A DNA stretch of 64,000 bases, from the IMG/VR virus record IMGVR_UViG_3300014911_000002, positions 1 through 64,000 of that record. One strand, written 5' to 3'. Origin of the DNA: a virus. The notes below the pieces were generated by a model. That model made no database searches and was not told the origin of the DNA. It saw only the letters and a list, made by a program, of their open reading frames with translations. Shown here piece after piece: positions 1 to 64,000 of this stretch. Numbering within the stretch: the stretch's first letter is position 1; each line of letters opens with the position of its first letter. A program made the position numbers and the translations under genes.

Positions 1-2050
1 GAGTCTTATTCTCTAGATTCGTTAATCAAGGCTTTAGGCTTAGAAAAAACCTATGCCTTTGATGAGATACAAAGCAGAGAATTGGTAAAGAATTATCTAA
101 TAGATGCATTACAAAAGAAGGTAGCGCTCTCAAACTATAAGATGAATGCAATTCAAAGCATAATTAATGCTAGAAGCTATCTGATCGATGTATTCCAAGG
201 CAAATTCTTCACAAAGACATTCCCAATAAATTCTCTTGCTAAAAGACTAGGAGTCACCACATCACATGCATTCGATATTCTACTAACTCTTGCGGAAGAA
301 TATGGAATTATCAGCGCTAAATTCGATGAAGCTAGATTTGGCTACTCGTATTTCAATAGAATCTTTAGTGGTTATCCCATCAACACTGTAATCAGATTTA
401 TACCTAGAAAGCATTTATCCTTTGATGGTTTGTTAGCTAGTATAGGCGTTCATAGTGTGGATTTTGACACGGTAATTAGTCGCCTAAACGAAATCCTCAC
501 CTATAATATAGCTGGTTTGATTGAGAAATTAAACAAAGAGCTATATAAAATTGATGCTGTATTACAACAGAAAAAGGAACAAAAATATGATATCGATGCA
601 TTATTGAAAAAGAGGAGTGAAATTCAGCAGACAATTGATTCGTTGTTACAAATTCAGAAGAAAAATGATCACCTCATAGATGCTCTTCTACTTAGTGCAA
701 TAAAATCCGAATATGATTACGATGCCTTATTGTCAAAAACTAAGGAGATTGGCCTTGAGTCTGATACAATACTTGCATTTCTTGCAGCGATTGCGTCTAT
801 AAACTTAGATACGATAACTCTAAAACAAAATGAGCTTGCCCAACTTTTTGATTCTATCTTAAGCAGAAAGCTAACAGCTGCAGAATTCATAGATGCAGTT
901 ATCGAGAAGCTTGGGATAGACAGAGAATATATAATGAATGCAATCCTATCAACTATATTAGAACGCTCTCATTTCATAAATGCATTGGCTGAACGTTTGG
1001 AAATCGATAGGTCTATTCTAATAGATGCGATTTTGGGTCAGGCCAAGGCAAGAGACTTGTCTATTAATGCCATCGCGAAAAGACTCGATATAAGTACAGA
1101 CTATCTATTCGACGCCATAGCAGCAGCCTTGGTCAAGTTAGGATATAATATAAATGCGATGTTATCTGCCATCCAAGAAAGACACTTAAGCTTTGACGCG
1201 ACATTTCAAAAGATAGGTAGAAAGATACAATCAGCGCTTGATACAATACTACAGGCTTCAGAGACAGAAGATATGGCCCTCGATGTTGTATTGACCTTTC
1301 TCCGTGAAGGAAAAATACCATTTGATTTGTTCGTGTTAGGAACAATAACTACAGAATTAGCTTTAGAAACTCTAATTGAAAAGACAGATATCCAAACTCA
1401 GCATCTTGTTGATACCATCCTTAGTGCTTATACACTTAAAACTCATAAACTTAATGCTCTATTGAAATCAACTGAGTTACGGGGGATATTAATCGATATC
1501 CTTACCTCGTTGGTTGAATCCAAAAACATCTCCTTCGATTCAATAACTGAACAACTAGGCATAAGTAAAGAAATGATTCTCGACTCTGTATCAAAACGCA
1601 TCGGAATACCTACAGAATACACCGTAAATTTACTTTCCTTTAAGACTACGGACAGAAAACACGTCCTTGATACGATTCTTTCCATGTTTCGTGCGTTAAA
1701 TTACGGAATCGATAGTTTGCTTGAGATTGCAGCAAAGGAAGATTACACCCTTAAAGCAATACTTAATGCTTTTGGGCTCGAAGAGGAATTTATCTTCTCA
1801 ATCGTGTTAACTCGAGTTGGTGGGTTAAGGTTGGTTCTTTTCGATACATTACTTGGCATAACGACAATAAAATATTTTACAACAGATGTATTGTTCAAAA
1901 AAATTATGAGACGAGATGTAGTCTTAGATACTATGATGGAGCTCCTAATCTCCAAGCAGTTAAATACCGATATGATTCTCACAAAGAGTCTTGCAACATC
2001 TCTATTCTTTGATGCACTTCTGGCATTGCCACCTCAGGAAGTGCATCATA
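1..2050 (+). repeat. Tandem 14/15-residue protein repeats
   Basis: Protein-level repeat array. The D/N of successive units is spaced 14 then 15 residues apart through most of the array (clear across residues encoded at about 880-1180). DNA identity between units is low, so the array is old or diversified rather than a recent slippage product. Confidence 0.75.
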
Positions 2051-2310
2051 CAATTGATATTATGTTGCAAGGGGTTGTAAAAAGAGTGCTTAGGACATCA
2101 GTAAATCTTGTTAGTTACCTGTTTATAGATGAAGCTGTAGTTCGCAAATCAAGAATCCTCGGCATATATCCTGATTCGAGTAAACTATATAGCATCACAC
2201 CCGCATACTCCTCGTTATATGACATAGTAGTTAGTAATTCTCCGCTATTCTCAATTAGCACATCAACTTCTCCTGTCATGAATGTGTATACATCTTATAT
2301 CTCTGCATAA
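1..2310 (+). CDS. Large 14/15-residue-repeat protein (5'-truncated)
   Basis: The reading frame is open to the left edge, so the true start lies outside; 769 residues are visible. Nearly the whole protein is a tandem repeat with a 14 or 15 residue period. Each unit has a (D/N)-A-(I/L) or D-(S/T)-(I/L) signature followed by amphipathic helix, for example LIDALL, TIDSLL, FIDAVIEKLGI, IMNAIL, LFDAIAA. This predicts an alpha-solenoid or long helical rod. The last roughly 60 residues differ: Ser/Tyr-rich and probably beta, with spaced LYSI, LYDI and LFSI motifs. It sits directly upstream of a small virion-like gene and the tape-measure gene, so a structural tail or fibre role is inferred. I do not recognise the family. 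No signal peptide can be judged because the start is missing. Confidence 0.85.
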   Translation, partial: ESYSLDSLIKALGLEKTYAFDEIQSRELVKNYLIDALQKKVALSNYKMNAIQSIINARSYLIDVFQGKFFTKTFPINSLAKRLGVTTSHAFDILLTLAEEYGIISAKFDEARFGYSYFNRIFSGYPINTVIRFIPRKHLSFDGLLASIGVHSVDFDTVISRLNEILTYNIAGLIEKLNKELYKIDAVLQQKKEQKYDIDALLKKRSEIQQTIDSLLQIQKKNDHLIDALLLSAIKSEYDYDALLSKTKEIGLESDTILAFLAAIASINLDTITLKQNELAQLFDSILSRKLTAAEFIDAVIEKLGIDREYIMNAILSTILERSHFINALAERLEIDRSILIDAILGQAKARDLSINAIAKRLDISTDYLFDAIAAALVKLGYNINAMLSAIQERHLSFDATFQKIGRKIQSALDTILQASETEDMALDVVLTFLREGKIPFDLFVLGTITTELALETLIEKTDIQTQHLVDTILSAYTLKTHKLNALLKSTELRGILIDILTSLVESKNISFDSITEQLGISKEMILDSVSKRIGIPTEYTVNLLSFKTTDRKHVLDTILSMFRALNYGIDSLLEIAAKEDYTLKAILNAFGLEEEFIFSIVLTRVGGLRLVLFDTLLGITTIKYFTTDVLFKKIMRRDVVLDTMMELLISKQLNTDMILTKSLATSLFFDALLALPPQEVHHTIDIMLQGVVKRVLRTSVNLVSYLFIDEAVVRKSRILGIYPDSSKLYSITPAYSSLYDIVVSNSPLFSISTSTSPVMNVYTSYISA

Positions 2311-2311
2311 T

Positions 2312-2620
2312 ATGGCAATAACTAAGTATGAAAGAGGGAATACAATCAAGGCTTCTGTAGAATTTAAGTCAAATGGGGTTTATGTTGACCCACTTTATCC
2401 AAAAATTAATGTTTATAAGCCAGATGGGACTCTACTGATAGATGGTGGGGATCCAGTTAAAGATAATACAGGACAATATCATTACTTTATCGAAACATCC
2501 TCAGATGATCCTTTAGGTATCTATATCATCGAATGGGTAGGCTGGCACAATCTGGGGGGCATTTGGGGATCTGGACAGTTAGTCGAGCGTGATGTCTTTG
2601 AGCTTGTTGAGGTCGATTGA
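2312..2620 (+). CDS. Small beta-rich virion-associated protein, unknown
   Basis: 102 residues starting at the ATG one base after the preceding stop; an upstream in-frame start at 2282 would overlap the previous gene and is less likely. The sequence is beta-rich with alternating patterns, including a D-x-x-Y-P-K-I-x-V-Y-x-P-D-G-T segment and a G-x-Y-x-Y-x-I-E-T-S-S-D-D-P-x-G-x-Y-x-I-E-W segment. This is typical of Ig-like sandwich domains found in phage tail, neck or baseplate proteins that describe a profile applied to a polymer. Position between a repeat protein and the tape measure supports a virion role. Specific function not recognised. Confidence 0.7.
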   Translation: MAITKYERGNTIKASVEFKSNGVYVDPLYPKINVYKPDGTLLIDGGDPVKDNTGQYHYFIETSSDDPLGIYIIEWVGWHNLGGIWGSGQLVERDVFELVEVD

Positions 2621-2625
2621 AGTTT

Positions 2626-2760
2626 CAACTATGCTCAAATTATCGCGTCTAAGGCCCCTAGAATCAATTCTGAGACGACTTTCGAGCTTACGAATGGTAA
2701 GATACTTGGATGATAAAAACTCGTCTCTATGGCCATTTCTGAGCGTTTTAGAGGCAATCC
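2626..2760 (+). repeat. Dispersed palindromic element, copy 1
   Basis: Intergenic copy of a roughly 130-bp element found five times in the window. It begins with CAACTATGCTCAAATTATCG, has inner inverted arms GAGACGACTTT and AAAAACTCGTCTC, and the conserved centre CGAATGGTAAGATACTTG. It fills the gap before the tape-measure gene. A frame through it contains adjacent TGA and TAA stops, so this copy is not coding in the frame shared with the other copies. Confidence 0.85.
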
Positions 2761-2790
2761 AGAATTTGGATGTTGTAAATAGGATGGATT

Positions 2791-5700
2791 ATGCCTAGTC
2801 TTGGGGAAATTTCTGTAAGAATTGTCCTCGACTTCCGAGGAATTACTGCACAGCTTAAACAATTTCGTAAATTACTCCAGACTGGGTTACAGCAAATCTC
2901 TAAAGAAATCTCCACTGGTTTTAAACCTCTTGGAGTAGCTCCTAAAGAATTTCAAAAAGCCTTTCAGAATATTGCTAAGACGGCTGCGAAACAAAGTCAG
3001 AAGACAGCTGCTATTGTTGGGAAAGGCGGAAGGAGAATAGGCAAGGCATTTGAAGAGGCTGCTCAGCCTATTTATCTTGGCTTCCCACGTGCAATGGATA
3101 CTATGCATCGACAGGTTTCTCGCTCTCTCTTTTCGGTTTTAAGGGATATGCTATCGTTCAGAAACATGATTACGAAAATAGTTCACTATATTACATTCAC
3201 CATCGGTGTGCAGATGGTCATGGGAATAGTTCGTGGTATAGGTCAGGTTACTGAGTCAACAAAGGAATTTCAACGTGCCATAGTAAACGCAGCTACTATC
3301 TCAGGATATCTTGGCGGTGCATTCGAAAAGGTTACTGCACACCTAGAAAAACTTGCTTTAGAACTTTCTAAGGAAACTGTCTTTTCGGCAGTAGATGTGG
3401 CCAAAGCATTTTATCAAATTGCATCAGCTGGTTACGACGTTTCGAAATTAACCAAACGCGAGCTCATACCAATATTGAATTATGCTGCGGCTACTCAAAG
3501 CACGCTTGAAGATGCCACTTATGCAGTATTAACCGCACTAAAAGCATTCAGACTAGATATCTCTGAAACTTCACACGTAGTTGACGTCTTCACTGCAGCT
3601 ATAACTAAATCATTCCAGAATTTCGATAGGCTTAGAGAAGGGATGAAATACGTAGGCGCAACTGCTGGCTCTCTAAATCTTTCAATAGAGGAAACAGTCG
3701 CAGCGTTATCAGCCTTGGTTGATCGTGGATTGGAAGGCTCGCAGGCAGGACAAAGACTCAATATGATACTCACAAGATTATTGAAGCCAACGGACCAGGC
3801 TGCAGAGACCCTGGAGCAGCTAGGTTTGACAGCGGATGATGTGAATCCCAAATACTATGATTTGGTTGAAATCTTATATAAATTGAAGGCTGCTGGTTTT
3901 GGTGCAGCAGAAGCATCCGCAATGTTCAGAGCTAGAACCGCAGCATCTGCTGTAGTGTTAGTACAGTCTGCTGATGACATCGCTCGTTTTACCGCGATGC
4001 TAGAACGTTCACAAGGCATAACCGAAACCGTTGCGGAATATCAAGAACGAACTCTATGGGGTGCACTAACTAAGGTTTCAAATGCTCTTCAAGCAGCATC
4101 GATTACTCTCGGCAAATCCTTGATTCCTGTCTTCGAATGGGCTGCTGGTGTAATCAAAGCTAAAGTTGTTCCTATGATTGAATCGGTGGCAAATGCATTC
4201 AAGTACTGGAAAGGCACAATATTCCCTGCCATCAAACTTCTTATTTCAATGCTTATCGGCTATAAAGCTGCGATGTTTGCGGTTTCAATCATGAGCAAAT
4301 ATGTCACAGGATTACAAATACTACAAGCAACAGCAATGACGAAAAATGCTCAAATAACGCTTCAAGCTGCTTTAGCACAACGTCTGTATGCTGAAGCTCA
4401 ACGCGAATTGGCAATAATGACTGGTCAAGCTACAGCTGCACAACTTGCCTTAAATGCAGCAATGTTGGCCAATCCCATCACTCTTCTCCTCATAGCTATT
4501 GGCTCTCTCGTATCTTATATGGTATTATTCGGGAGTGAAACGAAAAAGGCAAAGGACCCGCTTGAGGATCTTAACACATCTATGCTTGATGCAATTAGGT
4601 TTACCGAAGATTGGCAAAATACCATTAAAGATTTTGCTAAGGCTAATTATTCTGACGTATTTAAGAAAGAGGAGGATGCTATATCAGGATTCCTCCAAAG
4701 AATAGGTTTAAAGCATAAAGGAACAGCAGAGTTGGCCAGAAGGCTCTGGCGTGATATGGCAAAAGATCCCGAAGCCTATGCGGATGTGATAGAAGAGATT
4801 GCAAAAAGAACTGGATATTCCGTTGAAGAGATAAGGCAAGCATTAGCGGGTAAGACGACATTGCCAACATCAGTTTGGGGAAAGGGCGCAATTGAACAGG
4901 CAAGGCAGTTTTCCAAAGAGGTGAAAATAGCTCAAGATAGCATAGGAGCATTAGAAGATATGTTTACGACTACCCTTAGAGGCGTTTCAACTTCTTTTGC
5001 CCAAATTTCAGGAGAACTTTTAGCATTTCAGAATTCTATCCAGGAAATAACAGATGCTACAGAAGAATTTAGAGAAGCTGAAAACGAGTTAAACAGGACT
5101 TTGGCAGAATCCCCAGATAATCTGCGTGCCATAAAAGACGCAACCGAACGGTATGTAAACGCTCAATCCAAATTAGATCTAGTCTCAAAGAGGTTTTTAT
5201 CATCGCTCAAGGATTTGGTTCAGTCAATTCGTGAACTTCCAGGTCCTTACGATGAGGTCGTAGGTATTATGGAAGATATGGCAGATGCTATGCATAGCGC
5301 ATTTATTGCCGAGAAAGACCTTGCAGCAGCCGCAAGAGAAGAAGAAGAAGCGTTATCAAATCTTGCCAATACTCTTGCTTTATACGGTGCACAATCTTCA
5401 GAAGCAAGAAATGCCGAATATAAGTTGTTTGCAGCTATGAAGCAAAGAATGCAACTCGAAGACGAATTGGCATCTGCAACAAAAGACTATGAGGCTGCAC
5501 AACGAAAGCTTAATTTCATTATGGAACACGGTATAGAAGTTCAAACAGAATCTGGAACAACGACCATAAAACTAACATCAGTTCAGAAAGATCTTTTGGA
5601 TATGACAGAAAAACTAATACGATTAAGGGAACAATATATTCGTGCAGAGGCCGAATATATTGAACTTCAGGCTAAACAAAACGCATACCAATATCTTCTT

Positions 5701-8112
5701 GAGAAAGGAAGTAGGATATTAGCTGAGAAGAGTAAGATTTTGTTCGAGGCAAGGAAAAAACTTTATGATATAGAATATAAGCTTTACAAATTAAGAGTCG
5801 ATGAGGATGAACAACTAGGAGACCTCTTTAAGAAACTGGCAAAAGAGGGTTTCATAAATCAAAGCGTGGTCGATACTTACAAGGACATGATGTTGGCTAA
5901 AGGCGAACTCCTTAAACTTCATCCAAAGCTTGCAGCTATTTATGGGCGATTGAATGAAGAACAGAAAGAGCTCGTTGAGAATTATATTAAAACAGGTAAG
6001 GGTTTAGAGAGGCTTACATTCCTCACTGATGATGAGATAAATACAGTTGTAGCATTCAGAAATGCACAGCTTAGATTTTCTTCTGCAACTGAAGATCTTC
6101 GAAATGTTCTCACTCCTTTGATTGGTGATCTCATAGACATAGGTGCTGTATCCTCCGATGTTGCAAAATCCTATTTCGATCTTATAGACAATACGGGTGA
6201 GATAATCACATATAATCTTGAGTTACTTAAAATCAATGATGATCTCTCCCAGAGCATTGGTGATATAATTGGTGTGGTTGCCAGATTAGCTAGAGCATTA
6301 CAGGATGAGGCTGATGAAACCGATAGTGTCGCAGATGTCTATGATGAATTAGTTAAACAGCTTGGTCTTTCCAAGGAATTCGGTGACGATTATGGTGGCA
6401 TCTTAAAGACCCTCAACAAACTATACGGTACATCATATCGCTCGATTTCAGACTTCTCTGATGCTCAGTTATTAGTTGCTGCCGCATTAGTTAAAGTGGC
6501 CAAGAATGCCGGAATATACGAACGTGGTATGACCGCTGCAGAGATTGCAACTAGATTGCATATCTCTTCCCTTAACGAACTCACAGATGCAGCGCAATAT
6601 GCGTATGACAGTGAAGATTCTATGTATTCCATCACCACTAAACTCCAAGAAGCAGCAAATACTCTTAGCGGGACCTTCTCTGAGATGAATAAAACACTCA
6701 ATGAATTGGTTAACACCTATTATCGGTCTAATAAAGATCTTTTGCAATTTGCTCTTACTTGGGATTTTGCAGACACGCTTATGAATCGATTTGGCGGAAA
6801 TTTCGAAGAATTGGTTGCCACCATGCGAGCACAGGATCTTTCATTCACCATAGATATGATGACAAAATGGGATGGTAAGGATTGGGACGCATTTATTACT
6901 TCATTAAGCGGTGATAGAAGAGATGCGTTTTTCAAAGCCGTTGCTATGATGTCTGGTACATCAGTAGATATAGTCTCTAAATGGGATGGCGATGACTGGA
7001 AGGACTTTATTTCAGGTCTATCCTCAGATAAGATGAAGGCCATTTCATCTATCTTAACCTCAGAAGACTTGAATTTCAATATCGAAGCATTGCTGCAGGG
7101 AGTGCCACTTGCAGAACGAGTTAGGACGCTTCCGGATGATTTGAAAAACGAATTAAAACAAAGATTATCAACTTTGACCGATATCCCAGCTATCAATATT
7201 GATGCTCTGCTTCAAGGCGAAGCTGATTGGGCTAAGGGCATAAAGCCAGAACAGGTTCAAAAAGTCCAGCGGTTTTTAGACTCTCTTCCTGTAGATGAGA
7301 GAAGCCTTAATATTAAACCTACTATAGATACCACTAAAAGCACCGAAAAATCTTTGTGGGACGCAATATGCGATCTATTTTCTGGTATAGGAGCAACCTT
7401 CAAAAGGGGCATAGGTTGGGTAATAGATGTTATTGTGAACACAGTTACAGGCGGAGGCGGCGGTAGAGGCGGAGGTGGTGGAAGAGGTGGACGAGGAGGT
7501 GGAGGAGGGGAAAAACCACCACCTCCACCGCCGCCAAAACCAGAGGATAAAGGGAAGGTCGCTGGCATCTGGATAGAATGGAAAGATACTGATAAGCGAA
7601 CTGCAACTGGTCAAAAAATTTATGAAGCGACTTTTATAGCAAAATCCACAACTGGTTTATCCCATATCATAGGCAAGGCTGTCGGCACTACCGACGAGGT
7701 ACATAAAATTCACCAGGAACTTATAGGAAAATATGTCAACAAACCGTGGCCATGGGCATTCGGTGGTATCGCCGGACTTGCAATGAAAGCAGCCTCATTT
7801 AAACGTAGTGCGATAGTCAAAGGACCAGTGAATGCTTTAATTGGTGAAGCTGGACCAGAAGCTGTTATACCACTTGCAGGAAGATATAGAAGATATGGTG
7901 AGAAACTTCTTAGAGCAATCATCCCACGATATTTCCCAGACTTGCGAATGCAATATGGAAGCGTAGTTGAACGGCCTTTACCCGAGCGCATCACCACGAA
8001 TAGAGAAGAATTTATCATCAGAGGACCAATAATTATTGAGCACGTTGCAAGTCTAGAAGATTTTGTAAGTCAGCTAAAGTTTAGAGCCAGAGCTGCCGCT
8101 CCCACATCATGA
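2791..8112 (+). CDS. Tail tape-measure protein
   Basis: 1773 residues; the family sets tail length and helps deliver DNA. Residues ~110-330 resemble the TP901-type tape-measure domain with a hydrophobic stretch around 125-145. Residues ~550-580 form a strong hydrophobic segment (ANPITLLLIAIGSLVSYMV). Long heptad-rich helices follow (about 750-1100). Residues ~1553-1590 are a Gly/Arg- then Pro-rich linker, and the C-terminal part carries GEAGPEAVIPLAG, a signature commonly seen near the ends of tape-measure proteins. The ATG is preceded by AGGATGGATT. The length implies a long tail if the usual roughly 1.5 angstrom per residue relation holds (inference). It overlaps the next gene by ATGA. Confidence 0.95.
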   Translation: MPSLGEISVRIVLDFRGITAQLKQFRKLLQTGLQQISKEISTGFKPLGVAPKEFQKAFQNIAKTAAKQSQKTAAIVGKGGRRIGKAFEEAAQPIYLGFPRAMDTMHRQVSRSLFSVLRDMLSFRNMITKIVHYITFTIGVQMVMGIVRGIGQVTESTKEFQRAIVNAATISGYLGGAFEKVTAHLEKLALELSKETVFSAVDVAKAFYQIASAGYDVSKLTKRELIPILNYAAATQSTLEDATYAVLTALKAFRLDISETSHVVDVFTAAITKSFQNFDRLREGMKYVGATAGSLNLSIEETVAALSALVDRGLEGSQAGQRLNMILTRLLKPTDQAAETLEQLGLTADDVNPKYYDLVEILYKLKAAGFGAAEASAMFRARTAASAVVLVQSADDIARFTAMLERSQGITETVAEYQERTLWGALTKVSNALQAASITLGKSLIPVFEWAAGVIKAKVVPMIESVANAFKYWKGTIFPAIKLLISMLIGYKAAMFAVSIMSKYVTGLQILQATAMTKNAQITLQAALAQRLYAEAQRELAIMTGQATAAQLALNAAMLANPITLLLIAIGSLVSYMVLFGSETKKAKDPLEDLNTSMLDAIRFTEDWQNTIKDFAKANYSDVFKKEEDAISGFLQRIGLKHKGTAELARRLWRDMAKDPEAYADVIEEIAKRTGYSVEEIRQALAGKTTLPTSVWGKGAIEQARQFSKEVKIAQDSIGALEDMFTTTLRGVSTSFAQISGELLAFQNSIQEITDATEEFREAENELNRTLAESPDNLRAIKDATERYVNAQSKLDLVSKRFLSSLKDLVQSIRELPGPYDEVVGIMEDMADAMHSAFIAEKDLAAAAREEEEALSNLANTLALYGAQSSEARNAEYKLFAAMKQRMQLEDELASATKDYEAAQRKLNFIMEHGIEVQTESGTTTIKLTSVQKDLLDMTEKLIRLREQYIRAEAEYIELQAKQNAYQYLLEKGSRILAEKSKILFEARKKLYDIEYKLYKLRVDEDEQLGDLFKKLAKEGFINQSVVDTYKDMMLAKGELLKLHPKLAAIYGRLNEEQKELVENYIKTGKGLERLTFLTDDEINTVVAFRNAQLRFSSATEDLRNVLTPLIGDLIDIGAVSSDVAKSYFDLIDNTGEIITYNLELLKINDDLSQSIGDIIGVVARLARALQDEADETDSVADVYDELVKQLGLSKEFGDDYGGILKTLNKLYGTSYRSISDFSDAQLLVAAALVKVAKNAGIYERGMTAAEIATRLHISSLNELTDAAQYAYDSEDSMYSITTKLQEAANTLSGTFSEMNKTLNELVNTYYRSNKDLLQFALTWDFADTLMNRFGGNFEELVATMRAQDLSFTIDMMTKWDGKDWDAFITSLSGDRRDAFFKAVAMMSGTSVDIVSKWDGDDWKDFISGLSSDKMKAISSILTSEDLNFNIEALLQGVPLAERVRTLPDDLKNELKQRLSTLTDIPAINIDALLQGEADWAKGIKPEQVQKVQRFLDSLPVDERSLNIKPTIDTTKSTEKSLWDAICDLFSGIGATFKRGIGWVIDVIVNTVTGGGGGRGGGGGRGGRGGGGGEKPPPPPPPKPEDKGKVAGIWIEWKDTDKRTATGQKIYEATFIAKSTTGLSHIIGKAVGTTDEVHKIHQELIGKYVNKPWPWAFGGIAGLAMKAASFKRSAIVKGPVNALIGEAGPEAVIPLAGRYRRYGEKLLRAIIPRYFPDLRMQYGSVVERPLPERITTNREEFIIRGPIIIEHVASLEDFVSQLKFRARAAAPTS
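7450..7540 (+). repeat. Gly-rich/Pro-rich low-complexity linker in the tape measure
   Basis: GGN/CCN-rich stretch encoding polyglycine with Arg interruptions, followed by a run of prolines. It separates the helical body of the tape measure from its globular C-terminal domain. A region prone to slippage. Confidence 0.85.
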
Positions 8113-9566
8113 CGTCATTTTCAATTGTTTTCAATCCAGGTGAAGAAAACGAACTTACCATTTCCTCTGGAGATAATCTAGAATCTCTCACTATAAACCA
8201 TTCCAACGAGAGCTACTATAAAGATGCAGAAGTCGCGCTTTATAACATACCAGATTTTGAGGAGAAGGTATCTATAAATTCGCGAGTCAATATTTATATA
8301 GATGGGCATCTAGAATTCTCTGGATATGTTTCAAGAATACAGACAAGAATTAGCGGAGTAAAGATCTTCTATCTTCAATGTATTGGACGTACATACGATC
8401 TCTGGCGATTCATGATATCTGGCGACACTTATTTCGAAAAAAAATATTCAGCTTATATAGTTTCATCTCTTGTCGCCCAATATTGTTCCGGGCATGGAAT
8501 CTATATAACACCACCGGATGTCAGGGAAACGGATGGAAGCTATATTGAATACATTGATGTTTCCTTGATGGCCGTTGGGGATGCGATAGCACGCATAGCA
8601 AAATTCGATGGTCATCATTTCTTTGTTGATGAATATGGAAAACTTAGATATTATACCGTATCATCCTCTGTTCAATTTACCGTAACAACATCAGACATTC
8701 TTGAAATGGAACCCCTAGAGCATTCAGATGATTATATTAGAAATGACGTCTTAGTGGTTGGTTCTCAACAATACGAACAAATTATTCCTGATCAACTCCC
8801 ACCCTTTACATCTGGGAATTGGATTTGGATATCATCAGCAACAACATTCGTTGCACAGCAATTTGGAGTGCCCGCACTAGAAACCAATAGATTAACCTCA
8901 TTAAAACTCCGTGCTACGAGAAGCAAAGGCAAGAATACTCCACTGTATCTTGCGGGAGATATCCGAAATGATAATTCCGGAGAACCTGGATCCATAGTTG
9001 CATCCTCCAATACTATAACCTGGCATGGTGTCGATATTCAGGCTGACCCTTCTGGTACTTGGCTTCCATTCTATACATTTTCCAATCATCTATATCTTTC
9101 AGGAGGCGCAGCATATTGGGCAGTATTCCACTTCCCCGGTGCTAGCTCAAACATTTGGTGGAAACTTTCATATTCTCCTCTTCCGGACTATACAGATGTG
9201 CTTTCATCAGAACCAACATTATATGGAACTTGGGATTATGGAAGTATCGATTACGGTGATGTGGTCTATGATTCTGGGAATAATGAAGTAGATTTTGTTG
9301 CTAAACCAAGAGGATATGCATCAGCCAATACGTTCTTACAAGACATCACACCACGAACTCGTTATTTCTACCTTCCATCATCCTTATTTACTGATGAAAT
9401 TAATTTCCTTGCCAAAGTACGGATAGACAAATATGAAAGCGGGAATAAAGGCCTTGGGAATTACAGGCGCACCGATGATGGTAGATATAGACCAAGATTT
9501 ATGATCGGTTTATGTGATATGTCCCATCCAGCAAAACCAATGTTTGGATTTGAATTCGATCTATAG
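8109..9566 (+). CDS. Tail hub/baseplate protein, N-terminal part
   Basis: 485 residues, start overlapping the tape-measure stop (ATGA). Residues ~1-215 have the layout of a gp27/gpD-like hub: a beta domain, then YVSRIQTRISGVKIFYLQC, a helical region with LVAQYC, and VDEYGKLRYYT followed by SDDYIRNDVLVVGSQ. Residues ~240-400 look like an inserted carbohydrate-binding-type beta-sandwich (NSGEPGSIVAS, LSGGAAYWAVFHF). The usual C-terminal hub domain (RYVETYKDGI-type) is absent here and is found instead in the gene at 13710. This suggests that one hub is encoded in two pieces. It ends four residues after a MFGFEF motif. Confidence 0.75.
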   Translation: MTSFSIVFNPGEENELTISSGDNLESLTINHSNESYYKDAEVALYNIPDFEEKVSINSRVNIYIDGHLEFSGYVSRIQTRISGVKIFYLQCIGRTYDLWRFMISGDTYFEKKYSAYIVSSLVAQYCSGHGIYITPPDVRETDGSYIEYIDVSLMAVGDAIARIAKFDGHHFFVDEYGKLRYYTVSSSVQFTVTTSDILEMEPLEHSDDYIRNDVLVVGSQQYEQIIPDQLPPFTSGNWIWISSATTFVAQQFGVPALETNRLTSLKLRATRSKGKNTPLYLAGDIRNDNSGEPGSIVASSNTITWHGVDIQADPSGTWLPFYTFSNHLYLSGGAAYWAVFHFPGASSNIWWKLSYSPLPDYTDVLSSEPTLYGTWDYGSIDYGDVVYDSGNNEVDFVAKPRGYASANTFLQDITPRTRYFYLPSSLFTDEINFLAKVRIDKYESGNKGLGNYRRTDDGRYRPRFMIGLCDMSHPAKPMFGFEFDL

Positions 9567-9574
9567 GTGAAATT

Positions 9575-9781
9575 ATGGCGAGAGGGATTGAGCATAGAGA
9601 TGTTGGAGATCAGCTTTCAAAGACTGAATGGCTTGAAGGTGCTCACTACTTTATGAGCGGTACATCTTTTCCCGCTTCTCCAGCTGAAGGTGATGTATTT
9701 TATAAAACGGATGAGCATGTGTTGTATATTTATGATGGAACTTCCTGGAAGCCACTTGGTCCCACTGCTGTATATGGCTAA
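9575..9781 (+). CDS. Small fibre/collar-like protein
   Basis: 68 residues behind AGGTGAAATT and ATG. It contains SFPASPAEGDVFYKTDEHVLYIYDG, a variant of a short motif very common in phage tail-fibre and collar proteins (S-P-x-x-G-D-x-F-Y-x-T-x-x-x-x-x-Y-x-Y-D-G-x-x-W). It is the first gene of the cassette between the two hub-like parts. Probably a structural adaptor; specific role unknown. Confidence 0.65.
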   Translation: MARGIEHRDVGDQLSKTEWLEGAHYFMSGTSFPASPAEGDVFYKTDEHVLYIYDGTSWKPLGPTAVYG

Positions 9782-9791
9782 TTGAGAGAAT

Positions 9792-10271
9792 ATGGGATAT
9801 TCTTGGACTCCTATAAATAAAGGGGATCTTATAAAAGCTGCACACTTCAACGAAATCAAAGATAATCTCGAAGACCTCTATGATGAATTGCAATTGGATT
9901 CTCCATCCTGGACGTACTTTCCAGTTAGTGTTGGTCAGATTATCAAGAAAGACCATATTCAGGAATTAAGAGATAAGACCGATTATGCCGATGATATGAA
10001 TTACTGTCGTGCTCACGATGGCACTTACAACAATAGTATCGATTCTGGCTATAAATACAGCGTTGATTCCGGCGACAACTACAGTTATAAGGGAAGCTAT
10101 AATAGCGGTGTTGATAGCTCCTACAACTCAGCTGTTCATACAAATAATAATGACACAGTCGATTTAGATGAGTATTCTACGGTATATAACGGAAATGAAG
10201 CCTACGTATTGCTTGTAAACAAAAATCCCTACGATTCCGATACGTGGTCACCCTATTATAATGGCAATTAG
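9792..10271 (+). CDS. Tyr/Ser/Asp/Gly-repeat protein, candidate rSAM substrate 1
   Basis: 159 residues. The N-terminal part contains two copies of a helical motif (SWTPINKGDLIKAAHFNEI; SWTYFPVSVGQIIKKDHIQE) of the W-T-x-x-P-(x)-G-x-x-I-x-x-x-H-x-x-E-(L/I) kind seen in virion fibres. From about residue 75 it becomes repetitive and dominated by Tyr, Ser, Asn, Asp and Gly, with recurrent Y-x-S and V-D-S units (YNNSIDSG, YKYSVDSG, YNSGVDSSYNS). It is followed at once by a paralogue and two radical-SAM genes, so the repeat tail is a plausible target of peptide modification. It could equally be a plain fibre tip; the modification is inference. Confidence 0.7.
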   Translation: MGYSWTPINKGDLIKAAHFNEIKDNLEDLYDELQLDSPSWTYFPVSVGQIIKKDHIQELRDKTDYADDMNYCRAHDGTYNNSIDSGYKYSVDSGDNYSYKGSYNSGVDSSYNSAVHTNNNDTVDLDEYSTVYNGNEAYVLLVNKNPYDSDTWSPYYNGN

Positions 10272-10279
10272 GTGATAGT

Positions 10280-10648
10280 ATGGCTTTTACCTGGACGCCA
10301 ATAGATGTTGGCGATGTTATTAAGAAAGCTCATGTTATCGAACTTCGCGACAATATAGATTATATTTCTGATAATCTCGCATGCGTTACAGATAAGGATT
10401 CAGTCCATAGCTCTTATGACTCAAGCTATAAATCGGGATATAACACAACAGTTGATAATTACGATAAAGGAACCTATAAGAGTGATCACAAAACTGGTAA
10501 CTACTGGGGTCATGAAGCCACTATATATTCAAACAATGATATAAATGAATATGGAACCCATGATGAATCCGCACTGTCCGCACCTGATAAAGGAACCTAC
10601 AACGGAGGTTATTATGTCGACTGCTCGGGATATAATTCACCAGTTTAG
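10280..10648 (+). CDS. Tyr/Ser/Asp/Gly-repeat protein, candidate rSAM substrate 2
   Basis: 122 residues with a good AGGTGATAGT site. It is a paralogue of the preceding gene: one FTWTPIDVGDVIKKAHVIEL motif at the N-terminus, then a Tyr-rich repeat tail with YDSSYKSGY, YDKGTYKSD and DKGTYNGGY units. Its last 35 bases overlap the radical-SAM gene that follows, which means tight translational coupling. Cys occurs twice (C39 and C117 by my count). Role inferred as virion-displayed repeat peptide, possibly modified. Confidence 0.7.
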   Translation: MAFTWTPIDVGDVIKKAHVIELRDNIDYISDNLACVTDKDSVHSSYDSSYKSGYNTTVDNYDKGTYKSDHKTGNYWGHEATIYSNNDINEYGTHDESALSAPDKGTYNGGYYVDCSGYNSPV

Positions 10649-11942
10649 AGAAATTCAAGCACTTGAGTTGTTCACATCTGCATTATGTCCGCTCAATTGT
10701 AGGTACTGCTATATTCCTAAATGTTCTGCAATGGCGAACATACATAACGACATAATTCAGAATACCTTAACAAATGAACAAACTAGAATCGTAAAAGAAA
10801 AATTTCCAAATTTAAGAACGATATCGTTATGGGGTGCAGAACCTACAGTATCATTAGAGAATTTACTGCCAAAATTGAAAAAATTTGCAGAATCTATAAA
10901 TAAGCTAGATTCGATCACTTTTTCCACAAATTTTGTAAATATAAAACCTATTAAACACCTATTGAAGGTATTCGAAGATATAGATATAGAATTAAAAATT
11001 CAAATATCTCTTGATGGGCCAGACTTTATCACCGATTATAATCGTGCACCAGGTCTAACTAAGCGAATTCTTGAAAACATTGACGAGCTCATTGATTTTG
11101 CAAAACAATTGGAATTCAAGAGAAAACCATTAATTCATTTTAAATCAACAATCACTACTGAAAATATGCGATATATGTTAAATAGAAATCTAATAGAGGA
11201 ATATTTTTCATTTTGGGATGAGTTGTTTTCATCAATAAAAGAGAAAGAATCCAATATGGCATTTATTCTCAAATGCTATCCAACACTTGAGGTTCCTGGA
11301 CGATATACAAAATTAGACGGTGAGACGTTTGCTAATTTCCTCAAACAAGTACATAGTATTGGCCAACATTCCGACTACACCTTTAGACTAATTCGACTTG
11401 TTCAATTTAGTAAGAACCTATATGCAAGACACCATGAATTCACCTGTTCAGCAATGGATTCGAATTTAGGCCTAGATGGGCTTACAGTCCATCCATGCCA
11501 CAGGACATTTTTCCTAGATCGTCAAGAATACTTAGATGCAATACTTAGGATGGATGCATATCAAAATTGGGATGTCTCACTTCTTGATAAAGGACTTATT
11601 GACGCAGCCAACAAAAACTTTGTGGTCCCAATAAAAGATAACGATTTTTCACGGTTTGCCTACCTTGGTCGAGCCTATCATGATTTCTTTCGATTTCGTG
11701 TATCTATTACTTCAGCGATCATTCACGAAATGGCACTCGCTGGAGAAGTCGGCAAATACTATTTAAGATTACCTGAGCTAAGGGAACTATTGAGTATATT
11801 TCTTCATGCAGCAGTCGGATGCCCAGTCGAATCGATATTGAATTCAGGCTCTATCCATCTTCCAATCCTTTCTTTGATTAGACTATTTGGAAATGGAGCT
11901 TTTATCGAGGTGATTAAAGATGCGGTTAATACCCTTGGATGA
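10614..11942 (+). CDS. Radical SAM protein (SPASM-like, auxiliary region reduced)
   Basis: 442 residues starting at ATG 10614 behind GGAGGT; a longer frame from 10545 lacks a site. The [4Fe-4S]-SAM motif is C25-x3-C29-x2-C32 (ALCPLNCRYCY), followed by WGAEPT in place of the usual GGEP. The C-terminal half has one Cys in FTCSAMD and a VHPCHRTFF motif, also seen as VPCHRTSY in the next gene. The classic cysteine cluster for auxiliary clusters is missing, so it may hold only a partial twitch/SPASM site. Radical-SAM enzymes of this type mature ribosomal peptides. The neighbours suggest the Tyr-repeat proteins as substrates (inference). Confidence 0.85.
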   Translation: MSTARDIIHQFREIQALELFTSALCPLNCRYCYIPKCSAMANIHNDIIQNTLTNEQTRIVKEKFPNLRTISLWGAEPTVSLENLLPKLKKFAESINKLDSITFSTNFVNIKPIKHLLKVFEDIDIELKIQISLDGPDFITDYNRAPGLTKRILENIDELIDFAKQLEFKRKPLIHFKSTITTENMRYMLNRNLIEEYFSFWDELFSSIKEKESNMAFILKCYPTLEVPGRYTKLDGETFANFLKQVHSIGQHSDYTFRLIRLVQFSKNLYARHHEFTCSAMDSNLGLDGLTVHPCHRTFFLDRQEYLDAILRMDAYQNWDVSLLDKGLIDAANKNFVVPIKDNDFSRFAYLGRAYHDFFRFRVSITSAIIHEMALAGEVGKYYLRLPELRELLSIFLHAAVGCPVESILNSGSIHLPILSLIRLFGNGAFIEVIKDAVNTLG

Positions 11943-13227
11943 TGATGCAAAAGTTCTTGTTAATTTTCTAAATCGCACATTTCTTTCAGGATTTAAACAT
12001 CCTGAAAAAATGCCAAATTATAGCACAATAGAGCTTATAATAGACCCCTATTGCAATTTGGCGTGCAAATATTGTTATCTCAACAAATATGGAAAAGAGC
12101 TGAATCCAAATATTTCGATTTCTTCAATCCAAGAAAACTCGAAGAAGATAATAGATTTCCTTAAGGATTCAGGTTTTAAGGGAAGAATTGAGATATTCGG
12201 AGGAGAACCTCTTATAAAAGACTATGTATTAGATATAATAGAACGGCTTTTAATAGAGACAGACGCTAAGGAAATAGTAGTCCCATCTAATATGACTTTC
12301 CTATTGAATATGCAGAAAGATAAGAGAGTTAGAGAATTAATTGAGTTAGGAAAGGATCTTGGAAGGCCCTTCCTCATATCCTCATCCTGGGACGGAAAAT
12401 TAATGCAGGCGATCAATCGACCATTCAAAGTGAAAAAATCTGTGGATTTTGATGCTTGGGCGGATAAAATTTTTGAATTTGCAACTCACTATAAAATTGG
12501 ATTTCACCCGATGATATATTCAAATAATATAGAACAATGGTTTGATAATTTTTTATGGTTTCAGAAAAAATTCCAAGAGTTCAACATACCATTTAGCAGC
12601 CTTTATCTTTTGGAAGTACGAAACCCTGAATGGACGGTTGAACAAATCAAAGCATTCATGACCTTTATTGATAATGTTGTTAAATGGACATTTCACACGC
12701 CTTGCAAATCGCAAAAGGAAAATTTTCTCGAGTTTTTATTCGAAAAAAGAGGGTATAATTTACTATCCGCACCATTTTCAACGATAGGAAGAGGTATTGG
12801 TTGCTCCATTCAATCTGCACTGCACATTCGAGTTAATGATCTTGCCATAGTGCCATGCCATAGAACGTCTTATGAGCATTTTGTTGCTGGATATCTCAAG
12901 TTTGACGGAAAAAATGTCTATGTCAAATCGAAAAACATAGTCCCATATTTAGCCATACATACGCTTTCTGCAAAAACACTTCCTATGTGCGAACACTGTC
13001 CTCTCAATTCTATGTGTTCATTTGGATGTTTAGGTGCACAGTATGAAACTACAGGCGATTTATTTACGCCTATCCCAACAGTATGTATGCTTGAGCACGG
13101 AAAAGTTTTTCAACTTATCAAGAGCTTTATGGATATTAATGTACTAAACGATATAAAGGCTAGGGTTTCTCCTGATAAAAAATCAGCCATAGATTTATTT
13201 GAGGGGTATTATGAACGAGGTGTTTGA
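11920..13227 (+). CDS. Radical SAM/SPASM peptide-modifying-type enzyme
   Basis: 435 residues, overlapping the previous gene by 23 bases. The cluster motif is C45-x3-C49-x2-C52 (YCNLACKYCYL) and GGEP is intact (EIFGGEPL). The C-terminal part contains IVPCHRT and a SPASM-type set, CEHCPLNSMCSFGC, followed by a later Cys in TVCMLEHGK, consistent with auxiliary Fe-S clusters as in anaerobic sulfatase and RiPP maturases. It pairs with the upstream radical-SAM gene; two non-identical enzymes may act in turn or as a complex on the same substrate. Confidence 0.88.
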   Translation: MRLIPLDDDAKVLVNFLNRTFLSGFKHPEKMPNYSTIELIIDPYCNLACKYCYLNKYGKELNPNISISSIQENSKKIIDFLKDSGFKGRIEIFGGEPLIKDYVLDIIERLLIETDAKEIVVPSNMTFLLNMQKDKRVRELIELGKDLGRPFLISSSWDGKLMQAINRPFKVKKSVDFDAWADKIFEFATHYKIGFHPMIYSNNIEQWFDNFLWFQKKFQEFNIPFSSLYLLEVRNPEWTVEQIKAFMTFIDNVVKWTFHTPCKSQKENFLEFLFEKRGYNLLSAPFSTIGRGIGCSIQSALHIRVNDLAIVPCHRTSYEHFVAGYLKFDGKNVYVKSKNIVPYLAIHTLSAKTLPMCEHCPLNSMCSFGCLGAQYETTGDLFTPIPTVCMLEHGKVFQLIKSFMDINVLNDIKARVSPDKKSAIDLFEGYYERGV

Positions 13228-13699
13228 ACGAGTTAAAGGTGAATTAAAAGCTAGAAAATTTATTCCGTTGATACTCTCGAAGGATTTCATCAAAGAACTT
13301 TGGGGGACTGTATCGGATATTGAAAAAGAAATCAGAAAGGCGATTGAAGGAGAGAAGATCGAAAAAGACGATAAGATATATGAGTCAATCAAGAAATTTA
13401 GGGATATTTTTCGGGAGAGAATTGTGAGGGAACCGCTTTCTCCAAATCTTGCTAAATTTATACGAGATGTTCTCACTATATTTTACAATTATCTTTCAGC
13501 AGTCGATGATCAAGAGATGAAGGAAGAAATGTTAATACTAGTAAGATTATTAGATGGTTTTCTAACGTTGAATGAAGCTATAGCGATTTCTAGAGAACTA
13601 ATTGACTATCTCCGCAGGATGATGTACTATTCACCACCATATGTTGAACTTTCCAAGCATTATCTTGAAACGCTCCTTAACGAATGTGAAGAGCCATAG
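13211..13699 (+). CDS. Helical protein of unknown function
   Basis: 162 residues starting at ATG 13211 behind GAGGGGTATT; overlaps the radical-SAM gene by 17 bases. Predicted all-helical and charged, with no Cys until one near the C-terminus (LNECEEP). No family recognised. As the last gene of the cassette and translationally coupled to the radical-SAM enzymes, it may be a partner or chaperone for them or for the repeat proteins, but this is only positional. Confidence 0.7.
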   Translation: MNEVFERVKGELKARKFIPLILSKDFIKELWGTVSDIEKEIRKAIEGEKIEKDDKIYESIKKFRDIFRERIVREPLSPNLAKFIRDVLTIFYNYLSAVDDQEMKEEMLILVRLLDGFLTLNEAIAISRELIDYLRRMMYYSPPYVELSKHYLETLLNECEEP

Positions 13700-13709
13700 C
13701 TATTAATTC

Positions 13710-14573
13710 ATGACTGATGGTGGATTTCCTTATACATTTCCATTCTTCTTCGAGGATTCTTTTCAGAAACAAGTGAGAGCATTCGTAATGGTAGATCTAA
13801 CAGAGCATGATACAGCAAAACCCCAGGTCAAATTTGGTGCATGGCAACCAACGGGCTCTAGCACATACAGATGTATGATATCGGGCCTCAAACTTTATTT
13901 TTACATCGATGAAACATTGAAAGACACAATTAACCTTTCAGACCTCACCCTAGATCAGAATATAAAATTTGGACGAGGGTCGCCGCATAATTTCAATACT
14001 CTCGTATTCCGCATGATTGATACAGCGTATTCCTCTCAAGGAGTTGTTGCCTCCTCTGGCGCGTTCCCTTGGATATCCGGTGCCCTATGGGAATATTCAG
14101 TCGAAGATCTTGCTCAGGGTTTGAAAGTTTCCTACGATAGTGGCTCTTCTTGGACTCTACATCCCGATAAAAAACTCGATCTCGTATTAGGTTGGAATTA
14201 TGATTACGTCACAGGACGATATAAGGATTCTGGTTCGATTCAAACTTATGGTCCTCACTTTTATAAAGTAAGTGAACCGCTTATAACCACAAGAGATGAT
14301 GCAAGAACCCTAGCAAGAAGATATGTCGAGACTTACAAAGATGGAATTAAAACAGGTTCGGTGACAATTAAAGGCAAAACAGATATTTCTCTTTCAAATA
14401 AATTCAGGCTTTATCTCCCAGAAGTTGGAATCAATGAGACATTAGTTATAGCATCATATCAGCAACGGATAGATAAGAATGGTTTCACTACAAGAATCAA
14501 TTATGGTACAGTTCCATATGATATTGCAGCTAAAGTTGCACGGCTTGAGCGTAAGATAGAGTCTCAAATATAA
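13710..14573 (+). CDS. Tail hub/baseplate protein, C-terminal part
   Basis: 287 residues. The first ~170 residues are beta-rich (SGLKLYFYIDETL, NTLVFRMIDTAY), like the second half of a carbohydrate-binding sandwich. Residues ~195-287 match the C-terminal domain of tail hubs: ARTLARRYVETYKDGI, then TGSVTIKGKTDISL, NETLVIASYQQRIDKNGFTT and PYDIAAKVARLERKIE. No good ribosome-binding site precedes the ATG, and an in-frame TAA stands two codons upstream. It appears to complete the protein at 8109, with the 4.1-kb cassette lying between. Alternatively it is an independent baseplate gene. Confidence 0.7.
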   Translation: MTDGGFPYTFPFFFEDSFQKQVRAFVMVDLTEHDTAKPQVKFGAWQPTGSSTYRCMISGLKLYFYIDETLKDTINLSDLTLDQNIKFGRGSPHNFNTLVFRMIDTAYSSQGVVASSGAFPWISGALWEYSVEDLAQGLKVSYDSGSSWTLHPDKKLDLVLGWNYDYVTGRYKDSGSIQTYGPHFYKVSEPLITTRDDARTLARRYVETYKDGIKTGSVTIKGKTDISLSNKFRLYLPEVGINETLVIASYQQRIDKNGFTTRINYGTVPYDIAAKVARLERKIESQI

Positions 14574-14675
14574 TGACGTATGAACTATAACGATGGAAAC
14601 GAAAAAAGCTGTATAGGATTAGAAAGTCCAAGAATTTAGGTACTTTGTGGAGGATGTCGGAAATAGGGATTAGAT

Positions 14676-15644
14676 ATGGCCTTGGAGCCTTCATCAGGAT
14701 GGTCTTACTATAAACAAATTGATATTTCTGATGCTGCTAATGTTAGTGCTAACTATCAGATGAGATTAACAGTTTATGCTGGAGAAGGTGAGGATGATAC
14801 CGCTGATGGAATAATTTATTGCGATAATCATTGTGAGAATTTTCCGAATGACATTCGTTTTGGCACTAGAAATGACCCATCCATCGCCACTCAACTTGCT
14901 CAATGGATTGAGGAGAGTGATGCTACGAGTGCAACTATCTGGGTGAAATGCCCAAGTGATGGAAGCGATACATTCTACATGTTCGTTGGGAATTCATCAG
15001 CAAGTCAGTATAGCGATGGTGAAAATACATTTATTTTCTTTGATGATTTTGAAAGCTATGATACAGATAAATGGCAAACAGATGCCGGCTCTCCAGAAAT
15101 ATCTGGCAACACCTGGTTGAGACTTAAGAACGGAGTCAAAGTGAAGACAGTTGATACTTTCGTTCGACCAAAGCGTTTTTTCATGAAAGTGAAGATTAAG
15201 CACATTGAGTCTAACGATGATGATTTCCATCTTATGCTTGCAAACCAATATAGAAATAACAGAGATGATGATATTGATTTTGACTTTGATACAAGCCCAA
15301 TAGCGTTATATCTGATGGTTCATAATGACAATAGTGGAGGTTATAGAAACATAAGTTACACATCAGATACAATATACAAATGCTTCGCAAAATGGAAGAG
15401 CGATGAAGTTAAAATGTATATAGATGGTAAATTAAAATACGCACAATCATCTCCCATTCCCGATGAGGCTTTAAATATTCGACTTGAAGATAGATATGGA
15501 AATGGTGACGAGGCTTATATTGACTATGTAGCAATTTTAAAATATGCATCAACAGAGCCTGCATGGTCATATTTCAGTCCGTGGATAGATATGTCGGAAG
15601 TTCAATCTAATCTACCATTTTTGAATATAGCCTTTAAAAAATGA
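14676..15644 (+). CDS. DUF2341 / LamG-like receptor-binding candidate
   Basis: 322 residues behind a GGAGGATGTCGGAAATAGGG-like region. Residues ~8-110 fit DUF2341: WSYYKQIDISD, DIRFGTRNDP, TIWVKCPSDGSDTFYMFVGN and SASQYSDGENTF. FIFFDDFESYDTDKW follows at about 116, the usual junction to a concanavalin-like lectin fold that fills the rest. These domains bind carbohydrate or cell surface, so this is the best candidate in the window for a host-binding fibre tip (inference from family and position). Confidence 0.8.
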   Translation: MALEPSSGWSYYKQIDISDAANVSANYQMRLTVYAGEGEDDTADGIIYCDNHCENFPNDIRFGTRNDPSIATQLAQWIEESDATSATIWVKCPSDGSDTFYMFVGNSSASQYSDGENTFIFFDDFESYDTDKWQTDAGSPEISGNTWLRLKNGVKVKTVDTFVRPKRFFMKVKIKHIESNDDDFHLMLANQYRNNRDDDIDFDFDTSPIALYLMVHNDNSGGYRNISYTSDTIYKCFAKWKSDEVKMYIDGKLKYAQSSPIPDEALNIRLEDRYGNGDEAYIDYVAILKYASTEPAWSYFSPWIDMSEVQSNLPFLNIAFKK

Positions 15645-15970
15645 ATACTATAGCTTATGGAATGTGCCTGAGATGGGACGAAGAGAACTGGAATGTAATC
15701 CTAGAAGTAGTTATGCGTAGTTCTCATCGGGACGCTCTACTTCAGAACATAACTCCTGGCGCAGTAGCGGAGTTATATAACATCCTTGGAGAGCCTAAGT
15801 ATATCGATACAACTTATAACTCAGGAAATACTCTATGGGTGTATCCATTATCTGGCACAGGTTTATTCGATTTGAGAGAGCCTGTGAAAATAGCCGTTAA
15901 AAATTACTCTGAACACCTTCTTCGGGATGGAACATTTAGGATAAAAATTGAAGGAGTAAAATTAGAATGA
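15641..15970 (+). CDS. Small tail-region protein, tandem paralogue A
   Basis: 109 residues, ATGA overlap with the preceding gene. It shares NITPGAVAELYNILGEP, DTTYNSGNT and VKNYSEH with the next gene, so the two are tandem duplicates. Mixed alpha/beta composition and no catalytic motif. The position suggests a virion or baseplate component. Family not recognised. Confidence 0.75.
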   Translation: MNTIAYGMCLRWDEENWNVILEVVMRSSHRDALLQNITPGAVAELYNILGEPKYIDTTYNSGNTLWVYPLSGTGLFDLREPVKIAVKNYSEHLLRDGTFRIKIEGVKLE

Positions 15971-16356
15971 CATTTGGACCAAAATTAATAAGAATTTATT
16001 ACTCATCCCTTTCCATTCCACATTATATCGATGCAACCTGCACCCGTTTAGAAATCTCCAACTATTCTGTTATATTCGAAACTATTTTAGATAAAAATCA
16101 AAGGGATAAATTATACAACCATATTACTCCAGGTGCTGTGTCGACTCTCTATCAAATACTCGGAAAACCAGTTTTCTACGATACAACCCTTAGAGGTCTT
16201 AATACTATAATGCTTGCACCTATTGCTGGTACAAGAATCAATGATGCCTACGATAATATCATCTTATATGTGAAAAACTATTCTGAGTTTATCGACCCAG
16301 CAAATAATTTCCATATAAAGATAGAAGGATACATTTCGGGTGAGTTTTATGGTTAA
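15967..16356 (+). CDS. Small tail-region protein, tandem paralogue B
   Basis: 129 residues, again with an ATGA overlap. It carries HITPGAVSTLYQILGKP, DTTLRGLNTI and VKNYSEF, matching paralogue A at the same spacing, and FHIKIEG near the end against FRIKIEG in A. Overall identity is only moderate, so the duplication is not recent. Unknown role. Confidence 0.75.
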   Translation: MTFGPKLIRIYYSSLSIPHYIDATCTRLEISNYSVIFETILDKNQRDKLYNHITPGAVSTLYQILGKPVFYDTTLRGLNTIMLAPIAGTRINDAYDNIILYVKNYSEFIDPANNFHIKIEGYISGEFYG

Positions 16357-16687
16357 ACTCTATCAATATAAAGCTAAAATTTTATCAGTTTATGATGGTG
16401 ATACCTGTACAGCCTTGGTTGATTTGGGATTTAATACTTTTAGGAAAATAAAGATTAGACTAGTGGGAATAAACACTCCAGAATTAAAATCCAAGGATCT
16501 CAGAGAACGGCTCAAAGCAAAAGCAGCTAGAAATAGGCTAAAGGAATTGGTTCTTGGGAAGGATGTCTATATCATCTCTCATGGTAAAGGGAAATATGGA
16601 AGATGGTTGTGTGATATGTATTTGCAAGATGGGACGCACATCAATAAATTGCTTTTAAAGGAGGGTTATGCTGTCAAATATCCGTAA
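16349..16687 (+). CDS. Thermonuclease-like (SNase) protein
   Basis: 112 residues from ATG 16349 (GGGTGAG upstream); an in-frame GTG at 16340 is the alternative. It has the staphylococcal-nuclease OB-fold pattern: VYDGDTCTALVD, IKIRLVGINTPE and a KGKYGRWLCDMYL block holding the second Arg. The Asp, Arg and Glu positions of the Ca2+-dependent nuclease site appear present. No signal peptide, so it would act in the cell or be carried in the virion. Its place at the end of the tail operon is unusual for a replication enzyme and may mean virion-associated DNA degradation. Confidence 0.85.
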   Translation: MVKLYQYKAKILSVYDGDTCTALVDLGFNTFRKIKIRLVGINTPELKSKDLRERLKAKAARNRLKELVLGKDVYIISHGKGKYGRWLCDMYLQDGTHINKLLLKEGYAVKYP

Positions 16688-17126
16688 AGTTCTTTGTAAC
16701 TTCCTCAAGTGTTATGATATTAACGCCTCTCCTTTCGAATATACAAGAACTTATGATGCTTCTGAAATCTTAACTCTTCTAAGGTCGGAATTTGATACTG
16801 GAAGAATCTATCTTTCGGATACAGTTTATAAGACAGTACCAAAGGAAACACTTAGAAAATTTCTCTCAAAAGATTCTACAAATTTCTTCCTCTACACTCC
16901 AGAATTCTATGACTGCGATGATTTTTCCTATCGCCTTATGGGTCAACTTTCTACTCCCGGTTATGGAGCTTTACCATTTGGAATCATTTGGGTAATGACT
17001 TCTCGTGGTGGTCATGCACTAAATGTCTTCATCGATGATCAAGAGGAGATTTGGTTAGTTGAGCCACAGAATGATAAGATTTTTAAAATGCCAAAAGACT
17101 GGAAGGCATATATCATTATGATGTAA
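16668..17126 (+). CDS. Transglutaminase-like Cys/His hydrolase candidate
   Basis: 152 residues, overlapping the SNase gene by 20 bases. It holds a YDCDDFSYR motif (C83), GGHALNVFIDD (H116) and WLVEPQND (E near 131). This Cys-His-acid order and the DCDD context are those of bacterial transglutaminase-like cysteine proteinases. A protein with the same three motifs is encoded at 60384. In a tail operon it could be a virion peptidase or amidase acting on the host envelope. The substrate is not deducible. Confidence 0.6.
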   Translation: MLSNIRKVLCNFLKCYDINASPFEYTRTYDASEILTLLRSEFDTGRIYLSDTVYKTVPKETLRKFLSKDSTNFFLYTPEFYDCDDFSYRLMGQLSTPGYGALPFGIIWVMTSRGGHALNVFIDDQEEIWLVEPQNDKIFKMPKDWKAYIIMM

Positions 17127-17131
17127 AAAAT

Positions 17132-17260
17132 AAATATCGCGTTAAACGCGTCTAACGTGGCCGTAGACGCGAGTTTTATCCCCGCAAGTATCATAATACT
17201 TATTTTGAAAAAACTCGTCTCTACGTGCGTGTTAGATGCCTTTAACGCGATAATTTTAGA
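17132..17260 (-). repeat. Dispersed palindromic element, copy 2
   Basis: Lies between convergent genes. The outer arms are the most symmetric of the set: AAATATCGCGTTAAACGCGTC and its near complement in the right half. The inner arms are ACGCGAGTTTTAT and AAAAAACTCGTCTCTACG. The complementary strand reads like copies 1 and 3. At this place it could act as a bidirectional transcription terminator, although no long T-run follows. Confidence 0.85.
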
Positions 17261-17271
17261 CCCTTTACGAC

Positions 17272-18213
17272 CTATTTTCCGCAATTCCGCCCAATGAATG
17301 TTAAATTTGACGTCATCCCAAATTTTATCAAGAGCTCTTCATAATTCCTATTAAATTCCTTGAAAAGACGTTCCACTTCGTCTAGCATATAATTTTTCTC
17401 AAGTGGGTTTATATTCAACCAGCGCCTTATTGATATTTCCCAAAGCCCGATTTCACAAGACTCTTGTGGCTGTTTCTCAATAATCCAGTGAATATGGTTA
17501 AAGACATTATAATCTTGGGTGTAATAGATTCTTCCCTCTAGACCAACCCTTCTCAGGAGAAGGCGCAACGATTGCTTCGAAAAATAATTATAATGATATT
17601 TGTGAAAATAAAACGTCTCATATGATGGTATTTTATATAAATCCTTCAAAGCATCATGAAGATTAGGCACTTCAATTATTATGGTCCCATCAGGTTTTAG
17701 ATGCTGCTTAACCTTTATAAGATATGCAACAGGATCCTCTATGTGTTCTAAGGTCTGAAACATCGTAATAATATCAAATGCTTCTTCTTCCGGTACATCA
17801 TCAATAGTGCCATGAATTACTTTATAGCCAGTTTTCTCCTCTGCATATTCTGCCTCTCTCTTATTAGGTTCTACACCAATTGCAACACTAACTTTTCCTT
17901 TAATATTCCATAAAAATGCACCAACTCCGCAACCAACATCAAGAAGAGACTTGCTCCTGTCGAGATACCTTCTAAGAATTCTGAGTCTTCTCCATTGATT
18001 TCTACATTCTATATCAAAGAGTTTTTGAATATCTGTTTCTTTTCCAATAGTTGGGCCGTGTGTTTTCCTGTAGCTATTATAGGATATTTCATCTTTTGGT
18101 AATAATCTAGCAAAATCACAATGTCTGCAATAATATATCTCTCCCTTTTCTCCATTTCTTAGATTATCCGTTAAAAACTCCATTTCTTGATTGCATAAGA
18201 TGCATCTCATCAT
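17272..18213 (-). CDS. SAM-dependent methyltransferase with N-terminal zinc ribbon
   Basis: 313 residues; two consecutive ATGs follow GAGGAGGT. The N-terminus is a four-Cys ribbon (CILC and CRHC), then a class I methyltransferase domain with LDVGCGVGAFL, IGVEPNKREA and EEAFDIITMFQTLEHI, and an EVPN motif after the fourth strand. This architecture is typical of methyltransferases in surface-polysaccharide gene clusters. It is the last gene of the glycan operon and ends beside palindromic copy 2. The likely role is sugar C- or O-methylation; substrate unknown. Confidence 0.85.
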   Translation of the reverse strand: MMRCILCNQEMEFLTDNLRNGEKGEIYYCRHCDFARLLPKDEISYNSYRKTHGPTIGKETDIQKLFDIECRNQWRRLRILRRYLDRSKSLLDVGCGVGAFLWNIKGKVSVAIGVEPNKREAEYAEEKTGYKVIHGTIDDVPEEEAFDIITMFQTLEHIEDPVAYLIKVKQHLKPDGTIIIEVPNLHDALKDLYKIPSYETFYFHKYHYNYFSKQSLRLLLRRVGLEGRIYYTQDYNVFNHIHWIIEKQPQESCEIGLWEISIRRWLNINPLEKNYMLDEVERLFKEFNRNYEELLIKFGMTSNLTFIGRNCGK

Positions 18214-18926
18214 AAAACCTCCTCATAGTCTTTATAGGGAAATATATCGAGTTTTCCGCCACGGGATAGATTGTAAATCTCTATACCACGTTCATCAAAC
18301 AATTTCTTTATAACCTTCCAAGATTTGTAAGCCGTATCTAAGTCACGGACATCGGTTATTCTTGGCCAGTATCGTTTTGGCATTTTCCTCCAATCATAGA
18401 AATATGCATTATTGAAAGTCTTATCGACTTCATAATAGTAGGTTGTATCGCAGCCCATTATGTATATTCGCTTGAAGCCCATATATTGGGCTAAAGCCAT
18501 AGAGCAGGTAATAACTGCACTACCGCCAAAAATAATTTCCTTTGAAATATCCCATTCATAATCGCCATCAAATATTCGCCTTTTATTTGTCCAATTGAAA
18601 TAGTAAATTCTATCTTCGGGGAATTGTTTTGTCCTATCGTTTATTGGTTTAAATTCGCTACGTAGAAAGTACAATGCATTTTTGTTTTTCAAGAGACGAC
18701 GCAGTTTCCAATCATCAAATCTTCCAAACAGCCACGAGATTCGGGAAGCCTCTGACCAAAATATGTGTTCGAATTCTGGCCAAAGTGGATGCATATGAAA
18801 GTCATTGACTACAAAGACGTATCTATCAGTTATCTTTGATAAATCATGTTGATTTAGAGATGGACCGTTTCCAAGAACGAAACATTCTTCGCCTTTATAC
18901 TTATCCTTTAACTCACTGATTTGCAT
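18210..18926 (-). CDS. DUF115 / GT42-like transferase (possible nonulosonate transferase)
   Basis: 238 residues with GGAAAGAAT before the ATG. It has CFVLGNGPSLNQHDL at the N-terminus, FVVNDFHMHP, and GGSAVITCSMALAQYMGFK followed by IYIMGCDTTYY. The same order of motifs occurs in Campylobacter Cst sialyltransferases (GT42) and in DUF115/MptE-like proteins, which share a fold. With NeuA and NeuB in the same operon, transfer of a CMP-activated nonulosonic acid is an attractive inference. A sugar-modifying DUF115 protein without that specificity is the alternative. Confidence 0.65.
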   Translation of the reverse strand: MQISELKDKYKGEECFVLGNGPSLNQHDLSKITDRYVFVVNDFHMHPLWPEFEHIFWSEASRISWLFGRFDDWKLRRLLKNKNALYFLRSEFKPINDRTKQFPEDRIYYFNWTNKRRIFDGDYEWDISKEIIFGGSAVITCSMALAQYMGFKRIYIMGCDTTYYYEVDKTFNNAYFYDWRKMPKRYWPRITDVRDLDTAYKSWKVIKKLFDERGIEIYNLSRGGKLDIFPYKDYEEVL

Positions 18927-19252
18927 ATTCTTTCCGAGCGTGTTTTCCTTATCACATCTTTATCGCTATGATGCGTTGAAAACTCTATAATTATTGCATC
19001 TGTGAGCCCCGTGAATCTATGCCAGGAACCAGGTCTTATACGAATGACATCTCCATCTCGGAGTATCATCCTTTTTCTATCTAGTTCGAATAAAACCTTA
19101 CCTCCAAGGATGTAAAATGTTTCATCTTTTTTCCTGTGCATATGCAATGAGCTTCTGTGGCCTTCCTTCAATTGTAATATCTTTCCACAGTATTTATCCG
19201 TATTCACAATCCATAATTCTTGACCCCAAACCTTCTTAACTCGCTTTACCAT
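18908..19252 (-). CDS. Cupin-domain protein
   Basis: 114 residues. Single cupin barrel with LHMHRKKDETFYILGGKVLF (motif 1: H, H, E) and GDVIRIRPGSWHRF (motif 2: H). It resembles the small cupins fused to or found beside mannose-6-phosphate isomerase/GDP-mannose pyrophosphorylase and sugar-nucleotide genes. Coupled on both sides by short overlaps within the glycan operon. Isomerase or binding role not determinable. Confidence 0.8.
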   Translation of the reverse strand: MVKRVKKVWGQELWIVNTDKYCGKILQLKEGHRSSLHMHRKKDETFYILGGKVLFELDRKRMILRDGDVIRIRPGSWHRFTGLTDAIIIEFSTHHSDKDVIRKTRSERICKSVS

Positions 19253-20037
19253 GATGTCTTTCCTCCATCTATAACAACGATAGAACCGGTCATATACGAG
19301 GATGCATCCGATGCAAGAAATACAATCGCTCCTTTGTATTCATCTCGTCTGGCCATCCTTCCAAGCGGTATAAGTTTCGATAATTTTTCAACAAATTCTT
19401 CTGGTTGGTTATTATAAACACCACCAAACACTAGGCAATTACAACGAACATTTTTATCAGCCCAGTAAGTGGCTGTATATTTCGTGAGACCTATTAAACC
19501 TGCTTTTACAATGTTATAAGATACAGGCTTTGGAGTCTCGTAAAGAAACTGAGTAGGACCCAAATGTGCTCCAAGATATGAACCTATATTTATAATAGAG
19601 CCCTTTCTTTGCTTAGCCATTACGCTTCCGAAGACTTGCGTACAGATTAATGCACCTATTAAGCCATCGCGAATGTCCTGTTCTAAGACATCCAATGGAA
19701 AGTTTTCCAATGCACCCCAATTTTTTGAATCGCCCTCTACTTTTGGATTATTTGCTGCATTATTTATAAGTATATCAATATGGCCAAACTGATTAAGTAA
19801 ATCATCTCTTATTGCCTCCATTTTATTCTTATCTGTGATATCAGCATGATATTTAATCCATCTATCAGGAAGTTTGTCAAGCTTCGATTTGTTTCTATCT
19901 ATGATAACTGGAACTCCACCAAACTCTTCGATTGCTTCTGCATGCATTGGTCCTAATAAACCGGCTCCACCAGTTATAATCGCGACACGTCCAGTTAAAT
20001 CAAAGATCCCATAACCCGCTTTAGCAGCCTTATCCAT
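19246..20037 (-). CDS. Short-chain dehydrogenase/reductase
   Basis: 263 residues. NAD(P)-binding IITGGAGLLG at ~20-29, HADIT, NNAAN, and catalytic IGSY...YxxxK (VSYNIVKAG), ending in TGSIVVIDGGKTSW, as in classical SDRs. It resembles SDRs such as PtmA in nonulosonate loci and probably acts on a sugar or sugar nucleotide. It overlaps the VOC gene upstream by 43 bases. Confidence 0.88.
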   Translation of the reverse strand: MDKAAKAGYGIFDLTGRVAIITGGAGLLGPMHAEAIEEFGGVPVIIDRNKSKLDKLPDRWIKYHADITDKNKMEAIRDDLLNQFGHIDILINNAANNPKVEGDSKNWGALENFPLDVLEQDIRDGLIGALICTQVFGSVMAKQRKGSIINIGSYLGAHLGPTQFLYETPKPVSYNIVKAGLIGLTKYTATYWADKNVRCNCLVFGGVYNNQPEEFVEKLSKLIPLGRMARRDEYKGAIVFLASDASSYMTGSIVVIDGGKTSW

Positions 20038-20519
20038 TTTCTCACCGTATTTTTCTCTTCCACCAACTCTATAAAATTCCCTCCGGGATCTTTAACTACT
20101 GCTATCTTTACAGGCTTTAATTTCGCTTCACAAGATTCAGAAATGATTTCTCCTAATCCTGACTTCTTTATTCTTTTTATAGTTTCATCTAAATCATCCA
20201 CCGTAAATGAAATATGCGAAATTCCAGTGCAGAAATATCCATGGAGGATTTTCACCGTCCGTGGTTTTATGAATTTCATTATTTCAAGTTCTGCACCAGA
20301 CTTTGCCGCAAGCTTAATTGACCATACTGCACAGCCTTGATCTTTTATCTTCTTTCCATAGATTTCGACATCACCAAGCATACATTTCATCTGTTCATAA
20401 TCTTCTATTTCATTCCAAACTTCTTTCATCCCGAGGATCTCTTTATAAAATCTTATAAGTTTTGTAAATTCTTCTTCATCATCAGCTACAATTGCGGGAT
20501 GGCGAATATCGAGAATCAT
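19995..20519 (-). CDS. VOC (glyoxalase/dioxygenase fold) protein
   Basis: 174 residues starting behind GGAGGAGATGAT. Two beta-alpha-beta-beta-beta modules: RFYKEILGMKEVW with GAELEIMKF, then ISHISFTVDDLDETI with KDPGGNFIELVEE. Metal ligands (H8, E in LEIMKF, H in ISHISF, E in FIELVE) seem present. Such proteins occur as isomerases or epimerases in sugar clusters. Substrate unknown. Confidence 0.8.
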   Translation of the reverse strand: MILDIRHPAIVADDEEEFTKLIRFYKEILGMKEVWNEIEDYEQMKCMLGDVEIYGKKIKDQGCAVWSIKLAAKSGAELEIMKFIKPRTVKILHGYFCTGISHISFTVDDLDETIKRIKKSGLGEIISESCEAKLKPVKIAVVKDPGGNFIELVEEKNTVRKWIRLLKRVMGSLI

Positions 20520-21697
20520 ATCATCTCCTCCAATGATGTTCTTATTATTTCAAAACCCTGCCTCAACATCGATTGAGACATAATGAGAGGCGGACCAATC
20601 TTAAAGGTCTTTTTATGTGTAAATATGGGCATCAAACCATTTTTCAGCACTTTCCACGACAATTCTTCTGAATCTTCTTTTCTTGGAAGGTGAAATGCGC
20701 CAACCATACCGATACATCTTATATCCTCTATTAAATTGGGAAATTTCTGCATTATTGAACACATTTCTTGGCGCATTACCTCCTCATTCCTTTTTACATT
20801 CTCCCAGATTTTTTTCTCTAGCATAAACTTTAATGCTCCATATGCTGCAGCACAAGCAATTGGATTTCCAGAATGGGTATTCGAAATATATGTCTTACCA
20901 TCTAGGCAGCTCATTATCCTCTCCCTTCCTGTAACACCGCTCAATGGGAGGGATGAAGAGACTCCTTTTCCCCATATCACCATATCTGGCTGAATATGCG
21001 CATCCCCACCTAAGTGATGATGTTGGTGACAGAATAATTTTCCAGTTCTCCAGAATCCGGCTTGTATTTCGTCTGCTATTAAGACAACTCCATTTTCATT
21101 AGCCCAAGATTCCATGCTTTCTTCATAATCATCTGGTATAGTGTATACAGACCATCCTTGATAAGGTTCAAAAATTATGGCTGCCACTTCTTCTGGCCGT
21201 TTAACTATTGAGACGTCTTCATAAAAGTCAGCATCCGGACTCTTTGGATATGGCAGAAGATAGTCAGCGTCTTCTGATAATATCCTCCGACATTCATGAG
21301 TATTGCCATGATAAGAGTCTTTAAACGCTACAATTTTCTTTCTACCGGTAAATTCCTTTGCTAATCGAAGCGCGGTATCTACAGCCATCGAGCCGTCAGA
21401 GAATAGCGCTGTTTTATAGTGTTTATATGGAAAGATCTCATGAAATAGGCCCAAGAACTTCTCACGCCACTCGTTTCGCCATGCAAACGAATGGAATACA
21501 CCGCTCTTTATCGCTCGTTTGATATATCTTTTAACATATTTATTATTGTGACCAACATTTGCGACAAATATACCAGATGAAAAATCTAAATATTTATCGC
21601 CATATTCATCCCAAATTATACACCCATCTGCTTTAACCCATTTAATATTCTGTGGTACATCATGCATAGAATCTGGTTCATATATCCCCATCTTCAT
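20516..21697 (-). CDS. Class III PLP aminotransferase
   Basis: 393 residues. It contains DEYGDKYLDFSSGIFVANVGH, LFSDGSMAVDTALRLAKEFTGR, FKDSYHGNT, VVLIADEIQAGFWRTG (the DE of the cofactor site) and MVIWGKGVSSSLPLSGV with the Schiff-base Lys. The fold is that of glutamate-1-semialdehyde/ornithine-type aminotransferases. In this operon it may transaminate a keto-sugar or a nonulosonate precursor (inference). It overlaps the NeuA gene by 20 bases. Confidence 0.9.
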   Translation of the reverse strand: MKMGIYEPDSMHDVPQNIKWVKADGCIIWDEYGDKYLDFSSGIFVANVGHNNKYVKRYIKRAIKSGVFHSFAWRNEWREKFLGLFHEIFPYKHYKTALFSDGSMAVDTALRLAKEFTGRKKIVAFKDSYHGNTHECRRILSEDADYLLPYPKSPDADFYEDVSIVKRPEEVAAIIFEPYQGWSVYTIPDDYEESMESWANENGVVLIADEIQAGFWRTGKLFCHQHHHLGGDAHIQPDMVIWGKGVSSSLPLSGVTGRERIMSCLDGKTYISNTHSGNPIACAAAYGALKFMLEKKIWENVKRNEEVMRQEMCSIMQKFPNLIEDIRCIGMVGAFHLPRKEDSEELSWKVLKNGLMPIFTHKKTFKIGPPLIMSQSMLRQGFEIIRTSLEEMI

Positions 21698-22346
21698 CCC
21701 ATTTTAATAATCCTTCTTTGTCAAGATACCGCATTACAGCCTCAACCTTAATGAAATCCAGCCAAGTATCAATTTCATGATTATATATTTCAGGAACAAT
21801 AAATCTGATTCTTTTGTCTCCCCAATGTCTATTAGATAAAATTACGTCAGCCGAATGAATCTCTACACAACCATCATTATAAAACCAACCTTTCATTTCT
21901 TGCGATGGCATGTTGGGCATTTTTGTCCATTCATAACATTTGCATATGTATCCGGTAGCCAGAGAATCTGGTTCTAGATGCTTAAACGTTCTTATGCATT
22001 TGTCTATTATTCCATTAACCCGTATAGGAGAAGTTGGTTGTAGTAAGACCACATTCTTAGCTTCGATATGCTCCAATGCATGTTTTAGCACGGGAAAGAC
22101 AGATATGTCATCTCTTGCAAGCTCTACTGGTCTTTCTAAAACATTTGCACCATAATGTTTCGCTATTCGTGCTATCTCTATATCCTCTGTTGATACCACA
22201 AAATCATCTAAATATTTAGATTTCTTCGCAGCAAGAATAGACCAATAGATTAGTGGCTTACCATAGAGTTTTTTAATATTTTTTCCAGGAACGCGTTTAC
22301 TTCCTCCTCTTGCGGGTATGACACCTAGAAATTCAATGTTGGACAT
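21678..22346 (-). CDS. neuA: Acylneuraminate/nonulosonate cytidylyltransferase
   Basis: 222 residues with GAGGTTGAATA before ATG. IPARGGSKRVPGKNI at ~10-24 is the CTP-binding signature of the CMP-NeuA/KdsB family; LLQPTSPIR and the DD-containing ARDDISVFP follow. The enzyme activates a nonulosonic acid (Neu5Ac, legionaminic or pseudaminic type) with CTP. The partner synthase lies three genes upstream. Exact sugar not resolvable. Confidence 0.9.
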   Translation of the reverse strand: MSNIEFLGVIPARGGSKRVPGKNIKKLYGKPLIYWSILAAKKSKYLDDFVVSTEDIEIARIAKHYGANVLERPVELARDDISVFPVLKHALEHIEAKNVVLLQPTSPIRVNGIIDKCIRTFKHLEPDSLATGYICKCYEWTKMPNMPSQEMKGWFYNDGCVEIHSADVILSNRHWGDKRIRFIVPEIYNHEIDTWLDFIKVEAVMRYLDKEGLLKWDEDGDI

Positions 22347-22591
22347 TATTCAACCTCTTCCTTTATTGAGTGTTCAAGATTTGTCCATTTTAGTTTCTCC
22401 AATACATATTCGAAGTTTACATCTATTTCATAAATCGTTATTGACATTGGGAAATAGGCACCTTCAATTCCATTCTTCTCAAGCTCTTTATAGAACGTCT
22501 TTATTGCTTTTCTCAATGCACCAACAACTGATTTGAAAACTTCAGAATTCTCATCCTCTAACAAATGCCTCACCTCATCCCGATGAATCAT
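22346..22591 (-). CDS. Small hypothetical protein
   Basis: 81 residues, flanked by tight overlaps (start inside the previous gene's end, stop at the neuA start). Helical first half, then a short strand region (FPMSITIYEIDVNFEYV). No recognised family. Confidence 0.65.
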   Translation of the reverse strand: MIHRDEVRHLLEDENSEVFKSVVGALRKAIKTFYKELEKNGIEGAYFPMSITIYEIDVNFEYVLEKLKWTNLEHSIKEEVE

Positions 22592-22808
22592 AAATCCATC
22601 TCACGATGAAAAATTTGTATTCTCCCTTTCTGTCATATGCCGGTGGATATGCTGGAATTCCTGTATCATAGATGAAATCATCTAGAGGCTCATACGAACA
22701 TCGCTCCTTAATTTCTTCTTTGACTTCTTGCTTATTTTTTGCGATTAGCAATGCAACTGCCATATGCTCATGCGCATAGATATTCATAACTTTCTCAGCT
22801 ACTATCAC
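22575..22808 (-). CDS. Small hypothetical protein
   Basis: 77 residues if started at GTG 22808, which has GGGAGGT at good spacing; a TTG five codons upstream lies inside that site. It has a YEPLDDFIYDTG motif and PAYDRKGEYKFFIVRW. Overlaps neuB by a few bases. Function unknown. Confidence 0.6.
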   Translation of the reverse strand: MIVAEKVMNIYAHEHMAVALLIAKNKQEVKEEIKERCSYEPLDDFIYDTGIPAYPPAYDRKGEYKFFIVRWIYDSSG

Positions 22809-23656
22809 TCTTTTACCTCCCAATACCGAAGCTTCTTTGCAATTTCCCTTTCTTTCTCTAATATACGTTTCTTACCGTCGCCTATCATTTTCAGTGCAGC
22901 ATCACAATATTTTCGAACTAACTCCATACCATGAGGTTCTAGAGACGCCGCCTGATCGGAGCCCCACATAGTCCTATCAAGCGTTATGTGCTTTTCAATA
23001 TAGCGTGCACCATAGACTACAGCCAATGCTGCCGGAAGAACGCCTGGATTATGGCATGAATAACCCACTTCGCATTTGTATCTCTTCGCCAATTTGGGAA
23101 TTAAAGAAAGATTAAGCTCTTCATCTTTCGCTGGATAGGTTCCGACACAATGCATAAGAACGAATGGGCATTTTTCTCTTTTGAATATTTTCACGGCTTT
23201 ATCTATGTCCTTCCATGTTGCCATCCCTGTAGATATGAATGTCAATTTACCTTCTGATGCCACCATTTCGAGCAACGGTCTGTAAGTGATCATTGGAGAT
23301 GCTATTTTATTATATTTCAAATCGTATTGCCTCAGAAATTCTTGTGATTCTAGGTCCCAAGCTGAGGCAAACCAGTTTATCCCCTTGAGTTTACAATACT
23401 CATCAATGAAATCATATTCGTCTTTCCCAAATTCAAGTCGTTCCTTATATTCGATATATGGCATTTCGCCCCAGGGAGTTTCTTTAGGCTTATTCCACAT
23501 TGACTTTGGGATGACTTTTCTCACATTGCGCTTCTGTAATTTTACAGCATTCCATCCATATTTTATTGCTAAATCAATGAGATTTGTTGCTATATCTAGT
23601 GAACCGTTATGGTTTATGCCTATCTCTGCAATAAGGAATACTTCATCCTTCATCAT
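22805..23656 (-). CDS. neuB: NeuB-type nonulosonate synthase, lacking the SAF domain
   Basis: 283 residues. The TIM-barrel NeuB signatures are clear: LIAEIGINHNGSLDIA, AVKLQKR, FASAWDLES, KIASPMITYRPLLE, STGMATWKDIDKA, MHCVGTYPA, GYSCHNPGV and IEKHITLDRTMWGSDQAASLEP. The enzyme condenses PEP with a hexosamine-type aldose. Typical members are about 340-350 residues and end in a SAF/antifreeze domain that completes the active site in trans; this one stops right after the barrel. Two consecutive ATGs are possible starts. Confidence 0.9.
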   Translation of the reverse strand: MMKDEVFLIAEIGINHNGSLDIATNLIDLAIKYGWNAVKLQKRNVRKVIPKSMWNKPKETPWGEMPYIEYKERLEFGKDEYDFIDEYCKLKGINWFASAWDLESQEFLRQYDLKYNKIASPMITYRPLLEMVASEGKLTFISTGMATWKDIDKAVKIFKREKCPFVLMHCVGTYPAKDEELNLSLIPKLAKRYKCEVGYSCHNPGVLPAALAVVYGARYIEKHITLDRTMWGSDQAASLEPHGMELVRKYCDAALKMIGDGKKRILEKEREIAKKLRYWEVKE

Positions 23657-24350
23657 CTTTCCATCCTTCTATATATGGTATCTCGAACAACTTCACATGA
23701 AAATCAAGGTATGCATTCCTTGGGTCATGGCCCCACATCTCATTCCCATCTTCGTTGCGTTCACCCATCAATTCTCCATGATCTGACGTTATGACAATTT
23801 TTGTACCATCCGGAATGAATTTCCATAATTGACCGAATAAGCTATCAACATATTTAATGGCAGCAACTTGACCATTCCACTGTTCTTCCCGTGATTGCTT
23901 TTTGTAATGTCTTTTGCCATCAAACATTGGAGCATGAGTTTCCATTAGCAATGTGAATATTGCAAACTTTCTTTTCCGCTTCATAATTTTTCTCACATCC
24001 CGAAATATCTCTTTAGCACCAGCATGAAGCGGATATTCGGTCCCCTTTACCAGATCCCAATTGTGGAAAAAATTGGCATAATAAAGCATAAGAGGATTTG
24101 GGGTTAGAAATGCCCAAAAGACTTTCTCATCCCGTATGGAATCCCAGCCCCAGATGTACCGACGGATAACAGGTTCGGGATAGCCCAAAGGCGGCACACC
24201 ATGAACATATGTTGGTATTGTTGCTAATGTCCAGCATCCTGGCGAATAAACTTTGTGAAGCGTTCCAACCCTTAAGAAGTTCCCGGGGTTTGCCTCTTTG
24301 AATGTATCAAATCGGCATGAATCAAGAATCAGAAATAGTATATTCTCCAC
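23643..24350 (-). CDS. Sulfatase/alkaline-phosphatase-fold hydrolase 1
   Basis: 235 residues, GTG start with GGTGATAAAAC upstream. LFLILDSCRFDTF carries the first metal Asp and a Ser/Cys at the nucleophile region, METHAP lies mid-chain, and IVITSDHGELMGE with a later GHD supplies the remaining metal ligands. It is shorter than cellular sulfatases (~450+). Probably hydrolyses or transfers a sulfate or phosphate group on surface glycan. A second relative is encoded at 34123. Confidence 0.75.
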   Translation of the reverse strand: MENILFLILDSCRFDTFKEANPGNFLRVGTLHKVYSPGCWTLATIPTYVHGVPPLGYPEPVIRRYIWGWDSIRDEKVFWAFLTPNPLMLYYANFFHNWDLVKGTEYPLHAGAKEIFRDVRKIMKRKRKFAIFTLLMETHAPMFDGKRHYKKQSREEQWNGQVAAIKYVDSLFGQLWKFIPDGTKIVITSDHGELMGERNEDGNEMWGHDPRNAYLDFHVKLFEIPYIEGWKDDEG

Positions 24351-24684
24351 GTTTTATCACCTTCGCAATACACATCTCTGGGTTCAATCGACTTAATATG
24401 GTCTTCATGGTCTTCAGCGCATCACCTTCTCCACACGCATAAATGTCTATGGACATATATTTATGTTCTGGATAGGTATGTACCGCAACATGGCTTTCCT
24501 TTAGTAATACAACCAACGAATAGCCATCTGTTTCGAATTTGTGATGCACATCTTCGAGAGGCGTCATTCCGCCCATAGATATCGCAAGCCGTACGAGAGA
24601 ACGCATTTGGTCAATATCTGTGAGGAATAGCTCATCTTCTGGTTTCCATAAATCTATTATTGCATGACTACCTTTCGTTTCCAT
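24322..24684 (-). CDS. speH: S-adenosylmethionine decarboxylase proenzyme
   Basis: 120 residues from ATG 24684 behind GGAGGATAAT; an upstream frame extension lacks a site. The sequence around LLKESHVAVHTYPEHKYM gives E63-S64 as the self-cleavage site yielding the pyruvoyl group on S64, with H69 and C84 at the spacing of the prokaryotic class 1B enzymes. It makes decarboxylated AdoMet for aminopropyl transfer in polyamine synthesis. No spermidine synthase is in the window. In a virus it may support polyamine supply for DNA packing (inference). Confidence 0.92.
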   Translation of the reverse strand: METKGSHAIIDLWKPEDELFLTDIDQMRSLVRLAISMGGMTPLEDVHHKFETDGYSLVVLLKESHVAVHTYPEHKYMSIDIYACGEGDALKTMKTILSRLNPEMCIAKVIKRGEYTISDS

Positions 24685-24685
24685 A

Positions 24686-25642
24686 TTATCCTCCCGGCGA
24701 TAAACAGCGTTTACAAATAAAATCATCTGGAGTTTCTATTTCGCCTTTTACCATCTTTTTAACTTCTAACCAGCGTTCCGATTCAAACAACTCTTTAACT
24801 GACATCCTTTTTAGGTCTCCTATTACCACCTCTTTCTTATAATCCATACAACACAATACAACCTCGCCATTATACAACACATGAAGACAGCCATGGATTC
24901 GTAGACAATCAAATGGATGATCTTTATCTATTTTTCTGACTATCTTATCATAATTCCAGCCCTCAATGTTCACATTGCCAGCCCTATTGTGGAAAATCTT
25001 TGGGTCGATAATCAATTTATCGGGGTCTATTCCATTTTCTGTCAAGATCTTTACGAGGTATCGTTTAACCTGTCTTGGATGGTTTAAAACGTATCGCTTA
25101 TCAATTGAATAAGCCATATCTTGAATTGATATCTTCATCTTACCTTGAAATTTTTGCAAGAAATAAATTATGTTATTCAAGGCCTTTTCATAATTAATTC
25201 CCATTATCCGTTCGCATGTTTCCTTATTAATTCCATGGTGGCTTATTGTAAATTTACCCCAGAAACCATGTCGTTTAAACATGTCATAGAGATCATCGAT
25301 AATATCTTCATTCAATAGTTCCATGTTAGAAGAGAATTCTACATATGGATTGTGAAGAATATTGTAGGCCAATTCAGCTCGTTCAATTATCTTCTTATCT
25401 GCAAACGGTTCGTTCATTAAATATGGACAGAACTTGCCATCAAATTCGGGATCGTATTCTGCTATATCGTTGAGTATTTTCTCGTATAAATCATCTTGCA
25501 TATATCCTGGATGTTTGTAATGCCAGGATGAACGGTACGGGCACATTATGCATCGAGCATTGCAAACGGAAGTTGTCATAATTTGAACAAGATTGAGCCG
25601 TCTATGTGGTAACCATGGAATGAATCCATCATTATAAGGCAT
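24686..25642 (-). CDS. Radical SAM/SPASM protein
   Basis: 318 residues from ATG 25642 (AGGTGATCTTT upstream). The motif is C27-x3-C31-x2-C34 (SVCNARCIMC); NEPFADKK replaces the GGEP region. The C-terminal SPASM-like part has CLRIHGC, NGEVVLCCMDY and CKRC, enough for an auxiliary cluster. GDLKRMSVKELFES is a SPASM hallmark. Set between AdoMet decarboxylase and a glycosyltransferase, it may act on sugars or peptides; substrate unknown. Confidence 0.88.
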   Translation of the reverse strand: MPYNDGFIPWLPHRRLNLVQIMTTSVCNARCIMCPYRSSWHYKHPGYMQDDLYEKILNDIAEYDPEFDGKFCPYLMNEPFADKKIIERAELAYNILHNPYVEFSSNMELLNEDIIDDLYDMFKRHGFWGKFTISHHGINKETCERIMGINYEKALNNIIYFLQKFQGKMKISIQDMAYSIDKRYVLNHPRQVKRYLVKILTENGIDPDKLIIDPKIFHNRAGNVNIEGWNYDKIVRKIDKDHPFDCLRIHGCLHVLYNGEVVLCCMDYKKEVVIGDLKRMSVKELFESERWLEVKKMVKGEIETPDDFICKRCLSPGG

Positions 25643-26399
25643 AAAGATCACCTATAAATTTCAGACATCGTTCCAAGTTTTCCTTATAGCCAGCAAGACC
25701 TCTTTTATCCGTGCCCACATGAAGAACATATGGAACGACATTAGGCTGCTCTGGTCTCCAGCCAAACCAGTGATGTTCTTCTGTCATTGGTTTGAATTTA
25801 TATCCAGCAAGGGCAATAGAGACTGCAAATTCATTATGATGCATGTCATCTACTGTATTCGGACTCTTCAATTTCTTTTGGTGGAACAATGTATAAGCTG
25901 CTAAAAAATCATCTTTTATCTTCTTTTGGATGCCATGCCTGATTATCAAGAAACCATCGTTTATTGGTATAGCATCTTGTGGCTTATTGAAGCGTTTTAA
26001 AGCATCCTTCCAAGCTTTGTTGTCCCAAGTTGGCTTAATCTTACCCTTATATCTAAAACACGGTTCTTCTCTTGCAGAGTAATCAAAATCACCAAGAAGC
26101 TCTCTTATATCTCGTAATACCAGAGTATCACAATCAAGGAAAATCAAATCATCTGCATCAATGTCACATATCTCTATTTTGTATTTAAAGTTCGGTAGCT
26201 CTAAGTTTCTATAAAACTCATCTCCAGGTCTTATTTCAGCATATCTCTTTAAGCTCCAGATCTTTGAGGTCTTTCTTGGCTTTGGATTTACAATAAGAAC
26301 AACCTCGTCACGATCAACAAATCTATGAAGTGTCTTCAGTGAATTTTTTGCTTGAAAATAAAAGTCAAATGAATCTGGAAGAGTATATACAACTTTCAT
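25632..26399 (-). CDS. GT8-like (GT-A fold) glycosyltransferase
   Basis: 255 residues, ATGA overlap with the DNA methyltransferase gene. LIFLDCDTLVLRDI gives the DxD metal motif, INDGFLII resembles the N-x-G-x-x motif, and PYVLHVGTDKRG supplies the C-terminal His. These fit galactosyl/glucosyl-transferase families using nucleotide sugars. No membrane segment. Acceptor unknown. Confidence 0.7.
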   Translation of the reverse strand: MKVVYTLPDSFDFYFQAKNSLKTLHRFVDRDEVVLIVNPKPRKTSKIWSLKRYAEIRPGDEFYRNLELPNFKYKIEICDIDADDLIFLDCDTLVLRDIRELLGDFDYSAREEPCFRYKGKIKPTWDNKAWKDALKRFNKPQDAIPINDGFLIIRHGIQKKIKDDFLAAYTLFHQKKLKSPNTVDDMHHNEFAVSIALAGYKFKPMTEEHHWFGWRPEQPNVVPYVLHVGTDKRGLAGYKENLERCLKFIGDLYAL

Positions 26400-27808
26400 T
26401 TAAACTCAAGCCCAAATTTATCAAGTCTTTGGGTATAACCTACTCTACGTCTGGCCATCTTTACATACTCTGGATTTAATTCTATGCCTATATAATGTCT
26501 TCCAAGTTTTTTCGCTACAAGACAAGTTGTTCCTGAGCCTGCGAATGGGTCTAATACTATTCCGCTGTCCCAACCTGCACCGCATCCGCAATCTGTCCAG
26601 CCTACAGTAATATGCTCTCTTGCTATCATCCTTACACATTTGCATTCCGCCCCTTGATATCTCTCCTTATTTTGTGCCATTTTTCCTTTATTACTCCCTC
26701 CTTTTGCGGTAATTCTTCCTAACTTAATTATCCTCTCTCTTGCCTTCCCACATTTCTTACAAATCCACTGAGGGCAGGCTGCTTTTATCATTGGTTCTAC
26801 AAGCCTTTGAGGGAAAGTGGCAAAGTGGGCATCAGGAAATGATTCTGTTGGTATGCTCCAGACATCACCAGGATTCTTTCCTAACTTTCTGCCTTCAGCC
26901 AATTCTTTATACCATTTATCTTGTCTCGAAGCCGTTATACCGCTGAAATATAAGCCGCTGTCGTCCTTTCTTCTTTCTGGATTATTGAACGCCTTCGCTC
27001 TTTTGAATGTAGAAGGGGCAAATGGCACTCTCACAGCGTCCAAATCAAACCAGTATTTATCAGATTTTGTGAGCATGAAAACTGGCTCATAGGAATTAGT
27101 GAATCTATCTTTTGCACTTGAAGGCATATGATTCGGTTTGAACCATATAATAATATTACGAAGTATCCAACCTTGTTCATCCACCATATGTAAGATGAGT
27201 CGGTAATTTTGCATGCACAGTGACTTTCTTGGAATACCTTGATTCTCAATCAGATCATTACTCCTCAAACCAGCACTTCCAATCCGCTCTTCATAACCTG
27301 GGGCAATATTTTCGTATATTTTCCCGCTGCCGCTCTTCGTCGCATAGTTATCACCATGATTCCAAAACATTACTCCGGTTGGTTTCAGGACCCTCTTAAG
27401 TTCAGCAGTGATTTGGAGGAGATGTTCTATGTACATATCAAGCGTTGGTTCAAGACCGAGTTGCCCGTGCCATGCTCCACATTTTTTACAAAAGGACGAC
27501 CTAGTGACCCTATTATGATAGCCAACGAATTCTCTAAAATTCTCTTTGCCCTTGATATTGAATTTTTCTTTGGCAAAATCAGTTTTTCCGCCGGACGCAT
27601 TGGGTCTTTCCGTTTCAACAATTTCCCATTCGTGTTCACAATCTGGGTTTCCACCCCACACCTTGCAAGTTGCCTCTCCATAATCCCGCAAACCCCAATA
27701 CGGCGGACTCGTAATAATGCAGTCTACTGAATCTGATGGCATCTGCTTGAGAACCTCGAGAGTGTCACCGCAGATGATTTTATCAATAAATTGTTCTATC
27801 TCTCTCAT
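26396..27808 (-). CDS. DNA methyltransferase (N4-cytosine/N6-adenine type)
   Basis: 470 residues from ATG 27808; a TTG 12 codons upstream overlaps the next gene. DCIITSPPYWGLRDYG is motif IV near the N-terminus and LDPFAGSGTTCLVAKKLGR is motif I near the C-terminus, the beta-class order. Between them is a four-Cys ribbon (CKKCGAW / CKKCGKA...CKC) and a region that probably recognises DNA. No restriction enzyme is adjacent, so it probably protects viral DNA from host restriction or tags it. Confidence 0.92.
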   Translation of the reverse strand: MREIEQFIDKIICGDTLEVLKQMPSDSVDCIITSPPYWGLRDYGEATCKVWGGNPDCEHEWEIVETERPNASGGKTDFAKEKFNIKGKENFREFVGYHNRVTRSSFCKKCGAWHGQLGLEPTLDMYIEHLLQITAELKRVLKPTGVMFWNHGDNYATKSGSGKIYENIAPGYEERIGSAGLRSNDLIENQGIPRKSLCMQNYRLILHMVDEQGWILRNIIIWFKPNHMPSSAKDRFTNSYEPVFMLTKSDKYWFDLDAVRVPFAPSTFKRAKAFNNPERRKDDSGLYFSGITASRQDKWYKELAEGRKLGKNPGDVWSIPTESFPDAHFATFPQRLVEPMIKAACPQWICKKCGKARERIIKLGRITAKGGSNKGKMAQNKERYQGAECKCVRMIAREHITVGWTDCGCGAGWDSGIVLDPFAGSGTTCLVAKKLGRHYIGIELNPEYVKMARRRVGYTQRLDKFGLEFK

Positions 27809-27809
27809 T

Positions 27810-28613
27810 TTATCTCGGCTTATCCTGATATTTATCCCATCCAACTATAGGCCATATTTTCCACTTATTCCAGAAATACTCTATGGCTTTACGACCGTCA
27901 AATTCATATGAGAGAGAACCATAAGGGAAAGGTCTTGGGTCGTGAATCACATATTGGCGTGTATACATATAGCATTTAATTTCTTTAAGCTTACATTGAA
28001 GAAAGAAATCCAGCCTATCTCCCTTCCATGAAAAGTTATTGTCCCACCTTACCTTTTCGTATACATCCATAGGCAAGACCATAGAATGCAAACACTCATC
28101 TGTCTCTACAAAATCCATCTTGAATGTCTTTGCAAACTCAAATGGGATTGGATATTTCTTCACACAAGGTCTTCCGTTTTGAATGCCAAATATATATTTC
28201 ATCGAAGCATGCCTAAATGATTTATAGTAGTTGTCATACCAAGCTACAGATGTAATTGTAAGTTCTCCTTGTCTTCTTCGTTCTTTCACAAACTTAAGAA
28301 GAGTTTCAATAATACCTGCTTCTTTGAAATAAATATCATCATCTAGATGCATTAAGAATTCTGTATCGCAAGCATCTGCTATTAGATTATTCGATTCACA
28401 ACATCCTATTTTTCTATCGGCTATGTCTAGATAGATATCTGCTTTCTTCTCAGCCCATGACATATCCACTTCATTCGTAAAGGCTTTGGTGTTGTCGAGA
28501 ATTATAAGCTTATATGGAATCTTTACAAATCTCTCAAGAGATGCCAAACACCGTTTTAGGACTCTTGGACGCCCGCATGTTGCTATACCAATAGAAAGTT
28601 CTGGAGATGCCAT
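27810..28613 (-). CDS. Family 2 glycosyltransferase
   Basis: 267 residues starting at ATG 28613 with GAGAGGTAAT; an in-frame TTG at 28625 is less likely. ELSIGIATCGRPRVLKRCL and LIILDN form the nucleotide site, and HLDDDIYF the DxD-type motif. The C-terminal part includes ECLHSMVLPM. It begins next to palindromic copy 3. Part of the same glycan set as the genes downstream. Confidence 0.85.
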   Translation of the reverse strand: MASPELSIGIATCGRPRVLKRCLASLERFVKIPYKLIILDNTKAFTNEVDMSWAEKKADIYLDIADRKIGCCESNNLIADACDTEFLMHLDDDIYFKEAGIIETLLKFVKERRRQGELTITSVAWYDNYYKSFRHASMKYIFGIQNGRPCVKKYPIPFEFAKTFKMDFVETDECLHSMVLPMDVYEKVRWDNNFSWKGDRLDFFLQCKLKEIKCYMYTRQYVIHDPRPFPYGSLSYEFDGRKAIEYFWNKWKIWPIVGWDKYQDKPR

Positions 28614-28621
28614 ATTACCTC

Positions 28622-28760
28622 TCAACCACCCTCAAATTTTGCGTTTAAACGTGTCTAGAATGGTCGTAGAGACGAGTTTTCGTCGAACGAATAGTAACAT
28701 ACTTGTGCGAGAAAAACTCGTCTCCTCGTCGATTTTAGACGCGTTTAACGCGATATTTTA
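28622..28760 (+). repeat. Dispersed palindromic element, copy 3
   Basis: Intergenic, between nrdG and the GT2 gene. It starts TCAACCACCCTCAAATTTTG and ends in GCGTTTAACGCGATATTTTA. Inner arms GAGACGAGTTTTCG and GAAAAACTCGTCTC flank a CGAATAGTAACATACTTG centre. It has the same orientation as copy 1. Confidence 0.88.
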
Positions 28761-28762
28761 TT

Positions 28763-29449
28763 TCACCTGATAATGCATCTCTGAACGTAATATTCTGCAC
28801 GTTTTTTAATCATTTGTAACTCATCGTCTGTGAATTCTCTAATGTTCTTTGCACGTTTCGGATTCAATGCTTTCGTAAATTTAAACCGCTGGAGAGCATA
28901 TAATCTTGCTCCCTCGATATATTTCGCTATCTCCTCGATATCATCCATATCAAGAATTCCTCTGCCGATGGTCGTTCTAAATTCATAATCTAGATTGCTG
29001 TTCATCAACAGCCTTATGCTTTCCTTTATATCATTTATATTTACATCAGCACAAGCGATGTCTCGGTATTTCCCAAATGGACCTTTTATATCCATAGCTA
29101 TGTAATCGACTAAATCCTGTTCGATAAGTTCCTCCAGCATTCTAGGATTAGAACCATTTGTATCAAGTTTGATTAGAAAACCCATCTCCTTGATTTTCTT
29201 CAGGAAAGAAGGGAGATCTTCTTGCAATGTTGGCTCGCCACCTGTTATTACAACACCACTGATTTTCCTACGACGTCTGCCCAAGAAATCTAATATCTCT
29301 TTCTCGGAATAGACACCATCTTTTTGAGCTATAAGTTCTGGATTATGACAATAAAAACAACGGAAATTACATCCCTGAGTGAATATAACCGCTGCAATCT
29401 TCCCTGGATAGTCAATCAGGGAGGTCTTAAGAAGGCCGCCTATTCTCAT
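28763..29449 (-). CDS. nrdG: Anaerobic ribonucleotide reductase activating protein
   Basis: 228 residues, ATGA-type overlap with nrdD. KTSLIDYPGKIAAVIFTQGC precedes C27-x3-C31-x2-C34 (CNFRCFYC), and VVITGGEPTL follows. It uses SAM to place the glycyl radical on NrdD. The length and the SLIDYPG motif match the archaeal/bacterial NrdG2 form. Its place directly after nrdD fits a two-gene unit. Confidence 0.93.
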   Translation of the reverse strand: MRIGGLLKTSLIDYPGKIAAVIFTQGCNFRCFYCHNPELIAQKDGVYSEKEILDFLGRRRRKISGVVITGGEPTLQEDLPSFLKKIKEMGFLIKLDTNGSNPRMLEELIEQDLVDYIAMDIKGPFGKYRDIACADVNINDIKESIRLLMNSNLDYEFRTTIGRGILDMDDIEEIAKYIEGARLYALQRFKFTKALNPKRAKNIREFTDDELQMIKKRAEYYVQRCIIR

Positions 29450-31542
29450 GTTGATATCTTAAACGTCTTTCTCAGCTTAAATTCAGAACGCTTTCCTTTG
29501 TTCCATTGATCAACGGGTCTAAGGTATCCAACGATTCTTGAATAGACCTCACAATGGCTTCCACATTTTGGACACTGTTCATGCTCGCCAGAAATATAGC
29601 CATGATTTGGACAGACACTAAATGTCGGAGTGATCGTGAAATAAGGAAGCCTGTAGTTATAACAAATAGTCTTCACTAAATCCTTTACAACAGAATGATC
29701 AGGTATCTGCTCGCCTATGAAGAGATGAAGAACAGTTCCACCAGTGTATTTAGTCTGAAGTTCATCTTGCAAATCTAATGCCTCGAATATATCATCGGTA
29801 TAATTTACCGGAAGCTGAGTAGAATTAGTATAGAATGGCTCCGCTCCTTTCTGATATTCTTCCTCGTTTGCACAAATTATGTCATCGTAGCGTTTTTTAT
29901 CTAACAATGCAAGCCTATAAGATGTTCCCTCTGCTGGAGTAGCCTCAAGATTATAATTATTGCCAGTCTCTTTTTGATATTCCACTAACCGGTCACGCAT
30001 ATAATCTAGAACTTTAAGAGCAAATGAGCGTCCTTCCTCTGTTGCTATATTGCCTATTCCAAGATTCAAACAAGCTTCGTTCATTCCAATTAAACCGATA
30101 GTCGCAAAATGATTCTTCCAGTATTCATCAAATCTGCTTTTTATATTCCTGAGATAGAATTTAGCATATGGATATAAATTCTTATCTGTTAGACGCTCAA
30201 GAACTTTACGCTTGATTTCGAGGCTTTCCTTCGCCAAATCCATCATCTTTCCCAATTTCTCAAAGAATTCATCTTCATTCTTAGATAAATATCCTAGACG
30301 CGGCATATTTATGGTAACTACTCCGATGCTTCCAGTTAGTGGGTTCGCACCGAATAATCCGCCACCCTTTCGTCTTAGATGCCTAGTATCTAATCTCAAT
30401 CTACAGCACATACTTCGTGCGTCTTCTGGCTTCATATCCGAGTTTATAAAGTTGGCAAAATAAGGAATGCCGTATTTTGCAGTTGCTTTCCAAAGTGGTT
30501 CCAACACCTCATTATCCCAATCGAAATCTCTTGTTATATTATAGGTTGGTATTGGAAAAGTAAATACTCTTCCTTTTGCATCGCCTTCTAACATCACTTC
30601 CATGAATGCCCGATTGAGCATATCCATCTCGTCTTGAAAATCACTATAGACGTCTTTCTGAGGCTCACCGCCAATTATTACCGGAAAATCAGATAAATAA
30701 GATGGAGGCTGAAGATCGAGAGTCAGATTTGTGAAAGGAGATTGAAACCCTACTCGCGTTGGTATGTTAATATTGAACAGGAATTCCTGCATAGCTTGCT
30801 TTACGTCATTATAATTTAGCCCATCATATCTGATGAACGGCGCAAGAAGAGTATCAAAATTAGAGAATGCTTGAGCACCAGCAGCCTCGCCCTGGAGGGT
30901 ATAGAAGAAATTCACAACTTGGCCTATGGCGCTCCGAAAGTGTTTCGCGGGTTTGCTCTCTATTTTACCTTTTGCGCCTTTAAAGCCTACCTGCAGTAAA
31001 TCAAGCAAATCCCAACCAACACAATAAACAGATAGCATTCCCAAATCATGAATGTGGAAATCTCCGGATACGTGAGCATGCCTAATTTCTGATGGATAAA
31101 TTTTATTCAGCCAATAAGTCTTACTCACCTCTGATGATATATAATTGTGTAAGCCCTGCAAAGAATATGTCATATTAGCATTTTCTTGAACTTTCCAATC
31201 CCTGCCTTCAATGTATTCATCCATAATGTTTATGTTCATCTTTTCTGCGATTTCTCGCATCTGTCTGTGCTGATCTCTATAAAGTATGAAAGTTTTTGCA
31301 GTCTCTTTATATCTTGATGAGAGCAAAACTTCCTCTATTATTTCTTGAATCTCTTCAACAGTTGGGACTTTATGTTGAATGGTTTCCTCGGCCAATGACA
31401 AAACCTTTAGCATTAGGCGCCTTGCTATAGATTCCTTTTGGATTTCTCCGCAGCTTTGGCCAGCCTTTAGTATCGCCTCAGTTATCTTTTCGGGTTTAAA
31501 TCGCACTATCCTACCATCGCGCTTTCTTATACTCTTGAACAT
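29446..31542 (-). CDS. nrdD: Anaerobic ribonucleoside-triphosphate reductase
   Basis: 698 residues from ATG 31542 (AGGTGATATCC upstream). N-terminal ATP cone (IRKRDGRIVRFKPEKITEAI); then the barrel with IHDLGMLSVYCVGWDL. Near the C-terminus are two zinc-binding Cys pairs (CPNHGY...CPKCGSHC) and RIVGYLRPVDQWNKGKRSEF, with the radical Gly at about residue 672. It makes dNTP precursors without oxygen for viral DNA synthesis. Confidence 0.96.
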   Translation of the reverse strand: MFKSIRKRDGRIVRFKPEKITEAILKAGQSCGEIQKESIARRLMLKVLSLAEETIQHKVPTVEEIQEIIEEVLLSSRYKETAKTFILYRDQHRQMREIAEKMNINIMDEYIEGRDWKVQENANMTYSLQGLHNYISSEVSKTYWLNKIYPSEIRHAHVSGDFHIHDLGMLSVYCVGWDLLDLLQVGFKGAKGKIESKPAKHFRSAIGQVVNFFYTLQGEAAGAQAFSNFDTLLAPFIRYDGLNYNDVKQAMQEFLFNINIPTRVGFQSPFTNLTLDLQPPSYLSDFPVIIGGEPQKDVYSDFQDEMDMLNRAFMEVMLEGDAKGRVFTFPIPTYNITRDFDWDNEVLEPLWKATAKYGIPYFANFINSDMKPEDARSMCCRLRLDTRHLRRKGGGLFGANPLTGSIGVVTINMPRLGYLSKNEDEFFEKLGKMMDLAKESLEIKRKVLERLTDKNLYPYAKFYLRNIKSRFDEYWKNHFATIGLIGMNEACLNLGIGNIATEEGRSFALKVLDYMRDRLVEYQKETGNNYNLEATPAEGTSYRLALLDKKRYDDIICANEEEYQKGAEPFYTNSTQLPVNYTDDIFEALDLQDELQTKYTGGTVLHLFIGEQIPDHSVVKDLVKTICYNYRLPYFTITPTFSVCPNHGYISGEHEQCPKCGSHCEVYSRIVGYLRPVDQWNKGKRSEFKLRKTFKIST

Positions 31543-31551
31543 GGATATCAC

Positions 31552-31827
31552 CTAAGAACCTTGAATCCACGTACCACTTTCGTCATCCTTAACTAATGTA
31601 ATGGAGAATGACGCACTTGGTTTTTCTTCAAGCAATTGTTCCAACCTTGCAATATCATTTGCTTCTATAGCGCTAAGGATCTTCTCAAAGATATCCTTTT
31701 TGCGCGAATCGTAATTAATAGTTGGGTCTGGAGATTCCAATACACTTACAAACCTGATGAATGCGTGAGGGCACATATCGAACAGCATTGTACCTACCGC
31801 TGCTAATTTTACCTTTTCGTCGACCAA
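31552..31827 (-). CDS. Small hypothetical protein upstream of nrdD
   Basis: 91 residues, TTG start with GAGGTGAT in place. Residues include a helical LEQLLEEKP segment. No recognised family. Probably in the same transcript as nrdD. Confidence 0.6.
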   Translation of the reverse strand: MVDEKVKLAAVGTMLFDMCPHAFIRFVSVLESPDPTINYDSRKKDIFEKILSAIEANDIARLEQLLEEKPSASFSITLVKDDESGTWIQGS

Positions 31828-31836
31828 TTCATCACC

Positions 31837-31992
31837 TCAAAAATCTTTTTTCAATCTCAGCAATGTATCTAATGCTAAGTCACGCATATATCTTATGTTC
31901 TCCTTTTTATCACTAGACTCGATTTCAACTGCATAGTTGGGAAGTACAATTCTAAAGCTACGCTTCACTTCTTTTGTTTCCTTCTTTGGCAT
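31837..31992 (-). CDS. Very small basic protein (51 aa)
   Basis: Reads MPKKETKEVKRSFRIVLPNY at the start and ends LLRLKKDF. Strand followed by helix with basic charge, somewhat like a ribbon-helix-helix repressor, which is a guess. It overlaps the next upstream gene by 35 bases. Confidence 0.55.
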   Translation of the reverse strand: MPKKETKEVKRSFRIVLPNYAVEIESSDKKENIRYMRDLALDTLLRLKKDF

Positions 31993-32140
31993 TCCTAAAC
32001 ACCTCCAACCACATATCTACATCTCCAACTCTATCTGTTATTTTGGCATCAGATCCTGCAATCAGCTTTATGAACTCGATGCGTTCTTTATCGTTCTTAA
32101 ACCTTACTACCGCCTTATCATATCTTATGGATATTTTCAT
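31958..32140 (-). CDS. Small hypothetical protein (60 aa)
   Basis: ATG behind a perfect GGAGGT. It begins MKISIRYDKAVVRFKND, followed by a helix (ERIEFIKLIAGSDA). No family recognised. Confidence 0.6.
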   Translation of the reverse strand: MKISIRYDKAVVRFKNDKERIEFIKLIAGSDAKITDRVGDVDMWLEVFRNAKEGNKRSEA

Positions 32141-32150
32141 AATGCACCTC

Positions 32151-32309
32151 CTAATCAGATTTCAAGGAAAAAACTGAAATATCGTCTATATTGTACTCAA
32201 GCTCATTTCCATCAGCTGTTCTTATCTTTAGTATGTTGTTACAAAAATAAAAGTATAGGACATCAAGTGTTTCATTCTCTCCAGATTTTAGAACGAGGAC
32301 GCATTTCAT
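32151..32309 (-). CDS. Small hypothetical protein (52 aa)
   Basis: A beta-rich frame beginning MKCVLVLKSGENETLDVLYF and ending VFSLKSD. It fills the gap between the 60-aa gene and the HAD gene and overlaps the latter by four bases. It has the SH3-like look of many tiny viral proteins. Confidence 0.6.
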   Translation of the reverse strand: MKCVLVLKSGENETLDVLYFYFCNNILKIRTADGNELEYNIDDISVFSLKSD

Positions 32310-32731
32310 TTCCATTCTTCATAGGAAGGGTGACTTCTCACATATATTATCTTTGCATGAGTACGTTTTCGAAGTTCCTTTACAATGGTTGGGTTATCTT
32401 CAAAGAAGACATCAATGTTTTTGCTGTTTATTACGCTGGCTTTCTTTATTGCTGCAAGCTCTGGGGATAGTTCTGTTCGCTTATTGCCTATGAAAATGAT
32501 ATCACACTCGATGTTGTGGAATTCAAGCCAAGCTTTAGTTACATCCGAGAAGATCGTTGGTCTGGCTGTTATTATAATAATTTTATCATCTGGTGATGCA
32601 AAATCCTTTGGATTTAATTGAAGAGGCGCTTCAAGGAAAAACAAGCGCTTTATCGATTCGGGAATAATTAGATTAGATGCCCAAGCTAGATATCCGCATA
32701 CTACGCCATCCAAATCAAATCCAATATTCAT
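32306..32731 (-). CDS. HAD-superfamily phosphatase
   Basis: 141 residues from ATG 32731 (GAGGTGCAAACC). MNIGFDLDGVV holds the nucleophile Asp, IIIITARPT the Thr motif, and VFFEDNPTIV the acidic motif. The size and arrangement suggest a 5'-nucleotidase or polynucleotide-phosphatase-like small HAD. Substrate unknown. Confidence 0.82.
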   Translation of the reverse strand: MNIGFDLDGVVCGYLAWASNLIIPESIKRLFFLEAPLQLNPKDFASPDDKIIIITARPTIFSDVTKAWLEFHNIECDIIFIGNKRTELSPELAAIKKASVINSKNIDVFFEDNPTIVKELRKRTHAKIIYVRSHPSYEEWK

Positions 32732-33489
32732 GGTTTGCACCTCATAAATAAATGTATGGGCTTCTTATTATAAACTAGAAGATTTGCTACTAATCTGCTA
32801 TCACGACTACTAGTTGTATATGATAAGAGGGTTTGACGTGACCCAATCTTCTTCTTTCGTACAGTTTTTATTTTCCACATTATATTTAATATATCATCAA
32901 AATCTAAATCCCCATAGCTGCTCAAATGATTGAGCAATGATAATGCGTCATTTCTATAATATGCCCAAATGGAGTTGTCGAATATTATTTCCATTGCTAC
33001 AAAACCTCTTTCACTCGATGCGATATAACCCATTTCATAATCATGTGGTGATTTAAAGCCGAAATATCTTGATTCTACCTCATCTATAAATTTTAATATT
33101 TGTAGTACACCGTCCAGTTCTCTGAACATCACTGAAACATCATCTAAGAAATGCATGGTCTTTTGCTTCCTTCTGTGAATGCCAATTGTGTGAGACGCCA
33201 TGGGTTCTAGAATGAAAGAATGGAGAGGCGAGCGGTGTTCTTTATCTCGAGATATTTCTGAAAGCATTCGGAAGAATATCGGCTGTCTTTCAAAAGAGAA
33301 TATCTCGATGAAATTATCTGACTCCGTATCAGCTATGGCATAGTCGAGGTCTTTGTTATCGTGAATTAAATTTGTCCGAAACTGTCCGATTATCGGATAA
33401 ATGACAATATCATTAATAACCCCAATTGGATGACCAAAGCGTATTTCATCACTCTCAAGAAGTGCTGCAATATACTTCATATTAGTCAT
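32728..33489 (-). CDS. Hypothetical virus protein
   Basis: 253 residues from ATG 33489, overlapping the upstream gene by eight bases; the ATG at 33480 is also possible. It is mixed alpha/beta, with YFGFKSPHDYEMGYIASSER and a basic VRKKKIGSRQ stretch near the C-terminus. No motif recognised. Confidence 0.7.
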   Translation of the reverse strand: MTNMKYIAALLESDEIRFGHPIGVINDIVIYPIIGQFRTNLIHDNKDLDYAIADTESDNFIEIFSFERQPIFFRMLSEISRDKEHRSPLHSFILEPMASHTIGIHRRKQKTMHFLDDVSVMFRELDGVLQILKFIDEVESRYFGFKSPHDYEMGYIASSERGFVAMEIIFDNSIWAYYRNDALSLLNHLSSYGDLDFDDILNIMWKIKTVRKKKIGSRQTLLSYTTSSRDSRLVANLLVYNKKPIHLFMRCKP

Positions 33490-33973
33490 AGAATAAAGCA
33501 AGTGTACGCAACATTATTTCCTGCTTCAATAACTCATCCCATAAAAGCCCTTCACTTGCGGCTATACGTCTAAGACGTTCCAACGTTTTTTCATCCCTTA
33601 TCGGAATATCTACATCCTTGAATATCATATCTATATAGTCTTCTCGAAATGTTAATAAGTCAGAGAGCGCATAAATATTATATGCAATTTCTCTTGCAAT
33701 TTCTGATGCTGTTGATATCCGCTTTAGTGTTGATTCACTTCTATTTACACGTCTATTTTCAAAGGAATCAATAATTCGCTCTTCGATTAATGTGGACGCA
33801 ATATCTTCAATATCTTTATTATCACCGACTAGATACACTATAATAGATTTTTCTTTAGGTACCCATCCTAGATAAGACGCATCCGATATTTTCTCAAACG
33901 CATCCATAATATAACTGCATGTGATTATACTCGGTTTATAACCAAGATGGAGTACAACCTCATTAACTCGCAT
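33482..33973 (-). CDS. Hypothetical virus protein
   Basis: 163 residues. Beta-rich first half (IIVYLVGDNKDIEDIA), helical second half. Coupled to both neighbours by overlaps. Unknown. Confidence 0.65.
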   Translation of the reverse strand: MRVNEVVLHLGYKPSIITCSYIMDAFEKISDASYLGWVPKEKSIIVYLVGDNKDIEDIASTLIEERIIDSFENRRVNRSESTLKRISTASEIAREIAYNIYALSDLLTFREDYIDMIFKDVDIPIRDEKTLERLRRIAASEGLLWDELLKQEIMLRTLALFYD

Positions 33974-34130
33974 TTACCTCCCTCCGTTTCACTTGTATGA
34001 CATAACATCCCGGGCACATCCGATGAATTTCACGAATACAATGATCGACATCATCATTTTTTGACCAAAAGAGCACTCGATGTCGTTTCCCCATCCAACC
34101 GATTATACATTCATAGCAGATATCACTCAT
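33963..34130 (-). CDS. Mini zinc-ribbon protein (55 aa)
   Basis: Starts MSDICYECIIGWMGKRHRVL and contains a second pair, CPGC, near residue 39. The CxxC...CxxC layout predicts one zinc site. Overlaps the next gene at its stop. Possible transcription or nucleic-acid accessory protein. Confidence 0.7.
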   Translation of the reverse strand: MSDICYECIIGWMGKRHRVLFWSKNDDVDHCIREIHRMCPGCYVIQVKRREVNAS

Positions 34131-34992
34131 TACCTTTCTCCATCATCTCTAACTTCTTGTTTTTATATTCCATATATCGTTCATCCTCAAGCTCAAACTG
34201 TTTATGGAGTTCGATACAGAGCTTTTTGATCTTTGTATGGTCAATGTCACTTAGGTCAACATCTGGCCTATTGACCCATATCGGCACTTTTCTTAGTTCC
34301 TCAAGCTCAGAGCCTCCATAATGGCCGACTCTGCCTCCTTCTCCATCTTGCAGATTCTCTCCATGATCTGCAAATACCACAACCGTCTCTATATTATTTG
34401 TTATGTTCTTGAATGCCATCAATCTTGTTTTAAAATCGTCAACTCCTATTTTATACCAATCAAGGAGTTTTCGCCTTGGCATCCTAGCCATAAGTCTATC
34501 GCAGTTAACCACGCATGGAAGTTCCTTTGGTCCGTAACAATCTATGCCCCATGGACCATGTGTTAACCATGAATGATAGAATATCAAATCCCACCACTCA
34601 TTTGTTGCCATAGACCATTTTCGTCCAACGTATTCAAGAACATCGTCATCATTATTTGTAACGGCATTCCATTTAATCGGTGGCAAAAATGTAAACTTAT
34701 CTCTTCTTGAAGGCGGAAGCCATTTGGGTCCATTTCCAATCAATCTCGAAATGGTAACCCAAGAGTCAAAATGATCAAAAATGGTATCTTTACAAGCCTC
34801 TGGTCTGACTGTGTCTAAAAAACCTCTAACGCCGGTTTCTTCTGGAGGTTTTCCTGTTGCCACAGTTGCTAGAACTGGTGCAGTAAAGGTTTCAATAGCT
34901 CTAAATGAACCCCATGATTCTTCTGGGAAGACGCCTTTTAGATATTTTGTCGCAAAATCATATCGCAAGCTATCAGCAAGTATTAATATCAT
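34123..34992 (-). CDS. Sulfatase/alkaline-phosphatase-fold hydrolase 2
   Basis: 289 residues. MILILADSLRYDFA supplies the first metal Asp and the Ser nucleophile position; FTAPVLATVATGKPPEETGV is the substrate-entry region; VVVFADHGENLQDGEG with GHYGG supplies the second metal site. Distant relative of the protein at 23643, with Ser rather than Cys next to the DS(L/C)R motif. May act on phosphodiester or sulfate groups of surface sugars. Confidence 0.8.
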   Translation of the reverse strand: MILILADSLRYDFATKYLKGVFPEESWGSFRAIETFTAPVLATVATGKPPEETGVRGFLDTVRPEACKDTIFDHFDSWVTISRLIGNGPKWLPPSRRDKFTFLPPIKWNAVTNNDDDVLEYVGRKWSMATNEWWDLIFYHSWLTHGPWGIDCYGPKELPCVVNCDRLMARMPRRKLLDWYKIGVDDFKTRLMAFKNITNNIETVVVFADHGENLQDGEGGRVGHYGGSELEELRKVPIWVNRPDVDLSDIDHTKIKKLCIELHKQFELEDERYMEYKNKKLEMMEKGNE

Positions 34993-35444
34993 TTTCTCTC
35001 ACCTTTTATATGAACTGGAATATAACATCTTGAAGTTTTCGTTGTGTCTACAGGTATAAACTCTTTGATGTATGTTCTTCGAATTAATATTGTATCTTCG
35101 CTTTCATCTAGAGGTTCTTCAAATCCCACGGCGTATCCTTTCTTCTCAACATCCTCAAATGTCTTCATAAACTTATCAACCACCTCTTTATCTTGAAGCT
35201 TCCTGTTAGATTTGAATCCAAATTTAAGAATGTCTAGCTTGACTCTATCTTCTTGAGGCGCAGAATATCTTTCTTCTCTTAATATTTCACCATCTTCTGT
35301 AATAACTTCCATCTTTGTGACAACAGCTGGTATTCTGATTGTGTAGATGTATTCGGTAACATTCATCATATAATCGTAATATTCTTCTTCTTTGAAATGA
35401 TTTTTTATGTAACCTGACAAATCTTTTTTCGAAAATTTCTTCAT
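34989..35444 (-). CDS. Hypothetical protein
   Basis: 151 residues, ATG 35444. Charged N-terminus, beta-strand region IYTIRIPAVVTKMEVITEDG, and C-terminal IPVHIKGERK. No recognised motif. ATGA overlap with the hydrolase gene downstream. Confidence 0.65.
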   Translation of the reverse strand: MKKFSKKDLSGYIKNHFKEEEYYDYMMNVTEYIYTIRIPAVVTKMEVITEDGEILREERYSAPQEDRVKLDILKFGFKSNRKLQDKEVVDKFMKTFEDVEKKGYAVGFEEPLDESEDTILIRRTYIKEFIPVDTTKTSRCYIPVHIKGERK

Positions 35445-35508
35445 AATCAGCTATTCCTCCACTTTTGGCATTTTCTGTTTATGTTTGTCAAATCGGCCAA
35501 TATTATAA

Positions 35509-35664
35509 CTAATCACTCTTCAGGTTGTTAAACAGCTTCTTTGCGCATATATCGCAAGTATAACCTATATCGCATTTACATCTTGGAATCTTGCCTCTCC
35601 TTAAGGCTAGATGAACTTCGGTAAGCCAATACAACTGCTCATAATCAGTGTCATAATCATCCAT
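35509..35664 (-). CDS. Mini Cys-rich protein (51 aa)
   Basis: Begins MDDYDTDYEQLYWLTEVHLA and has four Cys in CKCDIGYTCDIC. The spacing fits a metal site (zinc or Fe-S). Only a weak ribosome-binding site is visible. Confidence 0.55.
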   Translation of the reverse strand: MDDYDTDYEQLYWLTEVHLALRRGKIPRCKCDIGYTCDICAKKLFNNLKSD

Positions 35665-35676
35665 AATATCACATGT

Positions 35677-35802
35677 TTATATTATTGTATAAGGAACTCT
35701 TAAGACTTGTACATCGCCTGTCGATGGATTACCAATCTCATATCCAAGAAAATAGTCTTTTCCATCTGTTGTTGATATTTTTGCATAATATACCACAGTC
35801 AC
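35677..35802 (-). CDS. Very small hypothetical protein (41 aa)
   Basis: GTG start at 35802 just behind GAGGG, inside the end of the next upstream gene. Beta-rich: VVYYAKISTTDGKDYFLGYE. A longer frame to 35892 has no site and overlaps the zinc-ribbon gene, so the short form is preferred. Confidence 0.5.
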   Translation of the reverse strand: MTVVYYAKISTTDGKDYFLGYEIGNPSTGDVQVLRVPYTII

Positions 35803-35804
35803 AT

Positions 35805-35972
35805 CTATCCCTCTTTTATCCCTTCTTGTCTGTCTATAATCCGAGCCCCAGTTTCTCTTTCCATCCTGTCTCGATAGATATCGATGAAGCAATCAGAACA
35901 TAAGACAAGGTCACCATCCCAGATGATAAACCTACTTTTCACTTCCTCGCCGCAAAAATCGCAATTAACCAT
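35805..35972 (-). CDS. Mini zinc-ribbon protein (55 aa)
   Basis: MVNCDFCGEE at the start and LVLCSDCFID further on give CxxC...CxxC. The DxFCGEE pattern resembles small treble-clef ribbons of archaeal viruses. It lies in a frame that overlaps a less likely longer frame on the same strand. Confidence 0.7.
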   Translation of the reverse strand: MVNCDFCGEEVKSRFIIWDGDLVLCSDCFIDIYRDRMERETGARIIDRQEGIKEG

Positions 35973-36129
35973 ATCTCAAAGAGTCTGGCAACCAAACTTC
36001 TCCACCATACTTCACTATCAGCTTTCCACAATAGGGACAGATAGGATCTCCTTTCATACTCTCGATTATAAACCTGCCGTTACAGTGTGGGCAGATGATC
36101 TCTTCGAGAATCTTAGACTTTCCTTTCAT
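35965..36129 (-). CDS. Mini zinc-ribbon protein (54 aa)
   Basis: ATG 36129 behind GAGGAGACTGAAA. IICPHCNGRFII and PICPYCGKLIV form a rubredoxin-like knuckle pair. Probably zinc-binding; possible transcription-related role. Confidence 0.75.
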   Translation of the reverse strand: MKGKSKILEEIICPHCNGRFIIESMKGDPICPYCGKLIVKYGGEVWLPDSLRYG

Positions 36130-36244
36130 TTTCAGTCTCCTCTGGGTCCGGACCAATTATAAAAGTTCCGCAACCACAGTAAGGGCATTTTAACATGTCT
36201 TCTGAAACTCGATTTCCACATTTGATGCAATACCATGAACTCAT
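36113..36244 (-). CDS. Mini zinc-ribbon protein (43 aa)
   Basis: SSWYCIKCGNRV and LKCPYCGCGTF give two CxxC knuckles within 25 residues, then an acidic tail (DPEETENE). Start overlaps the upstream stop; stop overlaps the downstream start. Confidence 0.7.
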   Translation of the reverse strand: MSSWYCIKCGNRVSEDMLKCPYCGCGTFIIGPDPEETENERKV

Positions 36245-36528
36245 TCCTCTCCCTCCAAGCTATGTTTAACTATTTTCTTGTAGTGAGCTTCAAATAATAA
36301 TTCTAAATATCTTGGATCTCTGGATTTGTCGGTCATTTTGCATTGTCTTGCCCAATCTCCCACCACTTGAGTCACAAACTCTTCCTTACCTTCAGGACTG
36401 GTATAGCCTAAATAAGACGTGAAAGTGAGTAAGTCATCTTCGGTTGATTTTTTCCCGTAAGCCACTAACCTTTTGCCATCCCATATTTCTATCCTATCGT
36501 CAAATTCTATAATTCGTAGTTCTCTCAT
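36241..36528 (-). CDS. Hypothetical protein (95 aa)
   Basis: Beta-strands at the N-terminus (RIIEFDDRIEIWDGKRLVAY), then helical with RDPRYLELLFEAHYKK. No family recognised. Confidence 0.6.
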   Translation of the reverse strand: MRELRIIEFDDRIEIWDGKRLVAYGKKSTEDDLLTFTSYLGYTSPEGKEEFVTQVVGDWARQCKMTDKSRDPRYLELLFEAHYKKIVKHSLEGEE

Positions 36529-36549
36529 TCTAACCCTTCAATATTTAAT

Positions 36550-36702
36550 CTAATCTTCTATAGACGCTCTTATTTCCCATATTAAATCATTTAGACTATC
36601 CCAGAAATCTTCCTTAGTGTCTTCAACACTCATCCTATCCCATACTTCTCCATTCCATGTTATTATGCCTTCATCGTAATCAATTTCTATTATGTGCTTC
36701 AT
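36550..36702 (-). CDS. Small acidic protein (50 aa)
   Basis: ATG 36702 behind AGAGGTGAAATA. Begins MKHIIEIDYDEGIITWNGEV and ends in an acidic, Trp-containing helix. Unknown. Confidence 0.6.
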   Translation of the reverse strand: MKHIIEIDYDEGIITWNGEVWDRMSVEDTKEDFWDSLNDLIWEIRASIED

Positions 36703-36719
36703 TATTTCACCTCTGCTAA

Positions 36720-36926
36720 TCATATTAGCTTCTTTGCTTTCTTTACCATCTTTTCTGCATCCCTTAATAAATCTTTTATGATTTTTTCTTGATTCTCAGG
36801 CTCAATCTGCGGACCACCCACAAAGACATTGCCGGCTGTCCGCTCTTCCAATGCTTTCAATCTCTTTTCTATATTAGTTAGACGGCTTTCGATTCGTCTA
36901 ATGCGATCTTCTAAATCGGCGTTCAT
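36720..36926 (-). CDS. Small coiled-coil protein (68 aa)
   Basis: Residues ~4-28 are a strong heptad (LEDRIRRIESRLTNIEKRLK) and ~45-68 a basic helix ending KKAKKLI. It directly follows the membrane-protein gene with an ATGA overlap, so the two may form one complex. Confidence 0.65.
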   Translation of the reverse strand: MNADLEDRIRRIESRLTNIEKRLKALEERTAGNVFVGGPQIEPENQEKIIKDLLRDAEKMVKKAKKLI

Positions 36927-37189
36927 TTTTTATCATCTTCTTTTCCGTGCAAATCTGACATTGCCACAGCTATATCAGCGAGCATATGGGCAGCAGAATC
37001 ATATACTGAATCCCTAATGCTTTTTATATCCTTCTCGATTGACCTTTCTATGATGGTTATACCTATTACACCCAAGGCTATTCCGCCAACAACGACGCCT
37101 AAATCATTTCCATAGAACCCTTTATAGAAAATACTTCCTGATAATGTTAGCAAAAGATATCCAATTGGACGAGCAAGGAGACTAATCAT
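36923..37189 (-). CDS. Small membrane protein (88 aa)
   Basis: Two predicted membrane segments: IGYLLLTLSGSIFYKGFYG and LGVVVGGIALGVIGITII, then a charged cytoplasmic tail. AGGTGATTAG precedes the ATG. Paired with a coiled-coil gene, which recalls holin/spanin-like or membrane-anchoring pairs; function not shown. Confidence 0.65.
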   Translation of the reverse strand: MISLLARPIGYLLLTLSGSIFYKGFYGNDLGVVVGGIALGVIGITIIERSIEKDIKSIRDSVYDSAAHMLADIAVAMSDLHGKEDDKK

Positions 37190-37197
37190 CTAATCAC

Positions 37198-37362
37198 CTA
37201 TGTTGGAAACATATCTATTTCGATACGGCTAAAACGTGATGTATTTAGTTCATCCAAAAGATACTCCAATGCTTCTTTTGTATTGTTAACTTCAAACTTA
37301 TGCGTCTCAACTTTGTGCAAACCATCAAAAATTTTTACAACCGCATAATATCGTTTTTTCAT
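37198..37362 (-). CDS. Small hypothetical protein (54 aa)
   Basis: Begins MKKRYYAVVKIFDGLHKVET and continues with one helix and a C-terminal strand (SRIEIDMFPT): a beta-beta-alpha-beta pattern. No motif recognised. Confidence 0.6.
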   Translation of the reverse strand: MKKRYYAVVKIFDGLHKVETHKFEVNNTKEALEYLLDELNTSRFSRIEIDMFPT

Positions 37363-37371
37363 GCCCTTCAG

Positions 37372-37986
37372 TTATACCTCCAAATCTATTTCCTTGAAGG
37401 TCTTAACACAACATGAACAGGTATCACATATTTCTATACATTTATCAACATGATGATGGCCAAAGAAGTGATATTTCGGCTTTAATTTATATACAAGAGA
37501 GGTTATGAGAGGCGAACCTCTATCTCGCGCATCTCTCTCCTTTATTATGAAGGGTGATGGTGCTTCGTGAGTTAGCAGTATATCCAATTTTGGCATCTTT
37601 AGAGCTTTTGTATATTCATCTAGTGTGAAGTGGCTTCTTCGCTTCCCTTTTAGCTCCTGCTTAGATTTTTGGAAGGATATTGGGGAAAAATTTCCGCCAA
37701 AACCACCAATCCTCAGGCCGTGAATTTTAATATAAGTGCCATTTGGGATAAAAATAAGATTTTTCGCGATCTCTGAAGGCTCTCTTATTCCATGGATTTC
37801 ATCAAGAGCCTCGTGATTACCCATTACGAAAAACATACGTTTAGGCAAATCTGGATAATAGTCTTTATCACCAGCTAAATCTCCGACCTGAAGATATAAA
37901 TCAGCGGAAATTCTCGTAAGATAATTTTTAAGCGTTGAGTAATCACCATGAATGTCTCCAATAACTACAATCTTCATGGTTCGCAT
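37372..37986 (-). CDS. Calcineurin-like metallophosphoesterase
   Basis: 204 residues. IGDIHGD (metal 1), VGDLAGD, MGNHEALD (GNH-E), LLTHEAPS and FGHHHVD give the full metallophosphoesterase set. Compact, without accessory domains. Could hydrolyse cyclic nucleotides, phosphoproteins or nucleic-acid ends. Its start follows at once after the CysD-like stop, so the two are cotranslated. Confidence 0.9.
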   Translation of the reverse strand: MRTMKIVVIGDIHGDYSTLKNYLTRISADLYLQVGDLAGDKDYYPDLPKRMFFVMGNHEALDEIHGIREPSEIAKNLIFIPNGTYIKIHGLRIGGFGGNFSPISFQKSKQELKGKRRSHFTLDEYTKALKMPKLDILLTHEAPSPFIIKERDARDRGSPLITSLVYKLKPKYHFFGHHHVDKCIEICDTCSCCVKTFKEIDLEV

Positions 37987-38835
37987 TTACATATATCCTA
38001 ATGCTCTTAGCCTACGCATAATCTTTTCTTTGTCTTGCGCTCTTCCAGCTCTTTCTCCAACGCCCTTATAAGATTTTATTTCTTCTATGATTTTATCAAT
38101 AGTGTCAGCATCCGATTCTATTGGTGATGTACAAGGTGCACATCCGATGCTTCTGTATCGATAACCATTTACTGCAAAATATAATGGATTTACAGGTATG
38201 TTTTCCTGTTTAATATACTGCCAGACATCCAATTCTGTCCAGTGGAGCATCGGATGAATTCTGTAGTGATCAACCTCTTCATCACTCCAGTCAGCAATAT
38301 AGAGCGACCATCCAGCAAATTCAGCATCTTGTAGATATTCAAATGGGGAGTCGCCCTTTTCACTTGGCTTTTTGGGTCTTATAATTTCCCAATTTCCCCT
38401 CTTCCTCGGTGAAAAGTATCTTTCGATGCCCCTTTCAGGAAGTTCGTCTCGCCTTATGGCTAAAACTAAAGCATCGATACCATATTCTGCAATTGCTTTC
38501 TTCAGTGCATTTGTCTTCCTTTCCATACAACATTTAAACCTATCTGCATATGGTGAAGTCATCTTGAATGCCTTTGAATTTTTAACTGTTATAACTTCTA
38601 AATCCCACTTATCTATCAATTTCTGTTTGAATTCATAGATTTCTGGCAGCTTTAGTCCAGTATCTATATGCATCACGGGAAACTGAACCTTCAAACCTTC
38701 TGGATTCGCTTTCCTTGAAAGATGAAGAAGAGTGGTAGAATCCTTCCCGAATGAACAGAGTATGAATGGATTTTTAAACTGGCTTTTTACTTCTCGAAGT
38801 ATGAATATGCTCTGCTTCTCCAATTCTTCTAGCAT
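37987..38835 (-). CDS. CysD/PAPS-reductase-like nucleotide-binding protein
   Basis: 282 residues. The PP-loop is SFGKDSTTLLHL; HIDTGLKLPEIYEFK, IRRDELPERG and HWTELDVWQYI follow, with GCAPCTSPIESDADT and a C-terminal GERAGR...GYM tail as in the CysD sulfate-adenylyltransferase subunit. No CysN GTPase partner is present, and the ECGxH of true PAPS reductase is absent. It may activate a different sulfur or nucleotide substrate, or work with host CysN. Immediately upstream is palindromic copy 4. Confidence 0.82.
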   Translation of the reverse strand: MLEELEKQSIFILREVKSQFKNPFILCSFGKDSTTLLHLSRKANPEGLKVQFPVMHIDTGLKLPEIYEFKQKLIDKWDLEVITVKNSKAFKMTSPYADRFKCCMERKTNALKKAIAEYGIDALVLAIRRDELPERGIERYFSPRKRGNWEIIRPKKPSEKGDSPFEYLQDAEFAGWSLYIADWSDEEVDHYRIHPMLHWTELDVWQYIKQENIPVNPLYFAVNGYRYRSIGCAPCTSPIESDADTIDKIIEEIKSYKGVGERAGRAQDKEKIMRRLRALGYM

Positions 38836-38953
38836 TCATATCACCTTTTTCTAAAAGACTGGATATGTTCTGAGATGCCACATTAGGAAATCCATATTTT
38901 CAATATCAAATAGCATACACTGTCTTGATTTCTCTTCTTCCTGACGAGATATA

Positions 38954-39086
38954 GGCCTGAGAGGCCCAGAAATCGATGTAGAGACGAGTTTTTTCCACGC
39001 AAGTATCTCACTATTCGTCGTCTCAAAACTCGTCTCTACGGCCGCGTTAGACGCCTTTACGGGCTTAATTTGAGGTGGGTTGGGAC
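38954..39086 (-). repeat. Dispersed palindromic element, copy 4
   Basis: Intergenic upstream of the CysD-like gene. Plus-strand reading: GAGACGAGTTTTTTCC at the left arm, CTCAAAACTCGTCTCTACGG at the right, and the right end TTTGAGGTGGGTTGGGAC, which is the complement of the CAACCACCCTCAAA end of copy 3. A minus-strand frame runs open through it, but the overlapping zinc-ribbon gene and the repeat itself argue against a gene. Confidence 0.87.
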
Positions 39087-39097
39087 TATTTTTGGGA

Positions 39098-39253
39098 TTA
39101 TTCATCGCTACATGAATCGTCATTCCTTACAGAAAGGACAATATAGTCCTTAGACCTACAGAAAGGACATCTAAACTTCTGTGGGGAAAAATCAGATTCA
39201 GGGAGTGTGTATCGTTCCCCACAATTTTTACATTCTATTTCATAATATTTCAT
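39098..39253 (-). CDS. Mini zinc-ribbon protein (51 aa)
   Basis: EIECKNCGERYTLP and FRCPFCRSKDYIVLSV give two CxxC knuckles, the classic FmdB/Zn-ribbon arrangement. Ends just inside the edge of palindromic copy 4. Confidence 0.75.
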   Translation of the reverse strand: MKYYEIECKNCGERYTLPESDFSPQKFRCPFCRSKDYIVLSVRNDDSCSDE

Positions 39254-39456
39254 TATATCTTTCCCCATTCTATCTTGTTCCAGATTCGTTCATGGAAATA
39301 ATACACGATTGTCTTTATAATATGAATTAATGCAGAAGTCCTAACCGAGAATGAACCATCTCGAGTTACACCCCAGATTATACTAAAGGTTATAAGGAAC
39401 CCTAATATTCGCCAGCTTATAGACTTTGCAAGAGAGCGTATCTTCATATCAGTCAT
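39253..39456 (-). CDS. DUF2061-like membrane protein
   Basis: 67 residues from ATG 39456, overlapping the upstream stop. RSLAKSISWRILGFLITFSI and IIKTIVYYFHERIWNKIEWG match the S-x-x-K-x-x-S-W-R and K-x-x-x-Y-Y-x-H-E-R-x-W motifs of DUF2061. It has one or two membrane helices. Cellular relatives occur next to sulfate-assimilation genes, which is of interest given the CysD-like gene just downstream. Confidence 0.75.
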   Translation of the reverse strand: MTDMKIRSLAKSISWRILGFLITFSIIWGVTRDGSFSVRTSALIHIIKTIVYYFHERIWNKIEWGKI

Positions 39457-39697
39457 ATTTCGACCATTCTCGCTTAAGGACTTCAAAAACTTCACGAGAT
39501 ATTAACACCTTTAATTGCTTCTCTTGGTTTTCCCAACCAAGGAAGTATTTTCCGTTTCGCCTCTCAACAAAAAATCCTTCTTCGGTAATCTTTGAAACTG
39601 GACAACGCCATATTCGTTCTACGAATTCAGAACTTCTTTTACGACTGCTTTCCACTTGTGCTGAAGCTTTCTTAACGCGACGTTTTTTACGGCCCAT
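39449..39697 (-). CDS. Small basic hypothetical protein
   Basis: 82 residues if it starts at ATG 39697, which overlaps the glycosyltransferase gene by 79 bases. Very basic N-terminus (GRKKRRVKKA), then a small beta domain (FVERRNGKYFLGWENQEKQ). GGGAGG is 13 bases upstream, so the start is uncertain. Confidence 0.5.
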   Translation of the reverse strand: MGRKKRRVKKASAQVESSRKRSSEFVERIWRCPVSKITEEGFFVERRNGKYFLGWENQEKQLKVLISREVFEVLKREWSKYD

Positions 39698-40893
39698 TCT
39701 CTTGCATTCCTCCCATGTTCTTCCATAATGTCTCTATTCTGATAATAGAACTCTAGTGCTTCAACTAGTTTATCAATATCAATGAGTGCTCTTTGAACTG
39801 CTGCAACATTGAATCGTTCCCAAAAGAGGGTAACATACGGTACGAGTATGCCTCGTGGACTTGGTTCTCCATCCATTATAAGTTCTTGAGATGTTGTATA
39901 GTCAGTAATCACCGTTGGCTTCCCGCAGGCTGCGGCTTCAATAGTTGTAAGCCCGAAGCCTTCACCTGCAGTCGGATTTACTGAAATATCCCACATATTA
40001 TAAATCTGTGGAATTTGCTTTCTTGGCATGCCAACCTGGAACGGCTGAATTATTTTATCTCCGATGCCGTAAAGATTTACAAGATAGCCTATCGGATAAC
40101 CAAATACATCATTCCAATCCATTTGAAGATGAAGAAGCACATCGTCTTTATCCTTCGCAAATTTAGCAAAGGCCTCGATTAATCTTGCAGGCTGCTTTCT
40201 CGGTTGGTTTCTATTTAAATCGCCAACTACAAATTTATCCTGAAGGGATTCAGGCTTTTCCGCAGGTTTGAATATTGCAGAATCTACACCGTGCCAAATG
40301 TAGTCGACATCCATATTGAAGTATTGCTTGAAGACATATTGCCCATATTTTGACATTGCAATAACTTTATCAGCTGTCATATATATTTGTTTCCAGAAAG
40401 GCATTGGTGGTTCGCCATCTTGTGGTGCGTATTGAATCCATTTCACATCTCTTGGGTATTTTTCTCTGAATTTTAAAAGCTCGCCTTCCAAATGCATCTG
40501 TATGGTTGCATCATCGAGGATTTTCTTCGCTGGAAGGTCTGCAACCTTTAGAGTGATTGAATTTGGGCATAAAACTGAAGGAACATGCTCTACCATCTGG
40601 ATATCATTTACGGTTATCAAAATGTCTGGTTTAAGGTTATCCAGTAAAACGGGTAAAGAGCGCCTGCCAAAATCGTAGAGCTCTCTTTCACGTGGATAAT
40701 TTCTATGCTGAATCACTTCTCTCGGGTCACCTTCAATGTCAAGAATGATTTTTCTGTCCATTACTTCCTGTAGTCCCAGGATATGTACGTCGTATTCATC
40801 CGCGAGAGACCATGCAACACCCTGAGCATTAACACCAAATCCAGTTGGACCTTGAAGGTTATCTGAAACTATAAGAACTTTTTCTCCAGCCAT
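39619..40893 (-). CDS. Family 4 glycosyltransferase
   Basis: 424 residues. N-terminal Rossmann domain with SDNLQGPTGFGVNAQGVAW, VGDLNRNQPRKQPARLIEAF at the domain junction, and NPTAGEGFGLTTIEAAACGK, the E-x7-E retaining GT-B motif. Soluble. It forms a pair with the next gene and extends the virus's glycan repertoire. Confidence 0.9.
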   Translation of the reverse strand: MAGEKVLIVSDNLQGPTGFGVNAQGVAWSLADEYDVHILGLQEVMDRKIILDIEGDPREVIQHRNYPRERELYDFGRRSLPVLLDNLKPDILITVNDIQMVEHVPSVLCPNSITLKVADLPAKKILDDATIQMHLEGELLKFREKYPRDVKWIQYAPQDGEPPMPFWKQIYMTADKVIAMSKYGQYVFKQYFNMDVDYIWHGVDSAIFKPAEKPESLQDKFVVGDLNRNQPRKQPARLIEAFAKFAKDKDDVLLHLQMDWNDVFGYPIGYLVNLYGIGDKIIQPFQVGMPRKQIPQIYNMWDISVNPTAGEGFGLTTIEAAACGKPTVITDYTTSQELIMDGEPSPRGILVPYVTLFWERFNVAAVQRALIDIDKLVEALEFYYQNRDIMEEHGRNAREWAVKNVALRKLQHKWKAVVKEVLNS

Positions 40894-40895
40894 AG

Positions 40896-41864
40896 TTACA
40901 CCATAGCCAATTCTTCAAAATATTCTAAATAATTCTTCACTTGATTTTCCCATGACAGCCAGGTCGGGTCTGGAACATCATCTAAATCTTCATGTCGTAG
41001 TGCATGTACGACATCATCGGTAAATTTATCGGGGTCTGGTCTACCCTTTAAGACACCCTCTTGTGAACCGATGAAATCATAGTGTGGAACATCTTTCACG
41101 ATGAGTTTTGTATATGAACCGTACATATCTGCGGCTATTCCAGATTGAGAGCCATAGGAATTCCCGCCAGCATTCCAAGCAAAGAGTAAATCACACGCTT
41201 GCATTTTTTCATTCAGTATCTTTTCTGGCACAAATTCAGTATCTATTCTAAAATTCTCCTCTTTACCGAGACGTTTGACAACCGAGCGGATTTCTGCTTC
41301 CCTTCCTAAATCTCCGGCTTTCCAATATGAGGTGATCAAATAAAGAAACTCATCATCATTTAATTTTGGAAGGAGTTTCTCAACTATCAATGGCAAACGT
41401 TTTCCCGTACCGGTGATGAATCCGGCCGTCCCAACTATTTTCTTATCTACTGGAAGACCATATTTTTCTCGAAGTTTCATCTTATCTTGTTTTGGAAAGA
41501 CCAAAGCTGGGTGTGGTATAACTCTATAATTCCAAGGTTCCTCACGTAGACCTTTTATCTGAGATTCTGAATGTAATACAACACCTTCCAAAATAGGGAA
41601 GAACTGTTGAAGACCGTTTATGTGATGTGCCGTTACAACAATTACTGGATTTACGTATTGGTTTATGAAACGATTTAACAACTGAGGTGGTACTATTCCC
41701 GGTTCGTATTGTACCGAAATCACATCGACATCTTCGCGCAGATTTTCTGCAAACATGAGAGTTTTAACATTTGGAAGTTTGCTCAGATAATGCGATAGCC
41801 GTTTAGCATAAGTATAAATCCCACATCTCTGGCCGATAGATGAACACTGAATTGCTATTTTCAT
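40896..41864 (-). CDS. GT-B fold glycosyltransferase-like protein
   Basis: 322 residues, GAGGATGCGAT upstream of ATG. IQCSSIGQRCGIYTYAKRLS starts the N-domain, HSESQIKGL and VIPHPALVFPK the linker, and VGTAGFITGTGKRLPLIVEK the C-domain start. The E-x7-E motif is not obvious, so catalysis may differ or be lost. Adjacent to a clear GT4 enzyme. Confidence 0.75.
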   Translation of the reverse strand: MKIAIQCSSIGQRCGIYTYAKRLSHYLSKLPNVKTLMFAENLREDVDVISVQYEPGIVPPQLLNRFINQYVNPVIVVTAHHINGLQQFFPILEGVVLHSESQIKGLREEPWNYRVIPHPALVFPKQDKMKLREKYGLPVDKKIVGTAGFITGTGKRLPLIVEKLLPKLNDDEFLYLITSYWKAGDLGREAEIRSVVKRLGKEENFRIDTEFVPEKILNEKMQACDLLFAWNAGGNSYGSQSGIAADMYGSYTKLIVKDVPHYDFIGSQEGVLKGRPDPDKFTDDVVHALRHEDLDDVPDPTWLSWENQVKNYLEYFEELAMV

Positions 41865-42184
41865 ATCGCATCCTCAATTTTTACTACATCCCATCTTCTT
41901 CGTAATTTTTCCACGGTTTGTTTAAATTGTTCGTATATATCATTCGTTAATTCGCGCTTGAATATATCGATTATTTCCTTTCTTTCTGACTTCTTAAGTT
42001 TATCACGCGGAATTATCGTGAAATGTTTTCGATAATTCCATTTCTTTCTGCTCTTGTCTTTGAGGAAAGGTATGTGGCGTTTCCGCTTTAAATAAAATCT
42101 AACAGATGCCCAACCTGTTACAAATATCGCATCATCATATTCATGAACGCGAATTTCGATATGAGGCTTAAAGCCTTTCTTCAT
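41861..42184 (-). CDS. Basic hypothetical protein
   Basis: 107 residues from ATG 42184 (TAGGAGGATTTGTG). Strand region then KRKRHIPFLKDKSRKKWNYR and a helical C-terminus. Charge suggests nucleic-acid binding, not more. Confidence 0.65.
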   Translation of the reverse strand: MKKGFKPHIEIRVHEYDDAIFVTGWASVRFYLKRKRHIPFLKDKSRKKWNYRKHFTIIPRDKLKKSERKEIIDIFKRELTNDIYEQFKQTVEKLRRRWDVVKIEDAI

Positions 42185-42356
42185 CACAAATCCTCCTATA
42201 GCATCGAAAGCATATAGGTACGCCAATATGTTTCACATAATTTCGCTCGCTTCTTGATTTTATTGAATTCATTAGCCGTTGAATCGGAAAGTATCTTGAA
42301 GTTGTCCACACGTAAAAGATGGTTTCAGTACCGCAGAGAAAGCATTGTTTGCCCAT
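42168..42356 (-). CDS. Small zinc-ribbon protein (62 aa)
   Basis: MGKQCFLCGTETIFYVWTTS at the N-terminus and PICFRCYRRICDEE at the C-terminus, giving CxxC...CxxC. Overlaps the next gene by 17 bases. Confidence 0.7.
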   Translation of the reverse strand: MGKQCFLCGTETIFYVWTTSRYFPIQRLMNSIKSRSERNYVKHIGVPICFRCYRRICDEERL

Positions 42357-42877
42357 TACTTCTTCTCCTTTTGTTTTGCTTCGTTCTCCCGAAATACAAT
42401 AAATACATATGGAACCCCCATTCTTTCGAATTCTTTTATGGCGGACAAAATTCTATGTTCGTATGTTTTTTCGTGCGGCATCTTCCAGCGGATCTTATTA
42501 TGTTCTTTCCATCTCATTGTAACTAGTTTATTCGGGAGAACGTATATCTTCGGCATATATTCTTCGCAAATGATTTTTGCAAAGGCTTCTCGTTCTCTTT
42601 CGTGAACTAAGCAAATATAAGGTACCTCCGGTAAGATCTCTTGAAGCTTTACAGACCTATCTGGGAAGCACACTTTTCCATTTGGAAGATGCGTCATTAG
42701 CTTCTTTGACCCATCAGGTTGGTCAACCCAACCAAATACTAAGATTCTGAGGTCTGTAAATCGTTCATCTTGCATTTCTTCTATCTGTTTCATAAATTCC
42801 TCATCATCTTTCCCAAAATCACCCCGTCTTTCAATTGCCTCATCAATCGTTATTTTCTTCCCAACTTCAGTCTTCAT
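42356..42877 (-). CDS. Hypothetical protein
   Basis: 173 residues with GGTGAGAAAGT. Acidic N-terminal helix, beta core (LRILVFGWVDQPDGSKK), and FIVFRENEAKQKEKK at the end. No family recognised. Confidence 0.65.
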   Translation of the reverse strand: MKTEVGKKITIDEAIERRGDFGKDDEEFMKQIEEMQDERFTDLRILVFGWVDQPDGSKKLMTHLPNGKVCFPDRSVKLQEILPEVPYICLVHEREREAFAKIICEEYMPKIYVLPNKLVTMRWKEHNKIRWKMPHEKTYEHRILSAIKEFERMGVPYVFIVFRENEAKQKEKK

Positions 42878-42892
42878 ACTTTCTCACCACCT

Positions 42893-43069
42893 TTATGCAT
42901 ACGACACATCATCTTCTTTTGCTTTCAATTTATTTGCGTAATCTTCAATTATCTCCCAACCAAATTTTACAACAAGATAATGAGTTGCTATCATTATGAG
43001 ATGTATCCATGTTAAAGTTCCTATTAGCGCGACTCCTCCCAAAAATATAAGAAAACCTATTAAATCCAT
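42893..43069 (-). CDS. Small membrane protein (58 aa)
   Basis: DLIGFLIFLGGVALIGTLTW is a strong membrane helix and a second shorter hydrophobic stretch follows (LIMIATHYLVV), then a charged tail. Fills the gap below the primase gene. Confidence 0.65.
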   Translation of the reverse strand: MDLIGFLIFLGGVALIGTLTWIHLIMIATHYLVVKFGWEIIEDYANKLKAKEDDVSYA

Positions 43070-43073
43070 GATA

Positions 43074-43235
43074 TCAGCTCACCAAATCTTCTATCAAATA
43101 CATGCTTGCAATATCAAGATATGCGTCGCATGTGATTTCATCATCTGGGTTCGGAATGTTTTTGTTGTAATTAATTCCAAGAGGTTCGGTACAAGTCGTT
43201 CCATTATAGAATGCACAATTTCTACATTTCACCAT
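43074..43235 (-). CDS. Mini Cys protein (53 aa)
   Basis: MVKCRNCAFYNGTTCTEP plus a later Cys in EITCDAYLD gives C4, C7, C15, C36, a spacing seen in small Fe-S or zinc proteins. Start lies within the end of the primase gene. Confidence 0.65.
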   Translation of the reverse strand: MVKCRNCAFYNGTTCTEPLGINYNKNIPNPDDEITCDAYLDIASMYLIEDLVS

Positions 43236-44226
43236 GTCTCAAACACCTTATACTCTTTATTTCGTCAAAATCAACATAATACGGACATTCCTTACCTAGA
43301 CAGTAGCCTAATGCCTGTAAAGAGGCACAAGACAAAGGTTTGTAACTCCCCCTCTTACAGATATGGGTTATCTGCATTGCAGTTATTCTATCGTTCCAAT
43401 CAACCCATTTATGGGCATAACGCCGTTTTAATGTCATAAATATTTCCTGTGGTGAAACTCCATTAGCATAAAGCCATGCAACATATGAGTATCTTATGAT
43501 ATGATGTGGTTCTGGCTCATGCTCTAAATGATACTCGACACATGGATAATCGTGATGCTCGATTGGGCGTTCCCTTTCCTTCCCATTAATATCAAGTTCT
43601 ATTGGAGCTGTATAGAATGGTGCAATTTCATCCAAATCTAGGAGTTTTCCTTTTCTATACCTAATCAATGTTGATAAACCTCCATTATAGACCAATTGAT
43701 ATTGCCCATTTTTAGATTTATATTTACCAAGATGATAGGTGCCTGGAATTCTTATAAGCCGTCTTGGGTCCCGAATTCGTTCATCGATCGTTTTTAAATT
43801 TAATAATAATTTCAGCCATGATACAAATGCTGAGACCTGAGAAGACTGATAAGGTTTCGGTTTTAAGCCGACAAGAATGTGAAAGCCTCGCCCTCCAGTA
43901 TAAGAAAGAATCATATCAGCGTCTATGGCAGCAAGGAAATTGAAGGCCACCACTGCATCATTCAAAGATTCAGATATTTCACCATCAAAATCTATTGGGA
44001 TAAATAATCTATATGGAATTCCATCGAAGTATGTAGAAATTGATAACCCGCAATTTGCAACGCCATTGAATTTCTCAATAAGATCTATGACTTCTGATTT
44101 TGACCAGACTCGTTTTTGTCCAGCAATTCCGTATCCCCAGTATCCGAAGTATCTGTAACCTCCGAGAAATTCTCCGATGAATCGCTCAAGGCCATCTTTG
44201 GTTTGAACCTTCGTTTCAATTCCCAA
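43222..44226 (-). CDS. Archaeo-eukaryotic primase (small-subunit type) with C-terminal Cys cluster
   Basis: 334 residues; TTG start with GGAGGTTGAAAT. FIPIDFDG carries the catalytic D79-x-D81, SYTGGRGFHILV the sxH motif (H116), and RDPRRLIRIPGTYHLGKY the third AEP motif. The C-terminus has Cys residues in HICKRGSYKPLSCASLQ and YCLGKECPYY, like the Fe-S domain of PriL or PriCT. It would make primers for viral DNA replication. A single-chain PriS plus PriL-CTD-like arrangement is typical of virus and plasmid AEPs. Confidence 0.9.
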   Translation of the reverse strand: MGIETKVQTKDGLERFIGEFLGGYRYFGYWGYGIAGQKRVWSKSEVIDLIEKFNGVANCGLSISTYFDGIPYRLFIPIDFDGEISESLNDAVVAFNFLAAIDADMILSYTGGRGFHILVGLKPKPYQSSQVSAFVSWLKLLLNLKTIDERIRDPRRLIRIPGTYHLGKYKSKNGQYQLVYNGGLSTLIRYRKGKLLDLDEIAPFYTAPIELDINGKERERPIEHHDYPCVEYHLEHEPEPHHIIRYSYVAWLYANGVSPQEIFMTLKRRYAHKWVDWNDRITAMQITHICKRGSYKPLSCASLQALGYCLGKECPYYVDFDEIKSIRCLRHGEM

Positions 44227-44546
44227 ATTTCAACCTCCATACCTTTGCGTACATAATCGACGGCTTTCTTTACAGCCTCTAATTCGGATTTGACATAAAC
44301 CGACGATTGGACTTTTAATTCTGGGTTGAACACCTCGCATAGGAAGCATTCATTGTTGAAGCTTTCTTCGGTGAAGCCATTATTTGGCTTTTTAATGGCA
44401 AAAATGCATTTGCACTCGGGGACATAATATATGGTTGCGTCTTTGGGAACTCGTTTCAAAAGAGATAATAAATCCTGATCATCATCGACTAGCTCTTTAT
44501 TGTATATCGCCACAAACTTCCATTTTAATTTATTCCGTTCTTTCAT
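44085..44546 (-). CDS. Hypothetical protein overlapping the primase start
   Basis: 153 residues. Beta core (KFVAIYNKELV, TIYYVPECKCIFAI), an FNNECFLCEVF pair of Cys, and a Ser/Thr/Asp-rich disordered tail (SDSSENFSEVTDTSDTGD) that overlaps the primase N-terminus by 142 bases. Both frames appear real, because the primase start has a good site. Unknown role. Confidence 0.6.
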   Translation of the reverse strand: MKERNKLKWKFVAIYNKELVDDDQDLLSLLKRVPKDATIYYVPECKCIFAIKKPNNGFTEESFNNECFLCEVFNPELKVQSSVYVKSELEAVKKAVDYVRKGMEVEIWELKRRFKPKMALSDSSENFSEVTDTSDTGDTELLDKNESGQNQKS

Positions 44547-45514
44547 TTTCCCACGTGCATATCGAATTTATGGGAGTATAATTTTATCTTTGGAGCTCCC
44601 ATCTTTTCGGGTTTATATCGCCCTCTTTCTGCATATCCACCATATTCTAGGAAGAACCCAGTACCAACAAGAAGCTGTTTGATATTTTCTACTTCACCAG
44701 TTACGAAATTTGGACGCCTTTTTATTTGATCTTCGCCTATTATCGAATGGATATGCCCGCATAATATTATATCAACATCATGAATCGCACCTAAATCCTC
44801 CAAAAGCTTTATCTTTGATGATTTTTTAACAGCAGCGCTATGTGGATGAATTGCATATATCGTATAGAACTGCTTACCAACTTTTACTCCAATGTATCCC
44901 GCTTCACCCATATATGGGACATTCAGAGATAGGGCTAGAGTTTTTATTATATCAAAACCTTTATCTCTGTAAACCCAAAGCTCATGATTTCCGCTCAGTA
45001 TTGCTATGATTTTTCCCGCATCAGCAAGTGGTCTCATCTTTTTATAAATCCATTCATATTGTTCTTGAGGCGTAATCTTAAGTGTAAACGTTGAACGTTC
45101 ATTTGCGGATTCAATTAAATCTCCCATCAAAATAGTGTATACGCCATCATTTTCGAGAATGTATTTTATATAACCATCTAAGAGCTCTTCACTTCTTTCT
45201 GTGAACTCTGGGTTGCCATAATGAATATCGCCAAGTGGAACTAATACAACTCTCCCTTTCGCATCTGGTTTCAAATCAACAACCACAAGATTTTTAGTTT
45301 CACGTTTAGGAACTGCAATGAGTTTTAAATATTTTCCGTTTTTGTCTATATCACCTGTTTCGTTAACTCGTCTGATTATATAGCCGAGCTTATTCAATTC
45401 GGAAATTCGTCCTCGTAAACCATCATAGGACATTTCTTTTGTGAACTCAGATATGGAATGGCTGTTGCCATCCATCAGGATATCTATAATCTTCTTGTGT
45501 GTCGGTTTTAACAT
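44543..45514 (-). CDS. Metallophosphoesterase with N-terminal winged helix (Mre11/PolD-small-like)
   Basis: 323 residues. The first ~70 residues are a winged-helix (HKKIIDILMDGNSHSISEF, GRISELNKLGYIIRRV). Then VPLGDIHYGN, LMGDLIE, LSGNHE, AIHPHSA and LCGHIHS give the calcineurin metal motifs. The DNA-binding head and the position beside primase, ERCC4 nuclease and RecA-like genes point to a DNA-end or replication nuclease. Confidence 0.85.
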   Translation of the reverse strand: MLKPTHKKIIDILMDGNSHSISEFTKEMSYDGLRGRISELNKLGYIIRRVNETGDIDKNGKYLKLIAVPKRETKNLVVVDLKPDAKGRVVLVPLGDIHYGNPEFTERSEELLDGYIKYILENDGVYTILMGDLIESANERSTFTLKITPQEQYEWIYKKMRPLADAGKIIAILSGNHELWVYRDKGFDIIKTLALSLNVPYMGEAGYIGVKVGKQFYTIYAIHPHSAAVKKSSKIKLLEDLGAIHDVDIILCGHIHSIIGEDQIKRRPNFVTGEVENIKQLLVGTGFFLEYGGYAERGRYKPEKMGAPKIKLYSHKFDMHVGK

Positions 45515-45518
45515 TTTA

Positions 45519-45776
45519 TCAACTCATCCATTTCTTTGCCCATATCCAGCCTTTTCCATCACAAAATTCACATATTATTTTCTTCTTTTCATCTGTTTTC
45601 ATCCAACCCATTCCAAAGCATTCTGGACAGATGATTTTGACCATCGAATCATCGAGCTCATTCAATTTATCTATGGTGTTTTTAATTTCATGTTCGAGCT
45701 TCTTCAAATCGGATAACATTTCATTATGCTTCTCTTTTAGCGAATTTAATTTTGCTTCCAACTCTTCTTTATTCAT
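45519..45776 (-). CDS. Coiled-coil protein with DnaJ-like zinc centre
   Basis: 85 residues. Residues ~3-45 form a coiled coil; IICPECFGMGW and IICEFCDGKGW are two CxxCxGxG-type motifs as in the DnaJ central region (half of the usual four). GGAGGATATTTA precedes ATG. May be a viral assembly or replication chaperone fragment. Confidence 0.75.
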   Translation of the reverse strand: MNKEELEAKLNSLKEKHNEMLSDLKKLEHEIKNTIDKLNELDDSMVKIICPECFGMGWMKTDEKKKIICEFCDGKGWIWAKKWMS

Positions 45777-46398
45777 TAAATATCCTCCAAATATTTTTCG
45801 CTAGCTTTTTACCAAAACCCTTAACTCGCATGATATCTTCAACACTAGCATTTGCAATAGATTTTAGCGTCCCAAACTCATCTAAAAGCATCTTTGCTCG
45901 TTTTATAGACATCCCTTCTATACAGGCAAGCATATTTTCTTTTCGTTCTTCTAATGTTACGGCCTTCCTCTGTACGAGCGTTGGTTTTGAAGAGGTTGCT
46001 TCAGCCGTTGATTTATTGTGAAGAAGGACAAGTACCTCAACAAATTCGTCTACACCTGATACAGTTATGACTGGAATACCAAATTTATATGCTATTGTGG
46101 CAAGAGCACCAAAATATGATTTGTGAGCATATTTAGAATCACTAAAATAAAGAGTCTTCCATTTGTTTGGTTCTTCTATTATTAAGATGGGGTGCTCATA
46201 CTGACTTAAATTAGATAGCTGATACCATATTCTTCCGTTTTGTATTGACTGAACGAAATCGCTTGACTTCCGTTCGACTGCAATTCCATCGGGAAGAAGA
46301 TAGTCGCCAACAGGCAATTGCCTACGCTGAACTTCTATTCCTCTAAGCATTAATAAATCTATTATTTCTTGTGGCTCTCTGGTGTCTGCAATTATCAT
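45769..46398 (-). CDS. ERCC4-type (XPF/Hef-like) structure-specific nuclease
   Basis: 209 residues from ATG 46398; a longer frame to 46437 overlaps another gene. IIADTREPQEI, GDYLLPDG and VERKSSDF make the GDX(n)ERKx3D nuclease site. Residues ~150-205 are a double helix-hairpin-helix (GMSIKRAKMLLDEFGT; RVKGFGKKLAKNI). The family cuts branched DNA in archaea and eukaryotes, one of the stronger signs of an archaeal host. Confidence 0.93.
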   Translation of the reverse strand: MIIADTREPQEIIDLLMLRGIEVQRRQLPVGDYLLPDGIAVERKSSDFVQSIQNGRIWYQLSNLSQYEHPILIIEEPNKWKTLYFSDSKYAHKSYFGALATIAYKFGIPVITVSGVDEFVEVLVLLHNKSTAEATSSKPTLVQRKAVTLEERKENMLACIEGMSIKRAKMLLDEFGTLKSIANASVEDIMRVKGFGKKLAKNIWRIFNE

Positions 46399-46514
46399 AA
46401 GGCTTGAAATATAAATGCGAAAAATAAAAGCATACAAAGAAATACCGAACTTATTACATACGACGAAACTATGCAGAGACCGATAATTCCGAGAAGGAAT
46501 AAAATTTTATTCAT
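46395..46514 (-). CDS. Tiny membrane protein (39 aa)
   Basis: An ATG overlapping the RecA-like stop opens a frame that begins MNKILFLLGIIGLCIVSSYV, is hydrophobic throughout and stops overlapping the nuclease start. Two short membrane segments. Fits the end-to-end packing of the operon, but could be fortuitous. Confidence 0.5.
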   Translation of the reverse strand: MNKILFLLGIIGLCIVSSYVISSVFLCMLLFFAFIFQAL

Positions 46515-47544
46515 CGACAAACCCCAAATCCAAAGCCAATCTAACTGGATATTTTGCCCAATCTGTTTTCACATCTGGTCTTCGTACAAGCTGAACTCGC
46601 CTTGCTTCATCACCGAATTTTTCTTTGGCTTTTTTATCTGGCGGAAGAATTTGCAAAATATATTTCGAATGATAGATTATGGCATCTCCACCGTATGGTC
46701 TCCCCAAGTCCCGCATGTTTGTTGGGTCTATCGACACATGATGAGTTATTACTGTGCATAGATTATATACCTTTGAGAGCTTTAGAAGTCTCCCATAAAT
46801 TCTGTTGACTATTGAAGACCTTGCTGGTAGATTGAAGGTTTCATGTCCTATGCTTTCTTTCAAAGGAGTGGTCAAAGAATCTATTGCGAGGAAAGTTGCA
46901 TTTTCCAATTGTTTCCTAATGGGCATATCCTTCATTGGAAAGAATCTTACGGAATATTTCCCAGCCTTTTCAGAAAGTTCAAGTTGAACGTTATATCCGA
47001 AGAGTTTACACAATGCTTCAAGGGATTCCATAACTGGGTCATCCATCGTAGATATAAATATAAAGTGCTTTTTTATATCTTCATCCGAAACCTCATAGCG
47101 TTTTGCCAATTTATATGCTATTGACATAATATCTTTTCGCCTATTGCCTTCGGTATCGATGTATATAGAGTCCATGCCAGTCTTTTTGATATTTGCAACT
47201 GCAAGCATAACTGATAACCAAGTCTTACCAACCGATGGTAGCCCAGTGATTGCCGTTGGTATGCCGTAAGGGAAGCCACCACCCATAAGCTCATCTATGG
47301 TAAGGCAACCTGTACGCAAATTTTCTAACTTATCACGCATATTTTTCAACCTCTCAAAATCAATATTGTTGAGAGCAAACATAATGTGCTTACATGCAGA
47401 CTTTTTAAATGTAAAGTATGGACATGAACACCAAGCATCTGCATATTCTCCATCAATGGAAACAACATACTCACGTCCAGAATCTGATTTTATAAGCAGG
47501 ACTGCTATACCATTCAGACCATAAACTTTTTCCAGAATTTTCAT
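46507..47544 (-). CDS. RecA/RadB-like ATPase with N-terminal SWIM zinc finger
   Basis: 345 residues from ATG 47544 (GTG at 47562 possible). The N-terminus is a SWIM finger, C39-x-C41 and C51-x-H53 (WCSCPYF...ACKHI). The RecA core follows: GGGFPYGIPTAITGLPSVGKT (Walker A ~101-108), DSIYIDTEGNRRKD, FLAIDSLTTPLKE (Walker B) and TVITHHVSIDPT. SWIM domains are found in Rad51 partners such as Sws1; a direct fusion to the ATPase is unusual. Probably the recombinase or paralogue of the virus. Confidence 0.88.
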   Translation of the reverse strand: MKILEKVYGLNGIAVLLIKSDSGREYVVSIDGEYADAWCSCPYFTFKKSACKHIMFALNNIDFERLKNMRDKLENLRTGCLTIDELMGGGFPYGIPTAITGLPSVGKTWLSVMLAVANIKKTGMDSIYIDTEGNRRKDIMSIAYKLAKRYEVSDEDIKKHFIFISTMDDPVMESLEALCKLFGYNVQLELSEKAGKYSVRFFPMKDMPIRKQLENATFLAIDSLTTPLKESIGHETFNLPARSSIVNRIYGRLLKLSKVYNLCTVITHHVSIDPTNMRDLGRPYGGDAIIYHSKYILQILPPDKKAKEKFGDEARRVQLVRRPDVKTDWAKYPVRLALDLGFVDE

Positions 47545-47583
47545 AATATCGAATATTATCACCTATTGGTATCTATTTCGAGA

Positions 47584-47814
47584 TTACCTAAGATATCGAT
47601 ATCTATATCTATGAAGGACATTTAGTGTCTTGTCTTCTTCTGCATCGCCTAGAACTTCGATTACTGAGATGTTATCTGTTAGATACCAACTTCCATTAAT
47701 CTTTACATATTTCTTACTTGGCGAAATTTCTTCGATTACACCTTCTTGTATCGTAGAATATGGAAACTCTCTATAGAGAAATCGTTTACCAACCAACTCA
47801 TCAGTTATCTCCAT
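47584..47814 (-). CDS. Small hypothetical protein (76 aa)
   Basis: SH3-like beta pattern: GKRFLYREFPYSTIQEGVIE and YVKINGSWYLTDN. Basic C-terminus (HRYRYRYLR). Unknown. Confidence 0.6.
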   Translation of the reverse strand: MEITDELVGKRFLYREFPYSTIQEGVIEEISPSKKYVKINGSWYLTDNISVIEVLGDAEEDKTLNVLHRYRYRYLR

Positions 47815-47982
47815 TTACCTCCCCTTCCAAATCACCTTTCCGCCTAAACTTTCAATAACGCTTATACAATCATGCAGCAGTGAAGATGCTATCTTCTTTG
47901 ATGCTTGCTTATCTTTTACACCCATCTTCTTCCTTAACATTTCGCTTGCTTTCTCCAATACTTTATCAGGTATCTCATTCAT
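47815..47982 (-). CDS. Small helical protein (55 aa)
   Basis: Begins MNEIPDKVLEKASEMLRKKM, helical and basic, ending GGKVIWKGR. It fills the gap between the DHH gene and the 76-aa gene, with GGGGAGGT near its end serving the next start. Confidence 0.6.
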   Translation of the reverse strand: MNEIPDKVLEKASEMLRKKMGVKDKQASKKIASSLLHDCISVIESLGGKVIWKGR

Positions 47983-47995
47983 ATTCTCACCGATT

Positions 47996-48895
47996 TCAGA
48001 GTATTGAAGAGATGGTGTTCAGAAAATCTTTTCCTAATTTTGTAGTTTTACCGCCCATATATCCAGCATGACCATCTATTTCCATGAACGGGAAGATATT
48101 CAGTAGTTCTTTATAATAGTCAGCAAGGTCGCCTCTTATTGAGAGTTTTCCGTTCTTTTGGTTTACTGCAAGTATTGTTTTACCAGATGCGGAATTAAGA
48201 ACACTAGCAATGTATCCAGTTAATCTAGCATCTGAAGTAAATAGAACAACAGTTATGTTTTCGAATTCGAGAACATCTGCATTTTTTAAAGCATTCTCAA
48301 ATTCAAAATGCAAATCTTCTTTCGCTTTTACAGCTTCATTCGACATATAAATATCAAATGGCGTTTTCGATTCTGTTATTAGTTTTAGAGCCTCATCATA
48401 TTTATGAAGTCTCAGCAGAGCATTGATATATGATGAAAGAACTTTATACATCGGGATAGTATTTACCGACCATTTACCATAAGACTGATATATCTTTGTA
48501 TTGACACGTTTTAAAAGAGAAGGAAAGTCTCTGAATATCTCTGGTGGTATTAATTCTGGCTGTCCATCACCAACTAACCCAATGACAAGCTTCCAGCGTT
48601 CATTTTTCGGTATTTCGTCCAAAAACTGTCTATAAGCTATAAGAGATGCTGGCACATTATCCCAAATTAGCATATATTTTCTATTTGTTGGATGGTTTGG
48701 ATGATGGTCTATCACCAATCCCTCAATAGACGGATTTAATGGTTTCATATCTGTCATTATGTCATCTTTTTGCCACTCTGGTGCATCGCCAAATTCTTCT
48801 GTTATCTTGATTCTTACGGCATCCTTTACATGAAAGGATGTGAAGTATGCTGAAGTTACTCCATCTGCATCGTGATGACACCAAATTGTCTTCAT
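47996..48895 (-). CDS. DHH/RecJ-like phosphoesterase
   Basis: 299 residues. WCHHDADGVTSAY (motif I), VIDHHPNHP (the DHH motif) and a C-terminal GHAGYMGG, the DHHA1 signature. Resembles RecJ/GAN-family single-strand exonucleases or nanoRNases. ATGA overlap with the gene upstream. Role in replication or repair expected. Confidence 0.87.
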   Translation of the reverse strand: MKTIWCHHDADGVTSAYFTSFHVKDAVRIKITEEFGDAPEWQKDDIMTDMKPLNPSIEGLVIDHHPNHPTNRKYMLIWDNVPASLIAYRQFLDEIPKNERWKLVIGLVGDGQPELIPPEIFRDFPSLLKRVNTKIYQSYGKWSVNTIPMYKVLSSYINALLRLHKYDEALKLITESKTPFDIYMSNEAVKAKEDLHFEFENALKNADVLEFENITVVLFTSDARLTGYIASVLNSASGKTILAVNQKNGKLSIRGDLADYYKELLNIFPFMEIDGHAGYMGGKTTKLGKDFLNTISSIL

Positions 48896-49488
48896 AGTAT
48901 AAATACCTTACCGCCTTCTATTTTAATTATTCCTTTCTTTTCCAACTCTGGAAGTATGGCGTCAACCAAATCAGCTCTTATCGATGCCCTTATAGATATG
49001 ACTTTCTTCAGGTCATTCGGATTTATTCCATCATTAACCAGTTCTGGCGTAAGTTCTTTGAATTTCTTTAGAGCATCTATCACTTTATCCAAATCTATTT
49101 GAGGAGCAGATTCTCCGCTTGCTCCACCTAGATATTTTATATTGTATCGGAAGTTATCAAGGAATTCTATTTCCCATTTAGTGCCAGATATAGAATTTGG
49201 AGTTAAATTGTGTTGTTTTAGTGTTTTGAGGAATTCTCTCAAGAATGGATTTCTTCTTGAACCGAAAGAATATACCTTCGGTTCGCCATCAACTTTTGCT
49301 TTGGCTTCATATTTATCCCAGTCATTATTCCAGACATTCCCTAGAAAATCTACATCGCCTTTCTCAACCTTATAGATATTTGTTTCAAATTCTACTGTCT
49401 TTTTTCCGTCTGCTGGTGTTTGAATAAAATATTTTGTCTGGCTCTTTAATATTTCATTCACATCTTCTGGAGTTATTTCTCTACCCAT
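48892..49488 (-). CDS. Hypothetical protein with C-terminal winged-helix-like domain
   Basis: 198 residues, AGGGGTGATAAG upstream. The N-terminal ~110 residues are beta-rich (TVEFETNIYKVEKGDVDFLG), possibly OB-like; the C-terminus (LVDAILPELEKKGIIKIEGGKV) looks like a winged helix. In a replication cluster this could be a single-strand-binding or accessory factor; unproven. Confidence 0.6.
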   Translation of the reverse strand: MGREITPEDVNEILKSQTKYFIQTPADGKKTVEFETNIYKVEKGDVDFLGNVWNNDWDKYEAKAKVDGEPKVYSFGSRRNPFLREFLKTLKQHNLTPNSISGTKWEIEFLDNFRYNIKYLGGASGESAPQIDLDKVIDALKKFKELTPELVNDGINPNDLKKVISIRASIRADLVDAILPELEKKGIIKIEGGKVFIL

Positions 49489-49958
49489 ATCTTATCACCC
49501 CTCTTTTTAGGCATATCCTTCCAATGATATTCCTCACAGAAGGACTTTATATCTTTAAATAGAGTTTCCACACGCTTTTTATCACAATAGAAAGCGTCAA
49601 TCACACCACTAAAATCTACTTTTCTATTATCATGGTCTAATACCTCCATAACCACAGCAACGGCTAGTTCTTCGTTAGAATAATGTGAATGCTTATCTTT
49701 CCACTCACCTATATCGTAAAGTTTGTCAATAATTGCTAGAGCCTCACGCCTATAATATATGTGTTTTGAGTATCCCAGCTTTGACAAAACATCCTTTGCA
49801 AGCAACTTTACATCTGTAGAGTGAGACCATTCATCTATATCCTCATCACGCTTAACAGACAATCGTTTCTTAAGTTCACGCCTTAATTCTTTAAGAAACA
49901 ACTTATACCGTCTTATGAGGAATCTTATCTCTTCTTCAGTTAAATCTTCGAATGTCAT
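49473..49958 (-). CDS. Helical hypothetical protein (weak cyclin-fold resemblance)
   Basis: 161 residues, all helical. Residues ~70-140 (YYRREALAIIDKLYDIG, ELAVAVVMEVLDHD, CDKKRVETLFKDI) loosely recall a cyclin repeat of TFB-type factors, with the order helix, regulator helix, KRVETLFK. No zinc ribbon. I rate this resemblance low; otherwise unknown. Confidence 0.55.
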   Translation of the reverse strand: MTFEDLTEEEIRFLIRRYKLFLKELRRELKKRLSVKRDEDIDEWSHSTDVKLLAKDVLSKLGYSKHIYYRREALAIIDKLYDIGEWKDKHSHYSNEELAVAVVMEVLDHDNRKVDFSGVIDAFYCDKKRVETLFKDIKSFCEEYHWKDMPKKRGDKIWVEK

Positions 49959-50311
49959 TTTGGCATCTCTTCAATCTCCTTATAGGAAACATCAGAATCA
50001 CTTACAAGAATGGCAAAGCGTTTTTTTCGACCTAGTGGATATTCGATAATTATGTCATCGTAAGAAGGTGTGAAATAGATGTCGGGCTCTATTAGATTTC
50101 CATGATGAAGTCTATGAAAATATTCTTCCTTTATCATGTTATATCGTTGTTTCATCTTTTGTATCTCAAGTTCGGATACATCTTTCTCCTTCTTTATCTC
50201 TTCCAAATCCTTCCTGTATTTCTGTATTAAGAATGCCAGAGATGATATACTCATATCAGCCAAGAGTGTATCAAACGAGTATTGACTTTTCCTTCCTTTA
50301 GTCACACACAT
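49955..50311 (-). CDS. Hypothetical coiled-coil protein
   Basis: 118 residues starting at ATG 50311 (GGCGGTG upstream; adjacent GTG at 50314 possible). Coiled coil around residues 28-65, then beta strands (DDIIIEYPLGRKKRFAILVS). First gene downstream of an AT-rich, promoter-like gap. Confidence 0.6.
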   Translation of the reverse strand: MCVTKGRKSQYSFDTLLADMSISSLAFLIQKYRKDLEEIKKEKDVSELEIQKMKQRYNMIKEEYFHRLHHGNLIEPDIYFTPSYDDIIIEYPLGRKKRFAILVSDSDVSYKEIEEMPK

Positions 50312-50364
50312 CACCGCCTACCAAGACAACCGATTAGGTCGCCTTTGCCCAGTCTCTTCCTCCA

Positions 50365-50405
50365 TTTAGTATATATAAAGGAAAGAAAACTATAAATAGT
50401 TTTTG
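50365..50405 (-). promoter_or_regulatory. TATA-like archaeal promoter candidate
   Basis: In a 106-bp gene-free gap. On the minus strand CTATTTATAG and, 20 bases on, CTTTATATATACT stand 60-90 bases before ATG 50311; both resemble archaeal TATA elements. A-rich bases precede the first as in a BRE. The stretch is partly symmetric, so a plus-strand reading is also possible. Confidence 0.35.
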
Positions 50406-50417
50406 GTTTGGTTTCGA

Positions 50418-50888
50418 CTACAAAACATTTCCTAAAAACAATATTGAATATCCATAATTTGAAATATATAAATCTGAAACCACAAATGGTTGGGTTACGA
50501 TTAGAAAAGGCTTCTTTTGAAGCCAAAACCCATCTTCTTCTCGCAATCTTGCGCTCCATAATATAGTCTCTAAAACTATTCCATCAGGAGTCATTACAAA
50601 GTAGCTTCCCAACCTATCCATCACTATATCTATGTTCAGTTTGTTCAATATAATCTGAAATATAGTAATAAGCGATTCTTTAATCTCCTCAAAATCTGAA
50701 TAAATGATAAGTGTATCATCCTTATCTATCGTTCCCACATCGATTTTCGGTTCGAGATAGATAGTCGCATATACATCGTTATAGCCTCGCCCAATAATTA
50801 ATCGTGACTCTAATATCAAACCACTCTCTTCCTTTGAAAGTTTTATATATTCGGGACAGCCAAATACTGAATAAATTGCTCTTTTCAT
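50418..50888 (-). CDS. Hypothetical virus protein
   Basis: 156 residues from ATG 50888 (GGGTTGAT). Beta-rich with YSVFGCPEYIKLSKEES and FEEIKESLITIFQIILNK. First of a run of four unknown, tightly coupled genes (50418-51953) that seem virus-specific. Confidence 0.65.
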   Translation of the reverse strand: MKRAIYSVFGCPEYIKLSKEESGLILESRLIIGRGYNDVYATIYLEPKIDVGTIDKDDTLIIYSDFEEIKESLITIFQIILNKLNIDIVMDRLGSYFVMTPDGIVLETILWSARLREEDGFWLQKKPFLIVTQPFVVSDLYISNYGYSILFLGNVL

Positions 50889-50892
50889 GATA

Positions 50893-51348
50893 TCAACCCA
50901 AAAAGATAACATTTATATTTTCTGCTTTGTTGCCTCTTTGCTGTGCTATAAATTTAATTGGCATAGAATAATTACCGAAGTTTGAAAAAGCTACTCCAAG
51001 CACAAGTGGTAATGCAAGAACACCATTCTCTTGCGATGAGCTTAAAATATGAACATGTTCTCGTTTGAAAAGCTTTATATCCCTAACTATAACATCAAAC
51101 CTTAAGGCACATTTAATCCCAACAATCCGCATCAATTTTTTAATATCTATATCCCGCACCCAAACTATCTCAAGGGGCTTATCACCCTCCAACGAACGCT
51201 TTGCAAACTCTCTATCGTATAAATAAATCCATTCGCCTTTAGGTTGAGATATGAAAAGAATGTTATTCGAAAGACCCAACCGTGTCCTGATTTCTTTCCC
51301 AGCACAATAAACAGTTATATCCTTTTTCCAATATACATCCTCTGTCAT
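50893..51348 (-). CDS. Hypothetical virus protein
   Basis: 151 residues, GGGAGATAGT upstream. Beta-rich (ITVYCAGKEIRTRLGLSNN, EWIYLYDREFAKR), ending IKFIAQQRGNKAENINVIF. No motif recognised. Confidence 0.65.
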   Translation of the reverse strand: MTEDVYWKKDITVYCAGKEIRTRLGLSNNILFISQPKGEWIYLYDREFAKRSLEGDKPLEIVWVRDIDIKKLMRIVGIKCALRFDVIVRDIKLFKREHVHILSSSQENGVLALPLVLGVAFSNFGNYSMPIKFIAQQRGNKAENINVIFLG

Positions 51349-51953
51349 ACTATCTCCCTAAAATATTTTGAAGAATTCTCTTTTATTGGAAACGGGACGA
51401 ATGATTTCCGAAGTGGCAGACCGTAAGAGTATTCTATTTGATATAATCCGATACCTTCAAGAGCTAATCCATTTAAATTCGAGGAATGTTCATCTATGAC
51501 ATCTATGACAGCAAAGAAACGAAATATATAAGTCAATAAGAGATTTGTTACTATTCTCCGAAGACCATCCCTTTCTTCTACAAGGGAGATGCTACTCGAT
51601 TCTTTTGAATAAATTTCCCCATCTGGTATAACGAAATGAACTGGGATATTTATTGAAGCTTTTGGTTGCAAATAAAAATTAAAGAGTTTTAAAGAATCAG
51701 CTAAAACATCTTTCCTAGTTGGAGGTTTTATATTAGATAGGAAGGTTGAAGGAACAGACACGTAAGGTTCACCTAAACTATCTTGGAATCCTAAATCAAT
51801 TCGTGATAAATGAACCAAGCCTCCATTCTTCTTTCGTTCTATTACATCAAGGCGTCGTTCAAGGAAACCCGTAATGTCTCTTTTGTTTAAATTATATTTG
51901 AACTCTTTATCAAGAAGGATAATACGTTTGCTCCTAAATTGTCTCCAGAACAT
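51345..51953 (-). CDS. Hypothetical virus protein
   Basis: 202 residues, GGGGATAGT upstream. RRLDVIERKKNGGLVHLSR, SINIPVHFVIPDGEIYSKE and LRRIVTNLLLTYIFRFFAV. Mixed alpha/beta; unknown. Confidence 0.65.
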   Translation of the reverse strand: MFWRQFRSKRIILLDKEFKYNLNKRDITGFLERRLDVIERKKNGGLVHLSRIDLGFQDSLGEPYVSVPSTFLSNIKPPTRKDVLADSLKLFNFYLQPKASINIPVHFVIPDGEIYSKESSSISLVEERDGLRRIVTNLLLTYIFRFFAVIDVIDEHSSNLNGLALEGIGLYQIEYSYGLPLRKSFVPFPIKENSSKYFREIV

Positions 51954-51954
51954 A

Positions 51955-52173
51955 CTATCCCCGAATCAACGATTCTATATATTCTTTTTTATGTTTAAGC
52001 TTTCCATAATCGATGATAAGAACATTTTCCTTTCCATATTTCTCAATAAAATCTTCAAGGAAACGAGGATGACCGTCAATTTCTTTTGATAAAATATTAT
52101 TTCCTTCTCGCAATCCAATATCATAATAGTATTTACCCTCTGGAATCACAAAAATCTTCAATCTCATCATCAT
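51955..52173 (-). CDS. Small hypothetical protein (72 aa)
   Basis: ATG 52173 is placed seven bases after GAGGTG; two further ATGs follow in frame. It contains LKIFVIPEGKYYYDIGLREG and a C-terminal helix. Unknown. Confidence 0.6.
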   Translation of the reverse strand: MMMRLKIFVIPEGKYYYDIGLREGNNILSKEIDGHPRFLEDFIEKYGKENVLIIDYGKLKHKKEYIESLIRG

Positions 52174-52184
52174 GTCATCCCACC

Positions 52185-52625
52185 TCAAGGTTCTGGAATT
52201 CCTATCATCCGTTTAACCTCTTCAATTTCTGTCTCATCCAAAAATAACTCTAAAATTTCTTGCAATATGCTATTTTCGTGTGTCTCTTCTTTTTCCGCTT
52301 TAATGCCTTCAAGTAGGCGTTTAACCTTCGCTGGGGTCAAATATTTTTCTCCGAACTTCTTTATGTGCTTTGGGGCAAATAGTTTAGACGAAAAATTGGG
52401 GCATCTTCTTCCATCGCAATAATAAACTATTAGCTTTTTCCCATTCTTCAAATCAAAGACATCATATAGTTTTGGGCAATTATGGATGCTCTTTGCTGTG
52501 CAAAACGGATTCATTCGTATCGGGAGAGAACAGTGTCTTGCTGAACAACCGAGTAAGCTTCCAACGCAATAATCTTTAAATGAACAATCATCTTTATCTA
52601 TAATAACCCCAAACTTATATCCCAT
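52185..52625 (-). CDS. Cys-rich hypothetical protein
   Basis: 146 residues from ATG 52625 (GGGAGATGATGAA). Nine or so Cys in the first 80 residues: DDCSFKDYCVGSLLGCSARHC, NPFCTAKSIHNCP, YYCDGRRC. The number and pairing suggest Fe-S clusters or several zinc ions. The C-terminus is an acidic helix. Family not recognised. Confidence 0.65.
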   Translation of the reverse strand: MGYKFGVIIDKDDCSFKDYCVGSLLGCSARHCSLPIRMNPFCTAKSIHNCPKLYDVFDLKNGKKLIVYYCDGRRCPNFSSKLFAPKHIKKFGEKYLTPAKVKRLLEGIKAEKEETHENSILQEILELFLDETEIEEVKRMIGIPEP

Positions 52626-52629
52626 TTCA

Positions 52630-53244
52630 TCATCTCCCTTCAGAATTGGCAACCCTGAATTCTTCCAATAGAGGCACGGAAATGGCATCTAATGTCAGAT
52701 TGTCATCTGTGAAGACATCTTCTGGTTTGCATTTATAAATTTTCTCGAAGGTTTTTCTTAAGAAGGATTCCAGCTTTTTAATATCTTTTACAGAAGCCAG
52801 AGCATCTATAATATAATAGCCATCATCAAGATTCCAATCTCTTAAAAATCTAATCACTAATGAAGACTCTGGATTTGCCCTAACATCCATTTTCTTATTA
52901 AGTCTTACTCGTCTCAGTAATTGAATATCCCGAGTTATAAAGGAATCTGCGATTGAAATATCAATTTGATTCTCTAAAAGGTAAATGAAGCCTAAAACAT
53001 CAAGAATTCTTCCAGTTACATAAACATAAAGCATGTTATTCTCAAACGACGTTTTAACCTTTAGATTGGTGAGAATCTCATAGTATCGTGTCAGTTTCAG
53101 CACTTGTTCATTATGACCTATAAATATTGTCATAACGGTGATTTCCTTCTGCAAATCAAAATTCAGATGATTCAAACGTTCTAATGTATGTTCGAGTGGG
53201 GTATTATCCAACCACACCTTTCTTTTATTTTGCAGAAATAACAT
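52630..53244 (-). CDS. Hypothetical virus protein
   Basis: 204 residues from ATG 53244 (GGTGAT). It begins with a helical region (LEHTLERLNHLNFDLQKEI), then MTIFIGHNEQVLKLT and LLRRVRLNKKMDVRANPESS. Unknown; follows the GATase gene with a short gap. Confidence 0.6.
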   Translation of the reverse strand: MLFLQNKRKVWLDNTPLEHTLERLNHLNFDLQKEITVMTIFIGHNEQVLKLTRYYEILTNLKVKTSFENNMLYVYVTGRILDVLGFIYLLENQIDISIADSFITRDIQLLRRVRLNKKMDVRANPESSLVIRFLRDWNLDDGYYIIDALASVKDIKKLESFLRKTFEKIYKCKPEDVFTDDNLTLDAISVPLLEEFRVANSEGR

Positions 53245-53249
53245 TTCAA

Positions 53250-54236
53250 TCACCAATATGACGTTATTTTAGAGTTAGACGTAATCCTCTTCTTTCTAGG
53301 GTCTTTAAGACCGTGAATTATTGCACATTCGAAACACTTCTTCTTTGAATCGTCATCATCCCAAAGAGCAAATTTTTCTTTGCCACAAATACTACAGCGA
53401 GAATAATCATCGTATTCATCGGAAGAAAAGATTTTGTAAATTTCATACACTTCATTTGTATAATTTTCGCAGGGAATTGCTTCAGAAACCTTATGGATGC
53501 CTTCAGATACTAATCCAATGAACTTTGGCTTGAGTTTATCTATAACCGTCTTATTAAGTTCTGAAACGAGGAATTTACCGAGCTTCGATTCTATATACCA
53601 AAGCCGTCTCGATTCCGTTCTGAATATTCTAATTTGAGAACCGCATACTTCTAATATAACACCAAAATCTAGAGTCAGGAAGCGTTTTAATGAATCCTTT
53701 TTCTTTTCAAGTAACATAAGTGCATTTGCAAGAACTTCTGTATCCGTTTCAGACTTAAACTTTACACCAAAGTATTCAGACATAAACAGCCGAAGCGGAG
53801 CTATATCTTCTACTGTGCCATTATGAAAATAGAGTCGTTTGTTTAGTATTATTGGATGAATGTTTCTTATATCCACGCTTCCAACGGATGCTCCTCTATG
53901 ATGAAGAATTGCAAAATGATATTTCCTCTCCATTATTGGCTTTACAAATCGTTTGAATGTTTCGTTCTTCTCCTTATAAAGGCGTTCATCAAAACCTAAA
54001 TAAGAGACCGCACCAACTTTTATTCTTGAAATAGCTCGCTCTTTGAGAAGCTCTTTCTTTGCTAATTCTTCGAGTTTAAATGGAAGACGCCGAATTAGAG
54101 TTCTATTCATCTTTTCATCGAAATACACGAATCCTACTCCATCATCTCCCCTATGCTTATTAGATAATGCAATTTCAAATAAAGTCTCTCCCTGCACTCC
54201 AGCATTTGATTCCAATACCGCAACTATTCCGCACAT
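53250..54236 (-). CDS. Class II glutamine amidotransferase 1
   Basis: 328 residues from ATG 54236, so the mature N-terminus is Cys2 (MCGIVAVLES), the nucleophile. Further motifs: SNKHRGDDGVGF, AILHHRGASVGSVD, LYFHNGTVED and SETDTEVLANAL, all of the GATase II Ntn fold. A C-terminal four-Cys ribbon (CSICGKEK...CFEC) is an addition. No synthetase domain is fused. It releases ammonia from glutamine for a partner ligase; the partners are probably the GCS2-like and COOH.NH2-ligase genes alongside. Confidence 0.88.
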   Translation of the reverse strand: MCGIVAVLESNAGVQGETLFEIALSNKHRGDDGVGFVYFDEKMNRTLIRRLPFKLEELAKKELLKERAISRIKVGAVSYLGFDERLYKEKNETFKRFVKPIMERKYHFAILHHRGASVGSVDIRNIHPIILNKRLYFHNGTVEDIAPLRLFMSEYFGVKFKSETDTEVLANALMLLEKKKDSLKRFLTLDFGVILEVCGSQIRIFRTESRRLWYIESKLGKFLVSELNKTVIDKLKPKFIGLVSEGIHKVSEAIPCENYTNEVYEIYKIFSSDEYDDYSRCSICGKEKFALWDDDDSKKKCFECAIIHGLKDPRKKRITSNSKITSYW

Positions 54237-54237
54237 T

Positions 54238-55212
54238 TTAATCCCATCCACCTTTTAATGCTAATGCAAGAAATCCATTTATGTTTGAAGATAAGCCCAA
54301 TCTTTCTCTATATTCAAATTGAGTTTCTTTCGGGAAGTTGATACCGAAATATTCTGCAATCATTTCGCAAATATCCGAATTTAATCTCGCATTGAGAATT
54401 TTGTTAACACCATATCGCTGGTGCTCAACCAATAATCTTGTGAGATTTACAGCATCATAAGCCTTCTTCTTATCTGTTTCTATCAATCTTACAAATGGGT
54501 TATCATCCTTAATGTGAGATGCCACATTATAGGTTGCCTCAACTATGAATCTGAAGTGAGAAAACAAAGATGGTGTATCAAATATCCTTATTTCTATAGT
54601 CGCTGGTCTTTTTAATCGTTCTCGTGTATCTTCTGCCTGTGGTCTTCTATAAGCTATGTCGGCATATTTATTTCCGCCTCTTATAAAATTCTGAAATTCC
54701 AGATAAGGCTTGCCTATATGGCGAGAATCCAGTAACCTTTTTGACCCATGAATCAAGTCTATTTCAAAATTCTTTGTATGGTCTGCTATTGATAATGCAA
54801 ATGGGTAAATGCCCATAGCTCTTCTCCAATATTCTTGTTCCGTTGCTTTTGGATATGAAACATGAATATGCAATCCGCAGAACACTTGCCCATCTCTCAA
54901 TATAGAAGTGGCAGGAATTACAGCTATGCCTTGCTTAATGAAAACAGACCTAGCCTGTTTATAAAGTTGCTTTACTTCTTCTATCGCATCTTCAGGATTA
55001 TCAAACGGTCTGCTCCTTATCTCAAGTTGATATGGATAATAGTCTTTCCAGACTTGTCTCGGGAGATATTCTTCAAGGATTGCCATTACCTTCTCGTTGC
55101 TATCCACAAGGTGTTTAGATTGCAAATCAAAAAGAGTTAATTCAAGCTCCACCCCGATAGTTGTTTTTCTCCCTTTCCGCTCAAACCAATCTGAAAAATT
55201 TATTTCACGCAT
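54238..55212 (-). CDS. GCS2-like carboxylate-amine ligase
   Basis: 324 residues from ATG 55212. TIGVELELTLFD, YQLEIRSRPFDNPEDAI, CGLHIHVSYPKA and ATIEIRIFDTP are the signature blocks of the glutamate-cysteine ligase 2/YbdK family within the glutamine-synthetase-like fold. Such enzymes join an amine to a gamma-carboxylate through an acyl phosphate. It lies exactly between two GATase II genes, with start/stop overlaps on both sides. Confidence 0.88.
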   Translation of the reverse strand: MREINFSDWFERKGRKTTIGVELELTLFDLQSKHLVDSNEKVMAILEEYLPRQVWKDYYPYQLEIRSRPFDNPEDAIEEVKQLYKQARSVFIKQGIAVIPATSILRDGQVFCGLHIHVSYPKATEQEYWRRAMGIYPFALSIADHTKNFEIDLIHGSKRLLDSRHIGKPYLEFQNFIRGGNKYADIAYRRPQAEDTRERLKRPATIEIRIFDTPSLFSHFRFIVEATYNVASHIKDDNPFVRLIETDKKKAYDAVNLTRLLVEHQRYGVNKILNARLNSDICEMIAEYFGINFPKETQFEYRERLGLSSNINGFLALALKGGWD

Positions 55213-56593
55213 TTTCAACCCTCAATTTTAATGCAGTCATTATCTGTATTAATTTATAGAGAGCATCCGAAGAATCTGATAACTCTATTTCAATACTCCA
55301 ATCTTTTCGTAAGCTTAATCCATATTTCTCAAATAAGCGTTTTATAAATGGTTTTTGCCCAAAGATTAATCTAACATACTCTGAAGAACCACCTCTTCCA
55401 CTTCTTATGAAATATATGGCTGTGCCTTCGAGGAAACGAGTAAAGTTTTCGATATTCTCCTTTAGCACATCTCTTGAATCTCTCCTAAATACATAACGAA
55501 GGGATGGAAGAATACTCTTTAATTCAGACATTCTGATTTCCAGAAGAACCTCTGCGGTATTTGGTTCGAAATATACGCATTCTTGTGCAAGCTGTTCATG
55601 TTCTGCAATACGATTATAAAGTATTGGTGAAGAAATTATCAACTCAATTATTCCATCTTCCCAAATCATAGCCTCAATGATATCATCTGGGCGATACTTT
55701 TTCCAATCATCCAATATACTTTTCAATTGCTCTAAATCTTCATCTTTAGTGTCTATTCCATCTAGAGTATCTGAACTACTGTAAGAACTATATGAATTTG
55801 GAAGACCTCTATAAGTGGTTACATTTACACTATAGCTTGTTTCAAATTCGCCTACTTCTTTTATGCCTTCCTCATCTATCATATAGATTGTGTTTTCCTT
55901 AATGTCTGGAATATCGGAATATCTCAATTTTTTATCATACACGTTATCAATATGCCTCTGTTCCGAAGCAAATAATAAACATCTGTTTCGTTTATCTATA
56001 TAATAGCATATTGGATTGCTATGGCGGAAGAGATAAACTGTTTCAGATTTCTTATGATATAGCCAGCAGGCATAAGAGCCCGATAACAGCTTTGTTGTTT
56101 CCTGAATAGCTTTCACAACATCTTTATATTTATCATAGAAATGCTGAATCAGATGAATAATAACTGCGGAATCACATTCTGATTCATAATCTAGCTTAAA
56201 CATTTCTTTGAGTTCCTTATCATTTGATATTGTGCCATTATGTGCCAGAATGAAATCCTTTGTCATAAATGGATGGTTATTCTCATTATTATCTGTTGAG
56301 CCAGATGTTGGTGCACGAGTATGACCAAGAAAGATGGAGACACCATCAAGAGAAATTTCGCCTTGTAAATCTTTGAAAAACGAAGTTACCGAGCCTTTTA
56401 TTTTAAACAAATGCCCCTTTATATCCTTTCGTTTTTCGGTTACATAATAATTATATTCTGGATTGAGAACATAGAATCCGAATGCACTTCTTCCACGAGA
56501 TTCAATCTCTTCAAGCAGTTTTATCGCCCTAATCTTCATACATTTTGGAAATTCGGTTTTGTCTAATCGTATTACTCCACAAATTCCACACAT
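55205..56593 (-). CDS. Class II glutamine amidotransferase 2, with C-terminal extension
   Basis: 462 residues. Cys2 nucleophile (MCGICGVIRLD), ESRGRSAFGFY, FLGHTRAPTSGSTDNNENNHPF, LAHNGTISN and ECDSAVIIHLI. The GATase domain ends near residue 250. The remaining ~210 residues are unlike asparagine synthetase and may bind a viral partner; they start with a Ser/Tyr-rich linker. GGAAGGTGTAAAC precedes ATG. Second ammonia-supplying subunit of the module. Confidence 0.88.
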   Translation of the reverse strand: MCGICGVIRLDKTEFPKCMKIRAIKLLEEIESRGRSAFGFYVLNPEYNYYVTEKRKDIKGHLFKIKGSVTSFFKDLQGEISLDGVSIFLGHTRAPTSGSTDNNENNHPFMTKDFILAHNGTISNDKELKEMFKLDYESECDSAVIIHLIQHFYDKYKDVVKAIQETTKLLSGSYACWLYHKKSETVYLFRHSNPICYYIDKRNRCLLFASEQRHIDNVYDKKLRYSDIPDIKENTIYMIDEEGIKEVGEFETSYSVNVTTYRGLPNSYSSYSSSDTLDGIDTKDEDLEQLKSILDDWKKYRPDDIIEAMIWEDGIIELIISSPILYNRIAEHEQLAQECVYFEPNTAEVLLEIRMSELKSILPSLRYVFRRDSRDVLKENIENFTRFLEGTAIYFIRSGRGGSSEYVRLIFGQKPFIKRLFEKYGLSLRKDWSIEIELSDSSDALYKLIQIMTALKLRVENA

Positions 56594-56595
56594 GT

Positions 56596-56745
56596 TTACA
56601 CCTTCCTTTCATATTGAATGCCTTTATACTTTCCATATCTCCTAGAAGACTTTATAACTCTCCAAGCTTCTCGCAAAGAATCAACTCCTAAAACATAAAC
56701 ACTTGATTCTTTACCGCTTTCATTTGTAAATCTGAATTTATACAT
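56596..56745 (-). CDS. Small basic protein (49 aa)
   Basis: Begins MYKFRFTNESGKESSVYVLG and ends in KYKGIQYERKV; the beta-alpha-beta pattern recalls small DNA- or RNA-binding viral proteins. GAGAGG upstream of ATG. Confidence 0.6.
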   Translation of the reverse strand: MYKFRFTNESGKESSVYVLGVDSLREAWRVIKSSRRYGKYKGIQYERKV

Positions 56746-56749
56746 CCTC

Positions 56750-56962
56750 TCACCGATATAATTTTGGTTTTGGAACTTTTTCTAGTAAATTTTCAAGAAC
56801 CGTAAGCACAAAATAAGGATAATTTTCTTTGGCATTCGTAAATGGTTGCATAGGAACTCTTACTTTAGCCTTTCTTGCACCACCGTCTGAATAAATCTCC
56901 TCTACAACGCCATGAATCTCTTTCCTATGTTTGAGGGAAACTATATCACCGACTTCAACCAT
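56750..56962 (-). CDS. Small SH3/KOW-like protein (70 aa)
   Basis: VEVGDIVSLKHRKEIHGVVEEI and KAKVRVPMQPFT form a five-strand barrel-like pattern. Unknown partner. Confidence 0.6.
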   Translation of the reverse strand: MVEVGDIVSLKHRKEIHGVVEEIYSDGGARKAKVRVPMQPFTNAKENYPYFVLTVLENLLEKVPKPKLYR

Positions 56963-56966
56963 TATA

Positions 56967-57266
56967 TCACTCCAGAATTTGCTTTCTAATAAACTGTTTT
57001 AGTTCATCAAGAGCGTCTTTCTTTAACCTCTTCATTTCGCCAAAAAACATTCTATGGATGACCATTTCCATTAAAATATCCTTTCGCTGGGATATAGCTA
57101 CAGCCTCTGGAATACTGGGAGAAAACCAACATCGCATTAAAAATATCGGGTCATTATGAGAGACCATAATCCGACCATTGTCTTTCTCTAAAATCATCTT
57201 ATCGCCTTTCTTAACCACTTTTGCTTGCTTGAATTCTCCCTCGTTAGTTATATAGTATAAATCCAT
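56967..57266 (-). CDS. Hypothetical protein (99 aa)
   Basis: Starts DLYYITNEGEFKQAKVVKKG and ends in a long basic helix (RLKKDALDELKQFIRKQ). Overlaps the ligase gene by 19 bases. Unknown. Confidence 0.6.
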   Translation of the reverse strand: MDLYYITNEGEFKQAKVVKKGDKMILEKDNGRIMVSHNDPIFLMRCWFSPSIPEAVAISQRKDILMEMVIHRMFFGEMKRLKKDALDELKQFIRKQILE

Positions 57267-58345
57267 TTGTCTTCGCCTCCGTCCAACATATATTGAATCT
57301 CTTTATCATCATATTTAATCATCAACTGGCTAAACTGATGAATGCCATTCCCAAGTATGCGGGTCTTGTAATAATTAGTTATATGTGCTGGGTTAAAGAA
57401 ATATCTATAGCCTCCCCTTTCATAAATGCGTTTGATAATATAAAAGATGCTCTTCCTACAAAGAGGGAAATAGTTCTTGAGTCTCTTCGGTATATGTTTA
57501 ATTAGAATTCTCCTATAAATAGAAAGATAATCAAAAGCAGATTTTCTATCGCAATTGTTTATTATCTTTACAATCTCCTCATCTGTTGGTTCAGAAAGAA
57601 TTTCATCTCCTATCTTTGATAATGCAAGTTTAACAGCATTTCTAACTGAAGCCGTCATAACAGACACTAAAGGGGGAGCAATAATCCAGAAAGATGATGG
57701 TGTTCTATATTCGATGCCATGATTATTCAATCTATAGCATCCAGCTTGCCCATAATATTTTCTCCGTTGTCGTTCATCTTCGTATGGAGACAAGACGACT
57801 GATAATAGACCACCAAGTCTATCCATAAGCTTAATGGAATTCCTTAAAAACTCTAGTTTATTATCTTTCAGAATCTCGAGGAACACTATCCTATCTTTCA
57901 GACCTACATGAATATGCCCGCCTGCATATCGATAGAAATGTTTCCTTCCGTCTGGATAGGAGCGTTCCTCCGATGAATATAATATAGCATCTGGAGAACA
58001 TCCGAACCGTAAACATTCTTCATCGACATCTATGAGGTGTTCTGGCTTTATTCTTATTGTGGCTACTGGAAATATTTTGAAATCTTTAATTCCTAATTTT
58101 CGCCCCTTATGTTCAATTTTAGAAGATGCTTCCCGAATTATACCGCCCAAATCTGCCGTGAAAAGCTCCCTGCATGTATTCGGCGGTAAATTTATTTCCG
58201 CTTGAAAACCATCGAAAAAGATTTGATGCGATACGTTTCGCCTCTTTTTACCGAAAAACTTATCCGCACTTATAGGTTCATCATTTGCCAATATGAAAAA
58301 TTCTGGGTCTGCTCCCAAAAGCGGATTTGGTAATATTCCGTTCAT
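57248..58345 (-). CDS. COOH.NH2-ligase-type amidoligase
   Basis: 365 residues, GGTGATGTT upstream of ATG. LLGADPEFFILANDEPISAD, FFDGFQAEINLPPNTC, YRYAGGHIHVGLKD, YYGQAGCYRLN and IEYRTPSSFWI are the conserved blocks of the phage COOH.NH2-ligase family (glutamine-synthetase-like fold). Predicted to form isopeptide or amide bonds. Forms a module with the GATase II, GCS2-like and ATP-grasp genes. Confidence 0.88.
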   Translation of the reverse strand: MNGILPNPLLGADPEFFILANDEPISADKFFGKKRRNVSHQIFFDGFQAEINLPPNTCRELFTADLGGIIREASSKIEHKGRKLGIKDFKIFPVATIRIKPEHLIDVDEECLRFGCSPDAILYSSEERSYPDGRKHFYRYAGGHIHVGLKDRIVFLEILKDNKLEFLRNSIKLMDRLGGLLSVVLSPYEDERQRRKYYGQAGCYRLNNHGIEYRTPSSFWIIAPPLVSVMTASVRNAVKLALSKIGDEILSEPTDEEIVKIINNCDRKSAFDYLSIYRRILIKHIPKRLKNYFPLCRKSIFYIIKRIYERGGYRYFFNPAHITNYYKTRILGNGIHQFSQLMIKYDDKEIQYMLDGGEDKWIYTI

Positions 58346-58351
58346 AACATC

Positions 58352-58402
58352 ACCAATTAAAAGAGAAAAAGAGGAAGGAGAGTTAGTTCTCCCCTTCCTC
58401 TT
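58352..58402 (-). terminator. Stem-loop overlapping a stop codon
   Basis: On the minus strand AAGAGGAAGGGGAGA pairs with TCTCCTTCCTCTT (two-base bulge) around ACTAAC, which contains the TAA of the gene at 58383. The descending arm runs into CTTTTTCTCTTTTAATT. Looks like an intrinsic terminator or attenuator between the wHTH gene and the amidoligase. Confidence 0.5.
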
Positions 58403-58706
58403 CTAGAGTCTCAGTTTCTATTACTTCATATCCCTGTTCTGTTAAATATTCTATAGCAGAAGATAAAGAGATTCCCTTCTTCTTCTTTATCTTGAGATTA
58501 ACTATCTCATCTTCTGGTGCTTTCTCCTTCAAGATATAATAAGTCTTTTTCTTTCCTTCGACCTTTTCAAACATATCGCTGTTCTCAAGAATATACCTAA
58601 CTATATCCACATCCTCTTCTAATGCTTCTGCTATTCCTTCGGCACTTCTCTTTTTATATTCCTTGTTGTTGAATTCCTCTATTATTTTATCTATCAGTTT
58701 TCCCAT
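58383..58706 (-). CDS. Winged-helix-like small protein
   Basis: 107 residues from ATG 58706. GKLIDKIIEEFNNKEYKKRS and AEALEEDVDIVRYILENSD then YYILKEKAP form a winged-helix pattern; the tail is acidic (ETETLEEEGEN). Possible transcriptional regulator of the amidoligase block. Confidence 0.65.
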   Translation of the reverse strand: MGKLIDKIIEEFNNKEYKKRSAEGIAEALEEDVDIVRYILENSDMFEKVEGKKKTYYILKEKAPEDEIVNLKIKKKKGISLSSAIEYLTEQGYEVIETETLEEEGEN

Positions 58707-58731
58707 ATTCCCACCCAAACCATCCTTTTAT

Positions 58732-59556
58732 TCAAGGATGGAGCGTCAAAGCTGGAAAAATAACATCTCTCCATCTAGGCAAACGTTTAATTGGTTCGCC
58801 CATCGGAAGAGAAGCATAAGCATCCCAATATTCATTAATGAAATCCAAACAGCGGGCAAAGACTTTAAGCCTATAATCCGAATCCATAGCTGGGGCTTTA
58901 TTGGCTTCTAAAACATAATACCTGTTATTCCATTTCATTATATCAATCGCTGTAAAATCTAATCCCAAAGCATCTGCGGTTTCTAATGCAAGAAGCACTA
59001 ATCTTCTATCCCAAGCAGAAAATCGCACATTCTTAAACACTGCACCATGCCTATGATTCCATCTTATCATATCTTCTCCTCTTTCTTTTTCTGCCACACC
59101 AATCACATAACGAAGTAGCACAAAGACTCGATATTCTTTATCTTTTGGAATGAATACGGAATAATAATCACATTTTGAGTTATACCGCAATAAATCTCGT
59201 ATGGTGCGTATAACATAGAAGTGTTTCCCTCCAAAATGATTTTTTGGTCTCCCTATAAGTGTTTTTCCCAATTTCAGCAGAGCTTTTGCTTCCTTTAGCG
59301 AATAAACTGTTATGGGAATTGAAATCCTTCTTTGTTGCAAAATCCTTCTTGCAGTCGCCTTATCTATCGAAATGGCTCTATTTGAATTAATGTAGGCATC
59401 TGCATTCGATGAAACATATACGCCATACCTAAATAGAATTCCATCTAATTTTTTCGGCACATCTCTAGCTTCATAAATTTTTACATCTGTATTCATTAAA
59501 TCGAAGAGTCTTGACAAATGCTTACTCCATTTCTGCCTCCTTGCAATAGTAATCAT
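58732..59556 (-). CDS. ATP-grasp ligase
   Basis: 274 residues. LIGRPKNHFGGKHFYVIR is the ATP-binding loop, YYSVFIPKDKEYRVFVL the central strand pair, and IDIMKWNNRYYVLEANKAPAMDS the metal-binding end of the ATP-grasp fold. RimK-like size but with a distinct N-terminus. The family adds amino acids or peptides to carboxylates. Completes the amide-forming module. Confidence 0.85.
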   Translation of the reverse strand: MITIARRQKWSKHLSRLFDLMNTDVKIYEARDVPKKLDGILFRYGVYVSSNADAYINSNRAISIDKATARRILQQRRISIPITVYSLKEAKALLKLGKTLIGRPKNHFGGKHFYVIRTIRDLLRYNSKCDYYSVFIPKDKEYRVFVLLRYVIGVAEKERGEDMIRWNHRHGAVFKNVRFSAWDRRLVLLALETADALGLDFTAIDIMKWNNRYYVLEANKAPAMDSDYRLKVFARCLDFINEYWDAYASLPMGEPIKRLPRWRDVIFPALTLHP

Positions 59557-60362
59557 TCTTCAACCTCTTTATATTCGGGAATAAATTTACGAACATAATC
59601 GTAATTATCTCGCATGAATGCGACGATTCCTCTAAACAGAATGTGTTGCCAATCATCCTGTTTCAAAATCTTAAAGAGGTTACCTTTTTCAGCGGTGTTA
59701 TAAACAAAATCAAAGACCTTTAGATAATGCAAGTCCTTATCTGGTTGAGAGTTATATACTCTATCAGAGAGAAAATCCATAAATTCGGGGTCGATACTTT
59801 CCTTCAGTCTCCGCATAATATGTGTGAATATAAAGCGTAATGTTTCGATATCCTTCTCGGTGAATGCATCTCTTACATCATTCCCATCAATAAACTTAAA
59901 CACTTCCCTAAATGCTTTTCTATTATCTGGATGGCATGAGATTATAAGAGCCAATCGCAGTAAGCCAGCAACTATTGATATTACAGCTGAATGTCTAGCC
60001 AAAACTCTCCATGGAATTTTAATTTTAGCACCGTAATCGAATATGGAGAAATCAATATCAGTTTCTCCAATAGCAGAAGCTATATAAGCTATTGGTAAAG
60101 ATATAATTGCGATTTCAAAATCGTTTTTATTCTTCAAACGGTCTGGTAAACTAATAGACCAAGAACACTGCCTCGTAATTATTAAATGACCGTAACCATT
60201 AAGTCTATTCTGTTTCAATCTTCTTCTTATAAATCGTATAGCACTTTGTTGTATTAGAACCTCTCTGCATCCAAAAGTTGCCACAAACTCCTCAAGGTTT
60301 TTAGGCACGGTTCTGTCTGATTCTATGGTAAAGCCAATTCCATCCCATCTCTTTAATCTCAT
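59553..60362 (-). CDS. Hypothetical virus protein next to the ATP-grasp ligase
   Basis: 269 residues. Beta-rich first half (GYGHLIITRQCSWSISLPDR), helical second half with IDPEFMDFLSDRVYNSQPDK. It resembles the small unknown proteins that travel with phage amidoligase modules. ATGA overlap with the ATP-grasp gene suggests joint function. Confidence 0.65.
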   Translation of the reverse strand: MRLKRWDGIGFTIESDRTVPKNLEEFVATFGCREVLIQQSAIRFIRRRLKQNRLNGYGHLIITRQCSWSISLPDRLKNKNDFEIAIISLPIAYIASAIGETDIDFSIFDYGAKIKIPWRVLARHSAVISIVAGLLRLALIISCHPDNRKAFREVFKFIDGNDVRDAFTEKDIETLRFIFTHIMRRLKESIDPEFMDFLSDRVYNSQPDKDLHYLKVFDFVYNTAEKGNLFKILKQDDWQHILFRGIVAFMRDNYDYVRKFIPEYKEVEE

Positions 60363-60383
60363 ATTTGCACCTCTTTCTTATGA

Positions 60384-60863
60384 TTAAATCAATACAAAAT
60401 ATGCAGAACCTCCAGAGATATGGATATCTAGTTGTGGTTCTATAAAATGGATTTTATAGTCTTCTCCAATATAAAAATTAACTGCATGGCTTCTTCCGTC
60501 TAATGTTTTTACAAATGCTACTCCCAAAGCTATATGATAATGCCGAGTAACATTTCTCCAGAAGTCAAATGCAAAATCATCGCAATCATATACCTCTTTA
60601 ACATATTTATGTTCATTTGTCTTGTCGTATTCCATCAAAGCATTTATATCGTCTTTATTCACCAGATAATACCAATTATCTATTATGACTATCATCGCCT
60701 GCGGAAAACCGTCTTCAAGAACATCCATTAGTTCCGTGAGGTATATTCGTTCCTTTAAATCTAATTTGGGTTTTTCTTCCAATTTCAGTGAAACTATACC
60801 TCTCCACCCGATTATCAATACCAAACCAAACAGAAACACCAAAACTTTTTTCCTTTTATTCAT
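60384..60863 (-). CDS. Membrane-anchored transglutaminase-like Cys/His protein
   Basis: 159 residues from ATG 60863. An N-terminal signal anchor (VLVFLFGLVLIIGWRGIVSL) comes first. YDCDDFAFDF (C94), GRSHAVNFYIG (H126) and HFIEPQLD (E142) repeat the motif order of the tail-operon protein at 16668. Probably a cell-surface version of the same hydrolase or transferase; could be a distant cysteine peptidase. Confidence 0.6.
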   Translation of the reverse strand: MNKRKKVLVFLFGLVLIIGWRGIVSLKLEEKPKLDLKERIYLTELMDVLEDGFPQAMIVIIDNWYYLVNKDDINALMEYDKTNEHKYVKEVYDCDDFAFDFWRNVTRHYHIALGVAFVKTLDGRSHAVNFYIGEDYKIHFIEPQLDIHISGGSAYFVLI

Positions 60864-60881
60864 GGTCATATCTCCTTCTTA

Positions 60882-60962
60882 TTAATCAGAAGCAAAATCT
60901 TCAAGGTAGTCTTCTTCTTTTATCTCTTTCCAATCATATACATAATTTACTTTTGGGAGCAT
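60882..60962 (-). CDS. Very small acidic peptide (26 aa)
   Basis: MLPKVNYVYDWKEIKEEDYL continues to DFASD; GGTGGTGAAAT in front of the ATG. Real only if translation is confirmed. Confidence 0.35.
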   Translation of the reverse strand: MLPKVNYVYDWKEIKEEDYLEDFASD

Positions 60963-60984
60963 ATTTCACCACCAATATCTCTAC

Positions 60985-61134
60985 TTAATGTGGTCTAGTT
61001 AGAACCATCAAACCAATACCAACAAGCATTTCAGAAATATTATTGGTAAACACACCTATCAGCCAAACTATAGCTCCGAATGTGCATAATGCATAATCCA
61101 TAATTTTTTCTAATGAATTGTCGTCTGAATTCAT
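60985..61134 (-). CDS. Small membrane protein (49 aa)
   Basis: ALCTFGAIVWLIGVFTNNI and MLVGIGLMVL are two hydrophobic segments after an acidic start (MNSDDNSLEK). Overlaps the small gene upstream (ATGA). Confidence 0.55.
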   Translation of the reverse strand: MNSDDNSLEKIMDYALCTFGAIVWLIGVFTNNISEMLVGIGLMVLTRPH

Positions 61135-61244
61135 ACTTCCACAATCACCTTTTTCCTATCTCCATCTATATACCCATTCTTTTCTTCAAGAATCTGGCAC
61201 ATCTCTTTCAAGCTTAAGATTCCCCAATCGATTTCTAAAATCAA
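61131..61244 (-). CDS. Very small protein (37 aa), TTG start
   Basis: GGGTGG followed by TTG opens a frame that begins MILEIDWGILSLKEMCQILE. Ends with ATGA coupling to the next gene. Its start lies directly outside palindromic copy 5. Confidence 0.4.
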   Translation of the reverse strand: MILEIDWGILSLKEMCQILEEKNGYIDGDRKKVIVEV

Positions 61245-61260
61245 GATTCCACCCAATACA

Positions 61261-61392
61261 TGCCTTTAAAACGCACAGAAATCAATTCTGGGACGAGTTT
61301 TTTCTTCACAAGTATATTACCATTCGGAAGCGAAAAAAATCGATTCTGGGGCGTTTTAGACACGTTTAAAGCGAAATTTTGAGGGTAGTTGA
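61261..61392 (-). repeat. Dispersed palindromic element, copy 5
   Basis: Plus-strand reading: TGCCTTTAAAACGCACAGAAA at the left, GGGACGAGTTTTTTC, centre CAAGTATATTACCATTCGG, right end GCGAAATTTTGAGGGTAGTTG. This is the complement of the copy 1/3 orientation. The right inner arm has changed to AAAAAAATCGATTCTGGG, so the inner hairpin is weaker. The centre and end motifs are preserved. Confidence 0.85.
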
Positions 61393-61446
61393 ACCTGCTT
61401 TTCTCTCCATCTCGATTTCTATTGCTATCCAGATGTATTTATTCCC

Positions 61447-61677
61447 CTATTTCCCCCTAATCACATAGATAAGCTCTTTCCCATCCTTGCATATCGCAAT
61501 CAAATGAATATTTAAGTTAGAAATTGCCAACGCTATAACATTCTCTTCTTGAATTTTCCTTCTAAATTCCTCATCATCTTCACATTCAATTATCCGTTTT
61601 GGCTTTTTAAACCTGTAATAAGACTTCCAATCATTTGTTTTTGCCAAAATCTTCCCAATTCTTACCATTATCATCAC
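61447..61677 (-). CDS. Small hypothetical protein
   Basis: 76 residues (an in-frame ATG at 61668 is also usable). Basic N-terminal strand (IGKILAKTNDWKSYYRFKKP), then LAISNLNIHLIAICKDGKEL. Unknown. Confidence 0.55.
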   Translation of the reverse strand: MMIMVRIGKILAKTNDWKSYYRFKKPKRIIECEDDEEFRRKIQEENVIALAISNLNIHLIAICKDGKELIYVIRGK

Positions 61678-61703
61678 TACTTTTGACTATTTCCCTTTCT
61701 CCA

Positions 61704-62015
61704 TCAATCGCCAAAAAATCTCATTTCGCTTAACAGGTAATTATGAAGGCGTTTTAACGAAACTTCGGTATGAATTTTCTTATGGTCTTTTCTTTCAAGA
61801 GGAATAAGATTACCAACGTTATTATTAAATGGATTCAAATCCCTATGGTGAACTTCGTAATTCTCTGGAAGTTTTGAAAAGAGGCGTTCATAAACGAATC
61901 TTGCAAGGCTTTTAGTGATATAATGAGAGAAGCGGGTTTTTCTTACATAAATTCTACCATTACTTGGCTTGATTAAAAGTTCAACCTCACCGAGAGAAAT
62001 GAATTCATCATCCAT
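61704..62015 (-). CDS. HNH endonuclease
   Basis: 103 residues behind AGGGGAAAG. EVHHRDLNPFNNNVGNLIPL and KDHKKIH match the HNH_3 motif H-H-x-D...N-x-x-x-N-L...H. The N-terminus recalls the ICIYVRKTRF/HRLV-type leading strand of phage HNH proteins. Free-standing homing or packaging nuclease. Confidence 0.88.
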   Translation of the reverse strand: MDDEFISLGEVELLIKPSNGRIYVRKTRFSHYITKSLARFVYERLFSKLPENYEVHHRDLNPFNNNVGNLIPLERKDHKKIHTEVSLKRLHNYLLSEMRFFGD

Positions 62016-62030
62016 CTTTCCCCTCTTTTC

Positions 62031-62375
62031 CTATGGAATTACGAATGTAGAAGCCAAGAGGCGTATAAATCCTATTGAAAATAAAAGCCAAGCCCAGATT
62101 TTGTCTTCCCTATACGCAATCATACTAAAGATGAGATAAAGGAATGAACCGATGATATAGACAATTGGAAATTTAATCAATAGGAAATAGGAAAGTGGAA
62201 TTAAGGTCATGACCGTCAGGGTGAATAATATCACATGGAATAATTTGATTTTTTCTTTACCATGAATAATGCGAGATAATTCCAAACCAGAGAAGGAAAC
62301 CTGAAGAATCATCACGGTAATATCGCAAATAAGCATCCCAAATCCATAAACTAGATATGTGGCTAAATCCAGCAT
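62031..62375 (-). CDS. Integral membrane protein
   Basis: 114 residues with four hydrophobic segments: YLVYGFGMLICDITVMIL, VILFTLTVMTLIPLSYFLL, VYIIGSFLYLIFSM and WLLFSIGFIRLLASTF. Compact hydrophobic topology as in holin-like proteins, without a specific motif. Confidence 0.65.
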   Translation of the reverse strand: MLDLATYLVYGFGMLICDITVMILQVSFSGLELSRIIHGKEKIKLFHVILFTLTVMTLIPLSYFLLIKFPIVYIIGSFLYLIFSMIAYREDKIWAWLLFSIGFIRLLASTFVIP

Positions 62376-62394
62376 TTTTTCACCATTTAACTAA

Positions 62395-62526
62395 TTAAGT
62401 TGCCTCATCATAGACTAATTCTTCACCACATTCTGGGCAAACTCTATCTTTTAATTGATTTGGAAAGTATTCTTTGCCACACCGCCTACAATACCAAATT
62501 CCAATTATGGGCTCGCCTTCTATCAT
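62395..62526 (-). CDS. Mini zinc-ribbon protein (43 aa)
   Basis: IGIWYCRRCGKEYFP and RVCPECGEELVYDE give two CxxCGxE knuckles. One of several tiny ribbons in the window. Confidence 0.7.
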   Translation of the reverse strand: MIEGEPIIGIWYCRRCGKEYFPNQLKDRVCPECGEELVYDEAT

Positions 62527-62553
62527 CTCATCATGTATTCAGAGAAGTTAATT

Positions 62554-62763
62554 CTATTCTTTCTTTAATTGCCGTTTTGCTTCTTTTAGGAATTTAATTA
62601 CTTCTTTTAGCTTTGTCTTATCCGAGAAATAACAAGCAGGGCAGAACAGACAAACCTTTGTGATTTTTGGGATTCTGGATTCCAGACTCGGATTCATCTC
62701 ACAGATTTTAGGGCTAATTTCCTTCTTTAACAGACAAAATTCTTCTTCTATTGTATCTACCAT
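62554..62763 (-). CDS. Small Cys-containing protein (69 aa)
   Basis: KVCLFCPACYFSDKTKL holds three Cys and one earlier Cys pair lies in FCLLKKEISPKIC, so a metal site is possible. C-terminal basic helix (IKFLKEAKRQLKKE). Unknown. Confidence 0.6.
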   Translation of the reverse strand: MVDTIEEEFCLLKKEISPKICEMNPSLESRIPKITKVCLFCPACYFSDKTKLKEVIKFLKEAKRQLKKE

Positions 62764-62840
62764 CTTATCACAAAATCCAATTACGAATTTTATGCCCGTT
62801 TTAACTTTTTCCTAAATTAAAAAAAATAAGAGCGGTGGGA

Positions 62841-63146
62841 TTATAGCTTAAATAATTGCTTTGCTATCTGCTCTGTCAAACCAATTGCAGATTTTACTAT
62901 TCTTCCTCTCTCGGGGTGCTCGATAATTTTTCTTAATGTGTAAACTGTTCTCCTGCCATTCGGTGATATTGATTTCGATTTCACCAATTCTATAATTGTG
63001 TTGTCGCCTGTCTTAAATTCCTTCAGCACCTTTTCATCGAAATATATTGTCTTCCTACCGACGCTTATTGGCAATTTCCCCATCTCTGTTACCACGAACA
63101 TTCTTCCGCCCTCTATTACTATTTCTCCCAATTTTCCATTTCCCAT
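62841..63146 (-). CDS. Hypothetical protein, first gene after the structured leader
   Basis: 101 residues from ATG 63146, preceded by GGAGGTGTATGT; a frame extension to 63218 only runs through the tRNA-like helix. Beta-rich core (GEIVIEGGRMFVVTEMGKLP, GRRTVYTLRKI), then a helix. No family recognised. Its translation may be governed by the hairpin adjoining its ribosome-binding site. Confidence 0.65.
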   Translation of the reverse strand: MGNGKLGEIVIEGGRMFVVTEMGKLPISVGRKTIYFDEKVLKEFKTGDNTIIELVKSKSISPNGRRTVYTLRKIIEHPERGRIVKSAIGLTEQIAKQLFKL

Positions 63147-63150
63147 ACAT

Positions 63151-63185
63151 ACACCTCCTTCTGCCCCACTCTTCAGGTGGAGCAG
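63151..63185 (-). promoter_or_regulatory. Hairpin abutting a ribosome-binding site
   Basis: On the minus strand CTGCTCCAC and GTGGGGCAG form nine pairs (one U-G) around a seven-base loop at 63161-63185; the GGAGGTGT site follows within two bases at 63151-63158. Suggests control of translation of the gene at 62841. Confidence 0.5.
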
Positions 63186-63187
63186 AT

Positions 63188-63222
63188 AAGGAATGGTGGG
63201 ATTCGAACCCAATTCCATTCCC
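63188..63222 (-). ncRNA. Minimal tRNA-like acceptor/T-arm helix
   Basis: Minus strand: GGAATGG (63221-63215), linker AAT, TGGG, loop TTCGAAT, CCCA, then CCATTCC (63196-63190). All seven acceptor pairs and four T-stem pairs are Watson-Crick and the loop is the canonical T-loop with closing G-C. D-arm and anticodon arm are missing and CCA is not encoded. Not a decoding tRNA; may be a tRNA relic or an RNase P/Z processing mimic in the leader. Confidence 0.5.
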
Positions 63223-63237
63223 TGATTGAATTTTAAT

Positions 63238-63276
63238 CCTAAAAAAATAAAAAATGGGAGAGGAGAAACCTCTCCC
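63238..63276 (-). terminator. Rho-independent-type terminator
   Basis: Minus strand GGGAGAGG, loop TTTCT, CCTCTCCC (63276-63256) followed by ATTTTTTATTTTTTT. A perfect eight-pair stem with a long T-run. It lies inside the leader upstream of the gene at 62841, so read-through must occur for expression from upstream promoters, which invites attenuation. Confidence 0.75.
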
Positions 63277-63345
63277 TAAAGCTATCGGGTTCATTTGAAT
63301 TACTAATTACGATTGCCTTTTGAATTTATGTATATTGTTTACTGA

Positions 63346-63500
63346 TACTATTCCCTACCACCAATTAGGCAATAGGGAATAGAGAGGATTTCGTGTTCTA
63401 TGCTGGGCAACCCCAAACCCAGCAGGGGAATTAGAAATCCTCTAAAAGATTCCCCATCGTATTTTATCTCAATCCCAAATCAAAAAATTGACTTGGGATT
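63346..63500 (-). ncRNA. Structured leader RNA with competing stems
   Basis: Stems visible: AATCCCAA/TTGGGATT (63471-63478, 63493-63500); a rod of GGGAAT/ATTCCC (63375-63380, 63449-63454), AGAGGATTTC/GAAATCCTCT (63383-63392, 63434-63443) and GCTGGG/CCCAGC (63402-63407, 63418-63423) with a 9/10-base internal loop; and CTATTCCCTA/TAGGGAATAG (63348-63357, 63373-63382). The last uses the same bases as the outer rod stem, so the two folds exclude each other. Together with the terminator just downstream this looks like a riboswitch or attenuator. The plus strand can fold the same way, so strand is inferred from the terminator. Confidence 0.5.
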
Positions 63501-63585
63501 TCATCGAAGGGATTTAATTCAATAATTTAAATCGTGAGGAAAGGCAATAAATTTTTGTTTTGCCCCTCCTCAACCAAAACGCAAC

Positions 63586-63615
63586 CACAACCGAAACCTT
63601 TAAAAACCTTTTGGT
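63586..63615 (-). promoter_or_regulatory. TATA-like element, direction ambiguous
   Basis: Minus strand AAAAGGTTTTTAAAGGTTTCGG and plus strand CCGAAACCTTTAAAAACC both look like a BRE/TATA arrangement. On the minus strand it would start the structured leader about 100 bases before the first stem. Confidence 0.3.
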
Positions 63616-63702
63616 GGGTTTTCTCCTGTTGGACACCCAAAAATGTCGGGCAAAAAGCCGAATTTAAAATTAAAAATCAAAAAATAGAGGGGAAAGGAGG
63701 AA

Positions 63703-64000
63703 TTAATATCCTTCAAGTTTCACTTGATTATTTAGGAATTCATAGAATTTCTTTCTGTCGATTTCTGTTTTATCCATTACTTTGAATGGAAGCTTCACCA
63801 TAGAACCATCGGGAAGCCTAATTCTAAATCTCTCCACGAGAGGAATATCCATATTTAAGGCATATCTTCCAGAGGTCAATTCCTTTATTAATTCCTCGAG
63901 GTATTCAATTGGGTATTTCGGAAATCCAAAGTAATCAAGTAATTTAGGATTGCCAGCTTCTTCTTCCGCTTTTATCCATCGCAACATAGCCACAATTGTT
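63703..64000 (-). CDS. Hypothetical protein, possibly truncated by the window edge
   Basis: About 96-98 residues; the frame stays open to the right edge, and a GTG at 63993 is the only start candidate besides an ATG two codons later. Contains LDYFGFPKYPIEYLEELIKE and FRIRLPDGSMVKLPF. Not recognised. Confidence 0.6.
   Translation of the reverse strand, partial: TIVAMLRWIKAEEEAGNPKLLDYFGFPKYPIEYLEELIKELTSGRYALNMDIPLVERFRIRLPDGSMVKLPFKVMDKTEIDRKKFYEFLNNQVKLEGY

Follow-up and report, generated by a model that had tools for sequence, protein, structure and literature searches.

Genes and gene products of the cassette

The genes analysed here are located in a window of 64,000 nucleotides (positions 1 to 64,000 of the IMG/VR record IMGVR_UViG_3300014911_000002) that belongs to a tailed virus, probably with an archaeal host; in the 5' to 3' direction, their order is a 68-aa ORF, RepA, RepB, rSAM1, rSAM2 and ORF5, and the set is flanked by tail genes (Table 1). 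The open reading frames named in an earlier note on this DNA are all present where it had placed them; ORF5, which had been included in its interval only and left unnamed, now stands as the third conserved component.

Table 1. Coordinates and characteristics of the cassette features and of the adjoining tail genes.
Feature	Position	Strand	Characteristics
Tail tape measure protein	2791..8112	+	PHROGs E 8.4e-63; context
Distal tail protein, upstream of the cassette	8109..9566	+	Putative role; perhaps hub-like, N-terminal part
68-aa fibre-like protein	9575..9781	+	Weak PHROGs matches, including tail fibre families (best E 1.6e-4)
RepA, 159 aa	9792..10271	+	Two N-terminal helical motifs (aa 1-73), then tetrad-repeat tail
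RepA tetrad repeat	10011..10202	+	16 units, register unbroken
RepB, 122 aa	10280..10648	+	One N-terminal motif (aa 1-36), then tetrad-repeat tail
RepB tetrad repeat	10388..10645	+	About 21 units, two small slips
rSAM1, 442 aa	10614..11942	+	Radical SAM; CX3CX2C at aa 25-32 (10686-10709)
rSAM2, 435 aa	11920..13227	+	Radical SAM/SPASM; CX3CX2C at aa 45-52 (12052-12075)
ORF5, 161 aa	13214..13699	+	All-helical, probable accessory protein; C-terminal PP..ELS.HYL motif
Distal tail protein, downstream of the cassette	13710..14573	+	Perhaps hub-like, C-terminal part; YQBQ-like at E 0.085 only

The gene directly after the tape measure gene encodes a protein that is 48-49% identical to the proteins at the same place in contigs L019 and L027, while the identity with the counterparts in these contigs is 81-84% for the 68-aa protein and 59-60% for the product of the gene downstream of the cassette. 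The latter also has a weak profile match to a hub-like protein of L006/L013, and profile support for a tail hub gene divided by the cassette is likewise weak; a recent insertion of the cassette into the hub gene is ruled out, because L019 and L027 carry it at the same place. Further carbohydrate genes and radical-SAM genes are present in the window virus.

The translational coupling that had been proposed for enzymes and repeat proteins finds its counterpart in the overlaps that join RepB, rSAM1, rSAM2 and ORF5, but not RepA, which lies outside the overlapping set: the RepB stop (10648) lies beyond the ATG of rSAM1 (10614, with GGAGG immediately 5' of it), the rSAM1 stop (11942) beyond the ATG of rSAM2 (11920), and the rSAM2 stop (13227) beyond the ATG of ORF5 (13214). 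The start of rSAM1 was selected by its ribosome-binding site and by the N-termini of homologues, a longer ORF from 10545 being possible.

The CX3CX2C motif is invariant across 24 rSAM1 and 25 rSAM2 homologues, which places both enzymes in the radical SAM superfamily; the score of rSAM1 with the Pfam Radical_SAM model (28.6 bits) is slightly below the 29.5-bit cut-off, and that of rSAM2 is above it. All seven SPASM cysteines of rSAM2 (C295, C313, C357, C360, C366, C370 and C389; 12802-13086) are invariant and follow the pattern of the SPASM domain (C..C, CX2CX5CX3C, C), as anticipated, while in rSAM1 only C278, C295 and C403 are invariant, forming a partial, twitch-like auxiliary site. The two enzymes are non-identical, with a distant mutual likeness (23%, E 8e-07), and their closest matches are peptide and protein maturases. 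Every cut-off of the curated enzyme models was missed by far (the window proteins reach at most 57 of 340 bits), and none of the curated families tested matches the enzyme pair. Viperin (pVip) was rejected, at 29.4 bits against a cut-off of 180 and with weak PADLOC matches.

The AF2 model of ORF5 (mean pLDDT 87.8) contains seven helices and has no significant Foldseek match in PDB or BFVD. No RRE-like protein was identified, and neither a protease nor an exporter was noticed on inspection of the neighbouring genes.

RepA and RepB are paralogous, as had been noticed earlier (34% identical across 96 aa, E 1e-13), and share the N-terminal motif W..I..G..I..A.I.E[IL]R.N.D, which occurs twice in RepA and once in RepB. 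Their tails are built of a unit with a period of four residues, small-small-X-x, where the small residues are S, G, T or A, X is Y, V, D or H, and x is D, N or Y; the Y-x-S and V-D-S repeats of the earlier note are real, but these triplets are instances of the four-residue unit. The period-4 signal reaches z = 4.0 in RepA and 4.2 in RepB, for regions picked for maximal signal, and the register model places 64 of 159 and 86 of 122 residues in phase, respectively.

Recurrence and linkage of the cassette among viruses

The cassette family was first reached through the degenerate pattern CPLxCxYCY[IV]PK; single-protein scans of the viral contig collection with each enzyme gave no matches. The cassette occurs on 48 contigs, with 40 complete sets that are more than 10% apart in rSAM2, and its carriers are viruses of archaea and bacteria, including stop-codon-recoded phages; the prediction that tail operons of other viruses hold homologous cassettes, in which enzymes and repeat proteins co-occur, is therefore supported. 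Both enzymes are found in 45 of the 48 contigs (the remaining three are cut off), ORF5 in 46, and a tetrad protein at a distance of at most 3 kb from the enzymes in 44. Tetrad ORFs account for 79 of 355 near the enzymes, against 3 of 323 elsewhere, and two of these three are the pair of L072 itself, 5 kb away. Tail or baseplate genes adjoin the cassettes throughout. The best viral family, PHROG 1802 (phage radical SAM domain proteins), matches most of the radical-SAM part of both enzymes (E 2.4e-18 for rSAM2, 6.8e-13 for rSAM1), but it bears a functional label only, with no repeat partner given.

The gene order varies: one supported clade has the order rSAM1-ORF5-A-B-rSAM2-ORF5, and the enzymes precede the repeat genes in L032, L064, L067 and L092. 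The linkage survives these changes while the neighbours vary, and the distances of rSAM1 and rSAM2 are correlated (r 0.83). Broken enzymes, considered for L033, L038, L082, L091, L092 and L094, were ruled out, as only in-frame TAG or TGA codons interrupt these genes, which are intact if the codons are read as sense. The repeat proteins of L032 and L072 are poorly periodic, that of L045 is highly regular, and an HxsA-like repeat protein adjoins rSAM1, rSAM2 and ORF5 in L086. No matching cassette was found among the INPHARED isolate phages, where one SCIFF-maturase-like record is unrelated, and plasmids gave no matches to the queries.

Repeat proteins occurring without the enzymes are part of what, according to the earlier note, would speak against a joint system. 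Since the RepA alignment is too variable for scanning, two strict DNA patterns of the N-domain were used, both blind to the enzymes, which repeat proteins lacking enzymes could escape; the RepB N-domain pattern has one match in the window and none in shuffles. The two scans yielded 13 contigs, 11 with the enzymes, one with a chance match, and one (L099/G003) that is the sole repeat-bearing contig without enzymes and is truncated 19 bp after RepB.

It is unlikely that the enzymes act elsewhere, on a small molecule, the host surface or another protein, and adjoin the repeat genes as part of a shared late host-contact module. Enzyme targets are not revealed by sequence, the window virus has its other carbohydrate and radical-SAM genes, and some contigs have a glycosyltransferase-like gene within the cassette or next to it; against this, neither deep divergence nor reshuffling into several gene orders has separated the two enzymes from the two repeat proteins and ORF5, and scans of the N-domain that are blind to the enzymes recover them.

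The tetrad tails and their possible modification

The tails diverge fast on constant N-domains: tail identity is 30-33% where the enzymes keep 80-87% and the RepA N-domain 93%. In the AF2 model of RepA, the pLDDT is 77-91 at aa 1-70 and 30-40 in the tail, which has no confident fold. Across 51 repeat proteins, 6275 residues are in phase, compared with 188 after shuffling, and no DNA-level tandem repeats underlie the protein register. RepA and RepB of the same virus are alike in repeat composition (0 of 2000 shuffles), for which gene conversion or base composition are alternative sources.

We consider it very improbable that the tails are ordinary spacer repeats of a disordered or ion-binding kind, or variable regions of a diversity-generating retroelement, with no need for the enzymes. 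Their hypervariability, the missing confident fold and the residues at X and x, which are largely those of NAY codons plus Val, are in line with such an origin, and the tail-tip proteins of these retroelements are similarly hypervariable and rich in Y, S, D, N and G; those proteins, however, vary within a C-type lectin region, while the cassette tails hold a period-4 register over tens of tetrads and are strictly associated with two enzymes. A retroelement origin was rejected, as no RVT_1 was found in the 89,379-bp record, with positive controls.

What stays constant in the tetrad is its pair of small residues, and not X. Aromatic residues and His fill about 40% of the X positions (Y+H about 37-42%), and X is rich in His and Tyr in the bacterial-phage members; V (17%), D (17%), E (8%), N (6%) and Q are also frequent at X. 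The aromatic-x-x cyclophane put forward earlier thus fits part of the repeat, but it is not the whole story, since about 60% of X is neither aromatic nor His; an aromatic residue first in every core motif, as in triceptides, is not found. More generally, one known reaction does not explain the tetrads, because position X is chemically mixed.

Several known systems resemble the cassette in part. In the His-Xaa-Ser system, as in the cassette, two unlike radical-SAM enzymes (HxsB and HxsC) adjoin a ribosomal protein with short repeats that end in Ser (HxsA), but the Hxs period is 3 and X is His, whereas the viral cassette has period 4, mixed X, a tail location and ORF5; the HxsB model gives 34.2 and 26.2 bits against a cut-off of 370, and the HxsA model does not match RepA or RepB. 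In TvgA/TvgB, a single radical-SAM/SPASM enzyme modifies a repeated tetrapeptide, converting the Val of TVGG to cyclopropylglycine (PMC9062424); the small residues, Val and many sites are shared, but TVGG is fixed, dioxygenase and transporter genes accompany the one enzyme, the product is a bacterial peptide, and the tetrad composition places RepA and RepB outside the TVG peptides. The cyclophane-forming maturases YhhB, AmcB, GrrM/OscB, FxsB and XyeB, and the PapB ranthipeptide maturases, are radical-SAM/SPASM enzymes of short peptide motifs and are the most consistent weak matches, with the difference that they modify short peptides whose aromatic or Cys sites are defined. Anaerobic sulfatase maturase is matched weakly by 23 of 25 rSAM2 and 19 of 24 rSAM1 proteins. 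For SPASM enzymes, the reaction is not predictable from sequence similarity.

Two kinds of change are each conceivable, though doubtful. In one, a single side-chain cross-link per tetrad would join X to the Ser two residues on (X-x-Ser), comparable to a three-residue cyclophane or to peptides of the FxS/HxS type; X-x-Ser is the commonest spacing (S at the last small position in 36% overall and 52% of strict tetrads; 97 Y-x-S against 83 expected), 23-24 of 24 rSAM1 proteins match the cyclophane-forming YhhB, AmcB and GrrM weakly, and the His- and Tyr-rich X of the bacterial-phage members fits as well, but the prevalence of other residues at X, the frequent G or A at the last small position, the preference of D at X for G (38 against 17.7 expected) and the curated cut-offs missed by far argue against it. 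In the other, equally tentative, a change without cross-links (epimerisation, oxidation, Val to cyclopropylglycine, a Ser to formylglycine-like conversion, D-residues) would recur in register and give the tail a regular fold, in agreement with the constancy of the small pair, the action of TvgB on the Val of TVGG repeats (PMC9062424) and the sulfatase maturase matches, but none of the cut-offs of those families is reached.

A proposed maturation system for tail tips

We propose that the cassette encodes a two-enzyme, RiPP-like maturation system for hypervariable tail-tip repeat proteins, to which we assign a probability of roughly 0.7. The pairing of enzymes and putative substrates is well supported by genomic linkage, from which we infer that the repeats are the target of the enzymes; in the broad sense of a RiPP, a docking region and a core with tailoring enzymes alongside are present, the N-domain being the presumed leader. 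As about 40 distinct viruses share the gene set, our analysis suggests a chemical modification of tail tips by the viruses themselves.

The N-terminal helical domains of RepA and RepB would anchor the proteins to the virion, where the product would be retained and displayed, and would probably also be the docking region for the enzymes. rSAM1 and rSAM2, probably with ORF5 as an accessory, would alter many tetrads per tail, before or during tail assembly, probably at or beside the recurrent Ser/Thr/Gly/Ala positions, through cross-links or another SPASM-type alteration, and this would stiffen an otherwise unstructured, fast-evolving tail for display in host contact.

The maturation of peptides by radical-SAM enzymes is familiar from cellular gene clusters with small peptides as products, and we have found no description in the literature of viral radical-SAM modification of tail-tip proteins. 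There is an even chance, in our estimate, that archaeal and bacterial viruses devote a radical-SAM system of two enzymes to modifying two hypervariable tail-tip proteins tetrad by tetrad. This would be the first case of a virion component matured by radical-SAM enzymes, with a new substrate class (a mixed-X tetrapeptide repeat) and stiff, easily diversified rods for host contact. The enzyme pair of the cassette and its class of substrate both lie beyond every curated family tested and, if our reading is true, chemists would gain a radical-SAM pair that is naturally tolerant and acts at many sites. Radical-SAM maturation would then serve the virion itself, through a cassette conserved in viruses of both prokaryotic domains, and this would account for the use of fast-evolving, seemingly unfolded tail-tip repeats in host contact.

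Gene arrangement and co-occurrence of the cassette

The cassette of two radical-SAM enzymes and repeat-bearing, putative virion proteins, which the earlier note had described, is correctly observed: its genes are located at the coordinates listed in the table, with those of RepB, the two different radical-SAM enzymes (rSAM1 and rSAM2) and the all-helical accessory protein ORF5 overlapping, and with purine-rich ribosome-binding signals preceding the starts. RepA and RepB are paralogous small proteins, in which an N-terminal helical domain (N-domain) is followed by a tail of period-4 repeats; ORF5 is a further conserved component, beyond the enzymes and the repeat proteins. In several viruses, the fibre gene upstream of RepA has a conserved zinc-finger-like C-terminal CxxC...H..C (VxCPxCxxxF...PAHLEC).

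Genes in and around the cassette of the window, and fibre genes with the zinc-finger-like end on other contigs
Feature	Coordinates	Strand
Tape measure	2791-8112	+
Distal tail protein	8109-9566	+
68-aa fibre-like protein	9575-9781	+
RepA	9792-10271	+
RepB	10280-10648	+
rSAM1	10614-11942	+
rSAM2	11920-13227	+
ORF5	13214-13699	+
Distal tail protein	13710-14573	+
Fibre gene, zinc-finger-like end	L006:4178-5374	
Fibre gene, zinc-finger-like end	L010:3-4295	
Fibre gene, zinc-finger-like end	L012:773-1996	
Fibre gene, zinc-finger-like end	L043:3201-4130	

A degenerate DNA pattern of the rSAM1 motif has retrieved eight viral contigs (two loci being truncated or near-duplicates), on which the same gene arrangement is readable; subsequent alignment-based scans have yielded 24 and 42 viral loci, and one of genome contigs has yielded 12 loci, four of these merely distant radical-SAM proteins. 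The genome-contig loci are binned as Thermoplasmata, Nanohaloarchaeota, Diapherotrites, Nanoarchaeia, Thermoprotei, Dehalococcoidales and others; on the Diapherotrites contig L042, cellular-looking genes (TatC-like, CDC48-like ATPase) are located downstream of the cassette, i.e. a provirus edge, a misassembly or a domesticated copy.

Homologous cassettes, with enzymes and repeat proteins co-occurring, are thus found on other viral contigs, as the earlier note had proposed to check: in the common table of 48 contigs, both enzymes are present in 45 (the remaining three are cut by contig ends), ORF5 in 46, and a period-4 repeat protein at most 3 kb from the enzymes in 44, with two or more in 34; 40 complete sets are over 10% apart in rSAM2. 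Period-4 repeat ORFs account for 79/355 near the enzymes versus 3/323 elsewhere, two of these three being the own pair of contig L072, about 5 kb off. In-frame stop codons need sense reading in six contigs (TAG in L082, L091, L092 and L094, TGA in L033 and L038); since their enzyme genes contain in-frame TAG only, or TGA only, these genomes are probably recoded. Judged by codes or baseplate genes, some cassette contigs are certainly phages of bacteria, particular hosts not being implied.

The commonest order is A-B-rSAM1-rSAM2-ORF5 (A-B being the RepA and RepB genes); one supported clade (L030, L071, L077, L079) has rSAM1-ORF5-A-B-rSAM2-ORF5, and the repeat genes are downstream of the enzymes in L032, L064, L067 and L092. 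We observe linkage under REARRANGEMENT: the cassette genes relocate yet remain together. The two enzymes are correlated in their pairwise distances (0.83), as are enzyme distances with those of ORF5 (0.69-0.72).

Repeat proteins without the enzymes, which the earlier note held would, together with an unshifted mass, refute its reading, have not emerged from an enzyme-blind scan in which two DNA patterns, based solely on the N-domain, were run over 2.9 million viral contigs: 13 contigs have matched, with the enzymes present on 11 (diverged in G002, where four repeat proteins lie downstream of apparent T4-type baseplate genes), G003 ending 19 bp past RepB, and G001 being a chance match without repeats. 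Contig L086 is without period-4 proteins near the enzymes; beside rSAM1, rSAM2 and ORF5 it has a repeat protein of His-Xaa-Ser-like type together with additional radical-SAM enzymes, which again links the enzyme pair to repetitive substrates. This locus (L086:3680-12448, on a 159-kb viral contig), where the additional radical-SAM proteins number three and an aldo-keto reductase-like ORF accompanies the His-Xaa-Ser-like protein, possibly connects the Hxs system with the rSAM1/rSAM2 cassette family.

The tetrad repeat

The Y-x-S and V-D-S repeats of the earlier note both occur, but only as instances of a wider tetrad, small-small-X-x (small being S, G, T or A), whose four-residue register is kept in each RepA/RepB-type tail. 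Small residues autocorrelate positively at lags 4 and 8 and negatively at lags 2 and 6 in nearly every repeat protein, and a cyclic four-state model places 6275 residues of 51 proteins in the repeat, versus 188 after shuffling. In this model, the first small position is T 27%, G 23%, S 20%, A 8%, the last is S 36%, G 15%, T 13%, A 11%, position X is Y 23%, V 17%, D 17%, H 14%, E 8%, N 6%, and position x is D 27%, N 23%, Y 18%. No DNA-level tandem repeat has been found in the repeat genes of the window, and therefore the register is maintained at the protein level. AlphaFold2 predicts the N-domains as confident helices and the tail without a confident fold.

Between L019 and L027, the enzymes share 80-87% identity and the RepA N-domain 93%, the tails only 33% and 30%; with these two contigs, the window shares 90-92% in the RepA N-domains and 40-47% in the enzymes. 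The tails change fastest, as host-contact regions would, and the N-domain stays constant, as an anchor or docking part would. Within one virus, RepA and RepB are alike in composition at all four repeat positions (0/2000 shuffles), which is consistent with a shared enzyme, though gene conversion or base composition might also produce it. In L030 (8502-9853), the C-terminus of RepA reads SDIRLKKDI, and the short ORF past RepB resembles the remainder of an S74-type fibre chaperone domain, which supports the derivation of the repeat proteins from a fibre.

The virus and its host

The full IMG/VR record is 89,379 bp long, the window being its first 64 kb; the start of the window recurs in the last ORF of the record, so the genome, judged from sequence, is probably complete with redundant ends. 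The tape measure and a terminase identify a tailed virus, and the presence of an ERCC4-HhH nuclease and an anaerobic class III ribonucleotide reductase suggests that the host is an anaerobe and probably an archaeon.

On the minus strand, 17272-24350 holds a set of genes for a nonulosonic acid of sialic or legionaminic type, with NeuB (E 3e-65) and a CMP-sugar cytidylyltransferase alongside SDR, aminotransferase and methyltransferase-like ORFs; it is unusual in a virus and possibly changes a surface glycan. Also on this strand, 24686-25651 encodes an additional radical-SAM protein with a SPASM domain, which adjoins glycosyltransferase-like genes and is not in the tail operon, and 53250-59556 has a cluster predicted to ligate amides or tag peptides, in which a GCS2-like ligase, a phage COOH-NH2 ligase and a RimK-like ATP-grasp protein are encoded with two proteins resembling glutamine amidotransferases. 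A long protein with degenerate repeats built on an [IL]D[AST][IL]L-like motif is encoded at 1-2310 and at the end of L004; similar repeats occur close to the cassette in L013, L043, L044 and L046.

The enzymes and the proposed modification

In rSAM2, the radical-SAM motif and a full seven-cysteine SPASM set are invariant across 25 homologues; rSAM1 combines the radical-SAM motif with another three invariant cysteines (C278, C295 and C403), a partial, twitch-like site. Both have weak matches to peptide and protein maturases, neither reaching the curated cut-offs, and their matches to solved structures are confined to the radical-SAM core region. ORF5, whose predicted fold has no significant match in PDB or BFVD, might serve in docking or as a chaperone.

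Modification of the RepA and RepB tails by rSAM1 and rSAM2 is the most economical reading; the two enzymes could split the X classes between them, or work one after the other. An aromatic cyclophane could form at a Tyr or His in position X, but this chemistry cannot cover V, D, E, N or Q. TvgB converts the Val of TVGG repeats to cyclopropylglycine (PMC9062424), so that one radical-SAM enzyme is able to modify a tetrapeptide repeat many times. In the full-text literature, whose coverage leaves out most subscription papers and is not proof, we have found neither an account of radical-SAM enzymes modifying virion proteins nor a description of the tetrad repeat. The cassette fits none of the families tested in membership, whereas its supposed working resembles known radical-SAM peptide maturation; the viral tail cassette would be a setting without precedent for maturation of this known type.
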